64,000 nucleotides of DNA from Gammaproteobacteria bacterium (GTDB lineage: Bacteria; Pseudomonadota; Gammaproteobacteria; SZUA-140): contig JAKISP010000001.1 of NCBI GenBank assembly GCA_021648525.1, forward strand, positions 66,061 through 130,060. The letters run 5' to 3'. Each line of letters starts with the position of its first letter. The stretch's first letter is position 1. A model generated the notes under the pieces. It did no database searches and was not told the DNA's origin. It saw only the letters and a list, made by a program, of their open reading frames with translations. The position numbers were made by a program, and so were the translations under genes. Positions 1 through 64,000 of the stretch are shown here, in pieces.

Positions 1-317
1 TTACCACGTAGGTTACGCAGGTAGTAAAGCTTGGCGCGTCTTACATCACCGCGACGAATCACGGTAATCTCCTGAACATTCGGGCTGTAGGTCTGGAATA
101 CACGCTCTACCCCTTCGCCGTAAGAAATTTTACGTACGGTGAAAGCAGAGTTCAGGCCACGGTTACGCTTGGCGATCACCACACCCGCAAATGCCTGTAG
201 ACGCTCACGCTCGCCCTCTTTAACACGTACTTTTACTTCGATGGTGTCACCAGGTGAAAACGGTGGCACTTCACGACCCATCTGTTCTTCTTCGATCTGT
301 TTAATGATATTGCTCAC
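1..317 (-). CDS. rplS: 50S ribosomal protein L19 (partial, runs off left edge)
   Basis: Reverse-strand translation from a GTG at 315-317 gives a protein beginning [16 protein letters not shown] and continuing through the typical L19 core ([35 protein letters not shown]). The GTG start is preferred because an AGGAG lies seven bases upstream and the residues after it match the L19 N-terminus. About 105 residues are present. L19 is normally near 115, so roughly ten C-terminal residues lie outside the window. L19 sits at the 30S-50S interface of the ribosome. It is the last gene of the rpsP-rimM-trmD-rplS block and starts 39 bases after trmD, so it is very likely co-transcribed with it. Confidence 0.97.
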
Positions 318-356
318 GTCTTACTCCTGCTATCACCAATGGTGTTTGATTAATGT

Positions 357-1118
357 CTAACTCTGTTCTTCATATTCCTGGATAAACGCATCCAGCAACT
401 GCCGTTGTTCTTTATTCAACTCAACGCCCTCAAGTAGATCAGGACGCCTTAACCATGTTCTGCCCAACGCCTGCTGCTGCCGCCAGCGTGCAATCAGCTG
501 ATGGTTGCCACTGCGTAATACCGCCGGCACCGCCATCTCATCAACTTCTTCCGGCCGCGTGTAGTGCGGATAATCCAGCAATCCATCCACAAACGAGTCC
601 TGTAACGCCGAGTCTACATGGCCTAACGCATCGGGTAAAAGTCGCGTCACCGCATCAATTACCACCATGGCTGCCAATTCACCGCCACTCAATACATAAT
701 CACCGATCGAAATTTCTTCGTCGATCTGCGATTCAATCAGACGTTCATCAATCCCTTCATAACGTCCTGCTACCAGAATCAGATTCGGCACCTGCGACAG
801 TTCAGTCGCCAGCCGCTGATCTAGCCCTCGCCCCTGTGGCGACATATAAATCACTTTGCTCTCACCATTATCCAGATTTTTCTGGATTTCACGTGTTGCA
901 TTAATCGCATCACGTAACGGCGGCAACATCATCACCATACCAGGACCACCGCCATATGGCCGATCATCCACAGTTTGATGACGGTCAGTCGTAAAATCTC
1001 GTGGATTAGTCACAGCCAACTGTAATAAACCTCGCTCAATCGCCCTGCCGGTAATCCCATCCCGTGTTAACGCATCAAACATATGCGGAAACAACGAGAT
1101 CACATCAATCCGCACCAC
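357..1118 (-). CDS. trmD: tRNA (guanine-N1-)-methyltransferase TrmD
   Basis: TrmD methylates G37 at N1 in tRNAs reading CNN codons, using S-adenosylmethionine, and prevents +1 frameshifting. The protein starts near [16 protein letters not shown] and carries the trefoil-knot SAM-binding signatures [22 protein letters not shown] and [15 protein letters not shown]. The open frame extends to a TTG at 1136. I chose the GTG at 1118 because it overlaps the rimM stop by one base (TAGTG) and has a GGAG just upstream, giving 253 residues, usual for the family. The longer TTG start would add six residues found in no TrmD I know. It is translationally coupled to rimM and followed by rplS. Confidence 0.97.
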
Positions 1119-1636
1119 TAAAACTCCGGATCCCAATCAACGATCATCAAACCCTTTTCAAGGTCGATATCGGTAATCACATCACCATGGACAAATGGGA
1201 TCAAACGTTCTCGATCCCCCTTCACCACCACCACATCATTGGCGCCAGTATCAAACAGATGATCTATTTTACCCAGTAGTACGCCATCAACAGTCTCTAC
1301 TTGCAAGCCAGCCAAGTCGGCCCAGTAGTACTCATCTTCATCGGCCTGTGGGAGTTGATCGCGATTGACCATTATATCAAGCCCAATCAGCGATCTCACC
1401 TCATCTCGATCATGAAATCCTTCGAGATGCGCCACAATTCCTTTACCTTGCGCACGACCAGTAACCACCTTCATGGTTCGCCATCCATCACCCTCAGAGC
1501 CCACTTGCCACGGCAAGTAACCAAGGATGTTTTCTCGCGGTTGGGTATAAGAAAAGACCTTTACCCAACCACGTACGCCATAAATGCCTGAAATACGGCC
1601 GACCAAAACCGCTGATCGATCACTCATATCAGACAT
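1118..1636 (-). CDS. rimM: 16S rRNA processing protein RimM
   Basis: RimM is a maturation factor for the 30S head that binds ribosomal protein S19. At 172 residues it has the usual length. The N-terminal RimM barrel begins [18 protein letters not shown], and a PRC-barrel-like C-terminal domain includes [13 protein letters not shown] and [12 protein letters not shown]. Two starts are possible, ATG at 1636 and ATG three codons later. The former has an AGGT close upstream. It begins 11 bases after the rpsP stop and its stop overlaps the trmD start, so the order rpsP-rimM-trmD is a tight operon. Confidence 0.96.
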
Positions 1637-1647
1637 TACCTAATAAA

Positions 1648-1893
1648 TCAGGCGGCTTCCTGTGACTTAACCAGCTTTGCAACACGATCAGAAGGCTGCG
1701 CACCCTGAGAAACCCAGTAGTTTAGTCTGTCGTTGTCGAGTCTCAATTTTTCTTCGTTTCCCCGAGCCACTGGATTAAAAAACCCCAGACGCTCAATGAA
1801 ACGACCGTCGCGGGCTCTACGGCTATCCGCTACCACGATGTGGTAGAAAGGACGCTTCTTGGCGCCACCACGTGCTAAACGTATCGTTACCAT
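1648..1893 (-). CDS. rpsP: 30S ribosomal protein S16
   Basis: The 81-residue product begins [20 protein letters not shown] and contains [17 protein letters not shown], the S16 signature. S16 is an early assembly protein of the 30S 5' domain. It is the first gene of the rpsP-rimM-trmD-rplS operon. About 200 bases separate it from ffh upstream. That gap holds an 8-bp inverted repeat (GAAATTAG at 1975-1982, CTAATTTC at 1997-2004) with no T-run, so whether ffh transcription continues into rpsP is not settled. Confidence 0.98.
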
Positions 1894-2096
1894 AAGTAAC
1901 TTACTTCCTCTTGTTCTGTCTCAAATATGCCCCCAACTATTTATCTGAGGGCGGAAAAGCCCGGTATTTTACGTGAAATTAGCCACTTAGGAAAGCCTAA
2001 TTTCATCATCCGGACGATTTAACATATTCACCTGGCAAAGAGAGCGCGACGATTAATGCAGTGCCACGCAATATAAACGATAAGCCATTGATTTTA

Positions 2097-3443
2097 TTAA
2101 AAAGGCATCTGGCCTTTCAGGCCGCGCATCATTTTACCCATACCACCTTTGGCCATCTTCTTCATCATCTTCTGCATCTGAGTAAACTGCTTTAGCATGC
2201 GATTAAGCTCCTGCACCTGCACCCCGGAACCGGCCGCAATACGACGCTTGCGAGAGGCCTTGATGATATCCGGGCGGGCACGCTCATGTGGCGTCATTGA
2301 ATTAATCATCGCCTCGACGCGATCAAACTGCTTATCGTCGATCTGTCCTTTAGCCTCTTTCGGGATATTAGAAAGCCCTGGAATCTTATCCATCAGACCA
2401 GCGACACCGCCCATGCTTTTCATCTGCTGCAGCTGATCTCGATAATCAGCCAGATCGAAGCCTTTGCCCTTTTTCATTTTTCTGGCAAGCTTCTCCGCCT
2501 TATCACGGTCAATCTTACCTTCTGCCTCTTCAACCAGCGTCAGTACATCACCCATGCCAAGAATACGAGAGGCAACACGATCAGGATGAAACAACTCTAA
2601 TGCTTCATTTTTCTCACCAACGCCGAGGAACTTAATTGGCTTACCGGTAATCTGGCGGATCGAAAGCGCCGCACCACCACGTGCATCGCCATCGGTTTTA
2701 GTCAGCACCACGCCGGTCAACGGCAGCGTGTCATTAAAGGCCTTTGCGGTATTGGCAGCATCTTGCCCGGTCATACTATCGACAACAAAAAGCGTCTCAA
2801 TCGGCTCGGCGACCGCGTGAATCTCTTTGATTTCATTCATCATTTCGTGATCGACATGCAGGCGACCCGCTGTATCGATGATCAAAACATCAATGTGCTG
2901 TTTCTTCGCATGTTTGATCGCTGCTTTGGCAATCTTAACCGGTTTTTGTGAGGGATCACTGGGGAAAAACTCAGCTTCCACTTCACCTGCTAACGCCTTT
3001 AGCTGCTCAATTGCAGCCGGACGATAGACATCAGCACTCACTACCATCACACTCTTTTTCTGCTTCTGTTTCAAAAAGCGCGCCAGCTTCGCAACCGTGG
3101 TGGTTTTACCCGCCCCCTGCAGGCCGGCCATCAAAATAACCGCTGGCGGCTGCATGCTTAGATTAAGCTGCTCGCACGCCTCACCCATGGTGGTGGTCAG
3201 TTCATCGCTCACGACCTTAATAAAGGCCTGACCGGGCGTCAGACTTAGCAATACTTCTTTGCCAACGGCACGCTCTTTAACGCGATCGATAAATTCACGC
3301 ACCACCGGCAAGGCGACATCAGCCTCAAGCAGCGCCATACGCACTTCACGCAACGCATCTTTAATATTATCTTCGGTTAACCTGCCCTGACCTCGGACAT
3401 TTTTAAGGGTACGACCCAGGCGATCACTTAAGCCATCAAACAT
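2097..3443 (-). CDS. ffh: Signal recognition particle protein Ffh (SRP54)
   Basis: Ffh is the GTPase of the signal recognition particle; it binds signal peptides and 4.5S RNA and docks with FtsY. The 448-residue protein starts MFDGLSDRLGRTLKNVRG (N domain). It contains the G-domain motifs GLQGAGKTTTVAKLA (P-loop, about residues 106-120), DVYRPAAIEQL, DTAGRLHVD and TKTDGDARGGAALS. The C-terminal M domain is methionine-rich (LKQFTQMQKMMKKMAKGG, ending GLKGQMPF). Length and order are those of a full gene. The next upstream gene is an MBL-fold gene on the same strand 115 bases away. Confidence 0.98.
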   Translation of the reverse strand: MFDGLSDRLGRTLKNVRGQGRLTEDNIKDALREVRMALLEADVALPVVREFIDRVKERAVGKEVLLSLTPGQAFIKVVSDELTTTMGEACEQLNLSMQPPAVILMAGLQGAGKTTTVAKLARFLKQKQKKSVMVVSADVYRPAAIEQLKALAGEVEAEFFPSDPSQKPVKIAKAAIKHAKKQHIDVLIIDTAGRLHVDHEMMNEIKEIHAVAEPIETLFVVDSMTGQDAANTAKAFNDTLPLTGVVLTKTDGDARGGAALSIRQITGKPIKFLGVGEKNEALELFHPDRVASRILGMGDVLTLVEEAEGKIDRDKAEKLARKMKKGKGFDLADYRDQLQQMKSMGGVAGLMDKIPGLSNIPKEAKGQIDDKQFDRVEAMINSMTPHERARPDIIKASRKRRIAAGSGVQVQELNRMLKQFTQMQKMMKKMAKGGMGKMMRGLKGQMPF

Positions 3444-3558
3444 CGAAAACTCTCTAAATTGATTGATTTTTATTACAGGCGGTCAATGATACACGTTTTC
3501 ACCGACCAGAGAATTAAGCAGGCTGATGTCAGAACAGACAGCCTCATAAAGGGAAAAA

Positions 3559-4323
3559 TTACAATTCAAACACCTGATTGCCGAGCAGACGCTTCAGATT
3601 ACGCTCCGGCATCAACTGCTGACATTCATCAAAAATACGTTTTTCCTCACCCGGTTTATTGTGAGTCACAAAGATCTCTGGCGTGTGATTCAGTTTTTTC
3701 AGATCATCCGCCAGTAATGAAGGGCAATAATGACGTGCCTTAAGACTCAATTCTCTATCTTTATTACTAAATGCGGCCTCAACCAGCAGCAGATCAAGTC
3801 TCTCATGTGCATTTAATGCCGCCCAAAAGGTATCATTGGTCACCGTATCGCCGGTAAAAGCAAATACGCCGCTATCGCAAGCCACCCGATAACCGACTGC
3901 AGGCACAATATGATTAACGGGGATCATCTCTAGTGAACGTCCCTCTAGCTCACAGGTTTCCCCCGGCGAAAGCACATCATAGGCCATTACGGGAATTTCA
4001 GGTGTTGGCAACTTGGCAAAATCAGGCCAGATCGCCCAGTTAAAAATATGTTTTTTCAGCACCTCAATCGTCGGCGCTTGCGCATGAATGATGATCGGCT
4101 GTTTCAGTTGATCAAAAATACTATCCACCATCAATGGCAGGCAGGCAATATGATCCAGATGAGAATGGGTTACAAAGACATGGCGGATTTTCGCCATCTC
4201 TGCAAGCGTCAGCTCACCGATGCCTGTGCCAGCATCGATTAAAATATCGTCATCAATTAGCAGTGAAGTCGTTCGTAAACCATCTCCGATCCCACCGCTA
4301 CAGCCCAGCACTCGCAATTTCAT
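3559..4323 (-). CDS. MBL-fold hydrolase, 3',5'-cyclic-nucleotide phosphodiesterase-like
   Basis: A 254-residue metallo-beta-lactamase-fold protein starting MKLRVLGCSGGIGDG. The zinc-binding HxHxDH motif is seen as THSHLDHIACLP (about residues 52-63), with later ligands in FTGDTVTNDTFW and FVTHNKPGEE. Proteins of this size and pattern in gammaproteobacteria are usually annotated as cyclic-nucleotide (cAMP) phosphodiesterases related to class II PDEs or tRNase Z-like hydrolases. The substrate cannot be decided from sequence alone. No signal peptide is seen, so it is probably cytoplasmic. It is upstream of ffh on the same strand and divergent from ypjD. Confidence 0.8.
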   Translation of the reverse strand: MKLRVLGCSGGIGDGLRTTSLLIDDDILIDAGTGIGELTLAEMAKIRHVFVTHSHLDHIACLPLMVDSIFDQLKQPIIIHAQAPTIEVLKKHIFNWAIWPDFAKLPTPEIPVMAYDVLSPGETCELEGRSLEMIPVNHIVPAVGYRVACDSGVFAFTGDTVTNDTFWAALNAHERLDLLLVEAAFSNKDRELSLKARHYCPSLLADDLKKLNHTPEIFVTHNKPGEEKRIFDECQQLMPERNLKRLLGNQVFEL

Positions 4324-4661
4324 TCGATGCTTCCCGAATATACGCTCTCAGCACGCATAATTATGATAAATCCACCATCAGCAGACAATCTTCGTCACCC
4401 ACATTGAAATACATTGTTGAATGTCATTCCACCATTTCACCTTCAAATCTACTTCAAAATCCCACGTATCGTCACGAACATGGCGCTAATATGGCATGTA
4501 ACGAATCCCCGTAAAATCGTAACACTATCATATCTATCGACATTTTCATTTATCTTTTAAGCTAATTTTACCTATTCAGTTAAATATTTAACGAAAACAC
4601 CTCTTCAATGACTTCACCGCTTGTGTCATCATCTTGTCTTAATGAAAAACCTGACTAAAAT
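4324..4661. other. 338-base intergenic region between divergent genes
   Basis: AT-rich non-coding DNA between the MBL-fold gene (minus) and ypjD (plus). It must hold the promoters of both, but I see no clearly supported -35/-10 pair, no strong palindrome and no credible gene. The open frame across 4134-4514 has no ribosome-binding site and no recognisable composition. Confidence 0.5.
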
Positions 4662-5462
4662 ATGAGCAACACAATAATCAGCTTTGCTGCCATCGCCTGC
4701 TATCTCGCCACCGCGACACTGCTGGCCATGCGTCTAACAAAAAAAATTGAGATGGGCAACAAAACCAGGCTGATCCTGCTGGGTCTGGTTGCGATGGCAA
4801 TGCACGCCACCGTATTAGCCTTCAATATGTTTACACCACAAGGGATTAACTTCGGTTTTTTCAATGCGGTATCACTTCTCTCGTGGCTTATCGCACTCAT
4901 ACTACTAACGGCAGCGCTCACCAAGCCAGTCGAAAACCTTGGCATTGTGCTCTTACCGCTCGCCGCTTTAGCAATTTCGCTTGGCCTGGTATTTCCATCT
5001 GAATATTACATCACCGAAGCTGGTAAAACACAGATTGGCGCGCACATTCTGATTTCAATTGTCGCCTACAGCTTATTAAGCATCGCGGCAGTACAGGCGA
5101 TCCTGTTAGCGATACAGGACCGGCACCTGCACAACAAACATCCCGGCGGCTTTATTCGCACCCTGCCACCGCTACAGACAATGGAAACGCTGCTATTTCA
5201 GATGATCGGGCTTGGATTTATACTCTATAGCCTGTCACTTATCAGCGGTGCGCTGTTTATTGAGGATATGTTCGCACAACACCTGGCCCACAAAACTGTC
5301 TTTTCGATCACGGCATGGACAGTGTTTGCAATCTTACTGTGGGGCCGCTGGCGGCATGGCTGGCGCGGAAAAAAAGCAATTCGCTGGACGTTGGCAGGCT
5401 TTACTGCAGTACTGCTAGCCTACCTTGGCAGCAAGCTAGTGCTTGAAGTGGTACTCAAATAA
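4662..5462 (+). CDS. ypjD: Inner membrane protein YpjD (CcsA/cytochrome c assembly-like)
   Basis: A 266-residue polytopic membrane protein with about eight hydrophobic segments, starting MSNTIISFAAIACYLATATL. The C-terminal half has the layout of the CcsA/CcmC cytochrome c assembly family: AHILISIVAYSLLSIAAVQA, then IGLGFILYSLSLISGALF, and WGRWRHGWRGKKAIRW. Histidines in AHILIS and LAHKTVFS are candidate heme ligands. In Escherichia coli the homologue ypjD lies between ffh and yfjD, exactly as here (ffh side at the left, yfjD at the right). The precise role of YpjD is unproven. Confidence 0.88.
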   Translation: MSNTIISFAAIACYLATATLLAMRLTKKIEMGNKTRLILLGLVAMAMHATVLAFNMFTPQGINFGFFNAVSLLSWLIALILLTAALTKPVENLGIVLLPLAALAISLGLVFPSEYYITEAGKTQIGAHILISIVAYSLLSIAAVQAILLAIQDRHLHNKHPGGFIRTLPPLQTMETLLFQMIGLGFILYSLSLISGALFIEDMFAQHLAHKTVFSITAWTVFAILLWGRWRHGWRGKKAIRWTLAGFTAVLLAYLGSKLVLEVVLK

Positions 5463-5521
5463 CCCAATGACGCCTCGCGTTATCACTCCAACCAATCGTG
5501 CTACAAACAGGATGACACCTC

Positions 5522-6808
5522 GTGGATGAGATTTCACTAACCACGCTGCTCGTGGTTCTCTTTGTGCTACTGCTGATCTCCGCATTTTTCTCAGCCTCTG
5601 AGACTGCCATGATGAGCCTTAACCGCTATCGTCTGCGCCACCTTGCTCAAACGGGACACTCAGGCGCAAAACGTGCGCAGAAATTGCTTGAGCGCCCAGA
5701 CCGTTTAATTGGATTGATTCTGCTCGGCAACAACTTTGTTAACATCCTGGCCTCTTCGATCACCACCATCATTGCGCTCAAATATCTGGGCGAAGCCTGG
5801 ATCGCGGCAGCAGCAGGCGTACTAACCCTCGTAATCCTGATTTTTGCAGAAGTTACCCCCAAAACAAAAGCGGCACTAAACCCAGAGCATATCGCCTTTC
5901 CAGCAACCATCATTCTCAAACCATTGCTGGTCATCTGTTACCCGATGGTCTGGATGATTAACATCATCGCCAACAACCTGCTTAAGCTACTCGGAGTTTC
6001 ACCCAATAGTGGTGCCCTGCAACAACTAACACAAGAGGAACTGCGCACCGTCGTGAACGAAGCGGGCGCAATGATCCCACAACGTCATCAAAAAATGCTG
6101 CTCAACATCCTCGATCTTGAAAAGGTCACCATTGAAGACATCATGGTACCGCGCAACGAAATCATCGGCATCGACCTTGACGACGAACTCAATGAGATCA
6201 TTCAATTACTAACTAACTGCCAGCACACGCGCCTTCCGCTCTATCGTGAAAACATTAATAATGTACTCGGCATTATGCATGTGCGCAATGTACTGCCTTT
6301 TATCCATAAAGAAGATTTCAGTAAAGAGACGCTTCTCGGCATCGCAAAAGAGCCTTATTTCATGCCGGAAGGAACAGCACTTAACACTCAACTATTGAAT
6401 TTCCAACGCCAGAAACGGCGTATCGGCCTGGTGGTCGATGAATATGGCGATATCGAAGGATTGGTCACGTTAGAAGATATTCTGGAAGAGATTGTCGGTG
6501 AGTTCACCACTGACATTGCAACCGCTATTAAAGATATCCACCCACAGGAAGATGGCAGCTTTCTTGTGGATGGCAGTGCCAATTTGCGTGAGATCAACCG
6601 CACCATGCATTGGTCATTTCCAACAGATGGCCCTAAGACATTGAATGGCTTAATCACCGATTATCTGGAATCAATCCCCGTTCCAGGAACAAGCCTGCGC
6701 ATTGCGGGCTACCCGATTGAGATTGTACAGATTGCAGACAATACCGTTAAAACAGCGCGGATCTATCCCGAGCTAAAGGTGGTAAACGAGGAAAAAGAAA
6801 CGGATTAA
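5522..6808 (+). CDS. yfjD: HlyC/CorC family protein YfjD (DUF21-CBS-CorC_HlyC)
   Basis: A 428-residue membrane protein of the CNNM/CorB family, proposed to move Mg2+ or to affect metal resistance. Residues about 1-185 form the DUF21 transmembrane domain (SAFFSASETAMMSLNRYRLR, LLGNNFVNILASS). Two CBS domains follow (EDIMVPRNEIIGID; GLVVDEYGDIEGLVTLEDIL at about 299-318), then a C-terminal CorC_HlyC domain (EDGSFLVDGSANLREINR). The start is a GTG at 5522 with an AGGATG upstream. It begins 59 bases after ypjD on the same strand and is probably co-transcribed. Confidence 0.92.
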   Translation: MDEISLTTLLVVLFVLLLISAFFSASETAMMSLNRYRLRHLAQTGHSGAKRAQKLLERPDRLIGLILLGNNFVNILASSITTIIALKYLGEAWIAAAAGVLTLVILIFAEVTPKTKAALNPEHIAFPATIILKPLLVICYPMVWMINIIANNLLKLLGVSPNSGALQQLTQEELRTVVNEAGAMIPQRHQKMLLNILDLEKVTIEDIMVPRNEIIGIDLDDELNEIIQLLTNCQHTRLPLYRENINNVLGIMHVRNVLPFIHKEDFSKETLLGIAKEPYFMPEGTALNTQLLNFQRQKRRIGLVVDEYGDIEGLVTLEDILEEIVGEFTTDIATAIKDIHPQEDGSFLVDGSANLREINRTMHWSFPTDGPKTLNGLITDYLESIPVPGTSLRIAGYPIEIVQIADNTVKTARIYPELKVVNEEKETD

Positions 6809-6836
6809 TGTGGCGATGACAGTTGGTTTAATCGCT

Positions 6837-7865
6837 CTAATCAGCAGCGCTATCACGTTTGGCGCGGCAACAACGATTACGCCCTTCTTCTTTCGCATCA
6901 TAGAGTGCAGCATCTGCCAATGCTATCAAACTTGCGCAGTCATCCCCACATTGCGGTGGAATACCAGCCGCGCCTAATGAAATCGAAACAATATCAGCCA
7001 CATCAGAGAACTCATGTTTAAGCGCCAGCTTCTCCACTGCAAGACGTAACTCTTCTGCGATCACCATCGCGCCATCAAGATCGGTATTCGGCAATACAAC
7101 CGTAAACTCTTCACCACCATAACGCGCCACCATATCGGATGAACGACGCATCGTATCGGCTAAAGCACTCGCAACCTTTTGCAAACAATCATCCCCACCC
7201 TGATGACCATAACCATCATTATATTTTTTGAAGAAATCGATGTCGATCAATAGCAATGCCAGATTGGTCTCTTCGCGTACCGCTCGCCGCCATTCTTTAG
7301 TAATATATTCATCAAACGAACGACGGTTGGGAATACCTGTCAGGCCATCAATCGCAGAGAGACGTTGCAACTCAACGTTTTTGACTTCCAGCTCTTTTTG
7401 TAACTCATGTAACTCACGGAAAGCGGCATCACGCTGTTGCTGTGCCACATAACTACGAGAGTGTGCCCGAATACGAGCAATCAATTCAATTTGATCTGGC
7501 AGCTTAACAAGGTAATCACTAGCACCACAGCTAAAAGCCTCACTCTTATCTTTTGGGTCTTCCTTGCTCGACAATACAATGACTGGTGTGTTGTTCAATA
7601 CTGGATGATTACGATAAAAACGCACCAATGTCATACCATCGATATCAGGCATCACAAGATCCTGCAAAATGGTAGTCGGCGCTATCTCAACCGCCATTTC
7701 GACAGCCTTTTTAGGCTCACTACAATAATGAAAAGTAATATTCGACTCACTAGCCAGCATACGGCGAATCGCTTCTGCAACCATCTGTTGATCATCTACC
7801 AGCAGCACGACAATCTCATCTGTCATACTGTTCTCATCTGATAATGCTTTACTCACGTTGCTCAT
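6837..7865 (-). CDS. wspR: WspR-like response regulator diguanylate cyclase (REC-GGDEF)
   Basis: Output enzyme of the Wsp pathway; it makes cyclic di-GMP from two GTP when phosphorylated. The receiver domain (about residues 15-140) has the acidic pair in VDDQQMVAEA, the phospho-acceptor Asp69 in QDLVMPDIDG, and K in YLVKLPDQ. A coiled helical linker (FRELHELQKELEVKNVELQ) leads to the GGDEF domain beginning LSAIDGLTGIPNRRSFDEY. The active site reads ARYGGEEF. An RSSD inhibitory (I-site) motif lies five residues before the core, as in Pseudomonas WspR. The 342 residues match WspR in length. It is the last gene of the operon, 27 bases after wspF, with a GGGG ahead of the ATG. Confidence 0.94.
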   Translation of the reverse strand: MSNVSKALSDENSMTDEIVVLLVDDQQMVAEAIRRMLASESNITFHYCSEPKKAVEMAVEIAPTTILQDLVMPDIDGMTLVRFYRNHPVLNNTPVIVLSSKEDPKDKSEAFSCGASDYLVKLPDQIELIARIRAHSRSYVAQQQRDAAFRELHELQKELEVKNVELQRLSAIDGLTGIPNRRSFDEYITKEWRRAVREETNLALLLIDIDFFKKYNDGYGHQGGDDCLQKVASALADTMRRSSDMVARYGGEEFTVVLPNTDLDGAMVIAEELRLAVEKLALKHEFSDVADIVSISLGAAGIPPQCGDDCASLIALADAALYDAKEEGRNRCCRAKRDSAAD

Positions 7866-7892
7866 ATTAACTGCCCCATGCTCAATTTATCA

Positions 7893-8912
7893 TCATGCAT
7901 CATAGCGTTTAAGCAATACTGCTGAAATTTCATCCAGTGGAAGCACCTCTACCGCGGCATTCAGTGCCGCCGCCGCTTTAGGCATACCGTAAACGGCACA
8001 CGAAGCCTCATCCTGTGCGATGGTATGCACTCCTTTTTGACGTAACGCTAACAGTCCAGCCGCCCCATCACGCCCCATTCCCGTTAACAACGCGGCCACT
8101 AACTTCCCGCTCCAATGCAGTGCAACACTTTCAAAAAAAACATCAACTGAGGGACGATAAACCATTCCTCTGGGTTCTTCAGTATATGTCAAACGCCCAC
8201 CGGAAGACATGATCAAGTGATCATTCGTTGCGGCAAGATAGACAATTCCAGGGGAAATTTTTTCGCCCTCTTCCGCCATCTTTACCTTCATTTTACATTG
8301 CGTACTTAACCACTCAACCAACTCACATGCGAAATGCTCATCAATATGCTGAATGACAATAACACTGCCAGAAAAACCAATGGGGAAGTCAGCAAGCACT
8401 TTTGCGAGGGCGGGAGGACCGCCTGTGGAGGAACCCAGAATCACAAGCGATTGATTGCGTTGAGCAAGCGAACTTGAAGCACGCCGCACCACATTAACAC
8501 AGCCACGAGGGACTCTTGATCTGGTTAACTTTTCAATCGTTTTAATTTTATCTAAAATCGTCAGCTCACCCTGAATGTCCCCGGAAGAATTCAGTACTGG
8601 CGTTTTAACAACATCCAGTGCGCCTGCCCCCATCGCCTCAAAAATCATCGTGCTATTACCTTCAACTGAAGAAGTCACAATCAAAATTGGGCAGGGTGTC
8701 TCACTCATTATTTTTCGGCTGGCTTCAACGCCATTCATCACTGGCATAATCAAATCCATTAGAATCAGATCAGGCAAGTCATTAGCACATTTATTAACCG
8801 CCTCTTCACCATTGATAGCAATCCATGCCAACTGATGATCTGTCACTGTCGATAAAATACGCTTTAGCCCTTCAACCGCCACCATCATGTCATTGACTAT
8901 CGCCACCCTCAT
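7893..8912 (-). CDS. wspF: WspF-like chemoreceptor methylesterase (CheB)
   Basis: CheB-type response regulator and protein-glutamate methylesterase that adapts the WspA receptor; loss of WspF in pseudomonads locks the pathway on. The receiver domain begins MRVAIVNDMMVAVEG, with Asp in ILMDLIMPVMNG. The effector domain has the catalytic triad region: Ser in LVILGSSTGGPPALAKVL, His in VIVIQHIDEHFACEL and Asp in LLTGMGRDGAAGLLAL. 339 residues. The start overlaps the wspE stop by four bases (ATGA), so the two are translationally coupled. Confidence 0.94.
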   Translation of the reverse strand: MRVAIVNDMMVAVEGLKRILSTVTDHQLAWIAINGEEAVNKCANDLPDLILMDLIMPVMNGVEASRKIMSETPCPILIVTSSVEGNSTMIFEAMGAGALDVVKTPVLNSSGDIQGELTILDKIKTIEKLTRSRVPRGCVNVVRRASSSLAQRNQSLVILGSSTGGPPALAKVLADFPIGFSGSVIVIQHIDEHFACELVEWLSTQCKMKVKMAEEGEKISPGIVYLAATNDHLIMSSGGRLTYTEEPRGMVYRPSVDVFFESVALHWSGKLVAALLTGMGRDGAAGLLALRQKGVHTIAQDEASCAVYGMPKAAAALNAAVEVLPLDEISAVLLKRYDA

Positions 8913-11230
8913 CTCGCCTCTCCAATCAAGTCAACCACCGCTTCGCGCAATGACTCATCATGAAAACCACCTTTTGTTAAATAATAGTCAGCACCCGCTT
9001 CAAGCCCCAGTAAGCGGTCCTCTTCTCGATCTTTATAAGAGACAACCATCACCGGGATACGTCGTAGTAATTCATCTTGTTTGATTAATTTTACCAGTTC
9101 AATACCATCCATTCTCGGCATATCAATATCTGTAATCACTAAACGATAATCACCGCTACGCACTGCATTCCAGCCATCCATCCCATCAACGGCAACATCA
9201 ACTTCATAGCCATATGCTTCTAACATTTTACGTTCAACTTCTCGTACAGTGATCGAATCATCGACTACCAGCACTCGCCGGCGATCTTCATTTACACCCA
9301 GATTTTCACCACTCACCTTATCCAGATGCCCCTTTGATATCAGCTTAGCAATCGAGCGTGCCATATCATCAACATCAATAATCAATGTCGGCGATCCATC
9401 ATCAAGTAACGCAGCAACACTCACGTCCTTAATTTTACCTAAACGCGGGTCTATCACCTGAACGGCCAACTCACGTTCACCCATGAATGCATCAACAATC
9501 ACCCCATACTGGCCATGCCTGTCACTCAAAATTACCACATATAATTGCCTGTCATCTCTTGCAACTGGCGCCAGACCAAATACCTGAGACGCAGAAACCA
9601 GACCTATATGACTATCATTCCACGTCACATATTGATGATCCTCAACGAGCTCAATATCATCTACAGAGATCTTCAGTAGATGGTCAATTCGCGCTAGTGG
9701 AAAAGCGTAGCTTTCACCACCAATATCAACCAGCAATGTTCTAATAACCGACAGCGTCAGTGGCAACTGCATCTGGAAACGTGTCCCCCTTCCAGGCTTC
9801 GATGAAACCGTAACCACACCGCGCATCTCTTTAACTGAGTCATGAACGACATCCAGCCCCACCCCCCTTCCAGATATTTCGGTCACCTCACTTCGCGTAC
9901 TAAAACTGGGCAAAAATAGAAATTCCAGCAGTTCGGCATCACCCATTTGTGACAACATCTCCTCGCTACTCAAGCCGCGCTCTAAAATTTTCTGTTTCAG
10001 CAATTCAAGATCAACACCACGACCATCCTCCTCAACGGTCACCAGTAACATGCCAGAACGATGGCGCGCATCAAGCTTCACGATTGCCTGAGCAGGCTTG
10101 CCATTTTCAATACGATCCGCTGGCATTTCAACACCATGATCCACCGCATTTCTCAACAGATGATTAAGTGGTGCTTTTACCATCTCCAATACATCGCGAT
10201 CGACCTGTGTCGTTACACCAGTAATTTCAAGACGCGCATCTTTTCCAAGTGAACGTGCAACATCTCGTACCATTCGTTGAAAGCCATCAACTCCATCAGA
10301 AAAGGGCCTCATGCGGCTCGCCAATACTTCCCGATGTAATCTTCCCGCAAGATTTGCAGTGCGGTAATCAAAGTGCTCCAGATCAACTAATCGATCAGAT
10401 AACGCCTCACGCTGCTTAACTGCTTTTCGCTGCAACTCTATCAGCGCCATCTCTACTGATGGATCAACATCGACCTCATTAAATTTCTCACGCAACCCAT
10501 CTAACTCACTCACCAGATCGAACTGAAAACGCTTAAAGCGCTGCATCGCTTCAATATGTGGATGCAACCACCGCGCCTCAACCATCGCCTCACCAGCAAG
10601 TCCCAGCAGACGATCCATACGCTCAGTACTCACACGTAACACTCGTTCTTTGACTTCTGCCAGCGATACAGCTTTATCAGGCGGCGCCTCTACCACTTTG
10701 CTTTTATCAACATCAAGCGCACCATGTTCAGCAGGTGACTCAACAGATGCTGTTACTCCTCCCCCTCCATCAACAACAGAAACAGTGCTACCTTCAATCA
10801 GCACAACCGAACCCTGCAGCCGCTCCCCATTCAATATTCCTTGAAGCGCTAAAACAAGAGTATCTAACGTCGATCCATTCTGCTGATTCCACGATGGCAA
10901 CTCCGATTCGTCCAACTTAGCGACCTGTCCCATCACATCAACGCCACTTAAAAGGACATCGATATCGCTACTCTTCAATGTCAGTTCATTCTTCTGCGCA
11001 GCTACGAAACAGTCTTCCATCACGTGAGCAATACGAACGATGGGGTCAATATCAACCATCCGCGCAGCACCCTTGATGGAGTGCGATGCGCGCATCATCG
11101 ACTCAAGGTTCTCTGTTCCTGATGCGCTTTGCTCTAACACAAGTAAGCCATCAGTCAATAATAATAGCTGTCCTTCTGCCTCCGTTCTAAAGAGATCGAG
11201 CATTGAAAATCCACTGAGGTCATCATTCAC
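8909..11230 (-). CDS. wspE: WspE-like hybrid histidine kinase (CheA with C-terminal receiver)
   Basis: Central kinase of the Wsp chemosensory complex. The HPt domain at the N-terminus carries His50 in RASHSIKGAARMV. A long linker is followed by the P3-like helical region, then the HATPase domain (LNHLLRNAVDHGVEMP, VEEDGRGVDLELLK, SGRGVGLDVVHDSV). Next come a CheW-like P5 domain (VDIGGESYAFPLARIDHLLK) and a receiver at the C-terminus (VLVVDDSITVREVERKML, Asp in VITDIDMPRMDG, K in YYLTKGGF). The 773 residues and the fused receiver are as in WspE. It overlaps wspD and wspF by four bases each. Confidence 0.94.
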   Translation of the reverse strand: MNDDLSGFSMLDLFRTEAEGQLLLLTDGLLVLEQSASGTENLESMMRASHSIKGAARMVDIDPIVRIAHVMEDCFVAAQKNELTLKSSDIDVLLSGVDVMGQVAKLDESELPSWNQQNGSTLDTLVLALQGILNGERLQGSVVLIEGSTVSVVDGGGGVTASVESPAEHGALDVDKSKVVEAPPDKAVSLAEVKERVLRVSTERMDRLLGLAGEAMVEARWLHPHIEAMQRFKRFQFDLVSELDGLREKFNEVDVDPSVEMALIELQRKAVKQREALSDRLVDLEHFDYRTANLAGRLHREVLASRMRPFSDGVDGFQRMVRDVARSLGKDARLEITGVTTQVDRDVLEMVKAPLNHLLRNAVDHGVEMPADRIENGKPAQAIVKLDARHRSGMLLVTVEEDGRGVDLELLKQKILERGLSSEEMLSQMGDAELLEFLFLPSFSTRSEVTEISGRGVGLDVVHDSVKEMRGVVTVSSKPGRGTRFQMQLPLTLSVIRTLLVDIGGESYAFPLARIDHLLKISVDDIELVEDHQYVTWNDSHIGLVSASQVFGLAPVARDDRQLYVVILSDRHGQYGVIVDAFMGERELAVQVIDPRLGKIKDVSVAALLDDGSPTLIIDVDDMARSIAKLISKGHLDKVSGENLGVNEDRRRVLVVDDSITVREVERKMLEAYGYEVDVAVDGMDGWNAVRSGDYRLVITDIDMPRMDGIELVKLIKQDELLRRIPVMVVSYKDREEDRLLGLEAGADYYLTKGGFHDESLREAVVDLIGEAR

Positions 11231-11901
11231 ACGAGGTTCCTCTGCAGTGAATTAAACAACAATTCCTCGTCTAGTAGCCCTACATTCCGTCCCTCAAGCT
11301 CAAACAGACCGGCAAGATGAGAATATATTGAATTAGCAGCCGTTGCAGGCACCTCACGGATATTTTCCCTCCAGATGCGGTGTGTGCCGATAATTTCACT
11401 CACAGGAAAAACAAATTGCTCTCCGTCTTTTACAAAAATCACTAATCGTTCAAGAAAGCTTTTACGTAATGCAAAAGTATCTGAGCCCCCCCCCTTATCG
11501 ACAGATAACAATCGCCCCATTGAAACCCAGAGCTTCAGTTCACCACGTACATTAACCAAACCTTTTACTACCAGATTCTGGGAGTTTGGAATGCCATGTA
11601 CCGGGCGAATTTCAGAGATCTCTTTGATCGTGATTGTCGGTAAACCAAGCCATTCATCACCCAGTCTAAACACCACAATTGATAGCGAATCATGGCTTTT
11701 TCTGGTTTTTTCTCTTGCCAGCAGAGAGGTCCAGTAATCCTGATAATCTTCAGGTATCGCACGGGTCAACAAGCTCCGGCCAGCATTTGAATATACATCA
11801 CAGTTTCGGCAATGAAGTACATCATCTAAACGCGGACATTTCTCATCCTCAGCGCCCCACACACCAATAGTTGACCAACAGTTTTTTATCTGCTCATCCA
11901 T
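11227..11901 (-). CDS. wspD: WspD-like CheW coupling protein with Cys-rich N-terminus
   Basis: Couples receptor WspA to kinase WspE. The C-terminal two thirds is a CheW domain (VVFRLGDEWLGLPTITIKEI, NVRGELKLWVSMGRLL). The first 55 residues form a distinctive extension with four cysteines (NCWSTIGVWG, KCPRLDDVLHCRNCDVY) followed by PEDYQDYW. As far as I recall, the WspD branch of CheW proteins keeps the same Cys pattern. The role of those cysteines is not known to me; metal binding is possible. Its stop overlaps the wspE start by four bases, and it begins 24 bases after wspC. Confidence 0.9.
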   Translation of the reverse strand: MDEQIKNCWSTIGVWGAEDEKCPRLDDVLHCRNCDVYSNAGRSLLTRAIPEDYQDYWTSLLAREKTRKSHDSLSIVVFRLGDEWLGLPTITIKEISEIRPVHGIPNSQNLVVKGLVNVRGELKLWVSMGRLLSVDKGGGSDTFALRKSFLERLVIFVKDGEQFVFPVSEIIGTHRIWRENIREVPATAANSIYSHLAGLFELEGRNVGLLDEELLFNSLQRNLV

Positions 11902-11925
11902 TTAATCACCCATGAAAAACAATCT

Positions 11926-13221
11926 TCACTGACTCGCCCGCAAAGCACGTCGCCGCAGGCTTTGAGCCTCATTGCTATCCCCATTACGCTCAACATGTAG
12001 TGCAAGATGCACCAATGCCCTGGCATGGTCTGGCACTAAATATATGGTCTTCCTGAACATTGACTCTGCCATATCCTGTCTATTCGACGCCTCATAGACA
12101 AGGCCTAACAAATAATAGGCATCGGCATTACTAAAGCGCGCGATAAGATCAAGACAGAGGATTTCCGCTTCTTCAAGCGTTCCTTCATCAGCGAGTTCCT
12201 GCGCCTTTGATACAAGCGCCTCCTCGTGTTTTTTCGCCTCATAACTGCTGCTGGTGCTGGTGCTGGTGCCGCTGCCCATGTATGCAGAAAATGGCTTATT
12301 GCGATTGCTGCTTTTCGAAACCTGATCAGTACTGGCATGCTGACTATTCACAGGCAATATCGCACCATGTTTCTTTGAGAACTCATGAAAGCGCTTGTCG
12401 TAGTTACCTATAGAGCGATTTTCATCGCCATCTTTCTTAACAAATGCAAATGCACCACGCAGTCGTAATGACTCAAACAGACTATTTACATTATTATTTG
12501 CCTCAGCATGCCCAACAAACAACACGCCATCTGGTGCCAATAGATCATAAAGCTTATGAACTGCAATTTCCTGGTCTTTGCTATCAAAATAAATCAGCAA
12601 ATTTCTACAAAAAACCACATCATAACAACCCTTCATCAAAGAAAAGTCATCTTTTAATAAATTTCCATGACGAAAATTCACTCGACTTCTTACCTTTTCT
12701 TTTAAACGATAACCACCTTCAACTTTGTTAAAATATGTCGACTGAAATGTCAGATCATCACTACGAAAAGAGTTATCTCGATAAACCCCAGTCATCGCCT
12801 TATCAATTGAAGCCTGACTAATGTCAATCGCATCTATCTGTACCCGGTCAGCTGGAAAAGCTAATTTATCAAGTGCCATAGCAATCGTGTATGGCTCCTC
12901 GCCAGTTGAGCAGGGAACACTTAACACTTTAAGCATTCGTGAATTTTCTCTGGGTATTAACCAGCCTGATTTAATATGACTAGAGAAAATATCGAAAGGA
13001 ATATCATCTCTAAAAAACCAGGTTTCAGGGATGACGACCATTTCCACCAAACGCTTAAATTCAGCTTCAGAACTTAACAACGTCTTATAATATTGCCCAA
13101 GATCATCACAACCAGAATTCACTAAGCATCGTTTAATTGCATTTTTCACCGACGCTGTACCAACCGAACTGATATCAAGTCCAATTTTATCTTTTAATAA
13201 TACTTCAATCTTCTCGCACAT
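11926..13221 (-). CDS. wspC: WspC-like chemoreceptor methyltransferase (CheR with TPR tail)
   Basis: Methylates glutamates of the WspA receptor using S-adenosylmethionine. The CheR N-terminal helical region and SAM-binding domain are seen (VLSVPCSTGEEPYTIAMAL, IDAIDISQASIDKA, YDVVFCRNLLIYFD, GVLFVGHAE). After a Ser/Thr-rich linker comes a C-terminal TPR region (ADAYYLLGLVYEASNRQDMA, KTIYLVPDHARALVHLALHV), as in WspC of pseudomonads. 431 residues. The linker is encoded by a short tandem hexanucleotide repeat (about 12246-12275). The start codon overlaps the wspB stop (TAATG). Confidence 0.93.
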   Translation of the reverse strand: MCEKIEVLLKDKIGLDISSVGTASVKNAIKRCLVNSGCDDLGQYYKTLLSSEAEFKRLVEMVVIPETWFFRDDIPFDIFSSHIKSGWLIPRENSRMLKVLSVPCSTGEEPYTIAMALDKLAFPADRVQIDAIDISQASIDKAMTGVYRDNSFRSDDLTFQSTYFNKVEGGYRLKEKVRSRVNFRHGNLLKDDFSLMKGCYDVVFCRNLLIYFDSKDQEIAVHKLYDLLAPDGVLFVGHAEANNNVNSLFESLRLRGAFAFVKKDGDENRSIGNYDKRFHEFSKKHGAILPVNSQHASTDQVSKSSNRNKPFSAYMGSGTSTSTSSSYEAKKHEEALVSKAQELADEGTLEEAEILCLDLIARFSNADAYYLLGLVYEASNRQDMAESMFRKTIYLVPDHARALVHLALHVERNGDSNEAQSLRRRALRASQ

Positions 13222-13688
13222 TACTCTTTCGGCTCAACAGGGCTACCGTACAGAACATCGCAATCGTGCCGAGATAGTAAGCGATCTACATCCACCCACT
13301 GAATGATGCCACTTTCATCTGTTATCATGTTTGAAACATAATTATTTTCTGAAGAGTGTTGCACCGAACGATGAAAACGCTCTATTTCCAGTGAAATAGT
13401 TTCTGTGGCGTGCTCTACAATCATTCCGAGATGATGTTCATGATCGTTATAGTCAGTATATTTAACTAGTAAAATCCGAGTACTCATCACCGCACGCGAC
13501 ATAATCCCATCAAGCAGGCAACGAATATCAATCACTGGTACTGGCACTGCTCGATAATTACACAGGCCCGCAACATAGTTAGCTGTATTAGGGAAATTAC
13601 TCAATTTAACCAACGGCACAACTTCAATCACTTTTTTAGCATCGACCACATAACGATCATCACCAACATAAAAGATAACAAACAGCAT
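13221..13688 (-). CDS. wspB: WspB-like CheW coupling protein
   Basis: A 155-residue single-domain CheW protein (MLFVIFYVGDDRYVVDAKKV, YVAGLCNYRAVPVPVIDIRC, LGMIVEHATETISLE). With WspD it is one of two coupling proteins that link the receptor to the WspE kinase. The ATG overlaps the wspA stop by one base (TGATG), showing tight translational coupling. Length and position between receptor and CheR match the canonical wspA-wspB-wspC order. Confidence 0.92.
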   Translation of the reverse strand: MLFVIFYVGDDRYVVDAKKVIEVVPLVKLSNFPNTANYVAGLCNYRAVPVPVIDIRCLLDGIMSRAVMSTRILLVKYTDYNDHEHHLGMIVEHATETISLEIERFHRSVQHSSENNYVSNMITDESGIIQWVDVDRLLSRHDCDVLYGSPVEPKE

Positions 13689-15721
13689 CAGGAATCGATC
13701 TTGAATTGGGAGACACCACCTTGAAGGCCGTGCGCAGCATCATTAAGACGATCAATTGCACTATTGGATTGACGTAATGACTCTACCGTTTGTTGTGCAG
13801 ATTCACTGAGTTGAATCATTGCCTGCTTAATCTGTTCTGCACCTTCAGATTGCATATGCATGCCTTCATGAACAATTTCAAAACGCGGTGTTAACGTCTG
13901 CACCTGATCTATAATTTGCGCAAGCTGTGCACCCACCTCTCGTACATCATCGACACTATTTTTTACCTCTTTCGAAAATTTCTCAACACTCATCACACCA
14001 CCGGATACAGCTGATTGCATCTCTTTTACCATCTGCTCAATATCCAGTGTAGCGACAGCAGTTTGATCAGCCAGACGACGAATCTCAGTGGCCACGACAG
14101 CGAAACCAACACCATACTCCCCCGCCTTCTCAGCTTCGATAGCCGCATTAAGTGATAGTAAATTGGTTTGATCCGCCACTTTTGTAATCGTTGTTACCAC
14201 AGAGTTAATATTGCCAGCTTTTTCACTTAATACCTCAAGCTTGGATGCGATCGCATTGGATGCATCAACCACAGAGTGCATCGTCTCTTCCATGCGGACC
14301 AGGCCAGTATGACCACTAGCGGCTGCCTCAGCAGTACCGGATGCAACACCCGCCACTTCGTCCATCGTATTGACCAGTTCTTTGCCGGTTGCTGAAATTT
14401 CAGTGGCCGTGGCTACAATTTCATTCACAGTTGCCGCCTGTTCGGCCACGGTTGCCTCTTGCTGTTTAGCTGAAGCGGCTATTTCAGTAGAAGATGATGT
14501 CACCTGAATACCTGACTGCTGAACCTGTGATACAAGACCATTAAGACTATTAATCATCGTCTGAATACCCTGAGCCATACGGCCAACAGCATCATCACCA
14601 TCAATATCAATTTCGCCGGTCAAGTCACCCGCTGCGGCACGCTGGACTATCATTTGCATCTTACCCACTTTCTCTTCCAGGTCTTCCATTGCAATACGGC
14701 GATCTTCCATGAGCTCACTTAAATTATGAACCATTGATTGCAGACCAGAGCCAAGTGAACCGATGGCGTCGTCCCCAGAAAAAGTGACAATGCCGGTCAA
14801 ATCACCTTCAGCAGCTCGATTAACCACGTCAAGTAATATATTGACCTTCTCTTTCAATACTTCAGCAGCATCATGCTCACGCTGTGCCTGAATCTGTTGT
14901 TGTTGACTCGCGCCATCCACATTATCAGCCATGGTGTTGAATGCCATACCAAGCTTACCAATTTCATCCTGAGAAGAGATAGAAATTCTCACAGATAAAT
15001 CACCCTCGGCACGCTTATTAACCGTATCCATCACTCGTTTCAGTGGTGCAGAAAGCCATTTTCCCAATAAAAAATTAGCCAACAACAAACCAACGATTAA
15101 CAATAAAATGTTTGCAATTATTTGCGTACGCACATCTTTAGCAATTGTTTCATCGATATGCTGTAACGAGTAACTCACTCGAATAGCACCATTAACTGAA
15201 TTTTCCGGTACATTATGACAAGCTAAACAATTCACATCCCCTGGATTTTTCCCCGCAGTTGCTCGAAATGGTGTTAAGACAGTTAAAACTCGCCCATCAA
15301 TTCCCTTATCAAAATCCGATCCCTGTTGTACTTCCATAATATCTTCGCCCTGCAGCGCACGCATATCCCATTCATCGACAGGGGCCTCTTCTGGAAAGCC
15401 AGGGCCATATTGCTGATTCACGGGTTCCCCACGAATAACCCTCGCATCAACAACATTATTACGCTTAAGAATCTTATTTCGCAGAATACTGCGCTGGTCC
15501 ATGGTGTTCGTTAACATCATGGTATTGAGACTATCAAAATAGAATGTAGCCAGGTCTTTAGTGCGCTCTTCAGCATCATCCTGCGCGCGTTGTTTCTCTA
15601 TAAATACGGTATAGCCTGTTACCATGCTAATGACAAAGACAAAGATGGTGGCGACAGTCAAATTGATCTTCACCCTGACGGATAGATGACCAAACAATGA
15701 ACCACTCTCTTTTGATGCCAT
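13688..15721 (-). CDS. wspA: WspA-like methyl-accepting chemoreceptor with periplasmic c-type heme motif
   Basis: Receptor of the Wsp pathway. From the ATG at 15721 (GAGGG seven bases upstream; the frame also runs to a TTG at 15754) the protein has 677 residues. TM1 is at about 18-40, a periplasmic domain at about 42-198, and TM2 at about 200-219. Three HAMP-like repeats follow (RAEGDLSVRI, RAAEGDLTGIV, RAAAGDLTGEI), then the MCP signalling domain with hairpin tip NAAIEAEKAGEYGVGFAVV and TEIRRLADQTAVATLDIEQM, typical of Wsp receptors. The periplasmic domain contains CLACH at 165-169 (codons 15215-15229), a CxxCH c-type heme attachment motif in the context PGDVNCLACHNVPENS. To my knowledge Pseudomonas WspA lacks such a motif. 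Heme or redox sensing is inferred. Confidence 0.9.
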   Translation of the reverse strand: MASKESGSLFGHLSVRVKINLTVATIFVFVISMVTGYTVFIEKQRAQDDAEERTKDLATFYFDSLNTMMLTNTMDQRSILRNKILKRNNVVDARVIRGEPVNQQYGPGFPEEAPVDEWDMRALQGEDIMEVQQGSDFDKGIDGRVLTVLTPFRATAGKNPGDVNCLACHNVPENSVNGAIRVSYSLQHIDETIAKDVRTQIIANILLLIVGLLLANFLLGKWLSAPLKRVMDTVNKRAEGDLSVRISISSQDEIGKLGMAFNTMADNVDGASQQQQIQAQREHDAAEVLKEKVNILLDVVNRAAEGDLTGIVTFSGDDAIGSLGSGLQSMVHNLSELMEDRRIAMEDLEEKVGKMQMIVQRAAAGDLTGEIDIDGDDAVGRMAQGIQTMINSLNGLVSQVQQSGIQVTSSSTEIAASAKQQEATVAEQAATVNEIVATATEISATGKELVNTMDEVAGVASGTAEAAASGHTGLVRMEETMHSVVDASNAIASKLEVLSEKAGNINSVVTTITKVADQTNLLSLNAAIEAEKAGEYGVGFAVVATEIRRLADQTAVATLDIEQMVKEMQSAVSGGVMSVEKFSKEVKNSVDDVREVGAQLAQIIDQVQTLTPRFEIVHEGMHMQSEGAEQIKQAMIQLSESAQQTVESLRQSNSAIDRLNDAAHGLQGGVSQFKIDS

Positions 15722-16054
15722 AAGAAACCCTCTGACCAACTCTGAAATGTGCAATTAAAAACACGTTCACAACTTCTATTTTCTACACCATAAAGTTGTC
15801 AAAGATTAAAACGGCTGAACATTTCAGAACTTTAATAAGTTCCTGGCTATGTTTAAGAAAAAATATAATACCGGGTGCGGAAGACCTGTCGTGAATAAAG
15901 CGCTCTTTCCGTGCCAGCTATAGACGCGATACTGGTACGAATACAGGCACCATGAGCTCCAATGTAATCCTTAGTATTATATTAAGCACAGTGAAAAAAC
16001 TATTTACTACGCCTCTCTATTCTTTTTCTCTGAACAGAAAACTATCAAAAACAT
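15722..16054 (-). promoter_or_regulatory. Upstream region of the wsp operon, candidate promoter
   Basis: 333 bases without a gene between wspA and the outer membrane protein gene, both on the minus strand. On the minus strand a perfect TTGACA lies at 15797-15802, about 80 bases before the wspA ATG. The expected -10 position holds only a weak ATAGAA-like hexamer. No clear terminator or operator is visible in the rest. Confidence 0.3.
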
Positions 16055-16867
16055 TTAAAATACTCGTCCTATTGAAAAGTTCATGACATCCATATCGCTC
16101 TTAGGTTGCTCAAACCCTGACACCACATCACTCTTAGCAAAACGGTAACTGTCATAAAGGAATTTGACATAAACCCCCTCGTCACCAGTCCTGCCTATCA
16201 ACTGAAAACGGTATGAGAAAAAGAGAGAAGGCCTCTTTCCAGGCTTAAGCTCAAGAGAAAATGCATCAATAGTCTCATTAGTGTAAAAAGGGTATTTAAT
16301 CCCAGCTCGCCATAAACTTCGCCAGATATCAGCCCTTTTTTCCATTCCTAGCGAAAACCGAGTAAACGCTATGTCAAAAACCTCCTCATAACCAGTAACT
16401 CTGTCCCCCTGCGAGCTAGTACCATTACCAATATCTCTGGACCACCTATCCAGCCCCACACCAGCAAGTAAATCTAATGAGCGTCCCCATTTATAATTCA
16501 CCAGCCGATATCCTCCAGTCAATTCAGTTGCTGCCCCTAAATAATCAACACTTGCAGTGGCAAAACGACCTAAACGCTGTGTTTGACCGTCATAATCAAC
16601 GACCCCACCATAGACAGAGGCATCCATTCGATAAAGCAGTCCACTAGTCAATCGCCCTTCATTATTATGAGAAAAGTTAAGACGTGCTCGAGGGCCTTGC
16701 TCGGTTAGCAGTCGCGTACCAGTCCGGCCAAACTCCTGCCAACGGAATAACTCAACACCAGCACTGACTTCTGTCACCCCATCATCTGCGAGCTCATCAG
16801 CAATCACGAGTGAATTGCCAAATATGAGCAATGTACTAAAAAAAACAAACACGGTAGTTTTTTTCAT
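16055..16867 (-). CDS. Outer-membrane beta-barrel-like protein, unknown function
   Basis: A 270-residue secreted protein starting MKKTTVFVFFSTLLIFGN with a signal peptide cut probably after VIADA-like residues near position 24. The mature part has alternating hydrophobic/polar strands rich in aromatic residues (GYRLVNYKWGRSLDLLAGVG, FFSYRFQLIGRTG, VYVKFLYDSYRFA). It ends in phenylalanine (NFSIGRVF), the usual outer-membrane barrel signature. I chose the ATG at 16867 over an upstream GTG at 16879 because an AAGG lies 11 bases upstream and the signal peptide starts there. I do not recognise the family. It lies upstream of the wsp operon on the same strand, separated by more than 330 bases. Confidence 0.75.
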   Translation of the reverse strand: MKKTTVFVFFSTLLIFGNSLVIADELADDGVTEVSAGVELFRWQEFGRTGTRLLTEQGPRARLNFSHNNEGRLTSGLLYRMDASVYGGVVDYDGQTQRLGRFATASVDYLGAATELTGGYRLVNYKWGRSLDLLAGVGLDRWSRDIGNGTSSQGDRVTGYEEVFDIAFTRFSLGMEKRADIWRSLWRAGIKYPFYTNETIDAFSLELKPGKRPSLFFSYRFQLIGRTGDEGVYVKFLYDSYRFAKSDVVSGFEQPKSDMDVMNFSIGRVF

Positions 16868-16902
16868 TCTAGCTGACACCTTACAATCAAATTAATTATT
16901 AT

Positions 16903-17079
16903 GAGACCTTTGCACAATCCAGGCATGAAAGAAAAATGGGAGAATATTTTCCTGGTTGAGGCAAAAAGCATCGTTAATACCCAAAGGGGCACACCGTAGC
17001 GTGCTATTGACCCATTTTCTAACGAAAAGCAGGGATATATTAGCCATTGTTACCCGTGATTGTATCGTGCGAAGGTTTT
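16903..17079. mobile_element. 177-bp non-autonomous transposable element (MITE-like) with 5-bp target duplication
   Basis: The left end reads GAGACCTTTGCACAATCC (16903-16920). The right end read on the other strand is AAAACCTTCGCACGATAC. These match as imperfect terminal inverted repeats. The element is flanked on both sides by ATTAT (16898-16902 and 17080-17084), a target-site duplication. It is too short to encode a transposase, and the open frame across it has no protein-like character. The ends resemble those of some IS5-like insertion sequences. Related ends occur at 54123-54261 and, degenerate, at 45594-45777. Confidence 0.75.
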
Positions 17080-17158
17080 ATTATATACACAATGCCAGAG
17101 ATGCTGTTTTTGGGCCAGCAGACTGTCGAACTCAGGGTGAATCTACTACGGACATGGT

Positions 17159-17182
17159 GCCCTTTGAGTAAAGGGCCATTTT
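17159..17182 (+). terminator. Possible rho-independent terminator
   Basis: Hairpin GCCCTTT / AAAGGGC with loop GAGT, followed after two bases by TTTT. No plus-strand gene ends just upstream, so it may be a relic. The surrounding non-coding stretch (17080-17448) shows nothing else I can support. Confidence 0.35.
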
Positions 17183-17448
17183 GACCTATTTTCCGATCCT
17201 TTTCGTTAAATATGCGCCCCCTGGTACAAAATGGCTTTCCCTCGCCACGATCTACCCCTCCTAGAATGCAATCAATATGATAGCCATTACTACCGAATAA
17301 GAAAATTTAAATATGCTATATTGCCACACTATACACTCTGATGATTACAACAGGAATTAAGCTAATACAGCGATAGTCGAATTGAAGAGAACCTTCAAAG
17401 TTAATTAGATATATTGTTACTCACCACACGAAAAAGAGGTGAGAGACG

Positions 17449-17589
17449 TCAGTCCTCGTCCACAAGCCTAAAATCTATGTCGGATAGATCCCCTGACGAG
17501 TCCCACTCATTACCCCATTTATCTGCTGAAATGTAATCTTCAGCAAACTCCTCATTCATGTCTAAATCATCATCTTTTGGGCCGCTCAT
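17449..17589 (-). CDS. Small acidic protein, 46 residues, unknown
   Basis: A short reading frame on the minus strand starts with ATG at 17589, has GAGG eight bases upstream, and stops with TGA at 17449. The product starts MSGPKDDDLDMNEEFAED and ends DIDFRLVDED. About a third of its residues are Asp or Glu, and it has two Trp (KWGNEWD). No signal peptide or membrane segment is seen. It follows yqiB on the same strand, 154 bases downstream. I do not recognise a family. The good ribosome-binding site and biased composition argue for a real gene, though it is short. Confidence 0.5.
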   Translation of the reverse strand: MSGPKDDDLDMNEEFAEDYISADKWGNEWDSSGDLSDIDFRLVDED

Positions 17590-17743
17590 AAAAACACCCT
17601 CGCTTTACTATACTCGAATCCCATAAAGCCCCTATAAATACACAGAGGGGCCAGCCAAAGACAAATACAACTGCTATTGTGTATATCGGCCCAGACGAAG
17701 GAGACTTGATAAAGGAGATGTCAACTACTGCCGAGTAGTATTT

Positions 17744-18184
17744 CTATACCTCAACACTACAGGCAAAGCGATAATCTTTCGATGCACAAAACGACAGCCA
17801 TTCAGAAAAAAATTGATTCACACGCCGCTTCTCAATCGGATAGCGTAGCTTGTTATTAGGGTAGGTATAGATGCGAGCAAAACCCGTTTTGTTTTGATAG
17901 GTCAACACTTCAGCAACTCGTGCGTCATTATAGACCTTCACTTTCAGATACATATCAGGAACGATTTCGTTATCGTCAAGGGCATGAAGAAAAACAATTG
18001 TTAACGTATATTTCCCGCGTTCCACTACATTCATCAGTAGATCCGGCAAACCACTGGATGATGAAAGTATTACCGTATCGACACCCATATCAGGCACCAG
18101 CCGAGCTAATGCCTGGTAGTTCTCTTCGTACATCACCATTAATGGTTTTTTATCTGGTATTAACATTAATTTATACAACCACAC
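17744..18184 (-). CDS. yqiB: DUF1249 family protein YqiB
   Basis: A 146-residue protein matching E. coli YqiB along its length: ENYQALARLVPD near the start, LTIVFLHALDDNE, MYLKVKVYNDARVAEVLTYQ, and YPNNKLRYPIEKRRVNQFF followed by EWLSFC. In E. coli yqiB follows nudF, as here. The frame opens with a GTG at 18184. An ATG six codons later (MLIPDKKPLMV) is an equally good start. Function unknown. Cytoplasmic, no membrane segment. Confidence 0.85.
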   Translation of the reverse strand: MWLYKLMLIPDKKPLMVMYEENYQALARLVPDMGVDTVILSSSSGLPDLLMNVVERGKYTLTIVFLHALDDNEIVPDMYLKVKVYNDARVAEVLTYQNKTGFARIYTYPNNKLRYPIEKRRVNQFFSEWLSFCASKDYRFACSVEV

Positions 18185-18245
18185 TTCAATATGTTTTATA
18201 TATCGACCACACCAGGAAACAGTTGATGCATTATTAAGGACACCT

Positions 18246-18866
18246 CTATTTACACCACTCTCGCTGTAAACGATTCCGATTTAGAATCAACCACTGCAAT
18301 GCAATAATAGGGCTAGCAGAGTTAATACGACCACTATTAAGCAGCAACACAGCCTCACCATAGGAAAATACACTCACTTTGATATCCTCCCCTTCATCAA
18401 TAAGTCCATGCACGCCGCCTACTCCGGTGGTATCTACCTTGCCACAAAATAGCGCAGTTGACTCTGTCGCGCCACCAGGACTAACAAGATAATCACATAC
18501 ATGCTCTAACTGCTCAATTTTGCAGCCAGCCTCTTCAGCCATCTCTCTATGTGCCACGCCTTCAGCACTCTCACCCTCATCAATAATTCCTGCCACAATT
18601 TCAACCAACCAGGGGTCGGCAGAAAAATCTAACGCGCCGACTCGGAACTGCTCTATCAACACCACCTCATCACGTACCGGGTCATACGGTAATACAGCAA
18701 CGGCATGCCCCCGCTCAAAGATCTCTCGCGTTAAAATATCACTCCATTCACCATCGTATTTTCGATACCTAAGGCGTAATCGGGCAATACTAAAAACCCC
18801 CTTATAACAGATCGTTTTCTCAATGATTTCAACGTTATCTACCGACACGCGCCACCCCTCATTCAA
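18246..18866 (-). CDS. nudF: ADP-ribose pyrophosphatase NudF
   Basis: A Nudix hydrolase that splits ADP-ribose to AMP and ribose 5-phosphate. The Nudix box is complete: GIIDEGESAEGVAHREMAEE followed by AG. The surrounding sequence matches E. coli NudF (REIFERGHAVAVLPYDPVRD, VVLIEQFRVGALD, SPGGATESTALFCG, SPIIALQWLIL). 206 residues, usual length. It is followed by yqiB on the same strand, as in E. coli. The start is the ATG at 18866. Confidence 0.94.
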   Translation of the reverse strand: MNEGWRVSVDNVEIIEKTICYKGVFSIARLRLRYRKYDGEWSDILTREIFERGHAVAVLPYDPVRDEVVLIEQFRVGALDFSADPWLVEIVAGIIDEGESAEGVAHREMAEEAGCKIEQLEHVCDYLVSPGGATESTALFCGKVDTTGVGGVHGLIDEGEDIKVSVFSYGEAVLLLNSGRINSASPIIALQWLILNRNRLQREWCK

Positions 18867-18931
18867 TCACTGCTATTATAACAATAAAATACCAGACCTC
18901 TTTCAAGTTAAACGACTGACTATTACCAGGA

Positions 18932-20023
18932 ATGAACAGACAATCGCAAAACCACCTATGGCCGCTGTTATTCGTCCTGCTGTTAGCCATTATTGCAGTT
19001 TTTTCACTAAAGGCTAAACAAGACGAAGCTAATAAACCAACATTCATTTCGGGGTGGAAAGATGCTGCGTCTTTTATTGAGCCAAGACGCGCACTAGCGG
19101 CAGTCACATACAATAACCATCTATATGTACTAGGCGGTATTGATGCCGGAAACCGTTACGTTCGCACAGTGGAATACACTAAAATTAGAGCTGATGGTAG
19201 CCTGGGAAAATGGCAAAAAACAAGCCGCCTGAATGAAGGCCGTTTTTACCTTGCAGCGGCGGCGAGCAATGGGTATCTGTTTGCAATTGGCGGAGCCAAA
19301 GGGGTGTTAGGCAAACATAACACCCCCGTTGCAACCGTAGAAAAGGCCAAAATCAACCCTGATGGCTCGCTTGGCAGGTGGGTGTTAACAGGTGATCTGA
19401 CCACACCACGACGAGGCTTAACGGTCAATCAATACGGCAATCGTATTTATGCACTTGGCGGATATAACGGTATATTCCTACATTCAATCGAACAGACAAC
19501 GGTGAACAAAAATGGACAGCTTAGCGAGTGGGCCCTCTCTCCTCAACAGTCAACAGTAGACCGCTACATTCATTCATCCGCAATCGCTGGTGAAAACCTG
19601 TACCTGCTCGCTGGCCACATGAAAAATAGCCAGACAGTCAGCTACGGTGATGTTGAATTAAGCCAGATAAGCGATAGTGGGGCACTATCACCCTGGCGCA
19701 TTGAAAACACAATGCTACTGACCCCACGCTTTATCGCCTCTGCATTTTCACTGGGCAGTTACCTCTATCTTCTGGCAGGACATGATGGCGCGAAAAGACT
19801 GAGGAGCGTCGAGTTTACCCTCATCGATCAATCAGGGCATGTGGGGCGCTGGCAACGAACCGCGCCACTAAAAATTGCTCGTAGCGGTACAGCAACAGTC
19901 ACCCACAACCAAAGGGTCTACGTACTGGGTGGCATTAGCCAGAACAAGGTCCTCAATCACGTGGAAACAGCCATTCAAATCGAAAATGGAAACTTAGGGA
20001 ACTTCTCAGTGGTCATTCGTTAA
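18932..20023 (+). CDS. Membrane-anchored kelch-repeat beta-propeller protein
   Basis: A 363-residue protein with one N-terminal hydrophobic segment (about residues 9-26, LWPLLFVLLLAIIAVFSL), acting as a signal anchor, followed by six kelch-type repeats. Each has the pattern of a hydrophobic strand, double glycine and Trp (NNHLYVLGGIDAG, NGYLFAIGGAKG, GNRIYALGGYNG, ENLYLLAGH, GSYLYLLAGHDG, NQRVYVLGGIS). Inter-blade strands read DGSLGKWQKT and NGQLSEWALS. It is probably periplasmic and may bind protein or carbohydrate; no catalytic residues are evident. It is divergent from nudF. Confidence 0.8.
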   Translation: MNRQSQNHLWPLLFVLLLAIIAVFSLKAKQDEANKPTFISGWKDAASFIEPRRALAAVTYNNHLYVLGGIDAGNRYVRTVEYTKIRADGSLGKWQKTSRLNEGRFYLAAAASNGYLFAIGGAKGVLGKHNTPVATVEKAKINPDGSLGRWVLTGDLTTPRRGLTVNQYGNRIYALGGYNGIFLHSIEQTTVNKNGQLSEWALSPQQSTVDRYIHSSAIAGENLYLLAGHMKNSQTVSYGDVELSQISDSGALSPWRIENTMLLTPRFIASAFSLGSYLYLLAGHDGAKRLRSVEFTLIDQSGHVGRWQRTAPLKIARSGTATVTHNQRVYVLGGISQNKVLNHVETAIQIENGNLGNFSVVIR

Positions 20024-20040
20024 CATGACTCACTCAACAT

Positions 20041-20217
20041 CTAATCTTTTTCAGTGTTATTACCAGTATCTTCCTGTTGCTTTCTTTCCAGCGCCAATGC
20101 CTCCTCTTTTTCTTCCTCTTCCCGAAGCTTTCGATTTTTTTTATCATCTAACGTTAAAAAAACTAAAAATGCGACAACCATCAATACGATGGCAATCTGT
20201 ATGTATATCGCTAACAT
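20041..20217 (-). CDS. Small single-pass membrane protein, unknown
   Basis: A 58-residue product starting MLAIYIQIAIVLMVVAF. A transmembrane helix at about residues 3-23 is followed by a highly charged tail (DDKKNRKLREEEEKEEALA). The ATG at 20217 is chosen because AAGGGG lies seven bases upstream; the frame extends to a TTG 11 codons earlier. It is convergent with the kelch gene. No family recognised. Confidence 0.5.
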   Translation of the reverse strand: MLAIYIQIAIVLMVVAFLVFLTLDDKKNRKLREEEEKEEALALERKQQEDTGNNTEKD

Positions 20218-20270
20218 TCTAACCCCTTGATTTTCATTCGCTACGAACAATTCTAGCTACTAGGCACAAA

Positions 20271-20627
20271 CTAAACAACCTCATTAATACCCACTCTGAG
20301 CCTGTTCGAAGATTTTTCAGCCCCAGACAACACCACATCATGCTCGCGCCGCCGTTGTTGACGGCGCTCGCGATGACAGCGCGTATCAAGTAGTGGTAAG
20401 TCATTTTTCTGACGACGCTCATGCTGGCGACGATCTCGTGATTCTACTTTACGGCGCTCATGCGCTATCACGGGGTATGGAATCGCCTTGCTGCCCGCCT
20501 GATCTCTGTCTCGATAGGCAACACTTTCCACTTCCTGTACTGATTCGGGCTTCGTCAGTAACAAGATCTTATTACGCTGCGTACCCACATCATCTGGGCG
20601 AACGTATTGAGGATCGAACATTAACAT
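20271..20627 (-). CDS. Arg-rich hypothetical protein
   Basis: A 118-residue, very basic, probably cytoplasmic protein starting MLMFDPQYVRPDDVG. Its middle contains repeated ERR/DRR units (HERRKVESRDRRQHERRQ, RERRQQRRREHDVV). It may be an RNA- or membrane-binding protein; I do not recognise the family. Two ATG codons near the start are possible and neither has a strong ribosome-binding site. It lies between a small membrane protein and cmoB on the same strand. Confidence 0.5.
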   Translation of the reverse strand: MLMFDPQYVRPDDVGTQRNKILLLTKPESVQEVESVAYRDRDQAGSKAIPYPVIAHERRKVESRDRRQHERRQKNDLPLLDTRCHRERRQQRRREHDVVLSGAEKSSNRLRVGINEVV

Positions 20628-20751
20628 CAGGCAAATACCACTATCACTTCAGGATGTTCTGGATTATATCATGACCGATTTATCTGAAAAGCCTATTAAA
20701 TCGGCATTAACCCTTTTGTTTCATGCGGATACCAACGGCCCATCATCAAAC

Positions 20752-21723
20752 TCAGGGAGCCTCTGCGATGTACACCACTCGTTTTGGCGCTGGCAACCCT
20801 TCAATCGTCAGGGTTCCATCATCGGGATCAAGAAAATTGGGAAGTGAATCAAAGGTCATCCAGTCTGTACTACGCTGCTCATCAAGCGATGTCAGCGCAA
20901 TATCGACCAGGCGAATATTCTTAAAGCCACAACGCACTAACCACCCTTCCAGTGCCAGTGGAGAGGGGATAAACCACACATTGCGCATTTTCGCATAACG
21001 CCCTTGTGGCACTAATACCGTATCAACATCACCATCAACCACTAATGTCTCCAGCACCAATTCACCACCAGAGCGTAACAGCGAACGCAATTCATAGAGA
21101 TGATCCATCGGAGAGCGACGATGGTACAACACCCCCATCGAAAAAAGCGTATCAAAGCCATTCAATTTCCGTGGCAAATGCTCAATACCCAGTGGCAACA
21201 CGTACACAGGCACTTGAGGCATATACTGCTGCAGGGCCTGATACTGCATCACAAACAACATGGTTGGATCAACACCCGCGACTAACTCTACCCCTTCGCC
21301 CGCCATACGCCAGGCGTGATAACCATTACCACAGCCCACATCCAGCACATAACGCCCCTTTAACGGCGAAATATGTTGCTGAAGCCGTCTCCATTTCCAG
21401 TCCGAACGCCACTCAGTGTCAATCTCAATACCAAATACCGAATAGGGGCCCTTTCGCCATGGGTGCATAATGCGCAGTTGACGCTCAATTTCTACCGCCG
21501 TCTCGGCATCGACATCATTGCCCCGACCGATCCTCACGCTATCAGAGGATAGATCAATCGATGATGGTTGAATATCTGGTAACCCATCAACCACTGCCTG
21601 CCATTTTGCAAGATCACCATGTCCACGCTCAAATGTAGCCGCCACCGTTGCAGGCAAACTATCAAGCCATAACGCTAGCGGCGAGTCAGCAAGCTGCTCA
21701 TAAAGATGGTGATAAACAGTCAT
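20752..21723 (-). CDS. cmoB: tRNA U34 carboxymethyltransferase CmoB
   Basis: Transfers the carboxymethyl group of carboxy-SAM to 5-hydroxyuridine 34 of tRNA, making cmo5U. The 323-residue sequence contains the CmoB signatures PWRKGPYSVFGIEIDTEWRS, YVLDVGCGNGYHAWRM (SAM site), GVDPTMLFVMQYQ and FSMGVLYHRRSPMDHL. The start overlaps the cmoA stop by four bases, so the pair is translationally coupled, matching their sequential action. Confidence 0.96.
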   Translation of the reverse strand: MTVYHHLYEQLADSPLALWLDSLPATVAATFERGHGDLAKWQAVVDGLPDIQPSSIDLSSDSVRIGRGNDVDAETAVEIERQLRIMHPWRKGPYSVFGIEIDTEWRSDWKWRRLQQHISPLKGRYVLDVGCGNGYHAWRMAGEGVELVAGVDPTMLFVMQYQALQQYMPQVPVYVLPLGIEHLPRKLNGFDTLFSMGVLYHRRSPMDHLYELRSLLRSGGELVLETLVVDGDVDTVLVPQGRYAKMRNVWFIPSPLALEGWLVRCGFKNIRLVDIALTSLDEQRSTDWMTFDSLPNFLDPDDGTLTIEGLPAPKRVVYIAEAP

Positions 21724-22463
21724 TTCACAGCAACAAACGAGACAAAATTAAGGCACTGGAACCACTGACGTACCTCATTAAAGCCAACATCTCGTAGGCG
21801 TGCCTCATGCTGCTCACGCGTGTCTGGCACTAGCACATTATCTAATGCCGCACGCTTTTGACTCACCTCTAACTCACTGTAACCGTTACTACGCTTGAAG
21901 GCATGATGCATTTCAGTAAAAAACCGAGCCTCAGCCTCATCACTAAATGCCAATTTTTCCGACAATAACAGCGCCCCCCCCGGTAGCATGCCAGCATAAA
22001 TTTTTTCAATCATTGCCATACGATGAGAGGGTTTTATAAATTGCAACGTCAAATTCAAAACAACAACAGAGGCGCGCTCAATGGAAACATGCTGAATATC
22101 AACACATGCAAATTCAACCGGCACATCAACCGTATCAGCGCTCACATATTGGCGACAACGCGACAACATCGCCGCAGAATTATCAACGGCAAATAGACGG
22201 CAATCTGGTTGCGTTAACCGACGGCGCATCGATAACGTCACGGCTCCTAATGAACAGCCTAGATCATAGAGCTGGCTACCCGGCTGTGCATATTGAGATG
22301 ATAAGACCCCTGCCATATTAATCAGTGTACTGTAACCCGGAACAGAGCGCTTAATCATATCGGGAAAAACATCAACTACCGTCTCATCAAAGCTAAAACT
22401 GACAATCTCATCGAGCGGCGCTGCATACAACTGATCCGATCCCGGTTTCTTCATTTCAAACAC
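21720..22463 (-). CDS. cmoA: Carboxy-S-adenosyl-L-methionine synthase CmoA
   Basis: Makes carboxy-SAM from SAM and prephenate for use by CmoB. 247 residues with VSFSFDETVVDVFPDMIKRS, the SAM-binding loop LYDLGCSLGAVTLSMR, VVVLNLTLQFIKPSHR and LLLSEKLAFSDE, all characteristic of CmoA. First gene of the cmoAB pair. Upstream is a 227-base region divergent to a small secreted protein gene. Confidence 0.95.
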   Translation of the reverse strand: MFEMKKPGSDQLYAAPLDEIVSFSFDETVVDVFPDMIKRSVPGYSTLINMAGVLSSQYAQPGSQLYDLGCSLGAVTLSMRRRLTQPDCRLFAVDNSAAMLSRCRQYVSADTVDVPVEFACVDIQHVSIERASVVVLNLTLQFIKPSHRMAMIEKIYAGMLPGGALLLSEKLAFSDEAEARFFTEMHHAFKRSNGYSELEVSQKRAALDNVLVPDTREQHEARLRDVGFNEVRQWFQCLNFVSFVAVK

Positions 22464-22550
22464 ACCTTCATATCAATACGAACAACGTCATATACCATAA
22501 AATGTCATTATACCCCGAGCATCCGAGATCATGCCAAAACCATAAAAAAA

Positions 22551-22575
22551 CCTGCCATTTCAGGCATAATTTTTT
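22551..22575 (+). terminator. Weak hairpin with T-run in intergenic region
   Basis: Stem CCTG / CAGG with a six-base loop, flanked by seven A on the left and six T on the right, so it could end transcription on either strand. It lies between divergent cmoA and a plus-strand gene, with no gene ending near it. Its role is unclear; it may be a relic. Confidence 0.25.
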
Positions 22576-22690
22576 ATCACTACAAATCTTGCCCAAAGTG
22601 ACGATACAATCTAACAAGAATGCGATTTACCGTATGTAAACCAAATGAAAGATAACTGTAAGATACCATTGGAAAGCATGGAGGCTGACA

Positions 22691-22957
22691 ATGAAACCAT
22701 CACCTCTGACGATCACAACGTGTTTTATTGTCATATTGCCCACGTGTGCTAGTGGCAGCACCATCAGTGCACACCCTGGAGTCCACTCAGAAGTGATTAA
22801 ACAGGTCACTGAAGCGTTACTCTCACTCAGCAACATGGTTCAAGGACAGCGCATGTTTAAAAAAACCCCTATCAGGAAAACTGGCGCCATCTCGATGAAA
22901 GATTACGCTTCGCTTAACAAGCTGGGGCTAGAAATACTTTATCAAGAACAGCATTAA
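22691..22957 (+). CDS. Small secreted protein, unknown
   Basis: An 88-residue protein starting MKPSPLTITTCFIVILPTC with a signal peptide that probably ends near CASG. A Cys at about residue 19 could make it a lipoprotein, but the lipobox is poor. The mature part (AHPGVHSEVIKQVTEALLS and the basic FKKTPIRKTG) is not a family I know. It ends 18 bases before the histidine kinase gene on the same strand, suggesting co-expression and a possible accessory role. Confidence 0.55.
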   Translation: MKPSPLTITTCFIVILPTCASGSTISAHPGVHSEVIKQVTEALLSLSNMVQGQRMFKKTPIRKTGAISMKDYASLNKLGLEILYQEQH

Positions 22958-22975
22958 TTAAAGAATATCGACTCG

Positions 22976-24766
22976 ATGGGCCTTCTAGGAAAATTACTGC
23001 TACCAATTTTAATTGGTATTTTTGGCTTTGCCATTGTCATTCATTTCTATTGGGGTGAGAGCCTGCAAAATGACAAGCAAGAAACAATCATATCGCAAGA
23101 AATAAGAGTACTTAAAACATTAGAGCCAGGCCTTGTCCGCTCTCTACTGGCAGGTGATCTTGTCGCTTTACACGGCAGCCTTTCACACACGCATCAAATC
23201 CATAAAAAACGCTGGAAACAGGTGGTACTAAGAAACCAGGACGGAGTTCAAATTTACCCCGTCAAAAAAGCTACCTCATTAGACAACAACCATTACATCA
23301 CGCTGTCGCACCCATTGTTAGTAGACAACAAAAATGTTGGCCACATCCAGTTAATCATTGATGTCACACAAGAGCTTCAGATAGAAAAACAACGCATCTT
23401 CAATCTGGAATTAATCACACTTTTATTTTTTTCTATCGTTGGACTGGCTAGTGCCTTTTGGCAGAATGCGGTTATCCGCAAACCCGTCTTACGACTTGAA
23501 AAAGCGGCCAGCCGACTCGCTGGCGGTGATTATAAAATTCAATTACCGCACGAAGGTAACGACGAGATATCCAGCCTGACTGTCGCATTCAATACTCTGG
23601 GGGAAGAGCTTTGGCGCACAACCCACAGCCTTCAGGAATTGGCCCAAACCTCTCGCGCCAACGAAATCCGTATTTCAACAGTACTTAATAACATCGCAGA
23701 TGGCATCATCACCATTGATGAAGCCGGTGTTATTGAATCTTTTACACTAGCAGCAAGCAAAATCTTCGGTTACACCGAGAAAGAAGTGAAAGGAAAAAAT
23801 ATCACACTATTAATGCCTATGACGTATAAAAAGGCTCATTCAAAGGGACTACAACAGTATGTCAAAAATGGCAACAAAACGATTATCGGCAAGCGGGTTG
23901 AAATTGAAGGACAACGAAAAAATGGAGAAATTTTTCCGCTTGAGCTCTCCATCAATGAAATGAAAATTGGCAACCAGCGCCTTTTCAGTGGTATAGCGCG
24001 TGATATTACCAAACGCAAGCGAGCAGAAAGGCTTAAAAATGAATTTATCTCCACCGTTAGTCACGAATTACGCACGCCACTCACCTCGATCAGCGGCTCA
24101 TTGAAACTGATTAATGGCGGCGCTTTAGGTGACATATCTCCACAGGTCAAAAAAATGTTAATCGTCGCCAATAACAACACAGACCGACTCTTACTGTTAA
24201 TCAATGACATTCTGGATATACAGCAAATCGAAGCGAATAAGATGACGTTTACTCTCAGTACAATGGAGGTTGCACCACTCATCAAGCAGGCAGTTGAAGT
24301 TAATCAGGCTTATGCCGAACAGTTCAGCATTAACCTGAAGATCATCAATAACCAGAAAAATATTCAAATCAATGCCGACTCAGATCGTCTGATGCAAGTA
24401 CTCAGCAACTTAATTTCAAATGCGGTTAAATTTTCACCTACGGGAAACATTGTCAAACTTAATAGCATCATCATAGATGGGCACATCAACATCAGCGTTA
24501 CCGATCACGGCACAGGTATCCCAGCCTCATTCCATAACAAACTATTTGAGAAGTTCACCCAGGCTGACTCCTCGAATACCCGCAAAACTGGCAGCACTGG
24601 ATTGGGACTCCCCATCAGCAAGGCTATCATTGAAAAGCATGAAGGAGAAATAGGCTTCTCAACAGAAGAAGGAGTTGGAAGCTGTTTCTGGTTTAAATTA
24701 CCTATCGTGCCCCACAAAGGAAAAAACGTTAAAAAAAGCGCCCCCAGTAGCGACTACAGTGAGTAG
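22976..24766 (+). CDS. Membrane sensor histidine kinase (HAMP-PAS-HisKA-HATPase), orphan
   Basis: A 596-residue kinase. TM1 is at about 5-25, a short periplasmic domain at about 26-140, and TM2 at about 143-162. HAMP (about 165-215, RLAGGDYKIQLPHEGNDEI) is followed by PAS (about 230-350, IADGIITIDEAGVIESF and KRVEIEGQRKNGEIFPLEL). HisKA carries phospho-acceptor His363 in FISTVSHELRTPLTS. HATPase follows, with the N box (VLSNLISNAVKFSPTG), G1 (VTDHGTGIPASF) and G2 (TGSTGLGLPISKAI). No receiver is fused and no response regulator gene is adjacent, so the partner is unknown. The gene before it on the same strand encodes a small secreted protein. Confidence 0.9.
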   Translation: MGLLGKLLLPILIGIFGFAIVIHFYWGESLQNDKQETIISQEIRVLKTLEPGLVRSLLAGDLVALHGSLSHTHQIHKKRWKQVVLRNQDGVQIYPVKKATSLDNNHYITLSHPLLVDNKNVGHIQLIIDVTQELQIEKQRIFNLELITLLFFSIVGLASAFWQNAVIRKPVLRLEKAASRLAGGDYKIQLPHEGNDEISSLTVAFNTLGEELWRTTHSLQELAQTSRANEIRISTVLNNIADGIITIDEAGVIESFTLAASKIFGYTEKEVKGKNITLLMPMTYKKAHSKGLQQYVKNGNKTIIGKRVEIEGQRKNGEIFPLELSINEMKIGNQRLFSGIARDITKRKRAERLKNEFISTVSHELRTPLTSISGSLKLINGGALGDISPQVKKMLIVANNNTDRLLLLINDILDIQQIEANKMTFTLSTMEVAPLIKQAVEVNQAYAEQFSINLKIINNQKNIQINADSDRLMQVLSNLISNAVKFSPTGNIVKLNSIIIDGHINISVTDHGTGIPASFHNKLFEKFTQADSSNTRKTGSTGLGLPISKAIIEKHEGEIGFSTEEGVGSCFWFKLPIVPHKGKNVKKSAPSSDYSE

Positions 24767-24788
24767 GCCGCCACTGACAACACCTTCT

Positions 24789-27395
24789 TTACGCAGCTGT
24801 CACGCTGATGTCTCCTTCACCTTTCTCAAAGCTCAGCTCACCATTATCCACTAATGCTATCTCAACAATATCACCAGCCAAATACTTCCCAGCAAGAATC
24901 TCCTGCGCCAGGCGGTTTTCCAACTTACTCTGAATTGCACGCTTCAGCGGTCGAGCACCATAGACAGGATCAAACCCCGCTTCACCCAGTTTATCCAATA
25001 CGTCATCACTCAGTTGAAGAGCAATACCCCGCTCATGCAGTCGTTCACGTAGATAATCGATTTGAATATCGGTAATCGCACGAATCTGCGCCTGTGCCAA
25101 CGGATGAAATACCACCACATCATCGATTCGATTGATAAACTCGGGACGAAAATGGGCACTGACACCCGCCATTACCGCCTCTTTCATCACCTCGTAATTC
25201 CCTTCACCAGCCATCTCCTGGATCACCTGCGAACCCAGATTCGATGTCATCACAATCACGGTATTGCGAAAATCAACGGTTCGCCCATGGCCATCGGTCA
25301 GGCGCCCATCATCCAATACCTGTAATAAAATATTAAAAACATCCGGATGTGCCTTCTCTATCTCATCAAGTAGCACTACCGAATAGGGCTTACGACGCAC
25401 CGCTTCGGTCAGATAACCACCCTCTTCGTAACCAACATAGCCGGGAGGTGCGCCAATCAAACGTGCCACCGAATGCTTCTCCATAAATTCAGACATATCA
25501 ATGCGCACTAGTGCCTCGTCAGTATCAAACAGAAATGATGCCAGCGTCTTGGTCAGCTCAGTTTTACCGACACCTGTTGGCCCTAGAAACAGAAACGAAC
25601 CGTTAGGTCGACTGGGATCAGAAAGCCCTGCGCGCGAACGACGAATCGCATCAGAGACCACCTTCACCGCTTCGTCCTGACCAATCACACGTTGGTGTAA
25701 CTCATCTTCCATGCGCAGCAGCTTTTCACGTTCGCCTTCCAACATCCGCGTCACCGGAATTCCGGTCCACTTTGACACAATCTCTGCAATCTCTTCCTCC
25801 GTAACGTTGTTACGCAGCAGTGTCATCTCCTGCATCTCGGCCTGCCCCGCCATATCGAGTTGCTTTTCTAATTCGGGAATACGGCCATACTGCAACTCCG
25901 ACATCCGCGCCAGATCGCCTGCACGTCGCGCTGCCTCTAACTCCATGCGCGCACTTTCAAGCTCTTCCTTAATTTTCTGAGTCCCCTGCAAGGCAGCCTT
26001 TTCAGCCTTCCACACCTCTTCCAGATCCGCAAATTCAAGCCCTAGCCGGTTGATCTCATCATCCAAAATCGCGAGCCGCTTCTTTGAAGCCTCATCACTC
26101 TCTTTACGCAGCGCTTCACGCTCAATCTTAAGCTGAATCAAACGCCGTTCAAGCCGATCCATCGATTCAGGTTTAGAATCAATCTCAATTCGAATCCGGC
26201 TCGCCGCTTCATCAATCAGATCAATCGCCTTATCCGGCATCTGACGATCCGTAATATAACGATGTGAAAGGGTGGCCGCCGAAACAATCGCCGGATCGGT
26301 AATTTCAACCCCATGATGCACTTCATACTTCTCTTTCAGACCACGCAGGATCGCGATGGTATCTTCCACACTTGGCTCATCAACCAGCACCTTCTGAAAA
26401 CGACGCTCCAGTGCGGCATCCTTTTCAATGTACTGTCGATACTCATCCAACGTCGTCGCCCCCACACAATGCAATTCACCTCGCGCCAGCGCTGGCTTTA
26501 ACATATTGCCAGCATCCATCGCCCCTTCCGCCTTACCGGCTCCAACCATGGTGTGTAACTCATCGATAAAGAGGATCACTGAACCCTCCTGTTTTGCAAG
26601 ATCATTCAACACCCCTTTGAGGCGTTCTTCAAACTCACCACGAAATTTTGCTCCTGCAATTAACGACCCCATGTCGAGTGACAAAAGGCGCTTACCCTTC
26701 AACCCTTCCGGCACCTCGCCATTCACGATACGTTGCGCTAATCCCTCTACAATAGCTGTCTTTCCAACACCTGGTTCACCGATCAATACTGGGTTATTTT
26801 TAGTGCGGCGCTGCAATACCTGAATGGTACGACGAATCTCATCATCACGCCCAATAACAGGATCAAGCTTGCCCTGCTCTGCACGCTCAGTCAGATCAAT
26901 GGTGAATTTTTCAAGTGCCTGACGATGCTCTTCAGCATTAGGGTCATTAACGCTTTCACCACCTCGCAGCTCATCAATCGCCTTTTCCAGTGCACCTTTC
27001 ACCGCACCCGCATGACGAAACGCATGACCAAGCGCATCTTTATCCTCAACCGCAGCCAACACAAACAGCTCGCTGGAGATAAATTGATCACCACGTTGCT
27101 GTGCCAGCTTATCGGTAACATTTAACAAACGTCCAAGATTATTCGAGATATGCAAATCACCATCGGCCCCCGCGACACTCGGCAGATGGTCAAGTACTTC
27201 ACCCAACTGAGAACGCAATGCATTGACATTGATATCCGCACGATTCAGCAGTGGGCGAATCGTACCTCCCTGCTGATCAAGCAATGCAATCATCAAATGA
27301 GCCGGTTCAATAAATTGATGATCACGTCCAACCGCTAGACTCTGTGCGTCTGCTAGTGCCATCTGGAATTTGCTGGTCAATCGATCCATTCTCAT
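24789..27395 (-). CDS. clpB: ATP-dependent disaggregase ClpB
   Basis: Hexameric AAA+ chaperone that works with DnaK to dissolve aggregates. The 868 residues show the Clp N domain ([18 protein letters not shown]), NBD1 with Walker [14 protein letters not shown], and Walker B in [14 protein letters not shown] long coiled-coil middle domain spans about 410-520. NBD2 has [30 protein letters not shown] and the C-terminal [14 protein letters not shown]. It aligns closely with E. coli ClpB throughout. The ATG at 27395 has AGGA eight bases upstream. A sigma-32-type promoter lies about 40 bases upstream. Confidence 0.98.
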
Positions 27396-27435
27396 AAAGA
27401 GTCCTCACTATCTTGGTTATCTCAGGATACTACTG

Positions 27436-27463
27436 ATATAAGGGCCTGAAATCAGATTTCAAG
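27436..27463 (-). promoter_or_regulatory. Sigma-32 (RpoH) heat-shock-type promoter of clpB
   Basis: On the minus strand, CTTGAAA (27457-27463) is followed after 12 bases by CCCTTATAT (27436-27444). This is close to the heat-shock consensus CTTGAAA, spacer, CCCCATNT. It sits about 40 bases before the clpB start, the expected place for this heat-shock gene. Confidence 0.7.
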
Positions 27464-27553
27464 CAGACGAAATAAAACCATTTTACTCAAGTATAAAACA
27501 CCTCTTTTATCCAATCCTCATCACAAAATCATGTACAATCGGCTCAGTTGATC

Positions 27554-27600
27554 ACGTTTTCCTTATTGAGCAAAATCGATACGAAATCGATTTAAAACGT
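27554..27600. repeat. Nested inverted repeats upstream of nadC
   Basis: Inner palindrome AAATCGAT (27573-27580) / ATCGATTT (27586-27593) with a five-base spacer, bracketed by an outer pair ACGTTTT (27554-27560) / AAAACGT (27594-27600). It lies in the 316-base divergent region between clpB and nadC, about 110-160 bases before nadC. It could be an operator or an RNA hairpin. No known regulator motif is recognised, and the rest of the region shows only the clpB promoter. Confidence 0.4.
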
Positions 27601-27711
27601 CATCCCATAACATCAATACTGCGGTTCATCGTAAAAGCGCGCTAAAATCAGCTTAACCATAGAACATCATTATATTAAGGCCTCATTGACAGCGCCCTGG
27701 GAATCGTTTTA

Positions 27712-28554
27712 ATGGCAACACTCACTCTACCGTCTGACATCAAAAAAACGGTTAAAGCGGCACTAAAAGAAGATATAGGCAAGGGAGACATCACCGCCTC
27801 ACTGATCCCGCCACAGACCACCGCCACTGCCACCGTCATCACACGTGAAGCGGCAATTCTGTGTGGGCGCGAATGGTTTACCGAAACCATGCTGCAACTG
27901 AGCGATGAAATATCCATTAGCTGGCAAGCGCAAGATGGCGACCTGGTCAACGAAAACCAGACACTCTGTACCATTCAGGGGCCAGCCCGGGCCATCCTTA
28001 GCGCAGAACGTGTGGCACTCAATTTTCTGCAACTACTGTCCGGTATTGCAACCGAGTCACGCCGCTACGCAGATCGTGTCAAAGGGCTCAAAACCGCCAT
28101 CCGCGACACCCGTAAAACCATCCCCGGCCTGCGCCTGGCACAAAAATATGCGGTGCGCTGCGGTGGATGCGAAAACCATCGTATCGGGCTTTACGATGGT
28201 GTTTTGATCAAAGAAAATCATATCCTCGCCTGTGGTTCAATCACCAGGGCAGTCGAACAGATCCGAGCCAGCCATCCCAAAATGCAGATCGAAGTCGAAG
28301 TGGAAAACCTTGAAGAGTTCCATGAAGCACTCGCAGCAAAGGCCGATATGTTGCTGCTCGATAATTTTGATCGCGCCATGCTGCAACGTGCAGTAATTCT
28401 CAACAAGGGACAGGCAAAACTGGAGGCCTCCGGCGGCATCACCTTCAATGAGATCCGCGGCCTCGCTGAAAGCGGTATCGATTACATCGCGATCGGCACC
28501 CTCACCAAAAACATTCAATCGATCGACCTCTCAATGCGCCTTACCACCACCTAA
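27712..28554 (+). CDS. nadC: Nicotinate-nucleotide pyrophosphorylase (carboxylating) NadC
   Basis: Converts quinolinate and PRPP to nicotinate mononucleotide, CO2 and PPi in de novo NAD synthesis. The 280-residue protein has the family motifs AERVALNFLQLLSGIAT, RDTRKTIPGLRLAQKYAV with RCGGCENHR, GVLIKENHI, VEVENLEEFHEAL, LLDNFDRAML and EASGGITFNEI. These include the Arg, Lys and Glu residues of the active site. Start at ATG 27712. It is divergent from clpB and followed by proS on the same strand after 85 bases. Confidence 0.97.
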   Translation: MATLTLPSDIKKTVKAALKEDIGKGDITASLIPPQTTATATVITREAAILCGREWFTETMLQLSDEISISWQAQDGDLVNENQTLCTIQGPARAILSAERVALNFLQLLSGIATESRRYADRVKGLKTAIRDTRKTIPGLRLAQKYAVRCGGCENHRIGLYDGVLIKENHILACGSITRAVEQIRASHPKMQIEVEVENLEEFHEALAAKADMLLLDNFDRAMLQRAVILNKGQAKLEASGGITFNEIRGLAESGIDYIAIGTLTKNIQSIDLSMRLTTT

Positions 28555-28639
28555 ATACTCAATCAAGAGAAGCCTGATTTAGGCGGCATAAATCTGCTAA
28601 CATCTGGCGCATTGTCAATATATTAACTTTAGGATTCCA

Positions 28640-30343
28640 ATGCGCGCTTCAAAGTTCCTCTCAGCCACCCTTAAAGAGACCCCTGCCGATGCAGAGGTGA
28701 TCAGCCACCAACTGATGCTGCGCGCGGGGATGATCCGCAAACTCGCTAGCGGCCTCTATAGCTGGCTACCGTTGGGCCTGCGCGTACTAAGAAAGGTTGA
28801 GAATGTGGTGCGTGAAGAGATGAATCACGCCGATGCCCAGGAGCTCTTAATGCCGGCGGTGCAACCCGCCGAATTATGGCAGGAAACAGAGCGCTGGGAT
28901 CAGATGGGCGCCGAGATGCTGCGCCTCAAGGATCGGCACGGGCGTGACTTCTGCTTCGGCCCGACCCATGAAGAGGTCATTACCGATCTAATCCGTAACG
29001 AAATCCGCAGCTACAAACAGCTACCCGCCACCTTTTACCAGATACAGACCAAATTCCGTGATGAGCGCCGCCCACGCTTCGGCGTGATGCGCGCACGTGA
29101 ATTCCTGATGAAGGATGCCTACTCATTCCACGCCACTGACGAGTCTCTGCAAGAAACCTACGACAAAATGTACGCGACCTATTCGCGCATCTTTGAAAGA
29201 CTAGGACTCAACTTCCGTGCGGTACTCGCCGACACTGGCGCGATCGGCGGTAGCGCCTCACATGAGTTTCATGTGCTGGCCGACTCCGGTGAAGATGCCA
29301 TCGCCTTTTCATCCGACAGTGATTACGCCGCCAACGTTGAACTAGCCGAAGCGATTGCACCGAAAGATAAACGCGCAGCACCAATCGTCGAAATCGCAAC
29401 GGTTGACACACCCAACCAACAGAGCATTACCGAGGCCTCTGAATTCCTCAAAGTAGATGCAGAACAAACCCTTAAAACACTACTAGTAAAGGGTATTAAA
29501 GACTCTGTGGTTGCACTGGTAATACGTGGTGACCATGAACTAAATGTACTCAAGGCTGAAAAACTGGAGCAGGTTGAAACGCCACTCACCTTCGTCAGTA
29601 TTGAGCAGGTAAAAGCAACGGCGGGTTGCGCACCTGGCTCAGTCGGACCAAAAAATTTAAACATCGACGTGATTGCCGATCACAGCGCCGCACACACGGC
29701 CAACTTTATCTGTGGCGCCAACAGCGATGGCCAGCATCTGACTGGCGTTAACTGGGGGCGCGACCTGCCAGAGCCGATCACCGCGGACATCCGTAACATC
29801 GTCGAAGGCGACGCCTCACCCGATGGCAACGGTACACTATCGATCCGTCGAGGTATTGAAGTCGGCCACATCTTCCAGCTGGGCCAAAAATACAGTAAAG
29901 CGATGAAGGCGACCTGTCTCAACGATCAGGGCAAAAGCGTGACGATGACGATGGGCTGTTATGGCATTGGGGTGTCACGCGTTGTCGCCGCGGCAATCGA
30001 GCAAAACAATGACGACGGCGGCATCATCTGGCCGGAAGCGATTGCACCGTTTCAGGTCGCACTGCTGCCACTCAACATGCACAAGTCACAGCGCCTACGT
30101 GAGGCGTGCGAGGCGCTCTATGACAAACTGACAACGGCTGGCATCGAAGTACTGTTCGAAGACCGCAAGGAGCGCCCCGGGGTGATGTTTGCCAATGTCG
30201 ATCTAATCGGTATTCCCCATCGCCTGGTACTGGGCGAGCGCGGCCTCGACACTGGAATTGTCGAATACAAGCATCGCCGCGATGCTGATGCGAGAGAAAT
30301 CCCACTGACCGAGATCGTTGAATACATCAAAAACTACGAATAA
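28640..30343 (+). CDS. proS: Prolyl-tRNA synthetase (bacterial type, with editing domain)
   Basis: Class II aminoacyl-tRNA synthetase. The 567 residues start [20 protein letters not shown]. They show motif 2 ([21 protein letters not shown]), then the INS editing domain (about 225-400) with its YbaK-like core ([17 protein letters not shown]). Motif 3 is visible in [17 protein letters not shown]. The C-terminal anticodon-binding domain contains [20 protein letters not shown]. Length is standard for the E. coli type. A 10-bp inverted repeat lies just after the stop and runs up to the start of the next gene. Confidence 0.98.
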
Positions 30344-30355
30344 GCGCTAAAGCAA

Positions 30356-30404
30356 AAACACCCGCCTGACGATCTAATTAATAACATTATTGCAGCGGGT
30401 GTTT
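30356..30404 (+). terminator. Hairpin after proS, ending at the next start codon
   Basis: AAACACCCGC (30356-30365) pairs perfectly with GCGGGTGTTT (30395-30404) across a 29-base AT-rich loop. The right arm ends in TTT directly before the ATG at 30405. It may attenuate read-through from proS or mask the start of the transglycosylase. The large loop makes classical termination less certain. Confidence 0.4.
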
Positions 30405-31010
30405 ATGTTCAACCAGACCAGACAGACTCCTCTTTCGCCACTCAGACTTTTAACGCTAGCACTCTGTTGCCTGCTAACCACATCACCATTATTAGCAAAA
30501 GAGCGTGCAGCCGATTCAGAACTGCGCAATCTGCTTATCAGCGCCATCAATGATAGCAAAAGCTTTCAGGATCGCTTTGAGGCTGAAGTCTGGCTGCTGG
30601 ATATGTCGCAACGCCTGCAACATCGCAACCGAAAGCAAGACCAGAAACACCAGATGCAACTGCTCAAATTAATCCATGCTGAAGCGATGCGGGCAGAACT
30701 AGCCCCTGAACTGGTACTGGCAGTCATTGAAGTAGAAAGTAATTTTGACCGCTGGGCGCTATCACACGCAGGCGCTCAGGGGTTAATGCAGGTGATGCCG
30801 TTCTGGCTCAAAGAGATCGGCAAACCGGGCGACAATTTGTTTCACGTGCAGACTAACCTACGGCTTGGCTGTACCATTCTGAAATACTATCTTGATAAAG
30901 AGGATGGCGACCTCACTCGCGGACTAGCGCGTTACAACGGCAGTCTGGGGCGAAACGTCTACCCCAACAAAGTATTTAATGCATTGCGAGAGCGTTGGTA
31001 TCGACAATAA
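30405..31010 (+). CDS. Lytic transglycosylase, SLT family
   Basis: A 201-residue peptidoglycan lytic transglycosylase. After a signal peptide (LRLLTLALCCLLTTSPLLAK) and a helical region comes the SLT domain. Its catalytic Glu is in VLAVIEVESNFDRWALS, followed by HAGAQGLMQVMPFW and the C-terminal LARYNGSLGRNVYPNKVF. It cuts the MurNAc-GlcNAc bond with formation of anhydro-MurNAc. The frame opens at a TTG at 30390; I prefer the ATG at 30405, which gives a normal signal peptide. Exported to the periplasm. It follows proS on the same strand. Confidence 0.88.
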   Translation: MFNQTRQTPLSPLRLLTLALCCLLTTSPLLAKERAADSELRNLLISAINDSKSFQDRFEAEVWLLDMSQRLQHRNRKQDQKHQMQLLKLIHAEAMRAELAPELVLAVIEVESNFDRWALSHAGAQGLMQVMPFWLKEIGKPGDNLFHVQTNLRLGCTILKYYLDKEDGDLTRGLARYNGSLGRNVYPNKVFNALRERWYRQ

Positions 31011-31028
31011 TGCGAACAGCCGCAAACG

Positions 31029-31427
31029 CTAATATTCGCCTAAATAGTCTCGCGCAATTTCAACATGACGATGATAAGTTGAATTTCTGATAAAACTCTT
31101 ACGAATTGTGCTCAGCCACGCCCGCTTAAAGTCACAGCTTGTCACCACCTCCTGCAACCTGATTTGCGCAACATCAAGGTCAATACGCATCAGGCACTGC
31201 TCATTAAATTTCGCCAATATCTGCGTCTCTGAGCGCCGCTGTATCTGCCAGCCTTCCAATAGCACAACACGCACCAGCTGCTCACTCACATTGAAATCGC
31301 TGGCTTTTAGTTGAGATAAATCGATGATCTCGATCTGGGGTGTATAGTCATCCGACTTTTCATACCATGCGGTCGCTGGCTGCAAAGCAAGAGTCAAAAC
31401 AGCAAATAAAAACAAAGTCATGCGCAT
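31029..31427 (-). CDS. Secreted hypothetical protein
   Basis: A 132-residue protein with a signal peptide (MRMTLFLFAVLTLALQPATA, cleavage after ATA). The mature domain has two Cys about 18 residues apart (NEQCLMRIDLD, VVTSCDFKRAW) that could form a disulfide. No family recognised. It is convergent with the lytic transglycosylase gene. The signal peptide and the clean reading frame support a real gene. Confidence 0.6.
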   Translation of the reverse strand: MRMTLFLFAVLTLALQPATAWYEKSDDYTPQIEIIDLSQLKASDFNVSEQLVRVVLLEGWQIQRRSETQILAKFNEQCLMRIDLDVAQIRLQEVVTSCDFKRAWLSTIRKSFIRNSTYHRHVEIARDYLGEY

Positions 31428-31607
31428 ATTTCTATCTCAATAAAAAACTCAACAACAGGTTACGTCGTTAATACAATACAGCTAATATACCGGTGGTGTA
31501 GTCCCATTAACATACCATTTCCCTGCGACAATCTGTCACATTTACCCCCCCTTCAAGCTGCTAATATTAATTCTCCTGAAGACCTTTTACCCCCGTATTT
31601 AAGCGCT

Positions 31608-34457
31608 TTACTCAGGTAAAACACCAGCACGCTGCCAGCCACGTGTATTATCGTGCCGCAGCTCAAATGCAGGCCAGTATTGATTATCCAGTTTCAGCGT
31701 CAACATCGTCTCTTTACCATTCAGACTGAGCATCTTGACTCGTACAGAGGCCCTCCCTGCAATCTCATTAAGACGTGCCACAAAACCATCAAGATTACTA
31801 ATCGCCACCCCTTCCAGCTCAGTCAAACGGCCCGAAGGATAGATCCCATAATGCGCGGCTGGACTCCCCTTCCAGATCCATGAGACATACAGCCCTTCAT
31901 CATCCCGCCCCCGCTGAGCCGCTATTTCACGCTGCTGACGGTGGAAGATTGCCCCAGCCCAGCTCACGAATCGCTTCAAGCCCACACCATCAAGCGGCTC
32001 CGTCTGTAAATTTACTTCGATAATCTCACCGCCACGTAGCAGCGTGACTTTTAATTCAGCTTTTTGTGCCGCGCGCTCTACCTCAAGAAAGGTCGTCACG
32101 ACATTACCATCAATCGCCAGCACAAGGTCTCCGCCTTCCAGCACGGCTGCCGCTGGGCTTCCAGCCTCCACACGTATCACCTGTAATACATGGCGCGTCT
32201 CTGGATTGTGCGCCTCCATGGTTAATGCCCATTCATTATCAAGGCCACGTTTACGCGCCTCATTCAACGGCACAAAATTCAACTCACTCGCAATCGTGCG
32301 CGTAATAACAGGCGAAACCGCCTGCTGCTGCCACCGCAATTGATCCTGCACCACCGCCGTCGGCACCCCAATCACCATGCTGCCAAATTTGTTATTTTGC
32401 TGATAACCAAAGCTTGACCATAATGCCTGCACTGCGCCATCTTTGTCTGTCAAGACCCCGCCTACCGTATTTGCCTGGCTGGTTAACGAAATAACGTCAA
32501 GATTCGTTGCCCGATAGCGCGGCACAGAGGGCATCGGCAAACTAAACATATCAATCTCAGCCACGGTCGTTTTGTGCGAGATTAATTTATGATTCATTTT
32601 AGAGCCAATCAACCAGACATCATCCCCCGGTGCTAGCGGTTCATCTGAAAAGGTGACATTACGCACAGGCGTATCGCCAATCAACGCAGGATCATAAGAG
32701 ACCATTGCGATATTATGCTGCGGATGAATAAACTCAACATTGCCCGGCACTTCAAGTGAACCGGCAAAGATGATGGTGACATCACCTAATGTGGTTGGCA
32801 CTGTGTCACGATCGACCAAAACCCAGCCACGATCAACATCAATCAATAATCCCGCCCCGATATAGCGTGTTTCGGTGATACCCTCAACGACATAAGGCAT
32901 ATCAAAGTTAACCATTACCAGCGATTGCGCCATCCGCTGCAGTGCCGGTGTTTCTGATGTCACAAAACGAGTGGAACTCGGCTGCGGCTTTGACACCCGC
33001 AGCTGCACGGGCCACTCTTCACACGGCCACACCCCATTCATATCATCACGATGGCAGCTTGATGCTGGAAACCAGCGTCGATCCATCGTCACCACACGTT
33101 GAATTTGCTGCCGAGGATTTACCAGCTGGAAAAAGCGTACTGAAAAACGCTCACCGTCACTAATCGTCTGCAACACAACCTCAGCTTCATCAACAGTATT
33201 GACCTCGTGGCCAGCAATAGAGGTGATGACGTTGCCACGCCCAATCAACTCATTACTCAACATATAACCGCCATACGCCACATAAAGCCCGGATACTGGG
33301 ATATTAAAACTGCGTGCCTGCTGATATGAGAGGTCATGTAAAATCGCACCACCCACATCGATATAACGCGACGGGGTAATCTCATTAAGATCCTGTACCT
33401 TAAGCACCAGGGTTAGCGGCTTACCGGCACGCTCAATCACAACTGAAATATCATCACCCACATGCTGGTCAAGCATCGCCTCCAGTGAAATAAAATGACG
33501 CACCCATTCGTCGTTAATTTTCAACAAAATATCACCCGCTTCAAACAAACCATCAGCAGGCCCCTCTGGTACCAGATAGGCGACCGTTAACAGACCAATC
33601 GCAGCGGGATCCTGAGCACGTACCTGCTCCTCATTTTCATCACTCAAACCAAGACGTTTAAGCTCATCATATGGCTGGTATCGGAAGGTTGTCTGCAATG
33701 TGCCACGTTTAATCTCAATACCATTACGAATGCGCTCGAAGGCATGCACCACACGATCCAGCGGCAGATAAAAACTAGCCGCATTACGCATATTGGCACC
33801 CGCATTCAATGCGATCACATTGCCTTCAATATCAATCACTGGTGCACCAGATGAACCGCCACTGGTCGATGAAGCAGCCTGAATATAGAAGGTATTAAAA
33901 TCATTAAAGTTGCCTCGACCATAAACGGGCGCGGGTCTATCGAGGCGTGCGATGGTACCACTTAGAATCGAAAGCTGTTCACCGCCATCATTACCCACCA
34001 CTTTAATTTCACGCCCACGATGCACCGCTTCAGGTAACAGCTCTAATGCTTGAGGCTTGTTATAGGTCAGTGCCTCTGGATCATATTTAAAAAAAGCAAA
34101 ATCATGAATAGGGTCTCGATAAATCGGTATTAATTTAATCTCTTCACGGTTCAGAAACACGCCTTTGGCAACCACTGGCCCCGGCTGCACCACATGGCGA
34201 TTGGTCAGCACAATTCCCTGTTCCGCATCAACCACAAAACCGGTCGCCTGCACCGAATTATTGATGCCGGTATCAAATGAACGCGGTGCATCGACTCGAA
34301 TCGCCAATACCGCCTGTGCAGCATGATCGATTGCCTGCTCCCAGCGTTGTTCTTCACTGGCATACAGTGGTGGTGTAACCGCTAATATCAACAACAATGG
34401 GGTAAGAAATTCAAACCTGAATGATGACAGCCTGAAGCTCATAAAATTGAATCGCAT
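31608..34457 (-). CDS. Large tandem HtrA-like serine protease with PDZ domains (Nma111-like)
   Basis: A periplasmic trypsin-fold protease of about 949 residues. The first protease domain has a full triad: His in VLTNRHVVQPG, Asp in RDPIHDFAFFKYD, Ser in STSGGSSGAPVID. A PDZ domain follows (GLFEAGDILLKINDEWV), then a second PDZ-like stretch. A second protease-like domain (about 530-740) has SQANTVGGVLTDKDG where a serine would be expected, so it is inactive. Two C-terminal PDZ-like domains complete the chain (AVLEGGDLVLAIDGNVV, GIYPSGRLTELEGVAI). This layout recalls yeast Nma111. The ATG at 34457, with AGGA upstream, gives a good signal peptide ending near YASEE. An earlier ATG at 34529 lacks a ribosome-binding site. 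Confidence 0.82.
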   Translation of the reverse strand: MRFNFMSFRLSSFRFEFLTPLLLILAVTPPLYASEEQRWEQAIDHAAQAVLAIRVDAPRSFDTGINNSVQATGFVVDAEQGIVLTNRHVVQPGPVVAKGVFLNREEIKLIPIYRDPIHDFAFFKYDPEALTYNKPQALELLPEAVHRGREIKVVGNDGGEQLSILSGTIARLDRPAPVYGRGNFNDFNTFYIQAASSTSGGSSGAPVIDIEGNVIALNAGANMRNAASFYLPLDRVVHAFERIRNGIEIKRGTLQTTFRYQPYDELKRLGLSDENEEQVRAQDPAAIGLLTVAYLVPEGPADGLFEAGDILLKINDEWVRHFISLEAMLDQHVGDDISVVIERAGKPLTLVLKVQDLNEITPSRYIDVGGAILHDLSYQQARSFNIPVSGLYVAYGGYMLSNELIGRGNVITSIAGHEVNTVDEAEVVLQTISDGERFSVRFFQLVNPRQQIQRVVTMDRRWFPASSCHRDDMNGVWPCEEWPVQLRVSKPQPSSTRFVTSETPALQRMAQSLVMVNFDMPYVVEGITETRYIGAGLLIDVDRGWVLVDRDTVPTTLGDVTIIFAGSLEVPGNVEFIHPQHNIAMVSYDPALIGDTPVRNVTFSDEPLAPGDDVWLIGSKMNHKLISHKTTVAEIDMFSLPMPSVPRYRATNLDVISLTSQANTVGGVLTDKDGAVQALWSSFGYQQNNKFGSMVIGVPTAVVQDQLRWQQQAVSPVITRTIASELNFVPLNEARKRGLDNEWALTMEAHNPETRHVLQVIRVEAGSPAAAVLEGGDLVLAIDGNVVTTFLEVERAAQKAELKVTLLRGGEIIEVNLQTEPLDGVGLKRFVSWAGAIFHRQQREIAAQRGRDDEGLYVSWIWKGSPAAHYGIYPSGRLTELEGVAISNLDGFVARLNEIAGRASVRVKMLSLNGKETMLTLKLDNQYWPAFELRHDNTRGWQRAGVLPE

Positions 34458-34583
34458 ATTAAAATCGCTTTCCTGACTAGAAAATAGTCCACCGATTCTC
34501 TCATAAGTAAGCCGAAATAAGCAGCTCATCAGTCATGCTACACTGCCCAGTAAAAATTCAGGCCAAAACAACCACGACACCAC

Positions 34584-35219
34584 ATGAACAAGCTAAAACG
34601 CACCAAAATCTTCGAACGCCTGCGCGCAGAAAACCCTCACCCCACTACTGAATTAAACTACACCACCCCGTTTGAACTGTTAATCGCAGTCATTCTCTCT
34701 GCCCAGGCGACTGACAAAGGGGTTAACAAAGCAACTGATAAACTCTATCCCATTGCCAATACACCCACCACTATCCACGCACTGGGAGTGGATGGCCTTA
34801 AGGTCTACATTAAGACCATCGGGCTGTTCAACACTAAAGCGGCCAATGTGATTAAGACCTGCGCCATTCTCAGCGATCAGCATAACAACGAGGTGCCGCA
34901 AGATCGTGAAAGCCTTGAAGCCCTGCCTGGCGTGGGGCGTAAGACCGCCAATGTGATCCTCAACACCGCCTTTGGCCAGCCAACCATCGCGGTCGATACC
35001 CACATTTTCCGCGTCTCCAACCGCACCAGAATTGCCCCTGGAAAAACGGTACTGGCGGTGGAGCACAAGCTAATCAAATTCATCCCCGATGAATTCAAGC
35101 TCGATGCCCACCACTGGCTGATTCTGCACGGGCGTTATGTCTGTGTGGCACGCAAACCACGCTGTGGTGCCTGCGTCATTGAGGATTTGTGTGAATACAG
35201 ACAAAAAGCGGTTGAATAG
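34584..35219 (+). CDS. nth: Endonuclease III
   Basis: DNA N-glycosylase and AP lyase that removes oxidised pyrimidines. The 211 residues contain the helix-hairpin-helix LPGVGRKTANVIL, with the catalytic Lys, and the catalytic Asp in VDTHIFRVSNR. The C-terminal [4Fe-4S] ligands are four Cys spaced 6-2-5 (residues in VCVARKPRCGACVIEDLC). Length is standard. It is divergent from the protease gene and followed by a DUF1841 gene 36 bases later. Confidence 0.97.
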   Translation: MNKLKRTKIFERLRAENPHPTTELNYTTPFELLIAVILSAQATDKGVNKATDKLYPIANTPTTIHALGVDGLKVYIKTIGLFNTKAANVIKTCAILSDQHNNEVPQDRESLEALPGVGRKTANVILNTAFGQPTIAVDTHIFRVSNRTRIAPGKTVLAVEHKLIKFIPDEFKLDAHHWLILHGRYVCVARKPRCGACVIEDLCEYRQKAVE

Positions 35220-35255
35220 ACTATAATTCTATAGACCACAAGCCGAGAATTAACC

Positions 35256-35693
35256 ATGTTTTTTTCGAAAGATCGACACAAGATGCGCCAGTTTTTTTTT
35301 GATATCTGGCAAAAACAGCTCAACGGCACCACCCCGCTAGAACCGATGGAACAGATCATCACGGGCATTATCCAGCAGCACCCAGAGTACCACGCCCTGT
35401 TGTCAGATCCGGACGCGGTGATCGACAAGGATTTCACCCCCGAAATGGGCCAGAGCAACCCATTTTTGCATATGTCGATGCATATCGCGATCCAGGAGCA
35501 ACTCGCCACTCAACGTCCTAAGGGCATTATCAACATCTACCAGGTGCTGATCAAAAAATGCAATGATCCACATGCCGCTGAGCACCAGATGATGGAGCCA
35601 CTGGGTGATATGCTGATGCAGGCGCAACGTCGTAATACTGCCCCCGATGAGAAGTATTATTTAAAGGGACTACGTAAACTGCTTAAGAAATAA
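35256..35693 (+). CDS. DUF1841 family protein
   Basis: A 145-residue cytoplasmic protein matching the DUF1841 pattern: KMRQFFFDIWQKQ near the start, PFLHMSMHIAIQEQ in the middle, and HAAEHQMMEPLGDML. This histidine- and methionine-rich core is the hallmark of the family, whose function is unknown. It follows nth, a frequent neighbour in gammaproteobacteria, and is probably in the same transcript. Confidence 0.85.
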   Translation: MFFSKDRHKMRQFFFDIWQKQLNGTTPLEPMEQIITGIIQQHPEYHALLSDPDAVIDKDFTPEMGQSNPFLHMSMHIAIQEQLATQRPKGIINIYQVLIKKCNDPHAAEHQMMEPLGDMLMQAQRRNTAPDEKYYLKGLRKLLKK

Positions 35694-35934
35694 ACAATCA
35701 CAATCGATAGTTCATTGATTAAAAAGAAAAAAATAAGCACATACCAACTCAGAACCTACATGTTACTTACTACATCTAATCCATCGTCTGCCGCTATATA
35801 TAAGTATAAGATGTATATTGGCAACATCACTCAGAGGGCCTGCATCGGCACTCGCACATACCCGGGCAATTCTCTTGTTTAATCACCTCACTCAACCAGA
35901 TAGCAACGTACAGGCCCCCGCCCCACGGGCGTTA

Positions 35935-38900
35935 ATGTTGTGGTTTTTACTGGCATCCCTGCTACCCTTTTGCCTGCATGCAGTACCAACCCAGTGGCAA
36001 TGGGCCCATCCCACCCCGCACGGCAATCAGCACAATAGTGTTATCTGGGGTAACGATGAGTTTGTCGCCGTCGGCGAAGGTGGCAACATCACCACCAGTC
36101 AATCTGGCGGCAACGAAAGCTGGGTAGTAGAACCCTCAGATACAACGGAGAACCTGAATGATATTGCATGGAGTGGATCCCGTTACGTCAGCGTTGGAGA
36201 CCAGGGAACCATTGTCAGCCGTACTAACAGCGGAAACTGGGACATTCGCACATCAACCATCACCCATAAATTAACCGATGTTATCTGGAATGGGGAACAG
36301 TTCCTCGCCATTGGAGAATACACGGCGTCCTTTACCCACCCAATCGATGGTGCACAAAACCGATCTGCTGCTGCTATTCTTACCAGCGCAACAGGTTCTG
36401 GCTGGCGACTTGAAAGCCCTGCCCTCAATCCAGACCGCTACAGTAACGTACCACCGCCCAGGCTTCGCGGTATCACCTGGGATGGCAGCTTATATGTCGC
36501 CAGCAGTGATGATGGCGCTATTTTAACCAGCCTTGATGGCATTGCCTGGCATACGCGCTCAATCAATAGTATTGCAAACAATGGTAAAGCAGGTTTGAAT
36601 AAACGCTTTTTAGCCGTGGGGGATAACGGCTTAACACTTAGCAGCAGTGATGGCATCAGCTGGACAAAACGTGCGCCCGGCATTTCCGATAATCTACACG
36701 ACGTCACCTGGGCAGAAGTACACTTTGTCGTGGTAGGTGCAAACGGCACGATTATTTCCACCAAAGACGACGACGGTATAACCTGGGAGACTGAAGCATC
36801 AGGCTCAACTGCGACATTACGCAGCATTACCTTCAATCAAACTTCAAGCGTTATCGCCGTGGGTGATAACGGCACGATTCTCACTCGTTCTCTATCGCCA
36901 CTCACCTGGACTCACCAGGCAGTAGACGCAACCTCAGAGGATCTGCATAGTGTCGCCTGGTCTCTGAACAGTATTTTTAGTTATGTTATCGTCGGCAGCG
37001 GAGGCACAATACTGACTAGCGTTAATACCACCGACTGGGAAGCCGCAACAGATTCCCCCACAGGGTTCACCACCGACTTGCTACATGTGACAGGGGTTCG
37101 TAATTTAACATCGGCACCTGGGGATGAGTTTTTCCTTGCTACCGGCAAAAATGGCACACTGCTCACCACAACCAGTAACATCAACACATGGGTGCCACGC
37201 AGCAGCAACATCAGCGGCGAATGGCTATTCGATAGCACCTGGGATGGAACCAACCATATTGTGGTCGGTAGCAACGGCACCCTGATTACCAGCACTAGCC
37301 TCGATGGCAGCATTTGGACAACGCAGAATGCACAAACCAGTGAGCACCTTTTGAGCATCGCTATTGATAACACGACCACCTTGATTGGTGGTGAATTCAA
37401 CCTCCAGATCTCCACCAGTGACCCGACCAACATCAGTCCTGCAGATATAATAATCGGCAGTGGTCGTATTACATCTCAGCACCTGAATGATATTCTCTTT
37501 GATAATGACAGATATGTCGCCATTGGTAACGCCGGTACTATTATCACTAGCGATGATGCCGACTACTGGACTACCCCCTCCTCTATCACCGATGGTGGTA
37601 GCAGCATCACCAACGATCTATTGAGCATTGGGATAGAAAATGCAACAGATGAGTTTCTTGTCACCGGCACCTGGGGCACGTTTCTACGCAGTAATGATTC
37701 AACAGGAGATACCTGGACATCCGAAGCAATCCCAGTAATCTCTGCTCCTGGCGCCAGTTTTTTCTACGGTGTTGCCTCATCAAACAATTCAATTGTAGCC
37801 ATCGTAGGTAGCGGTGGCGACATCTATACCAGCTTTGACAGTGGTCTTGCCTGGAACCTCACTGCTGGTCCTCTCGAAACCCAGGAAACAATCAATGACC
37901 TTGTCAGAAGTGACACGCTACTGGTTGCCGTCGGCGATAACGGTACTATTTTAAACAGTAATAATGCAGGCGTGGGCTGGGAAGACCAGACTCCAACATC
38001 CTCCTGTGGCGCTAACCGCCTGCACGCCGTGACCTGGAGCGATGTTACCAATCGATTTGTCGCTGTCGGTGACATCGGCACCATCTGCTACAGCAATGAT
38101 GGCTCGACGTGGGTACCGCCACCCGTTTCAGCGGATTTACCAGGCAACTCCAGCACCTTATACGGTATTACATGGGGTAAAGATCAATTTGTTGCCGTCG
38201 GTGGTTCAGCGGTCAACAGTGTTATTTATACCAGCCCATTCGGTGAGAAATGGACCCCCCGTGACTCAAGTGAGTCAAGCACACTGCGTGAGGTCGTCTG
38301 GAATGAAGATCACTTTATTGCCATCGGTGATGGCGGCACGATCACCACTAGCCCTAAAGGCATATCCTGGACAAGAAATAACAGCGGCAGCAGCATTAAT
38401 CTAAACAGCATTGCAATTGGTGAAAACAGCATCATCGTCACTGGCACTTCCAGCTCACCTGCTAGCACCACCATATTAATAAATAGTGATGGTACATGGA
38501 CCGGGGGGGATAGCCAGCCCGCATTCACTGGCATCCAGATCAATGATATTAGCTTTGGTGGTACTCAGTATGCTGCTGTTGCTCCATCAGGCACCATTAT
38601 GGTTAGCCCTGACGGTGCAGCATGGACAAGGGTATTAACTGGCACAAACAGCTTATTCAAAACTGTTCTCTGGGACGAAGGAAAATTTATTGCCGCCGGC
38701 GCTGCCGCGCATATTCTGTTCTCAATAAATCCGGACCTGGTCATTAGCGGGGACTTTACCACCGAAAAAGTGCGGGAAGGTGAAACCGCCCGTTATATCT
38801 TGTCAATCACCAACAGAGGGTATGTAACCGCCGAACGAGCTCAGTATTCAGGGACATTGTCTCGAAACAGTCTCTTTTTATCGGCCACCACCACGCTTGG

Positions 38901-39210
38901 AAGCTGCGCAATGGGGGTTTCTTTAGTCTGTGATTTTGGCAACCTCACATCAGGTGAAACAGTCACTCTCACTGTTAATATTGTCACAACAGCCATTGGA
39001 CTCCAGGGGTATACTGGAATCGTAAGTTCAAATGCAATAGATGACGGCGATGAAAGTAATAATAGTCTCGCAATAACCCTTGAGGTGACTCGCGGCAACC
39101 CCGATGGTGGTGGCGGTACGATGAGTTACTGGTGGCTAGCAAACATGCTAATCTTCCTGCTCGCCTACAGATACTATTTGAATCACCATTACCCCACTAG
39201 AAACAGATAA
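35935..39210 (+). CDS. Giant secreted repeat protein (YCF48/BNR-like propellers) with C-terminal sorting-type tail
   Basis: About 1091 residues from the ATG at 35935, which opens a signal peptide (MLWFLLASLLPFCLHA). The frame extends 39 codons upstream to a TTG. The body is made of about 18-20 repeats of some 45 residues with the pattern F(V/I)AVG-D-x-GTI(L/I)TS-x-DG-x-W-T, for example FVAVGEGGNITTS, FIAIGDGGTITTS and FVAVGDIGTICYS. This is the form of YCF48/BNR beta-propellers. A DUF11/CARDB-like immunoglobulin-type domain follows at about 940-1050 (ARYILSITNRGYVTAE). The end is GGGGTMSYWWLANMLIFLLA plus a basic tail (PTRNR), resembling GlyGly-CTERM sorting signals. It is likely cell-surface bound. 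Function unknown. Confidence 0.75.
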   Translation: MLWFLLASLLPFCLHAVPTQWQWAHPTPHGNQHNSVIWGNDEFVAVGEGGNITTSQSGGNESWVVEPSDTTENLNDIAWSGSRYVSVGDQGTIVSRTNSGNWDIRTSTITHKLTDVIWNGEQFLAIGEYTASFTHPIDGAQNRSAAAILTSATGSGWRLESPALNPDRYSNVPPPRLRGITWDGSLYVASSDDGAILTSLDGIAWHTRSINSIANNGKAGLNKRFLAVGDNGLTLSSSDGISWTKRAPGISDNLHDVTWAEVHFVVVGANGTIISTKDDDGITWETEASGSTATLRSITFNQTSSVIAVGDNGTILTRSLSPLTWTHQAVDATSEDLHSVAWSLNSIFSYVIVGSGGTILTSVNTTDWEAATDSPTGFTTDLLHVTGVRNLTSAPGDEFFLATGKNGTLLTTTSNINTWVPRSSNISGEWLFDSTWDGTNHIVVGSNGTLITSTSLDGSIWTTQNAQTSEHLLSIAIDNTTTLIGGEFNLQISTSDPTNISPADIIIGSGRITSQHLNDILFDNDRYVAIGNAGTIITSDDADYWTTPSSITDGGSSITNDLLSIGIENATDEFLVTGTWGTFLRSNDSTGDTWTSEAIPVISAPGASFFYGVASSNNSIVAIVGSGGDIYTSFDSGLAWNLTAGPLETQETINDLVRSDTLLVAVGDNGTILNSNNAGVGWEDQTPTSSCGANRLHAVTWSDVTNRFVAVGDIGTICYSNDGSTWVPPPVSADLPGNSSTLYGITWGKDQFVAVGGSAVNSVIYTSPFGEKWTPRDSSESSTLREVVWNEDHFIAIGDGGTITTSPKGISWTRNNSGSSINLNSIAIGENSIIVTGTSSSPASTTILINSDGTWTGGDSQPAFTGIQINDISFGGTQYAAVAPSGTIMVSPDGAAWTRVLTGTNSLFKTVLWDEGKFIAAGAAAHILFSINPDLVISGDFTTEKVREGETARYILSITNRGYVTAERAQYSGTLSRNSLFLSATTTLGSCAMGVSLVCDFGNLTSGETVTLTVNIVTTAIGLQGYTGIVSSNAIDDGDESNNSLAITLEVTRGNPDGGGGTMSYWWLANMLIFLLAYRYYLNHHYPTRNR

Positions 39211-39388
39211 CCATCTCATCGCAAGCACAACGCGGCTGAGCTGAACGCTATAAGACTCATTCAAATAACGAGGTATCTGGTCGCTTTCACTACTCCTTCC
39301 AAAGAATCACATCAGGTAGTCACCTCGGCGCTCACCTGGCGATTAATCAGTTCCTGCCTCCCGCACACAAAATCGAGAAATTCAGCAT

Positions 39389-39796
39389 TTATTCAGGCCA
39401 CTCAAGCGTGTAATCGAAAGGGATTGTATGGTGGTCAGCCCCACAGATAAAGTCAAATTCAAGCACCCAGTCACCACCCATTGAAAATTCACCACTATCA
39501 GCAGTATAAATTCCAACTTTAGCCTCATCAATCATCAGCACCAACACGTTATCAAGCGACATCTCATGCCCCGGCATGTATTGGCGAAAACGCACAGTAC
39601 AACTGTCAACAGGCTGATTGATTCCATCTCTAATAGAAAATTCAATACTCGCTTTACTACCCACTTTTAAAGGCGCAGGATCACTTTTTAATTGCAACTG
39701 ATAACCACCAACCGAACCCGTTTTGGCTGGTTGAAAATCAGCGCATGCGGTCAGCAACAAACAACCCACGACAGCCATGTAACTTACAGTTTTCAT
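39389..39796 (-). CDS. FixH/YtkA-like lipoprotein
   Basis: A 135-residue lipoprotein: signal peptide with lipobox LLTAC (Cys18) in MKTVSYMAVVGCLLLTACAD. The mature part is a single beta-sandwich domain (VGSKASIEFSIRDGINQPVD, FRQYMPGHEMSLDN, GGDWVLEFDF) like FixH/YtkA-type domains, which occur near copper or heme proteins. The His/Met pattern PGHEM could bind metal. It is the last gene of the minus-strand operon with gloA (27 bases), the GGDEF-EAL gene and the peroxidase. Confidence 0.6.
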   Translation of the reverse strand: MKTVSYMAVVGCLLLTACADFQPAKTGSVGGYQLQLKSDPAPLKVGSKASIEFSIRDGINQPVDSCTVRFRQYMPGHEMSLDNVLVLMIDEAKVGIYTADSGEFSMGGDWVLEFDFICGADHHTIPFDYTLEWPE

Positions 39797-39823
39797 CTAT
39801 TATTCACTCCAGTCAACACTTAC

Positions 39824-40207
39824 TCATTTTTTCTGAATCAACTCAATTTTATAACCATCCGGATCTTCAACAAAAGCGATCACCGATGTCCCTCCTTTCA
39901 TTGGCCCTGCATCACGCACCACATTGCCGCCACGAACACGAATCTCATCACAGGCACAATAGGCATCGTCAACTTCCAGTGCAATATGGCCAAAGGCATT
40001 CCCCAGCTCGTAGTTGTTCACATCCCAGTTATGGGTTAGTTCAATAACAGCCCCGACAGACTCATCGTCATAACCAACAAAAGCCAGCGTGAAATGCCCA
40101 TCAGGGTAATCATTGCGCCGAAGCAGACGCATTCCAAGCACCTCAGTGTAAAAACTGATTGAAGCATCAAGGTCTGCCACACGAATCATAGTATGAAGTA
40201 GTCGCAC
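39824..40207 (-). CDS. gloA: Lactoylglutathione lyase (glyoxalase I)
   Basis: Isomerises the hemithioacetal of methylglyoxal and glutathione to S-lactoylglutathione. The 127-residue protein has the typical start [20 protein letters not shown] with metal-binding His5. It also has [20 protein letters not shown] with another metal ligand, and ends in [16 protein letters not shown] with a Glu ligand. The length is usual for bacterial enzymes. It lies 11 bases after the GGDEF-EAL gene, so it is probably co-transcribed. Confidence 0.95.
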
Positions 40208-40218
40208 AGGGCTCTCAA

Positions 40219-43131
40219 TTATTTATCTTTAAATAGACTGACCAATGGCATTGGCTTCGCAATATAGAAGCCCTGTGCATAATCAATCCCCAAATTTTTG
40301 ATACACTTGTAAATCTCATCATTTTCTACAAATTCGGCAATGGTTTTAATTTTCATCACATGGCCAATATGGTTGATCGACTCGACCATTGCACAATCAA
40401 TCGGATTATCCACAATACTCCGAATAAAGCCACCATCAATTTTCAGGTAATCCACCGGTAAATTTTTGAGATAAGCAAATGATGACAGACCACTGCCAAA
40501 ATCATCCAGCGAAAAGCGGCAACCAAGCATTTTAAGTTCAGAAATAAAATGAATCGCCTCGCTCAAATTTGAGATCGCGGCTGTTTCAGTGATTTCAAAA
40601 GAGATATTGTGTGGTAATACATCATAATTAGAAAATTGTTCACGCAGATAACCCATTAAACCAGCATCACTTAAGGAAGCGCCGGAAAGATTGATAGCAT
40701 AAGTAATATCATCCCTGCCACTCGCTTCATAAAAAGCGAATAAATTACGAATCACCCAGCGATCAATCGCTGGCATTAAATCAAATCGTTCCGCAGCAGG
40801 AATAAATGCCATCGGAAAAATAAGCTTACCTACCTCATCCCGTAATCGCAGCAACACCTCAACATGCATCTTCTCATTGACATCTTTCAACGGCACAATC
40901 GGCTGGTAAAATAGCTCAAAACGGTTTTCTTCGAGTGCTTGATTGATGCGAGAAACCCACTGCATTTCACCATGACGCGCCACCAGCTCTTCATCATCGG
41001 GCTGATAAACGTAGACTCGATTACGCCCCTTATCCTTAGCAACATAACAAGCGGAGTCTGCAGCACTCAGCAAATCAGTCGTACCACTGCTACCAGCCTC
41101 AATCGCAACAAGCCCAATGCTGGCACCAATTTCGAAACTTTTATCTTGCCACACAAAACGAAACTCTTTTACCGTATGACAAAAATCCTCTGCAATCTCC
41201 TCGGCTTTGCCCAAATGGCAATTGCCAAGTAATATACCAAATTCATCACCGCCAAGCCTCGCCAGCGTGTCTCGCTCCCTCACCTGAGCCTGCAACAAAG
41301 CAGTCAACTGACGCAATAGCTCATCGCCAGCCACATGGCCACAGGTATCATTTACAATCTTGAACTGATCCAGATCGATATAACAGAGCGCATGTTCCTT
41401 GTCCTCCTGTCGAGCACTCTCCAGTAACAGTGCCAGACGACGTTCAAATTCACGGCGATTGATCAAGCCAGTTAATGCATCGTGTGTTGCCTGGTACGAA
41501 ACCTTATTGGCAAGTCCGCGTAATTCAGTGACATCATGAAAAATGATCACCACACCAACAACCACGCTATCTCGATCCAGGATTGGGCTAGCCGTCACCT
41601 CTACCGCAAATTCTTTACCTGTAAACTGATTAACAATCACCTGTCCAGGCAGTGCCACCCTGCTACCCTTTTGCAAACAGACATTGATTGGACTTTCGAT
41701 TGTTTTATGTGTCGTCTCATCAAAAACATTCAACACTTCATTTAACGAATGCCCTCGACATGCATCAAACTCAACCCCAGCTAACATCTCTGCACGGGGG
41801 TTCATATAGTCAACTAAACCAAGCGCATTAGTCGTAATCACACCATCACCAATCGCTTCAAGGGTAATTTGCGCTCTCTCCTTTTCTTTAAAGAGTGCGC
41901 GTTCAAGTCTTTTATGCTCTGTTACATCCGTTCTAATCGCCACATATTGATAAGGGCTCCCAGTCGAATCCACAAACGGCACAATCGTCGAGTCCACCCA
42001 GAAATAGTCACCATTTTTTTTCTGGCTTCTCATCTCACCATGCCATACATCACCCGCTGTAATGGTGGCCCATAAGTCATCAAAAAAAACATCGGAATGA
42101 TAACCAGAGTTCATTACACGATGATTTTTTCCAATCAATTCATCCCGTTTAAATTGACTAACATCACTCAATTTATCATTAGCATAAGTAATCACCCCAT
42201 CGCTATCCGCAATACTAACAATTGAGTGTTGATCCAGTGCAAATTTCTGATAATTAAGATCTCTCACCGTACGCCTTAATTTTGTCGCACTATTTTTCAG
42301 TTGCCACATAATAAACGCAACGTAAACCAGAAGTGAGACTGTAATAAGGTAGAGATACAGGCGATAAATATTAGTGCGCCGAACTAACTCTTCATGATTA
42401 CGATTATATAATGCAGAAAGCAGGTCAACTTGCCGTACCATCGACGGTGAAGTCAAACTCAGAATCATCGCATCAACCACTTGTTTTTCGTTCACCACTA
42501 CCTTGACATGTTGAACCAGACGAAGAACATCGTCCTGTAACAGCTGCGGAAAGCGATCCACAGAGCTTGTTACAAATTTATAATCATCAATCACATGAAG
42601 CCGAAGCGTTGCACTCGCATTGGTGTTATAACTGAGCACATCTCTCACCATATCACTCAGCACCACCACCACCGACATCTCTGCATTATGCTCTATCATC
42701 CTTGCCATTAATTGATCCATAAGCGCAGGTATGTAATGAACAGAATTTCTTAAAACAGCATTATGTGCTTTAAATGACTCCAGCTTCTCTTCCTTAGCAA
42801 GGATGATCGCCTGTATCGCATCAAGGTGTTGATCGATATCAATATCACCCTGATGATAAATACCATATGTCCCAGCAGTTATCTCAGCATGTTTCTCTCT
42901 CAGCTGCTGCATCCATAAAACCAATGGGTCATAGTGTGATAACAGCTCATTGCGAGAACGAAGCACATCACGACCAAGATTGGCATCAAGCTGTCGCAGG
43001 TGAGATAAATTATTTAATATTGAATTATAGCTCTTCCCTTCTACCGCTTGTGTCTTGACGTAAAGAAAGGTCATCAACAATACTGCAATAACCGCAACGA
43101 TCAGCTGCTTCATATTAGATGAAGTCATCAC
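40219..43131 (-). CDS. Membrane PAS-GGDEF-EAL protein (DAHL-type sensor domain)
   Basis: A 970-residue cyclic-di-GMP enzyme. TM1 is at about 7-26. A long all-helical periplasmic domain at about 27-250 resembles the DAHL ligand-binding family ([39 protein letters not shown]). TM2 is at about 256-275. Two PAS domains follow ([33 protein letters not shown]; then [20 protein letters not shown]). The GGDEF domain is intact ([14 protein letters not shown], with RERD I-site). The EAL domain has the motif as EVL ([20 protein letters not shown]) and keeps [26 protein letters not shown] and KIDGGFI. Both activities look possible. The start overlaps the peroxidase stop by four bases. Confidence 0.92.
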
Positions 43132-44174
43132 TCATCACCATGCTGAACACCACTTAAAGAGTGGAGAAACTTCACAATTAACTGCGCATCATCGAGCGGA
43201 ATAGGACGCCCCAGTTGAAAATTTGCCATGACCATCACAGCCTGCTCAAGTGTATCGGCAGTGCCGTCATGGAAATAAGGTGCAGTCAACGCCACATTGC
43301 GTAGACTTGGAACACGAAAACGATATTTGTCATCCTCCTTACCCGTCACATTAAAACGTCCCAGGTCGGCCTCTACAATCACTTTTCGGTCAGCAAAAAA
43401 ATCCCCCATCACACCAAACAGCTGAAACATATTACCGCCAACATTACCGCCCTGGTGACAGGCAATACAACCATAAGATTTAAATAACTGGTAACCACGC
43501 CGCTGCTCTACACTGAGTGCTTGTTCATCGCCAAATAGATAACGATCAAACGCAGCGCCGGGTGTGACTAAGGAGCGCTCGAACTCAGCAAGCGCGTCAA
43601 TCACATGTTCTTTTTGAATGCGGTTGGCTGGGTAAAGCTGAGAAAATAATTGCTGATATTCAGAAAGTGAAGCAAGCCGACTCAACACTTCATGCCACTC
43701 AGCACCCAACTCTGTCAGACTGGTAATAGACTCATCCACTTGTGCTTCAAGCGTCGTCGCTCGTCCATCCCAGTACCATCTAAAATTATTAGCACTATTG
43801 TAGATACTCGGGGTATTAATTCGTCCACGAGTAGCATCACCAGCAATCGCATGAGACTTACCATCCACACCGCCACGATTTAGCGCATGACAGGTATCAC
43901 ATGAAACGTTACCTTCAGGGGAGAGGCGCTTATCCTGAAACAGTTTATGCCCCAGCGCTACCTTATCATTATTGAGAACGCGAGGCTCCGTTACCGGTTG
44001 CAACGGCTCATGAATGAGTTCCTGTGCTGGCAACTTTGAAATATAAAAAGGATCGACATGAATAATCGTTGGAACAACATCATTTTCGTCATCATAGGCG
44101 AAATTCCCCAACATCCAGGGTAAGGATGTGAGAAACAACAACAGCAACACACCATAGATAACATTGCTTTTCAT
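43128..44174 (-). CDS. Diheme cytochrome c peroxidase (MauG/CcpA family)
   Basis: A periplasmic, 348-residue diheme protein. An N-terminal hydrophobic export segment (about residues 6-25) is followed by two heme c motifs, CDTCH in NVSCDTCHALNRGG and CIACH in YGCIACHQGGNVGG. The peroxidase family sequences WYWDGRATTLEAQV and RVPSLRNVALTAPYFHDGTA are present. It reduces hydrogen peroxide using electrons from cytochrome c, or is a MauG-like oxidase. First gene of the operon with the PAS-GGDEF-EAL protein, gloA and the lipoprotein. The coupling (ATGA overlap) with the c-di-GMP enzyme suggests a linked function. Confidence 0.9.
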   Translation of the reverse strand: MKSNVIYGVLLLLFLTSLPWMLGNFAYDDENDVVPTIIHVDPFYISKLPAQELIHEPLQPVTEPRVLNNDKVALGHKLFQDKRLSPEGNVSCDTCHALNRGGVDGKSHAIAGDATRGRINTPSIYNSANNFRWYWDGRATTLEAQVDESITSLTELGAEWHEVLSRLASLSEYQQLFSQLYPANRIQKEHVIDALAEFERSLVTPGAAFDRYLFGDEQALSVEQRRGYQLFKSYGCIACHQGGNVGGNMFQLFGVMGDFFADRKVIVEADLGRFNVTGKEDDKYRFRVPSLRNVALTAPYFHDGTADTLEQAVMVMANFQLGRPIPLDDAQLIVKFLHSLSGVQHGDE

Positions 44175-44195
44175 TTATACGCCCAACATCAGAAC

Positions 44196-44243
44196 AAAAG
44201 GCCAATGGTCAGTGGCAATTAATCACCATTCACACTGGCCATT
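44196..44243 (-). terminator. Rho-independent terminator downstream of argG
   Basis: On the minus strand, AATGGCCAGTG (44233-44243) pairs with CACTGACCATT (44204-44214), 10 of 11 bases, and is followed by GGC and TTTT. It lies 30 bases after the argG stop. Confidence 0.6.
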
Positions 44244-44273
44244 GTCGACCAGGCACAACAGTCACAGTATTAT

Positions 44274-45488
44274 TTATAACTTCTTCGCCGCGATACGAAG
44301 GCGCAATGCGTTTAATTTAATGAAGCCTTCCGCATCCTGCTGGTTATAACTACCCGCATCATCTTCAAAGGTTGCAATATTGGCATCAAACAGGCTATCA
44401 AATTGTGATTGGCGTCCCACCACAATCACATTCCCCTTGTACAGCTTAATGCGCACAACACCATTCACACGTCGCTGAGAAACATCAATCATCGCCTGCA
44501 TCATTTCACGCTCAGGGCTCCACCAGTAGCCGTTGTAAATCAGCGTTGCATAACGCGGCATCAACTCATCTTTCAGATGCGCCACTTCACGGTCAAGCGT
44601 GATCGACTCAATCGCGCGGTGCGCCTTCAACATAACCGTACCAGCGGGTGTTTCGTAACAACCACGAGACTTCATACCCACATAGCGGTTTTCAACGATA
44701 TCATCACGACCCACCCCGTTTTCACCACCCACCTTGTTCAGATAACGCATCACATCAGCCGGGCTCATCTCTTTACCATCGATCGCGACGATATCGCCCG
44801 ATTGATAAGTGAGTTCCAGATAGAGTGCCTGGTCTGGCGCTTGCTCTGGACTCACTGTCCAGCGCCACATGTCTGCCTCTGGCTCAGCCCATGGGTCTTC
44901 CAGAATATCGCCCTCATAAGAGATATGCAGCAAGTTAGCATCCATCGAATACGGTGATTTCTTACCACGCTTCTGCTCAACCGCAATGTTGTGCTGCTCG
45001 GCATAGGCCATCAACTTTTCACGTGAATTAAGATTCCATTCACGCCACGGCGCAATAATCTGCACATCCGGCTTCAGCGCATAAGCACCCAGTTCAAAGC
45101 GCACCTGATCATTCCCCTTACCTGTTGCGCCATGTGAGACTGCATCGGCACCTGTATCATTCGCAATTTCAATCAAGCGCTTAGCAATCAGTGGTCGCGC
45201 AATCGATGTACCGAGCAAGTATTCACCCTCATAAATAGCATTAGCACGAAACATCGGAAAAACATAGTCACGCGCATACTCTTCACAAAGATCCTCGATA
45301 TAGATATCCTTAATCCCCATCGCTTCAGCCTTTAGCCGCGCTGGCTCCACCTCTTCACCCTGGCCGATATCGGCAGTAAAGGTCACCACTTCACAGTGAT
45401 ATTCATCCTGCAGCCACTTAGCGATAATTGAGGTATCGAGACCGCCAGAATAGGCCAGTACAACTTTTTTGACATCTGTATGCGACAT
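44274..45488 (-). CDS. argG: Argininosuccinate synthase
   Basis: Joins citrulline and aspartate using ATP in arginine synthesis. The 404 residues show the PP-loop [18 protein letters not shown], then [31 protein letters not shown] and [20 protein letters not shown], all family signatures. Start MSHTDVKK at the ATG 45488, with AGGA upstream. It stands alone, with a promoter upstream and a terminator downstream. Confidence 0.98.
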
Positions 45489-45529
45489 TCAAATCAATCC
45501 TGTTAAATAACGTGGTATCTTCAAGTCAG

Positions 45530-45535
45530 ATTATA
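45530..45535 (-). promoter_or_regulatory. Probable argG promoter (-10 TATAAT)
   Basis: A perfect TATAAT on the minus strand about 42 bases before the argG ATG. The -35 region is poor, so an activator or a long spacer may be involved. Confidence 0.45.
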
Positions 45536-45593
45536 GCGTAATTGACACTAAACAGCCGAAAATAACGCCATTTAGAAATCATTTTCAATAAGA

Positions 45594-45777
45594 AGACGCT
45601 TTTACACAAGTAGTAATTTTATTCTCTGACACCAACAGTAGGCGCTTTAGGCGAGGCAAAAGCGCACAGAACGAGGGCATTTATCACTAAAAATGGCCGG
45701 TTGAATACGCTTTTACCAACAGTAGCCGCTTTAGGCCACACCGCCAGAGGGCAAAAGAATGATCGTGCAAAGCTCCC
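45594..45777. mobile_element. Degenerate copy of the MITE-like element, with internal 22-bp direct repeats
   Basis: The right end read in reverse is GGGAGCTTTGCACGATC, close to the terminal repeat of the other copies. The left end (AAGACGCTTTTACACAAG) is more decayed. The interior aligns with the 54123-54261 copy (TAATTTTATTCTCTGAC, AAAAGCGCACAGAACGAG). It differs by two inserted near-identical segments, ACCAACAGTAGGCGCTTTAG at 45631 and the same with one change at 45715. No target duplication is visible, so this copy is older. It fills most of the 316-base gap between argG and the squalene synthase-like gene. Confidence 0.6.
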
Positions 45778-45804
45778 CTGAAACCTTATTTTTAAAGTCA
45801 GAAA

Positions 45805-46899
45805 TCACGTTAGTAAAACAGATTTCCGTAGACGAGCACACCACCATTTCACTGCCAGATTAGAAAATACAACACCGCTCGACAGCAACATCATTCGATA
45901 AATCCATTTACGCTCAACCTTGCAGACAACAGTCACATCCAACCAGTTCGACTGTTGCGAAAGCTGCGCCAACGTTTTAAGACCAATCAACATCGGCCAC
46001 AATGCAGCGATACGCAGGCGCACACAACGCCGCGGCAGCGCAACCACATACTGCTCTGCTGCTGCATAATGGTCCAGCGTGCGGTGAATACCCTTAAGTA
46101 GCAGCGGACGAGCCGTTGCGCTATTAGTGGCATTCATTAAATCATCCGGCATCAGCGATACTTCATTCAGCCATGATTGCGGCAGATAACAGCGCCCGAC
46201 TCTTAGGTCACGCGGTACATCCCGCAGGATATTGGTCAATTGCAGCCCTTTACCAAAGCGAACACCCAATTGCGAGTATTTTTTCTGGCTGGCCTGCCAA
46301 CACTGAAGAGCATCAATGTGGGCGATCGAAATATCGGTCCAGAACTCTCCCACACACCCGGCCACCAGGTAGGTGTAGCAATCTAATTGATCACCACGTT
46401 CAAGTGCAATCGCTACAACCTCACCGCTATTTTTCGACACAGGAAAGCTTTCAAGGTCACTCACCATCCCTTCGGTTAGAGTCAATACAACCTTGCGAAT
46501 CATCGTCCGGTCCGGTGCTGTCTGCCGTAGCAGCAATTCAAACAGCGGCGACAACATCACCAGCAGCTCATTTTCAAAGGCATGGTCAAGCTGCCCGGTA
46601 AAGCCCGTCTGTAGACGTTCCAGCACGGCATGAGACGGCACATCGGACTGCAACTGTCCACGCAGGTGGTTTAGCGCATCACAACGTTTACCAGCAGAAA
46701 CTATCGCCGTATCAGCGATCGTATCAGCAGCTCGCGCCAGCAGGTAGGCAACACTGATTGGCTCACGCAATTGCGACGGCAACACACGCAATGTGAGATA
46801 AAAACTGCGCGACACACCTCGCAACAGGTCGGTTAATAAATAATTTTTTTGTACATCGTCGAGTGTTCTCGGTAGAAATGGGGCTGATTCAGGCAACAT
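45805..46899 (-). CDS. Squalene/phytoene synthase family protein (squalene synthase-like)
   Basis: Predicted head-to-head prenyl condensing enzyme making squalene (or a related C30 product) from two farnesyl diphosphates. From the ATG at 46899 (AAGGGGG just upstream) it has 364 residues. The first Asp-rich motif is DTIAD (59-63) in LLARAADTIADTA. The second is in LTNILRDVPRDLRVGRCYLP. VSRSFYLTLRVLP is typical of the family. The C-terminus has a hydrophobic stretch (WIYRMMLLSSGVVFSNLAV) that may anchor it to the membrane, as in eukaryote-type squalene synthases. The frame extends upstream to 46983, but that start has no support. No other hopanoid or carotenoid gene is in the window. Confidence 0.85.
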   Translation of the reverse strand: MLPESAPFLPRTLDDVQKNYLLTDLLRGVSRSFYLTLRVLPSQLREPISVAYLLARAADTIADTAIVSAGKRCDALNHLRGQLQSDVPSHAVLERLQTGFTGQLDHAFENELLVMLSPLFELLLRQTAPDRTMIRKVVLTLTEGMVSDLESFPVSKNSGEVVAIALERGDQLDCYTYLVAGCVGEFWTDISIAHIDALQCWQASQKKYSQLGVRFGKGLQLTNILRDVPRDLRVGRCYLPQSWLNEVSLMPDDLMNATNSATARPLLLKGIHRTLDHYAAAEQYVVALPRRCVRLRIAALWPMLIGLKTLAQLSQQSNWLDVTVVCKVERKWIYRMMLLSSGVVFSNLAVKWWCARLRKSVLLT

Positions 46900-47053
46900 T
46901 TTTTCCCCCTTCCACAGCGCTCGACAGCAGATCCGAAAAGACAAAACTGTAGAACTCACCATTTTCACCACATGGATGAACACTGATCAAATGTGCACGC
47001 AATCCACCATCTATTTTCACCACTGCTCCAGGAGAGCAAATTCTTTTTTTCAT
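46889..47053 (-). CDS. Small protein overlapping the squalene synthase-like gene start
   Basis: A 54-residue frame starts MKKRICSPGAVVKIDGG and ends SAVEGGKNVA, with its stop inside the next gene, an overlap of 11 bases (ATGTTGCCTGA). Such an overlap suggests translational coupling. The ATG at 47053 has a GGA about ten bases upstream. Two Cys and no membrane segment. No family recognised. It lies 50 bases after ptsP on the same strand, so the order may be rppH-ptsP-this-synthase in one transcript. Confidence 0.5.
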   Translation of the reverse strand: MKKRICSPGAVVKIDGGLRAHLISVHPCGENGEFYSFVFSDLLSSAVEGGKNVA

Positions 47054-47102
47054 GCTGTATTTTCCAAATAGCAAGAACGGCTCTCATTTAAACATCGAAC
47101 GA

Positions 47103-49370
47103 CTATTTGCCAGCCCTCACTAATCCACCAAGCCCCCGCTGTTCCAGTTTCTGCTCAAGATAGTCACGTATCGCCGCAGCATCATCATACTGTAATGCTT
47201 CATCCAATACTCTGCGTGCATCATTCATGGTAAAACTCCGAATCACTGATTTCACACGCGGCATGCTTGCCGCGCTCATACTCAAACCACTCACCCCCAT
47301 GCCTAGTAACAACAATGTCGCCACAGGGTCACCCGCCACTTCGCCACAAATACTCACCGGTTTTCCCGCCAGGTTTGCTGCCGAAATAATTTGAATCAGC
47401 GCTCTCAGCACCGCAGGGTGCAACGAATCATACAGCGATGCTACCCGCGGGTTATTTCGGTCAATAGCCAGCAGGTATTGTGTCAGATCATTGGTACCGA
47501 CCGAAAAGAAATCAACGCGCGAAGCAAGTACCTCCATCTGATAAATCACCGATGGTACCTCCACCATAATCCCAACCTGCGGCATCACTACTGACTCACC
47601 TGTCGCTAGCAACTCCTGGTGCGCACGCCCGATAAGCTGCAATGCGCGATCAACCTCAGCCACATTGCTGATCATCGGTAACATCAACCGCAGGTTATTC
47701 AAACCGATATTGGCTCGCATCATCGCGCGTAACTGAACTAAAAAAATATCGGGATGATCAAGCGTAATACGTATACCTCGCCAACCTAAAAAAGGGTTTT
47801 CCTCCACTATTGGAAAATAAGAGAGCGCCTTATCACCACCCACATCAAGCGTGCGTAACGTCACTGGTCGCGGCGCAAAGCCTTCCAGCACCTCACGATA
47901 AATCGCGCGCTGCTCTTCTTCACCCGGAAAGCATTCTCGTATCATAAAAGGAAATTCAGTACGATAAAGCCCAATCCCTTCTGCACCACTCTCAAGCGAA
48001 GGGGCAATATCTGACAACAGGCCCGTATTGGCAAAAAGTGGTAGACGCACCCCGTCCAGTGTTTCTGCTGGTAGCTCGCGCAATCCCTCTAAACCCGCAA
48101 CCAGCTCCTCTTCTTCCTGCGCAAGGCGCGTATATTCACTGCGTACCGCCGGGGATGGCGATACAAAAATGCGTCCACGATAACCATCCACCACCAACTC
48201 ACAGCCATCAACGCGCGCCACTGGCAGATCATCTGCGCCCACCACCGCCGGTACACCCATCGCATGTGCCAGAATCGCCACATGAGATGAGCCTGAACCG
48301 CGCGCAGAGACAATCCCAGCTAAACGCTCACGCGGCACCTCCGCCAGCATTGTCGCAGAAATTTCATCCCCCACCAGAATGGTTTGCTCAGGGTAATCAG
48401 GCTGCCGGCGCACTTCATCCTGTAGATGTGCCAAAATACGTCGCCCAAGGTCACGCACATCATCGGCACGTTCTCGCAGATAAGGATCGTCCATCAACTC
48501 AAACAGTTGCGCCTGCTCATTGATCGTATCTCGCCAAGCACCCGGCGCCCAACTGCCGTCACGAATACGTTTGATCGTCTTTTCAACCAACGTATCACTA
48601 TTCAACATCAATAAATAAGCCTCAAACAACGCCCTGCTTTCGGCCCCCAGCTCAGGATGGATCGAGGCCTCAAGTGCTTTGATATTAGTGCGCACGGCCT
48701 CCAGTGCCAGCTCAAAAGCAAAAATCTCTGTCGCCGTATCTTTGGTTTTACGGTGCGGAACTGCATCAAGATCCGCTACCGGATAGACCACCACAGCAGT
48801 ACCAATGCCGACGCCTGGCGCACCCGGTAACGCAACAATCGGACGGTTATCTTTACCGCCTGGTGTCTCTGTAAATGGTTGAATTTCACCGCGTGCATCA
48901 GCATGCGCAATCGCGCCTGCCAGCTGCGCCGCAATGGTCAACAGAAACGACACTTCATTTTCATCAAAACAACGCAGGCTGCGTTGTCGCACCACCAGCA
49001 CCCCCATCACTTGGCGGCGGTGAATAATCGGCACCCCTAAAAAGCCATGAAAAGAGACCTCGCCGGTCTCGGCAATAAAACGATACCGCGGATGGTCTGG
49101 TGCATTATCGAGATTCAGCAACTCCTCTGTCTCACCCACAAGACTCACCAACCCTTCACCCTGTTTAAACCGAACAGTACCAATCGACTCAGGATTCAAA
49201 CCATCACTGGCCATCAGAGTATATTGTTGCAGCCTCTGATCCAGCAGATAAACCGAACAAACGTCCGCCGACATCGACTGCTTCACCCTCGTCACAATAA
49301 TGGAAGAGGCCTGCGTAAGATCATGCGCGGCATTAACCTCCTGTACAATGCGTCGTAACGTTTTCAGCAT
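47103..49370 (-). CDS. ptsP: Phosphoenolpyruvate-protein phosphotransferase PtsP (EI-Ntr)
   Basis: First enzyme of the nitrogen phosphotransferase system; it takes phosphate from PEP and passes it to NPr. The 755 residues begin with a GAF domain (about 1-160, VNAAHDLTQASSIIVTRVKQ). The EI part has the phospho-histidine in RGSGSSHVAILAHAMG. The PEP-binding barrel shows LRTLDVGGDKALSYFP, GWRGIRITLDHPDIFL, FFSVGTNDLTQYLLAIDRNN and VSICGEVAGDP with its Cys. Co-directional with rppH upstream (60 bases), as in E. coli and pseudomonads. Confidence 0.96.
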   Translation of the reverse strand: MLKTLRRIVQEVNAAHDLTQASSIIVTRVKQSMSADVCSVYLLDQRLQQYTLMASDGLNPESIGTVRFKQGEGLVSLVGETEELLNLDNAPDHPRYRFIAETGEVSFHGFLGVPIIHRRQVMGVLVVRQRSLRCFDENEVSFLLTIAAQLAGAIAHADARGEIQPFTETPGGKDNRPIVALPGAPGVGIGTAVVVYPVADLDAVPHRKTKDTATEIFAFELALEAVRTNIKALEASIHPELGAESRALFEAYLLMLNSDTLVEKTIKRIRDGSWAPGAWRDTINEQAQLFELMDDPYLRERADDVRDLGRRILAHLQDEVRRQPDYPEQTILVGDEISATMLAEVPRERLAGIVSARGSGSSHVAILAHAMGVPAVVGADDLPVARVDGCELVVDGYRGRIFVSPSPAVRSEYTRLAQEEEELVAGLEGLRELPAETLDGVRLPLFANTGLLSDIAPSLESGAEGIGLYRTEFPFMIRECFPGEEEQRAIYREVLEGFAPRPVTLRTLDVGGDKALSYFPIVEENPFLGWRGIRITLDHPDIFLVQLRAMMRANIGLNNLRLMLPMISNVAEVDRALQLIGRAHQELLATGESVVMPQVGIMVEVPSVIYQMEVLASRVDFFSVGTNDLTQYLLAIDRNNPRVASLYDSLHPAVLRALIQIISAANLAGKPVSICGEVAGDPVATLLLLGMGVSGLSMSAASMPRVKSVIRSFTMNDARRVLDEALQYDDAAAIRDYLEQKLEQRGLGGLVRAGK

Positions 49371-49430
49371 TGCGTCACCTTAACAGAGGTTCACATAAAA
49401 AAATAACCGTAGCGCTACGCCACCTGAGAT

Positions 49431-49916
49431 TTAACACGCACTCCGAGCGGTCACCAGCGGCTCAAACTCCGCCAATGCATGTTCATAGACACCGCGTTTA
49501 AAAGAAACAATCTCTTCCAGTGGATCCCAGTAATCGACCCAACGCCAGTGATCAAACTCAGGCTCATCAGACACATCAAGCCTCACATCACTCTCATCAC
49601 CTTTCAGCTCAAGCAGAAACCAGATCTGTTTTTGCCCGATGCATACCGGTTTACTTTGATGACGAACCAACTCCCTAGGCAGGCGATAGCGCAACCAGTC
49701 GCTAGTACGACCGAGGATAGTGACGTGACAGGGCTTCAGGCCAACCTCCTCTCGGAGTTCCCGGTACATCGCATCTTCTGGGGATTCATCAGGCTGGATA
49801 CCACCCTGTGGGAATTGCCACGTCTCCTGACCAATACGGCGCGCCCACAGTAGCTTACCAACCTGATTATTCAGGATAATGCCGACATTAGCTCTATACC
49901 CGTCAAGATCAATCAC
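49431..49916 (-). CDS. rppH: RNA pyrophosphohydrolase RppH
   Basis: Removes pyrophosphate from the 5' end of mRNA and starts RNase E decay. 161 residues. It starts at a GTG (49916; GGAG upstream) giving [17 protein letters not shown]. The Nudix box is complete in [20 protein letters not shown] with [22 protein letters not shown] and [15 protein letters not shown] are typical of RppH. Upstream is a CRP-like palindrome shared with the divergent HAD gene. Confidence 0.96.
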
Positions 49917-49935
49917 TAGTCAGGCTCCATAAAAC

Positions 49936-49944
49936 TGCTATAAT
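49936..49944 (+). promoter_or_regulatory. Extended -10 promoter (TGCTATAAT)
   Basis: Perfect extended -10 element TGCTATAAT on the plus strand, about 130 bases before the HAD phosphatase gene. A start of transcription near 49951 would fall inside the adjacent CRP-like site. No good -35 is seen, as expected for an extended -10 promoter. Confidence 0.5.
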
Positions 49945-49960
49945 TGTGACGATTGTCACA
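49945..49960. promoter_or_regulatory. CRP-type palindrome TGTGA-N6-TCACA
   Basis: TGTGACGATTGTCACA is a perfect dyad matching the core CRP/Vfr consensus. It overlaps the expected transcription start of the extended -10 promoter on the plus strand, so binding would most simply repress the HAD gene. It is 29 bases before the rppH start codon on the other side. Confidence 0.6.
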
Positions 49961-50024
49961 TAAATTGGGCTTTAAGTGCAAATAAGACCCTGATATTATT
50001 TAATGTAACACCTGAAATAACCAT

Positions 50025-50034
50025 CCCCCCCCCC
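50025..50034 (+). repeat. Run of ten C in the 5' leader of the HAD gene
   Basis: A homopolymer C10 tract, 37 bases before the ATG. Such tracts can vary in length by slippage and could modulate expression, or simply reflect a sequencing-prone site. Confidence 0.8.
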
Positions 50035-50071
50035 GAAACTATTCGATAGTAGAACGATAGAGACTAGAAAC

Positions 50072-50722
50072 ATGAGCCTGGTCATTTTTGATCTTGATAA
50101 CACCCTGATTGGCGGAGACAGTGACTATCTCTGGAGTCAATTCCTCACAGAAGAAGGTATTATTGGCCCTGAGCATCAACGCGAAAACCAGCGATTTTAT
50201 GATGAATATGTCGCCGGCACACTCGATATCAATGCATTCCTAGCCTTCCAGCTAGCACCACTCGCCAAACACGAGATGCAGACATTACTCAACTGGCGGC
50301 AACGTTTCCTCAGCGAAAAGATAGCACCTATCATGCTGCCATCAGCTGAGAAACTCATCAAAAAGCACCACGACAATGGCGAAACACTCCTGATCATCAC
50401 CGCCACCAACCGTTTTGTGACTGCGCCAATCGCTGAACACCTCGGGATTCCTCACCTGATCGCCACCGAACCAGAAATAAACAATGGCCAGTACACCGGT
50501 AAGGTGGCGGGCATTCCCAGCTTTAGAGAAGGAAAGGTAGAACGCTTAAATCTGTGGCTAAAAGAGACGGGCAACAACCTGGATGACAGCTGGTTTTATT
50601 CTGATTCTCATAATGACCTGCCACTACTAGGACTTGTCACTCACCCGGTTGCGGTCGATCCGGATAAGGTTTTACAACAACATGCCAAAGACAACCACTG
50701 GCCTGTAATCAGCCTACGTTGA
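50072..50722 (+). CDS. HAD-superfamily (subfamily IB) phosphatase
   Basis: A 216-residue cytoplasmic phosphatase with the four HAD motifs: DxDxT in VIFDLDNTLIGGDSD, a Thr in LLIITATNRFV, a Lys in FREGKVERLNLW, and the acidic pair in WFYSDSHNDLPLL. The layout is that of SerB-like/HAD-IB enzymes such as the protein next to rppH in Pseudomonas. Some of these are histidinol-phosphate or phosphoserine phosphatases. The substrate cannot be assigned. Divergent from rppH. Confidence 0.88.
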   Translation: MSLVIFDLDNTLIGGDSDYLWSQFLTEEGIIGPEHQRENQRFYDEYVAGTLDINAFLAFQLAPLAKHEMQTLLNWRQRFLSEKIAPIMLPSAEKLIKKHHDNGETLLIITATNRFVTAPIAEHLGIPHLIATEPEINNGQYTGKVAGIPSFREGKVERLNLWLKETGNNLDDSWFYSDSHNDLPLLGLVTHPVAVDPDKVLQQHAKDNHWPVISLR

Positions 50723-50735
50723 GCACCCACAGGCA

Positions 50736-51773
50736 CTATACAAAATCCGCTTTATTAGCCGCCTTCATTGCCGCATCTTGTTTGGTGATCAACCCTTTCT
50801 GAATCAACTCCTGCAGGTTTTGATCAAGCGTCTGCATCCCCAGCCCATGACCCGTTTGAATGGCTGAATACATCTGTGGGATTTTGTTTTCACGAATCAG
50901 ATTTCGAATCGCCGGGGTACCAATCATGATTTCATGTGCCGCGATACGACCACCACCCACTTTTTTCAGCAGTGTCTGAGAGATCACCGCCTTTAATGAT
51001 TCCGATAACATCGAACGAATCATCTCCTTTTCAGCCGCAGGAAATACATCAATCACACGATCAATCGTTTTAGCCGCCGAACTGGTATGCAACGTACCAA
51101 ACACCAGATGACCCGTTTCCGCCGCGGATAACGCCAGACCAATTGTTTCAGGGTCACGCATTTCACCCACCAGAATAATATCGGGATCTTCACGCAGCGC
51201 CGAGCGCAGCGCCTCAGCAAAACCCAATGAATCGCGATGAATTTCACGCTGATTGACCAGACATTTTTTACTTTGGTGCACAAATTCGATCGGGTCTTCA
51301 AGCGTCAGAATATGACCATATTCAGTGTTATTTTTATAGTCCATCATCGCCGCAAGAGTGGTTGATTTACCTGAACCCGTTGGCCCCGTCACTAATACAA
51401 TCCCACGCGGGGTATCCGCTATATCACCGAACACTGCTGGTGCACCCAACTCCTCTAACGAAAGGATCGTCGATGGAATCGTTCTAAACACCGCACCCAC
51501 ACCACGGTTATGGTTAAAAGCATTAACACGAAAACGCGCCAACCCTGGAATCTCAAATGAGAAATCATTTTCCCATTTTTCTTCAAACTCTTTGCGCTGC
51601 CCATCATTCATGATGTCATACACCATATTTTGAACAGTTTTGTTATCTAGCGCGGGAACATTGATTCGACGTATATCGCCATCAACACGAATCATCGGCG
51701 GTAACTCGGCTGACAGATGTAAATCCGATGCGTTACTTTTAACGCCAAAAGCGAGTAGCTCAGCAATATCCAT
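50736..51773 (-). CDS. pilT: Type IV pilus retraction ATPase PilT
   Basis: Hexameric motor that depolymerises type IV pili and drives twitching. The 345 residues start MDIAELLAFGVKSNASDLHL. They show Walker A GPTGSGKSTTLAAMMDY, the Asp box (LTLEDPIEFVHQSKKCLVNQ), Walker B in DPDIILVGEMRDPETI, the His box in TGHLVFGTLHTSSA, and the PilT-specific AIRNLIRENKIPQM. It is divergent from yggS-proC-yggT, a conserved arrangement in gammaproteobacteria. Confidence 0.97.
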   Translation of the reverse strand: MDIAELLAFGVKSNASDLHLSAELPPMIRVDGDIRRINVPALDNKTVQNMVYDIMNDGQRKEFEEKWENDFSFEIPGLARFRVNAFNHNRGVGAVFRTIPSTILSLEELGAPAVFGDIADTPRGIVLVTGPTGSGKSTTLAAMMDYKNNTEYGHILTLEDPIEFVHQSKKCLVNQREIHRDSLGFAEALRSALREDPDIILVGEMRDPETIGLALSAAETGHLVFGTLHTSSAAKTIDRVIDVFPAAEKEMIRSMLSESLKAVISQTLLKKVGGGRIAAHEIMIGTPAIRNLIRENKIPQMYSAIQTGHGLGMQTLDQNLQELIQKGLITKQDAAMKAANKADFV

Positions 51774-51966
51774 TCAATTCTCCTCCAGAGATATTCAGTT
51801 CACCGCGATGAATAATAGAGGCAAGATAAACAACTCTTTTGCCTGCAGTCACTTAACGGCATTTTCATATACATCTTGAACAACCAGCCTTCTCTTCTAA
51901 TCTCCATGAAAAACAGCAACATTGAGGCTGGACTCATCCACATAAACCACTAAAATAGACCCCACT

Positions 51967-52668
51967 ATGCCAACCAACACCATCATCAAAGATAATATCG
52001 AACAAGCACGCAAGCGTATCGCTGCGGCTGAAACAAAGTTCAACAGAACAGCCAACAGTGTCTCGCTGCTTGCCGTTAGCAAGACACAGCCGACATCAGC
52101 AATACTAACGGCACTTGAACAACAACAATTCCATTTCGGGGAAAACTACCTGCAAGAAGCGTTCGATAAAATCGATACGCTTCAAGATCAGCCAATCATC
52201 TGGCATTACATCGGCGCTATTCAGTCCAATAAAACACGCCCCATCGCGGTACATTTTGACTGGGTGCATAGCGTCAGCAGCCTCAAAGTCGCCACCAGGC
52301 TAAGCTCTCAAAGACCCGAGACACTACCCGACCTTAATATCTGTTTACAATTCAATGTTAGCAATGAATCCAGCAAATCCGGCGCTTCATTAGAAGAACT
52401 CGCTATTTTAGCGACTGAGATTGCCGCTCTGCCGCGAATCAAGCTACGCGGGCTCATGGCAATCCCACAAAAAGCAGAAACCTTCGAGCAACAGCGCGCC
52501 ATCTTTCACGCGGTGCAGCAGGCACAACAACACCTCATTGATACCGGCCACCCACTAGATACATTGTCACTGGGGATGTCTGCCGATCTTGAGGCCGCCA
52601 TCGCCGAAGGCTCAACCATGGTACGTATTGGCACCGCTATTTTTGGCCCCCGCAAAACAGCCCCCTGA
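51967..52668 (+). CDS. yggS: PLP homeostasis protein YggS (PROSC family)
   Basis: Pyridoxal phosphate-binding protein that keeps PLP and amino acid pools balanced. 233 residues. The PLP Lys is in SLLAVSKTQPTSAI. Further signatures are HFGENYLQEAFDKI, WHYIGAIQSNKTRPI, LRGLMAIP and SLGMSADLEAAIAEGSTMVR. First gene of yggS-proC-yggT. Confidence 0.96.
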   Translation: MPTNTIIKDNIEQARKRIAAAETKFNRTANSVSLLAVSKTQPTSAILTALEQQQFHFGENYLQEAFDKIDTLQDQPIIWHYIGAIQSNKTRPIAVHFDWVHSVSSLKVATRLSSQRPETLPDLNICLQFNVSNESSKSGASLEELAILATEIAALPRIKLRGLMAIPQKAETFEQQRAIFHAVQQAQQHLIDTGHPLDTLSLGMSADLEAAIAEGSTMVRIGTAIFGPRKTAP

Positions 52669-52713
52669 TTAGATCATGGCGCAGACAACCAAATCCCAGT
52701 ATATTCCTTAACT

Positions 52714-53550
52714 ATGAACGAAAAACAATACACATTTATTGGCGGCGGCAACATGGCACGCAGTTTGATTGGCGGCATGATCAACGATGGCTGCAATCCT
52801 AAACACATCAACGTCGCTGATCCCGGCAACGAACAGCGCCAACAGCTCGCCGCTGCCTTTGGCATCAGGGCCTACGCATCAAACCTTGATGCACTGCAAC
52901 TGGCCGATGTGGTTATCCTTGCCGTCAAGCCACAGGTAATCGAATCAGTCGCCACTGAAATAGCCACAATCATCCAGAAAAAACAGTGCCCCGTCATCTC
53001 CATTGCCGCCGGTATTCGCAGCAATGACCTGGAACACTGGCTAGGCGGTAATTGTGCGGTTATTCGCACCATGCCCAACACCCCGGCACTAGTGAGCAGC
53101 GGTGCTACTGCTCTGTTTGCCAACCAGACCACCAGCGCAGAACAGCGAGATCTCGCCGAATTTATCATGCGCGCGGTTGGGCTGACACTGTGGCTGGAGG
53201 ATGAATCGCTAATGGATGCCGTTACCGCCGTTTCAGGCAGCGGCCCTGCCTATTTTTTTCTGTTAATGGAATCACTCGAAAATGCAGGGGTCAATGCGGG
53301 GCTGCCACGTGAGACCGCCCGCCTGCTGACCCTGCAGACCGCCTTTGGTGCCGCGAAGATGGCGCTGGAAAGTAGCGATGACAGCGCCACGTTAAGAAAA
53401 TGCGTCACCTCACCCGGCGGCACCACGGAACGCGCCATTCAGGTGATGGAATCTGGTAACTACCAGGCGCTTATTGATAATGCGGTTCAGGGCGCAAAGG
53501 AACGCGCAAAGGAATTGGCCGACAGACCAGGAAACCATCACAATGGATAG
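52714..53550 (+). CDS. proC: Pyrroline-5-carboxylate reductase
   Basis: Last step of proline synthesis, reducing P5C with NAD(P)H. 278 residues. N-terminal Rossmann loop FIGGGNMARSLIGGMI, then VILAVKPQVIESV and RTMPNTPALVSSGAT. The active region is DAVTAVSGSGPAYFFLLMES, and the C-terminal KCVTSPGGTTERAIQVMES is conserved. It starts 46 bases after yggS and overlaps yggT by eight bases. Confidence 0.97.
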   Translation: MNEKQYTFIGGGNMARSLIGGMINDGCNPKHINVADPGNEQRQQLAAAFGIRAYASNLDALQLADVVILAVKPQVIESVATEIATIIQKKQCPVISIAAGIRSNDLEHWLGGNCAVIRTMPNTPALVSSGATALFANQTTSAEQRDLAEFIMRAVGLTLWLEDESLMDAVTAVSGSGPAYFFLLMESLENAGVNAGLPRETARLLTLQTAFGAAKMALESSDDSATLRKCVTSPGGTTERAIQVMESGNYQALIDNAVQGAKERAKELADRPGNHHNG

Positions 53551-54118
53551 TTCATACTTTAGTAATCCCGCACTCTACCTGATTGACGCCGTGTTTGGGC
53601 TATACCTCATTGCCGTTATGCTGCGTTTTCTTCTGCAGCTAGTACGGGCTAGCTTTCACAATCCAGTCTGCCAGTTTTTAGTCAAAATCACCAACCCACC
53701 ATTAGTGCCTTTAAGGCGCATCATCCCTGGTTTTAAAGGCATCGATATCGCCTCGCTGTTTTTACTCTTCGCAATTCAGATGGCCTCCATTCTATTCAAG
53801 CTGCTGATTATCGGAAAATCATTCAGCATCATAGTCATCATTCCAGTCGCTGTTGCCGACCTACTATCACTGGCACTCAATGTTTTTATGGTCGCCATTC
53901 TGATTCAGGTGGTCTTAAGCTGGGTTGGACAAGGAATCCATAACCCCATCACCACCACCATCTATTCATTGACGGAGCCTGTTTTGCGCCCAGTACGCCG
54001 TCTAATCCCCCCAATTGCAGGAATGGATTTATCTCCACTGGTTGCCCTGCTCTCCATTCCACTCATTAAGATGCTAGTCATCAGTCCAATCTCGAATTTA
54101 GGTAACTTCCTGACATAA
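53543..54118 (+). CDS. yggT: YggT family membrane protein
   Basis: A 191-residue inner membrane protein with two copies of the YggT repeat, each of two membrane segments and a conserved turn (NPVCQFLVKITNPPLVPLRR, IIPGFKGIDIASLF; NPITTTIYSLTEPVLRPVRR, LIPPIAGMDLSPLV). I chose the ATG at 53543, which overlaps the proC stop (ATGGATAG), over an earlier one at 53474. YggT proteins are linked with proC and yggS across gammaproteobacteria. The role is unclear. Confidence 0.92.
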   Translation: MDSSYFSNPALYLIDAVFGLYLIAVMLRFLLQLVRASFHNPVCQFLVKITNPPLVPLRRIIPGFKGIDIASLFLLFAIQMASILFKLLIIGKSFSIIVIIPVAVADLLSLALNVFMVAILIQVVLSWVGQGIHNPITTTIYSLTEPVLRPVRRLIPPIAGMDLSPLVALLSIPLIKMLVISPISNLGNFLT

Positions 54119-54122
54119 ATAT

Positions 54123-54261
54123 GAGACCCTTGCATGGGCAGTGATTTTGTTCTCTGGTAAGACAAAAGCACACGGAATGAGGAAGTTTATCGCTATAAAT
54201 GAGCGATTGAAACCACTTTTAACACCGTCAGAGGACAAAAGAGCAATCGTGCAAAGGTCTC
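54123..54261. mobile_element. 139-bp MITE-like element with 5-bp target duplication
   Basis: The left end GAGACCCTTGCATG and the right end read in reverse, GAGACCTTTGCACG, form terminal inverted repeats with 12 of the first 14 bases matching. Both flanks carry AATAT (54118-54122 and 54262-54266), a target-site duplication. There is no coding capacity. The interior resembles the copy at 45594-45777. The other 249 bases up to the dynamin-like gene hold a small hairpin (GCCCTT/AAGGGC, 54283-54297) without a T-run and nothing else I can support. Confidence 0.75.
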
Positions 54262-54510
54262 AATATAAATAGCCACATACAAGCCCTTGATAAGGGCAAT
54301 CTTAAAAAATAACTTAAAAGTTATAAGTTAAAGCAATCATTTAACTCAAGCGAACCAACAATATGCTCGTCTATCAACGAAAGTTAAAAAAGACAGTACA
54401 GTTTTTTGAAATAAAACTCATGCATAGAGACAAAATTCCGATAGTAGACTGTAACTACAATAAATTTTAGCCCTAATTAGTCACTTAAGAGCAGACTGGA
54501 AAAAGGAAAT

Positions 54511-56481
54511 ATGTCCACAAACGCTTTGGATATCGACGAAACTCTACAGCAAGATCGCTTCAGCAGCCAGATGGAAGCATTTGCACAGTGGAAAACTGAG
54601 CTCGTCCAAACTATTAGAGATTACCAAGAATGGCTAATTCAGCACGATAAAAGCAGCTCCGAGATTGAGTTGCGCATTTTTGATGCACTCAAAGCCCTTG
54701 ACTCAGACAACTTGAATATCGCCTTCGTAGCCGAATTTTCACGCGGTAAGACTGAATTAATCAATGCAATATTTTTTGCCAACTATGGTCGTCGTCTACT
54801 CCCCTCCGAAGCAGGCCGCACTACCATGTGCCCAACAGAGCTCTATTATGACAAGGCAAAAAACCAGTCGTTTATCAAATTGCTACCGATTGAAACACGT
54901 CTGAGTGATGCCAGTCTCTCAGAGCTCAAAAATGAAGAGAGCTACTGGACCTCTCTTCCACTGGATATAAACTCGCCCGACCAGATGGCTGAGGCCTTTA
55001 AAGAAGTTGTCAAAACCAAAGAGGTGCCAATGGAAGAGGCTGAAAAACTGGGCCTCTATTCCGAAGAAATTCACGCCAGTGACGATGGCTCTCCCGTCGC
55101 TAAACACATCGAAATCCCCATGTGGCGCCATGCCTTAATCAGCTTCCCGCACCCCTTGCTAAAACAAGGGTTAGTTATTCTGGATACACCGGGACTTAAC
55201 GCACTTGGCAGTGAGCCTGAACTTACCCTCAACATGCTACCCAGTGCTCAAGCCGTACTCTTTATTCTTTCTGCAGATACTGGCGTCACTAAAAGTGATC
55301 TCGATATGTGGAAAAACCATATTATGGCTTTTCGTAATAAAAAACAGAGTGGCTTAGTCGCTGTATTAAATAAAATTGATATCCTCTGGGATGAAATGAA
55401 AAAACCATCAGAGGTGCTTGCATCCATCGAAGAGCAACGTAAAACAAGTGCATTAATGCTTGGCATTGATACTAGTAGTGTCTATCCCGTGTCTGCGCAG
55501 AAAGCGTTACTCGCCAAAACAAAAAAAGATGACCAGCTACTCAAAAAAAGCAACCTGCTCTCACTTGAATCACTGCTTGCAAATGAAATTCTGCCAACTA
55601 AACAACAGATGATCTGGGAGAGTGTTGTTGAAGGATTAAACCAGTCAATCAACAACACTTACGATCCAGTCGCAGGGCAACTGCAAGACATCAAAAAACA
55701 GTTAAAACAACTTGAAGCACTACGCGGAAAAAATGAAAATGTGGTGCAACAACTCTTACAAAAAGCGAAAGAACAGAAAGTCGCCTACTACGAAAGCGTT
55801 AAAAACTTTCAGGCAAGCCGTCGCCGCCTCGCCACCCAGGCCAAAGTCATGTTCAACACCCTTGGCATGGATGCCATTGATGTCATTATTGATAAAACAC
55901 GTCACGACATGTCGGGCAGCTGGACGACAAATGGCATGAAAAATGGCATGACGCTATTTTTTGAGAGTTCTCGTGAAGCGATGCAGATAGCAGAACGTCA
56001 TTCTGATGAAATCCATAAATTGATAGAAGGAATCTATAAGAAATTCCATGATGAACATGGCCTAAAAAGTCACGTCGCTCCAAAATTCAACATTCAACCT
56101 CACATTGCAGAACTGGACCAGCTGGCAATCAAAGCAGAAGAGTTTCGTAACAGCCCCATCTCAACCATGGCGGAACAGAGCTTTGTGGTGAAAAAGTTTT
56201 TCATCTCACTGGTCAGCCACGTACGCAATACCTTTGGTAATGCCAATCGCGAAGCGGATGCCTGGCTCAAAGAACTGATTAATCCTCTTGTAATCCAGAT
56301 ACAGGAAAAACGCACCAGTATCGATAAATACATGGCAACATTAAGTAAAATTAAAGAATCAAAAAATAATCTGGATGGCCAGCTCAAACAACTCAATGTA
56401 GAAGCATCTCAACTTGAAAAACAGGCAGAAGCGCTTGAAAACATGCGTAAAACCCTGCAAAATTGCACACCACCCGGCTAA
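54511..56481 (+). CDS. Dynamin-like GTPase family protein
   Basis: A 656-residue protein with a dynamin-type GTPase domain. G1 is AEFSRGKTELINAI (about 74-87). The switch I Thr is in GRTTMCPTELYYD, G3 is VILDTPGLNALGSEPEL and G4 is VAVLNKIDILWDEM. A large insert separates G2 from G3. The C-terminal half is mainly helical with coiled coil (about 395-440 and 605-650). No clear transmembrane helix is visible, so membrane contact would be peripheral. Bacterial dynamin-like proteins remodel or protect membranes, and many occur as pairs; this one stands alone. The start has GGAAA upstream of the ATG at 54511. Confidence 0.85.
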   Translation: MSTNALDIDETLQQDRFSSQMEAFAQWKTELVQTIRDYQEWLIQHDKSSSEIELRIFDALKALDSDNLNIAFVAEFSRGKTELINAIFFANYGRRLLPSEAGRTTMCPTELYYDKAKNQSFIKLLPIETRLSDASLSELKNEESYWTSLPLDINSPDQMAEAFKEVVKTKEVPMEEAEKLGLYSEEIHASDDGSPVAKHIEIPMWRHALISFPHPLLKQGLVILDTPGLNALGSEPELTLNMLPSAQAVLFILSADTGVTKSDLDMWKNHIMAFRNKKQSGLVAVLNKIDILWDEMKKPSEVLASIEEQRKTSALMLGIDTSSVYPVSAQKALLAKTKKDDQLLKKSNLLSLESLLANEILPTKQQMIWESVVEGLNQSINNTYDPVAGQLQDIKKQLKQLEALRGKNENVVQQLLQKAKEQKVAYYESVKNFQASRRRLATQAKVMFNTLGMDAIDVIIDKTRHDMSGSWTTNGMKNGMTLFFESSREAMQIAERHSDEIHKLIEGIYKKFHDEHGLKSHVAPKFNIQPHIAELDQLAIKAEEFRNSPISTMAEQSFVVKKFFISLVSHVRNTFGNANREADAWLKELINPLVIQIQEKRTSIDKYMATLSKIKESKNNLDGQLKQLNVEASQLEKQAEALENMRKTLQNCTPPG

Positions 56482-56516
56482 TTGAGCCACAGGTAACCTT
56501 CATCGCAGTTCTTTTC

Positions 56517-56546
56517 AGCCCCTCTCATGAGGGGCTTGCTTATTTA
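56517..56546 (+). terminator. Rho-independent terminator after the dynamin-like gene
   Basis: Stem AGCCCCTC / GAGGGGCT (eight base pairs) with loop TCAT, followed by TGCTTATTTAT. It lies 36 bases after the stop codon and before pyrE. Confidence 0.75.
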
Positions 56547-56617
56547 TCCAATCAATCGTTTACCCCTACTAGCTCCACTGGGTACAATAGGCCCTGAGAC
56601 CACAGAAGGATAATAAA

Positions 56618-57262
56618 ATGCAGGATTTCCAGCGCGATTTTTTTGATTTTGTCATCGATAGTGGTGTACTCCGTTTTGGTGAGTTCACCCTCAAATCAGG
56701 CCGTATTAGCCCATATTTTTTCAACAGCGGGCTTTTCAACACAGGCGCTTCAATCTCCCGTCTGGGGCAATATTACGCAGCAGCCATTGTTAACGACAAG
56801 GTCGAAGTCGACATGCTCTACGGCCCTGCCTACAAAGGCATTCCTCTTGCCGTTGCCACCGTCATCGCACTTCAGGAAAAGCATCAGCGTGATATTCCCT
56901 TTGCCTTTAATCGCAAAGAAGCCAAAGATCACGGTGAGGGCGGCATGATTGTCGGTGCAGCCCTGGCGGGTAAAGTACTCGTCATTGACGACGTTATCTC
57001 GGCAGGCACATCGGTACGAGAGTCCGTAGCCATTATCGAAAATGCAGGGGCATCGATAGCCGGTGTCGCGATTGCACTGGATCGACAGGAGCGTGGCCAG
57101 GGCGAAACATCCGCTATTCAGGAGATCGAACAGCAGCAGGGTATCAAAGTCACTAGCATCGCAAACCTCTCAACGCTACTGACCTACCTCGAAGAAAAAC
57201 CAGCGTTCGCCGACACACGGACCCACATTCGTGATTATCAAAAGCAATATGGTAGCGCATAA
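56618..57262 (+). CDS. pyrE: Orotate phosphoribosyltransferase
   Basis: Converts orotate and PRPP to OMP in pyrimidine synthesis. 214 residues. [19 protein letters not shown] is the N-terminal signature, and [19 protein letters not shown] the flexible loop. The PRPP site is [18 protein letters not shown]. The ATG at 56618 has GGATAA upstream. The next gene begins 12 bases later on the same strand. Confidence 0.97.
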
Positions 57263-57273
57263 CACTAGCATCT

Positions 57274-58041
57274 ATGACCGTCGCAGACAGACTTCTACGT
57301 TTCGTCTCAGGCACTGCCTTCGGGTGGTGCCTACTGACAACCACCACGCTCCACGCGGACAATGAGATATCACTGCCCGCTTTCATCGCCCACTACGAAC
57401 TACTGCGTAATGACAGCTTTAAACTTGGCGAGGTCAAACGCATCACCACCATCCAGTCAGATGGCACCATCAAGTTTGAATCACACTCAAAAACAACTGG
57501 ACTTGCCGCACTGTTCATTAAAGACCAGATCGCTGAACACTCTATCTTTACCCTTAATCGAGATACCATTCAACCACTACACTACCTCTACGATCGTACG
57601 GGAGGTAAACGGACACGCACCACTAAACTCAACTTTGACTGGCCAACAAAAAGCATTACAAACGCCATCGATGATACAAAGTGGGAGACGGAGATAACAC
57701 CAGGAACGCAGGATAAACTCTCTTATCAGCTTCAGTTGATGCTCGATTTACAGGCGGGCCTAACCACCTTCAGCTATCCTGTCGCGGATGATGGCATCTT
57801 AAAAGAGTATCGATTCACCTTACAGGGCGAAGAGACCATCAAGACATCAATCGGTGAAATAGAGACCATCAAACTCAAACGCGAGCGAGCAGCAGACAGC
57901 AAACGGAAATTAACCATCTGGTTTGCCAAATCGTTACGCTACCTGCCCGTGCGCATTAAACAGGGAAAAAATGACAAAGAATTTATCACGCTGGAGATCA
58001 AACAGACCCAGGGCATTCAACTTAAAAAACCGCAACCTTAA
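57274..58041 (+). CDS. DUF3108 domain-containing periplasmic protein
   Basis: A 255-residue exported protein. N-terminal hydrophobic export segment (about 10-28, ending TTTLHADN). DUF3108 features follow: [54 protein letters not shown], then [19 protein letters not shown]. This is a beta-rich domain found in many proteobacteria, function unknown. It follows pyrE closely and its stop overlaps the convergent dcd stop by four bases. Confidence 0.85.
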
Positions 58042-58604
58042 GTCTTAGGTAGTGTGACTCCCCGTTGTCCCTGATATTTTCCACCACGATCTTTATACGA
58101 CACTTCACACACTTCATCCGACTCAAAAAATAACACCTGCGCAACCCCTTCGTTAGCATAAATCTTTGCCGGTAGTGGCGTGGTATTTGAGAATTCCAGT
58201 GTCACATGCCCTTCCCACTCCGGCTCAAACGGAGTGACGTTGACGATGATGCCGCAACGCGCATAGGTCGACTTGCCCAGGCAGATGGTTAACACGCTAC
58301 GTGGAATACGGAAATACTCCACCGTGCGCGCCAGTGCAAAGGAATTAGGCGGAATGATGCAGACATCAGACTTCACATCAACAAAACTATTCGAGTCAAA
58401 GTTCTTCGGATCAACAATCGCAGAATTGATATTGGTAAAGATCTTAAACTCATCCGAACAGCGAATATCGTAGCCGTAGCTTGAGGTGCCGTAAGAGACA
58501 ATACGACCATTTTCGTTCTCTCTCACTTGCCCCGGTTCATACGGCTCGATCATACCGTGCCCTTCAGCCATACGACGAATCCACTTATCGGATTTAATGC
58601 TCAT
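58038..58604 (-). CDS. dcd: dCTP deaminase
   Basis: Deaminates dCTP to dUTP in dTTP synthesis. From the ATG at 58604 it has 188 residues beginning [20 protein letters not shown], the same start as in pseudomonads. Catalytic and binding motifs are [54 protein letters not shown] and [19 protein letters not shown]. The frame extends to a TTG at 58649 that is not supported. It lies 63 bases after apbC on the same strand. Confidence 0.96.
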
Positions 58605-58667
58605 CTCATTAGTCTCTGCTTTTTTAGTCCAAGGTATATCACGTTGCAAAAAGTGACCCGCTATTGT

Positions 58668-59759
58668 CTAGGTGTTTTTTATCACAATATTAGGGAATGC
58701 AGTACTATAGTCTTTACCCTGTTGCGATAAACCCGCCGCAACGCGACGCGCTATCTCACGGTAGTTCTGCGCAATCGCACCATCAGGGTCTGCCACTACT
58801 GTCGGCGTACCGACATCGACATTTTCACGAATGGTGATATCAAGCGGCAACGAACCGAGTAGCTGCACATCATAATCAGTCGCCATCTGCTCACCACCAC
58901 CCGCACCAAAGATATGCTCTTCGTGACCACACTCAGAACAGATATGGGTACTCATATTTTCAATCACACCCAGCACCGGCACCTCAACCTTCTCAAACAT
59001 TTTCAGTGCCTTGCGTGCATCCAGCAGTGCGATATCCTGCGGGGTCGTTACAATCACCGCCGCACTCACCGGAATCTTCTGTGCCAGGGTTAACTGCACA
59101 TCACCAGTACCCGGCGGCAAGTCAATCACCAGATAGTCGAGGTTATCCCAGTTGGTATCTCGCAACAGCTGTTCCAACGCCTGCGTTACCATTGGGCCAC
59201 GCCAGATCATCGGGTTATCTTCTTCGATCATATACCCGATCGACATTGACTGAATATCGTGACAGACTACCGGCAACATGGTTTTACCATCTTCCGTCTG
59301 CGGCCTGGCCGTCGCACCCAACATACGCGGCTGGCTTGGCCCATAGATATCCGCATCCAGAATCCCAACACGCGCGCCCTCGGCAACCAATGCCAGTGCC
59401 AGATTGACCGATGTAGTCGATTTACCGACACCGCCCTTACCCGAAGCAATCGCAATAATATTCTTGATATTGTCATGCGGTTTAATACCGCGTTGCACCG
59501 TGTGGCTGATAATCTTACTCGCGATCTCAATCACTACATCGGTAACACCATCGATCTTCGCGATCTGGTTACGCAACGCCTGCGCCAATGTTTCAACATA
59601 ACCTTCAGCAGGAAATCCCAGTTCGACCTTCAGCGTCACTTTCGCGCCATCAATCGCGATATCCTTCACCGCCGAGGCGCTGACCAGATCACTGTTCAAG
59701 TAGGGGCATTGGTACCCTTTAACCGCCATTTCCACCTGTGATTGAGAAACTTCAGACAT
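58668..59759 (-). CDS. apbC: Iron-sulfur cluster carrier protein ApbC (Mrp/Ind1)
   Basis: P-loop ATPase that carries and delivers Fe-S clusters. The 363 residues have an N-terminal DUF59/MIP18-like domain. The deviant Walker A is IAIASGKGGVGKSTTSVNLA, followed by ILDADIYGPSQPRML. YLVIDLPPGTGDVQLTL and the cluster-binding CxxC in THICSECGHEEHIFGAG complete the set. Start MSEVSQSQVEM. It is followed by dcd, a common neighbour. Confidence 0.96.
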   Translation of the reverse strand: MSEVSQSQVEMAVKGYQCPYLNSDLVSASAVKDIAIDGAKVTLKVELGFPAEGYVETLAQALRNQIAKIDGVTDVVIEIASKIISHTVQRGIKPHDNIKNIIAIASGKGGVGKSTTSVNLALALVAEGARVGILDADIYGPSQPRMLGATARPQTEDGKTMLPVVCHDIQSMSIGYMIEEDNPMIWRGPMVTQALEQLLRDTNWDNLDYLVIDLPPGTGDVQLTLAQKIPVSAAVIVTTPQDIALLDARKALKMFEKVEVPVLGVIENMSTHICSECGHEEHIFGAGGGEQMATDYDVQLLGSLPLDITIRENVDVGTPTVVADPDGAIAQNYREIARRVAAGLSQQGKDYSTAFPNIVIKNT

Positions 59760-60241
59760 TTTAGTGCCACACTCCTTGAAAATTTGCTAAAAAAGAAAGT
59801 CGCATTCTACCCCAATTCGCCACGCTCATCAGCCCCAGAACTATGCGGGAATAGACCTCATAACAATTCACCTCCCCGATCTCATGATAGAAAAGCCTAA
59901 AATCGACAAAGCCCTGGCTGTATTAGCGTGAAAAACGTAGTTGGATCATAAAAGCCTGCATAGATGCTTAATACACCTAAAATATTTGAAAAATTATTCA
60001 CCCAGATGTCCAGGTAATAACGGACTCCCGTTGCCGAGTTTACCCTCAGGTTTGACTACTGCTCTCTCGGCTAGATATTCAATAGATGGGACGGGGATCT
60101 TTCAATTCGCACCCACTGGTATGCTAACCAATTTCACCCCTTACCAGAGAATCCCGAAGCGCCAAATTGATCTCGGTACAAAGAACAATTTGTTATGCAG
60201 CTACACTTTTCACAATAATTAGAGCCCACCCACATCTTAAG
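59760..60241. other. 482-base region without a clear gene; possible gene remnant
   Basis: No convincing complete gene. On the minus strand, a stretch from 60101 down to a stop at 59994 encodes about 35 residues with protein-like composition (EYLAERAVVKPEGKLGNGSP then LLPGHLGE). It may be the decayed end of a gene, but I do not recognise it. The plus-strand frame at 59941-60222 looks like chance. This gap marks the change from core genes to the accessory end of the window. Confidence 0.4.
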
Positions 60242-60589
60242 CTATGGGTTATTTCTTTCTTTTAGTTTATGCCCTACAGCAACAATAGCCTCTATTGCAG
60301 GCTTTAACTCTAAACCCAGTTCCGTCAGGCTGTATTCAACTGAAGGGGGTGACGTTGGCATTACTTCACGATTTATAACACCATCTGCTTCCAGTTTTTT
60401 TAATCGTGTTGTTAGTACTTTTGCTGAAACACCCTGAATATCATCTTTTAATTCACTAAAGCGTCTGGGCGCTTCGCTTAAGTACCAAATAATAGCAGGA
60501 GCCCATCTTCCACCTATAACACCCATGCACCGATGTATAGGACATTCCTCTGGTGGTAAATTCACCTTGTTTTTCCTTCTTGGAAGCAT
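60242..60589 (-). CDS. HxlR family transcriptional regulator
   Basis: A 115-residue winged-helix regulator. CPIHRCMGVIGGRWAPAIIW at the N-terminus, RRFSELKDDIQGVSAKVLTT (recognition helix) and LKKLEADGVINREV are HxlR hallmarks. Two Cys (in ECPIHRCMG) lie where some HxlR/YodB proteins sense quinones, aldehydes or oxidants. Divergent from a glutathione S-transferase gene across a 133-base gap that holds a perfect palindrome, so it likely controls that gene and itself. Confidence 0.93.
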   Translation of the reverse strand: MLPRRKNKVNLPPEECPIHRCMGVIGGRWAPAIIWYLSEAPRRFSELKDDIQGVSAKVLTTRLKKLEADGVINREVMPTSPPSVEYSLTELGLELKPAIEAIVAVGHKLKERNNP

Positions 60590-60605
60590 CGTCTATCTCT
60601 CTTTT

Positions 60606-60629
60606 TGTAGTTACTTAATGGTAACTACA
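60606..60629. promoter_or_regulatory. Palindromic operator, likely HxlR site
   Basis: TGTAGTTAC and GTAACTACA form a perfect 9-bp inverted repeat with a six-base centre. It lies 17 bases upstream of the hxlR start and about 95 bases before the GST gene. A weaker related half-site (GTAACC) is near 60667. The position suggests repression of both promoters. Confidence 0.65.
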
Positions 60630-60722
60630 GATTCAGATAACTTTATCATAGTAGGTATACAAAAGTAACCAGCCCTGCGTAGAATGCTCCAGATTATTTA
60701 ACTTAGCCAGGGAGATTAAAAA

Positions 60723-61334
60723 ATGAAGTTGTATTACAAATCCGGTGCTTGCTCACTTGCATCACACATCATATTGAAAGAAATCGGTAAAGATTTTGAG
60801 ATCGAAAATGTGGACACAGCCAAACAACTGACTGAGTCAGGTGAAGATTTTTCCAAAATTAATCCTAAAGGATATGTTCCTGTTCTCCGCCTCGACGACG
60901 GTCAATTTTTAACAGAAGGTACAGCTGTGCTTCAGTATCTTGCAGATCAAAATCCTGGTGCAGGCCTTGCACCAGCGTCCGGAACACTGGAACATGCCCG
61001 CTTACAGGAACACTTAAATTTTACTTCATCAGAACTACATAAAGCCTTTGGACCTTTTTTTACCCCGAACACCTCACATAAAGAAAAGCAAAACGCTAAG
61101 GAAAATGTTGGGAGAAAGATGGATCATTTTGAATCGGTTTTTAGCGACGAGCGAAAATATCTTTTAGGTGACAAATTTTCAATCGCTGATGCATATTTCT
61201 TCGTTGCCTCAAGCTGGACAGTGCCAACAGGCATTGGTCTGGATAAATGGCCTAAGATTGCCGCTTTTTCCAGGCGTGTTGCCGATCGGGAAAGCGTCCA
61301 GGATGCGATGCGTGCTGAAGGACTGCTGAATTAA
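60723..61334 (+). CDS. Glutathione S-transferase (beta-like class)
   Basis: A 203-residue GST. Thioredoxin-like N-terminal domain MKLYYKSGACSLASHIIL, with a Cys at position 9 and the Ser/His typical of bacterial GSTs. NPKGYVPVLRLDDGQFLTEG holds the glutathione-binding loop. Helical C-terminal domain: YLLGDKFSIADAYFFVASSW. It conjugates glutathione to electrophiles. First gene of a short operon with an NTF2-like protein (start overlaps stop) and a tautomerase. Probably controlled by the divergent HxlR. Confidence 0.93.
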   Translation: MKLYYKSGACSLASHIILKEIGKDFEIENVDTAKQLTESGEDFSKINPKGYVPVLRLDDGQFLTEGTAVLQYLADQNPGAGLAPASGTLEHARLQEHLNFTSSELHKAFGPFFTPNTSHKEKQNAKENVGRKMDHFESVFSDERKYLLGDKFSIADAYFFVASSWTVPTGIGLDKWPKIAAFSRRVADRESVQDAMRAEGLLN

Positions 61335-61732
61335 TGAATGTTAATAAAAAGCAGAGTATGAATACAGAATTTGTAGCAGTTACGAATGTTATATCAAACT
61401 ATTTCGATGGCTTATATAACAGCGATACCGCTATCCTCTCGGAGGTATTTCATCCTCGGGCACATTATGTCTGCGCCACAGACGGCACCCTGCTTCATCT
61501 TAATATGGATGAATATTTTCCGATTGTTGATAAGCGCCCATCACCGGCCAGTCGAGGAGAAAAACAAAATGATCGCATATTATCAGTAGAATTTGCAGGC
61601 CCGGTCACGGCGTATGCACGGGTAGAATGTTCTATCGCGACGAAATTTTTCACAGATTTTCTGACGCTGATTTTCGTAGGAAAAAAATGGAAAATCATTT
61701 CAAAAGTTTTTCACTACGACATTATTGGATGA
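61334..61732 (+). CDS. Nuclear transport factor 2-like protein (putative lumazine-binding type)
   Basis: A 132-residue protein of the NTF2-like fold: FVAVTNVISNYFDGLYNSDT, VFHPRAHYVCATDGTLLHL, YFPIVDKRPSP, and VECSIATKFFTDFLTLIF then GKKWKIISKVFHYD. The pattern matches the putative lumazine-binding family of unknown function. The start codon overlaps the GST stop (TAATG); a later ATG eight codons in is possible. Likely part of the detoxification cluster. Confidence 0.8.
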   Translation: MNVNKKQSMNTEFVAVTNVISNYFDGLYNSDTAILSEVFHPRAHYVCATDGTLLHLNMDEYFPIVDKRPSPASRGEKQNDRILSVEFAGPVTAYARVECSIATKFFTDFLTLIFVGKKWKIISKVFHYDIIG

Positions 61733-61786
61733 ACTAAAAAGGCTTATAAACATACTATTTATCAACTTAATACTGAGAAGATATCA

Positions 61787-61990
61787 ATGCCTTACGTAAA
61801 CATCAAAATCACGCGAGAAGGAACAACGCCAGAGCAAAAGGCTGAACTGATAAAGGGGGCTACAGATCTTCTAGTTCACGTGCTCAATAAGACACCAGCA
61901 ACGACATTTGTAGTGATTGATGAGGTCGACATGGAAGACTGGGGAGTTGGTGGTGTCCCCGTTGATGATTTTCGGAAGAGTCAACAATGA
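61787..61990 (+). CDS. 4-oxalocrotonate tautomerase family protein
   Basis: A 67-residue small tautomerase. After removal of Met, the catalytic Pro1 is exposed (MPYVNIKITREGTTPEQKAE). ATTFVVIDEVDMEDWGVGG holds the usual core with Trp. It forms hexamers or dimers and converts enol/keto substrates. AAGATATCA precedes the ATG. Last gene of the GST cluster. Confidence 0.92.
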   Translation: MPYVNIKITREGTTPEQKAELIKGATDLLVHVLNKTPATTFVVIDEVDMEDWGVGGVPVDDFRKSQQ

Positions 61991-62071
61991 AAAAAATTGT
62001 TTTATTAAACCAGAGGCTGTCAATAATTCTGTGAAGTCAACGGAGTCAGTAGAATGTATGTTTTTCTCATT

Positions 62072-62089
62072 CCCACGCTTCTGCGTGGG
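62072..62089. repeat. REP-like hairpin
   Basis: CCCACGC TTCT GCGTGGG, a perfect 7-bp stem with a tetraloop. It closely resembles REP elements recognised by REP-associated Y1 transposases. It lies 30 bases before a transposase fragment. Confidence 0.6.
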
Positions 62090-62117
62090 TAAGATTAAAT
62101 GCTATAAGTAAAGACTT

Positions 62118-62435
62118 GACCTCTTTATTTTTGTGGGTAATCCACGTGATGAGATGCCATCTGGATTAGCGTTTAAATTAACCGATTATCTTGAACTGGT
62201 GGATTGGAGTGGACGCATCCTTCGCAAGGGTAAGCGGGGAAGCATTGATAATCAATGCCCACCAATACTGGCGCGGTTAAATATTGAGCCTGACCATTGG
62301 AATTATTTGATCAATAATTTTGAAAGTCGCTTTAAGTCACTCGTTGGCTCGGCGTATAAATTGCAACAGGTTTCTCAGTCTTTGGGTTATCAGCGCACAC
62401 CCGGCATTCGAAGTTGTGAGATTTATTTTTCTTAA
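62118..62435 (+). pseudogene. C-terminal fragment of a Y1 (HUH) transposase
   Basis: About 105 residues (FVGNPRDEMPSGLAFKLTDY, LELVDWSGRILRKGKRGSID, PPILARLNIEPDHWNYLI, FESRFKSLVGSAYKLQQV, LGYQRTPGIRSCEIYF) match the C-terminus of long (about 320-residue) Y1-type transposases as I remember them. The N-terminal catalytic HUH/Tyr part is missing upstream, so this is a remnant. The reverse-strand fragment at 63421-63726 belongs to a different, shorter family. The 281 bases that follow (62436-62716) are AT-rich and hold nothing I can support. Confidence 0.75.
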
Positions 62436-62716
62436 GCCTGCTTAATTGAACTCGTTTTTTACCTCAATCGAAATACTGTCGAGGAACCTGCTTGCCTGAT
62501 AGCGATAGTTATCCGTTTAATTCTGAAAATCACGCTTCAAAGCTACTGATTTCCAATAATCCCCCATGATTCTTTACCATTTTGAATTAAGTGCGAAGAT
62601 CTGAATCTATTTTTTGCGCTGGATATTTTTATATTTTGGCTGTCCTGTTTTTTTTAATGTTTTTTTAAAATCCGTTGTATGTTGTTGTTATCCCTTAATT
62701 ACCACCTATCTTCCGG

Positions 62717-63118
62717 CTAAATAAATGTTAATGGAGAAACGTGAAACTTTTTACTAATTTTTTTTATTTGATCCAGGTTTAGTTCCCTTTTTCCAGTTAA
62801 TACTTCAGACACAACACCTTGGCTACCAATCTCTTGCAGATCGGATTGTTTTAAGCCGTGTTCTTGCATGAGATATTTTAATGCGTCTATTGGAGTAGAT
62901 TCTTTTATAGTAAGATTTTGGTCTTCATAATTTTCGATCAAATTACCAATCGTTTCCATTGCAGGTGCCAATTTGTGATTTTGATTTTCACCAACTTCAT
63001 CTACTAAATTATCTAATGTCTTAACTAGTGCTAAATATTCGCGTTCTGAATGAGGAACAGAAAAAATTGATTTAATACTTGGCCATACCTTGGATATGTT
63101 CTCTAATTGTTTATTCAT
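62717..63118 (-). CDS. higA: HigA-type antitoxin (helix-turn-helix)
   Basis: A 133-residue antitoxin starting MNKQLENISKVWPSIKSIF. The C-terminal Xre-type HTH is TPIDALKYLMQEHGLKQSDL, SQGVVSEVLTGKREL and KISKKFHVSPLTFI. The ATG at 63118 overlaps the toxin stop (ATGA, four bases), which favours it over one at 63130. It neutralises HigB and probably represses the operon. The order toxin-antitoxin is usual for higBA. Confidence 0.9.
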   Translation of the reverse strand: MNKQLENISKVWPSIKSIFSVPHSEREYLALVKTLDNLVDEVGENQNHKLAPAMETIGNLIENYEDQNLTIKESTPIDALKYLMQEHGLKQSDLQEIGSQGVVSEVLTGKRELNLDQIKKISKKFHVSPLTFI

Positions 63119-63405
63119 GATTTTTTCCACTTTTCCTTATCATATTCTTTATGAGTTAGTACATGACGTATATATAAGCATTGTGTATTGTAGTGTATGG
63201 CTGCAATTAACCTTATCTTGTTGCCACCAATATTGAATACAGTTAAATCACCAACTTTATCGACACTTGGAAAAATTCCTTTTAATTTCGAGAAGTTGGA
63301 TACTTCTGTGTGCTTGACTATTCGATACCAAGTATCTAATGAATTTGAGGGATTAGGGTGCTTTTTAGCAAAATCGAGCAATCGCTTTCGGGTAATAATG
63401 TGCAT
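63115..63405 (-). CDS. higB: HigB-type toxin (mRNA interferase family)
   Basis: A 96-residue type II toxin. MHIITRKRLLDFAKKHPNP, LDTWYRIVKHTEVSNFSKLK, VFNIGGNKIRLIAAIHY and LYIRHVLTHKEYDKEKW are hallmarks of HigB_toxin proteins, which cut ribosome-bound mRNA. The C-terminal HVLTHKEYD with His and basic residues is the likely active site. It sits upstream of higA in one operon. Confidence 0.92.
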   Translation of the reverse strand: MHIITRKRLLDFAKKHPNPSNSLDTWYRIVKHTEVSNFSKLKGIFPSVDKVGDLTVFNIGGNKIRLIAAIHYNTQCLYIRHVLTHKEYDKEKWKKS

Positions 63406-63420
63406 ACGGCCAAGTATATC

Positions 63421-63726
63421 TCACTTTGAGATATTTGCAAGGTTTGATTTTAAGGCATAATGACCAAGCTGTGCGGCGCAAACCGGCGTCTCACCAACGG
63501 CCTGATGTAGTCCCTTTTCATCTTTTGGAACCAGGATCAAATGAACGTGGTTAGGCATCAAGCAATATGCCAACACCACTGTTTGGGCTTTTACACAAAA
63601 TTCGGCAAATAACTCTTTATAATGTTGATAATCCGAATCCATGAAAAAGACTTTCTGGCGTCGATTACCTCTTTGTGTGATGTGATGAGCTATTCCCGGC
63701 ACCACAACCCTTGCCATCCTGGCCAT
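63421..63726 (-). pseudogene. Truncated REP-associated (Y1/HUH) transposase
   Basis: The N-terminal part of a RAYT: MARMARVVVPGIAHHITQRG, then RRQKVFFMDSDYQHYKELF, then the HUH motif in YCLMPNHVHLILVPKDEKG, then LHQAVGE. The expected continuation (region with the catalytic Tyr) is replaced by unrelated residues (TPVCAAQLGHYALKSNL) and a stop. It has no catalytic Tyr and is inactive. It ends 15 bases downstream of the higB start region, on the same strand. Confidence 0.82.
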
Positions 63727-63850
63727 ATCGCTCCTCCTGAGACTGATAGATTTTCTTACTGCTGTCGGATACTAGCAAGATATAAGTATCGTGTCCCCAG
63801 ATACCCCCAGATACCCCGTAAACTTATGGGTAATAGAAAGGTGTTGGGGA

Positions 63851-63875
63851 AGCTGGGGGAGAGAAACCCCCGGCT
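63851..63875. repeat. Hairpin upstream of the truncated transposase (REP-like)
   Basis: AGCTGGGGG (63851-63859) pairs with CCCCCGGCT (63867-63875) with one G-T pair and a seven-base loop. It follows the stop of the partial gene at the right edge (minus strand), with no T-run, so it is more like a REP-type hairpin than a terminator. Confidence 0.4.
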
Positions 63876-63881
63876 ATCCGA

Positions 63882-64000
63882 TTAGGGCTTTTCATCCATC
63901 TTTTTAATTATCACATCTGCAATTTCATGAATTAAAACTGCTTGCCCCCAATCTTCAATGCTAAGTTTTACTGAGAAATATTTTTCCAGTGCCATATCAA
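63882..64000 (-). CDS. Partial or small reading frame at the right edge
   Basis: An open minus-strand frame enters from the right edge and stops at 63882. It reads MALEKYFSVKLSIEDWGQAV, then LIHEIADVIIKKMDEKP. It may start at the ATG at 63995 or be the end of a larger gene. No family recognised. Confidence 0.35.
   Translation of the reverse strand, partial: DMALEKYFSVKLSIEDWGQAVLIHEIADVIIKKMDEKP

Follow-up and report, generated by a model that had tools for sequence, protein, structure and literature searches.

The stretch of gammaproteobacterial DNA analysed here, 64,000 nucleotides long and called the window below, carries a gene for a large repeat protein that is probably secreted and, through the GlyGly-CTERM/rhombosortase route, displayed at the cell surface. 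As judged from its sequence and by analogy with described systems, the product would be a Ycf48/Asp-box-like multi-propeller protein. Retention at the surface by an already described mechanism is the most likely explanation, since the genome encodes both a tail of a known type and the enzyme by which tails of this type are cleaved. The protein would add to the rhombosortase route a large cargo without a recognised enzyme domain.

The gene, its start codon and export of the product

The gene lies on contig C46 of its genome, within a plus-strand frame that is open from 35818 to 39210 in the list of open reading frames of the window. Two starts were considered: a TTG at 35875, which gives a coding sequence at 35875-39210 (+) and a protein of 1111 residues, and an in-frame ATG at 35935, which gives 1091 residues. 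We prefer the TTG after inspection of the sequence and of the alignment, because in both of the nearest complete orthologues no start is possible ahead of the equivalent TTG, because a TTG TTT A(A/G)T CA block and a purine-rich stretch 5' of the TTG are kept in all five aligned upstream regions, and because this start yields a signal peptide with an arginine ahead of the hydrophobic core, while the ATG yields none. Unless stated otherwise, residues are numbered from the ATG at 35935.

Hydropathy and reading by eye place the predicted signal peptide at 35875-35982 (+), with cleavage guessed after ...FCLHA and before VPTQW, so that the protein would possess the signal peptide expected of GlyGly-CTERM proteins. 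It is the most hydrophobic stretch of the whole protein (best 15-residue Kyte-Doolittle window 2.3). The four cysteines that follow it occur as two pairs, which suits export. The core is acidic, with 105 aspartates and glutamates against 43 lysines and arginines, and threonine, serine and glycine are abundant.

When the regions upstream of the gene were aligned for five orthologues, a 33-base element, TACTACAT.TAAT..AT..TCTGCCG.TATATA, emerged at 35768-35800 (+). It is largely conserved among genus orthologues whose proteins share 56-83% identity and has a single match within the window, and its core was found in 9 of 127 loci, every one of them a copy of the same upstream region. The element is probably a promoter or operator. 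It loosely resembles the consensus of the FliA site, and FliA is encoded in the genome; a sigma-28 promoter was rejected, since its 43 occurrences in the genome compare with 38 for a reversed control pattern and no convincing counterpart was seen ahead of the flagellin gene.

Wherever the flanks are on the contig, the gene occupies the same locus in the genus, between nth/DUF1841 and genes for YtkA-like and VOC-like proteins. No carbohydrate gene is found among these neighbours.

Blade repeats, ring models and relatives

Ten of the protein's repeats served as seeds for an iterated blade profile, which recognised 18 units at a domain E-value of at most 0.01; 50 shuffled versions of the region gave one match in total. 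Counting by hand brings the number to 21, because three gaps between the recognised units hold degenerate blades. Blades 1-4 lie at 36034-36564 (+), where blade 3 has a long insertion that terminates in PPPRL, blades 5-11 at 36565-37485 (+), blades 12-14 at 37486-37893 (+) and blades 15-21 at 37894-38739 (+). The strict form of the Asp-box occurs once in the protein, and a relaxed form occurs in nine places. Pfam contains no propeller family that spans the repeats above its cut-off; we read a CRR42-like match above cut-off over 23 residues and an NCBIfam SipA match below its cut-off as partial hits to individual blades. When the protein was used as a single sequence to search the PDB, no match was obtained, and a profile of four orthologues matched one PDB sequence only, the 'Ycf48-like protein' 5ojp_A, at E 3.8e-5. 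The repeats are, by this profile match, akin to those of Ycf48. The whole protein has no paralogue in its own genome, where the sole match was to the DUF11 region, on contig C34.

The repeats are followed at 38734-39078 (+) by an Ig-like domain. DUF11 (PF01345) covers residues 934-1048 with E 8.8e-11 and 42.6 bits, above the gathering score of 24.6, and CARDB matches the same stretch (residues 932-1045, E 1.1e-6).

Confidence in the full-length structure model is low (mean pLDDT 55.6, pTM 0.38). Within it, residues 202-488, corresponding to blades 5-11, are modelled as a closed seven-bladed ring that superposes on seven-bladed propellers; the top row has Z 28.1, rmsd 2.7 and 270 aligned residues, and rows within 1 of this Z are regarded as tied. 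A second model of residues 494-941, comprising ten blades, is of middling confidence, with a mean pLDDT of 67.0. Here blades 15-21 closed into a seven-bladed ring (residues 644-935), leaving out blades 12-14, and the top row was virginiamycin B lyase (Z 28.9, rmsd 2.5, 271 aligned, model residues 152-440). No Ycf48 or GH74 chain is among the best 50 rows of each VIA list, which excludes nothing. In the models, hairpin blades of the S.D.G..W type close into rings, as in an Asp-box/Ycf48-like beta-propeller; such a shared fold shows no function.

A preliminary description of this gene, made from the sequence, had proposed some 18-20 YCF48/BNR-like repeats forming two or three propellers, followed by an Ig-like domain. 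The label is right as a statement of repeat kinship, because the orthologue profile matches 5ojp_A, and the Ig-like domain is borne out by DUF11 and CARDB. As for the propellers, 21 units fit three sevens; two of these are modelled as closed rings, and the third follows by remainder.

Relatives were sought in 20 genomes of the family, from which the data on distribution come, apart from a wider contig scan that gave three loci; a search at the level of the order came back with these same 20 genomes. A whole-genome search at E <= 1e-10 gave a match in 14 of the 20. Within the genus, 7 of 10 genomes have a match, its own included, and the three without one are G013 (91% complete), G016 and G019. 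Identity to the window protein is 83% for the orthologue from G012, 79% for G011, 57% for G017 and 56% for G015. In G017, a separate gene (L076, 12305-12919, minus strand) that lies a few kilobases away from the propeller gene encodes a protein ending in VPEPASIALMGLGLLGMGVAARRRRKL, which resembles a PEP-CTERM tail.

In sister genera the relatives are shorter, at 756 to 902 residues, and the blade profile counts 14 units in five of these proteins, so that the 21 blades of this genus stand one propeller's worth above them. Profile-profile alignment with hhalign pairs the sister-genus group with window residues 175-1034 (E 9.5e-70), and no long gaps interrupt the aligned C-terminal ring or DUF11 domain. 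Homology begins at blade 4 and extends over the C-terminal propeller and the DUF11 region, and the tails are similarly built; in contrast, the relatives have 14 instead of 21 blades, another locus and a weaker or different tail motif. By eye, several sister-genus propeller genes (L083, L085, L089 and neighbours) adjoin yggT-like and/or DUF167 (yggU-like) genes; DUF167 (PF02594) was searched for in the window's own genome and had no match there. With 14 blades in some members of one family and 21 in others, these proteins form a small natural series for propeller growth by whole rings, and this difference, together with a possible nested ring, gives the protein extra interest.

The idea of nesting stems from the blades outside both modelled rings: these, 1-4 and 12-14, add up to seven, which would allow one propeller to be set within another. 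The outer tryptophan is missing, by eye, from two blades, 11 and 21, and these missing outer strands, along with an N-terminal TQWQW strand, are the expected closure points of 1+3 Velcro rings, a closure type covered in section 10 of PMC2716378. The leftover seven and the two tryptophan-less blades make the arrangement attractive: the ring of blades 5-11 would interrupt, after blade 4 and before blade 12, a ring formed by 1-4 and 12-14, the ring of 15-21 would follow, and the genus would have gained exactly one propeller from a 14-blade ancestor in a protein displayed through rhombosortase. Comparison with the 14-blade relatives, blade by blade, bears out the ring at the C-terminus (register -7 has a mean centred score of 8.8, the next best 2.3). 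It places window blades 4-6 opposite blades 1-3 of the relatives and blades 10-11 opposite 6-7, which fits neither a clean insertion of blades 5-11 nor a simple 7+7+7; the blades may alternatively split as 6+8+7. Because blade similarity to the relatives has no simple fit, the nested arrangement is a tentative possibility, somewhat doubtful in its complete form.

The C-terminal tail and the sorting machinery

The protein ends at 39106-39207 (+) in the sequence GGGG-TMSYWWLANMLIFLLAY-RYY...TRNR, a glycine motif followed by a hydrophobic stretch and a basic end. Against the GlyGly_CTERM model TIGR03501, with a cut-off of 15.5 bits, the tail scores 15.7 with its in-frame neighbours, 15.1 as the last 53 residues and 14.7 as the last 60; in a scan of the whole 1091-residue protein it is not listed. 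Matching the C-terminal end to a CTERM model, as the preliminary description had advised, thus gives values around the threshold, on either side of it. Section 8 of PMC3237569, by the authors of the model, demands a glycine motif free of cysteine, warns that the model cannot find all true examples and advises the use of homologues. For this reason the orthologue tails were examined. A cysteine-free glycine-rich motif, a hydrophobic stretch and a basic end at the extreme C-terminus are present in the window protein and in all six aligned genus tails, and the tail from G015 lies above the cut-off (17.1 bits). The core G-G-x-x-x-S/G-Y-W-x-L is kept in five of the six, the sixth having L for W, while the residues beyond the hydrophobic stretch drift.

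Conservation of this core with drift behind it argues against reading the tail as an ordinary membrane anchor at the C-terminus or as an extension of low hydrophobicity, in which case the protein would stay in the periplasm or inner membrane and its glycines would be a linker. That alternative, to which we give little weight, draws on the near-threshold GlyGly_CTERM score, on weak tails in distant family members and on modest hydropathy: the best 15-residue Kyte-Doolittle window of the tail is 1.5 against 1.6 in the protein body, so that hydropathy alone does not mark the tail as a membrane segment. It must also account for the similarity of the tail to unrelated tails of the same genome and for the full rhombosortase encoded there. 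A further point against the sorting tail is that TIGR03501 matches 5 of the 15 scanned family tails at E <= 10. Weak matches to this short model mean nothing, because at that threshold it gives matches in 11 of 14 control genomes.

Similarity to same-genome tails was assessed with a profile of the tails of five unrelated proteins, four of them above the TIGR03501 cut-off and the fifth (L010, 11116-15264) chosen by eye. The window tail scores 15.5 bits, against -0.5 for the best other of 54 open reading frames in the window and 8.4 for the best shuffle (2000 made, 1699 scored). Six of 16 family tails beat that shuffle; the other ten, from distant relatives and one genus fragment, fall below it. 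By this measure the likeness is beyond chance, and the GlyGly-CTERM-like tail of the preliminary description is supported.

The same description had named the absence of a rhombosortase as grounds for abandoning its proposal. The enzyme is present: TIGR03902 matches a protein on contig C75 with E 6.6e-51 and 173.3 bits (cut-off 84), and none of the 14 control genomes has a match above the cut-off. The protein carries WRIIT, SGVLH and AHLYGAISG, stretches of the type given as rhombosortase signatures in section 17 of PMC3237569. In the family, a rhombosortase was found in 19 of 20 genomes, including all ten of good quality. The assumed type II secretion background has support from the secretin, the one component searched for, GspD being present with E 2.5e-178 and 593.6 bits (cut-off 351).

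Other proteins with the same tail, which had also been suggested as a check, do occur in the genome. GlyGly_CTERM scores above cut-off at six places, three on contig C14 and one each on C7, C36 and C46, the last being the propeller gene; among the control genomes, 1 of 14 has a match above cut-off. As one of the C14 tails, in a 53-residue frame behind another gene, appears to be an orphan, these places amount to four other full genes with above-cut-off tails. The orphan (about 15320-15411 of L010, that is, C14:1-20000) lies between two genes and is nearly identical to the tail of the next gene, at 15610-19014; it was probably left behind when a lyase gene was duplicated.

On C14, three genes, at 4257-7661, 11116-15264 and 15610-19014 (L010), end in GlyGly-CTERM-like tails, as does one more on C36 (L012), and all four carry Ig-like domains. 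Pfam Alginate_lyase matches the C14 gene at 15610-19014 (E 4.1e-32) and the C36 gene (E 6.1e-33), and it seems that alginate lyases of this genome are anchored at the cell surface with the help of rhombosortase; our literature search returned no paper joining GlyGly-CTERM with alginate lyase. On contig C65, a minus-strand gene (L013, 4974-8027) encodes an FG-GAP repeat protein (PF13517, E 1.7e-70) that ends in GGG, a hydrophobic stretch and RKRRR. Its tail scores 12.4 bits, below the GlyGly-CTERM cut-off, and the protein is likely a second propeller-type cargo.

Proposed route, function and comparison with known systems

In the favoured scheme, the signal peptide would carry the propeller protein through the inner membrane, where the hydrophobic stretch at the C-terminus would park it. 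By analogy with VesB, the rhombosortase would then cut at the glycine motif and a glycerophosphoethanolamine-containing group would be joined to the new C-terminus, after which the type II system would move the protein across the outer membrane, to which it would stay attached. For VesB, passages of PMC6219818 and PMC13393428 describe cleavage at the glycine motif, such a modification of the new C-terminus, type II transport and surface attachment. In PMC13393428, Roberts et al. also state that crossing the outer membrane takes more than the tail and calls for a second secretion signal, a requirement that counts against the scheme. A passage there lists proteases, a DNase and one protein whose function is unknown as rhombosortase cargoes. 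Literature searches gave no paper joining GlyGly-CTERM with a propeller, none pairing any of rhombosortase, Ycf48, BNR repeat and surface polysaccharide lyase, and none joining a Ycf48-like protein, a propeller and the surface.

Once at the surface, the DUF11 domain could serve as the stalk, with the rigid propellers forming an exposed surface for binding or scaffolding. By analogy we favour a surface-tethered binding or scaffold protein, for which an adhesin role is a possible candidate. Most solved Asp-box propellers are glycosidases, and the same type of tail is found on alginate-lyase-like proteins in this genome; for these reasons the likeliest ligand would be a glycan or a cell-surface partner.

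The same facts raise the question of whether the protein is itself an extracellular Asp-box glycosidase, a GH74-like tandem propeller, which would change its function and leave the route as it is. Several GH74 xyloglucanases are among the top Foldseek rows listed (13-16% identity), with TM-scores of about 0.2 to 0.3 that come from the low-confidence model, and the weak matches to NF045728, 'F510_1955 family glycosylhydrolase', reach 36.9 bits against a cut-off of 175. The presence of alginate-lyase-like genes with such tails would suit an enzyme, and the lack of an adjoining carbohydrate gene speaks against one. The motif of GH33 sialidases is F/Y-R-I-P; FRIP is absent, and no [FY]RI[PA] occurs anywhere in the protein. 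An enzyme of this kind is, in our estimate, improbable.

A photosystem-II-like assembly factor or periplasmic Ycf48-type assembly scaffold, a role the preliminary description had also raised and to which the sole PDB sequence match might point, is scarcely credible, given that the Ycf48 model NF010237 finds no match in the window protein at E <= 10 and gives 29 bits for the orthologue P0002 against a cut-off of 326, that the protein is more than three times as long as 5ojp_A (326 residues) and bears a sorting tail, and that its neighbours are nth, DUF1841, VOC-like and YtkA-like genes; what is left of that proposal is kinship of fold.

Among known systems, Ycf48 and Ycf48-like proteins (PDB 5ojp) share related repeats with the surface-display candidate described here. 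Ycf48 has seven blades, whereas the window protein has 21, together with an Ig-like domain, a sorting tail and no photosystem context. GH74 xyloglucanases (7 + 7 blades) resemble it in having continuous Asp-box-like blades arranged as tandem seven-bladed propellers, an arrangement listed as type 3 in section 10 of PMC2716378; the likeness is at the level of the fold, and the window protein differs in possessing three propellers' worth of blades and one strict Asp-box. The closest parallel in sorting is offered by the rhombosortase-processed GlyGly-CTERM proteins (TIGR03501/TIGR03902) such as VesB of Vibrio cholerae, with which it shares a predicted signal peptide, a tripartite C-terminal tail, a rhombosortase encoded elsewhere in the genome and a type II secretin. 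In contrast to VesB, its tail stands at the cut-off of the model and is a predicted substrate for processing, and the cargo is a 21-blade propeller protein in place of a protease or nuclease.
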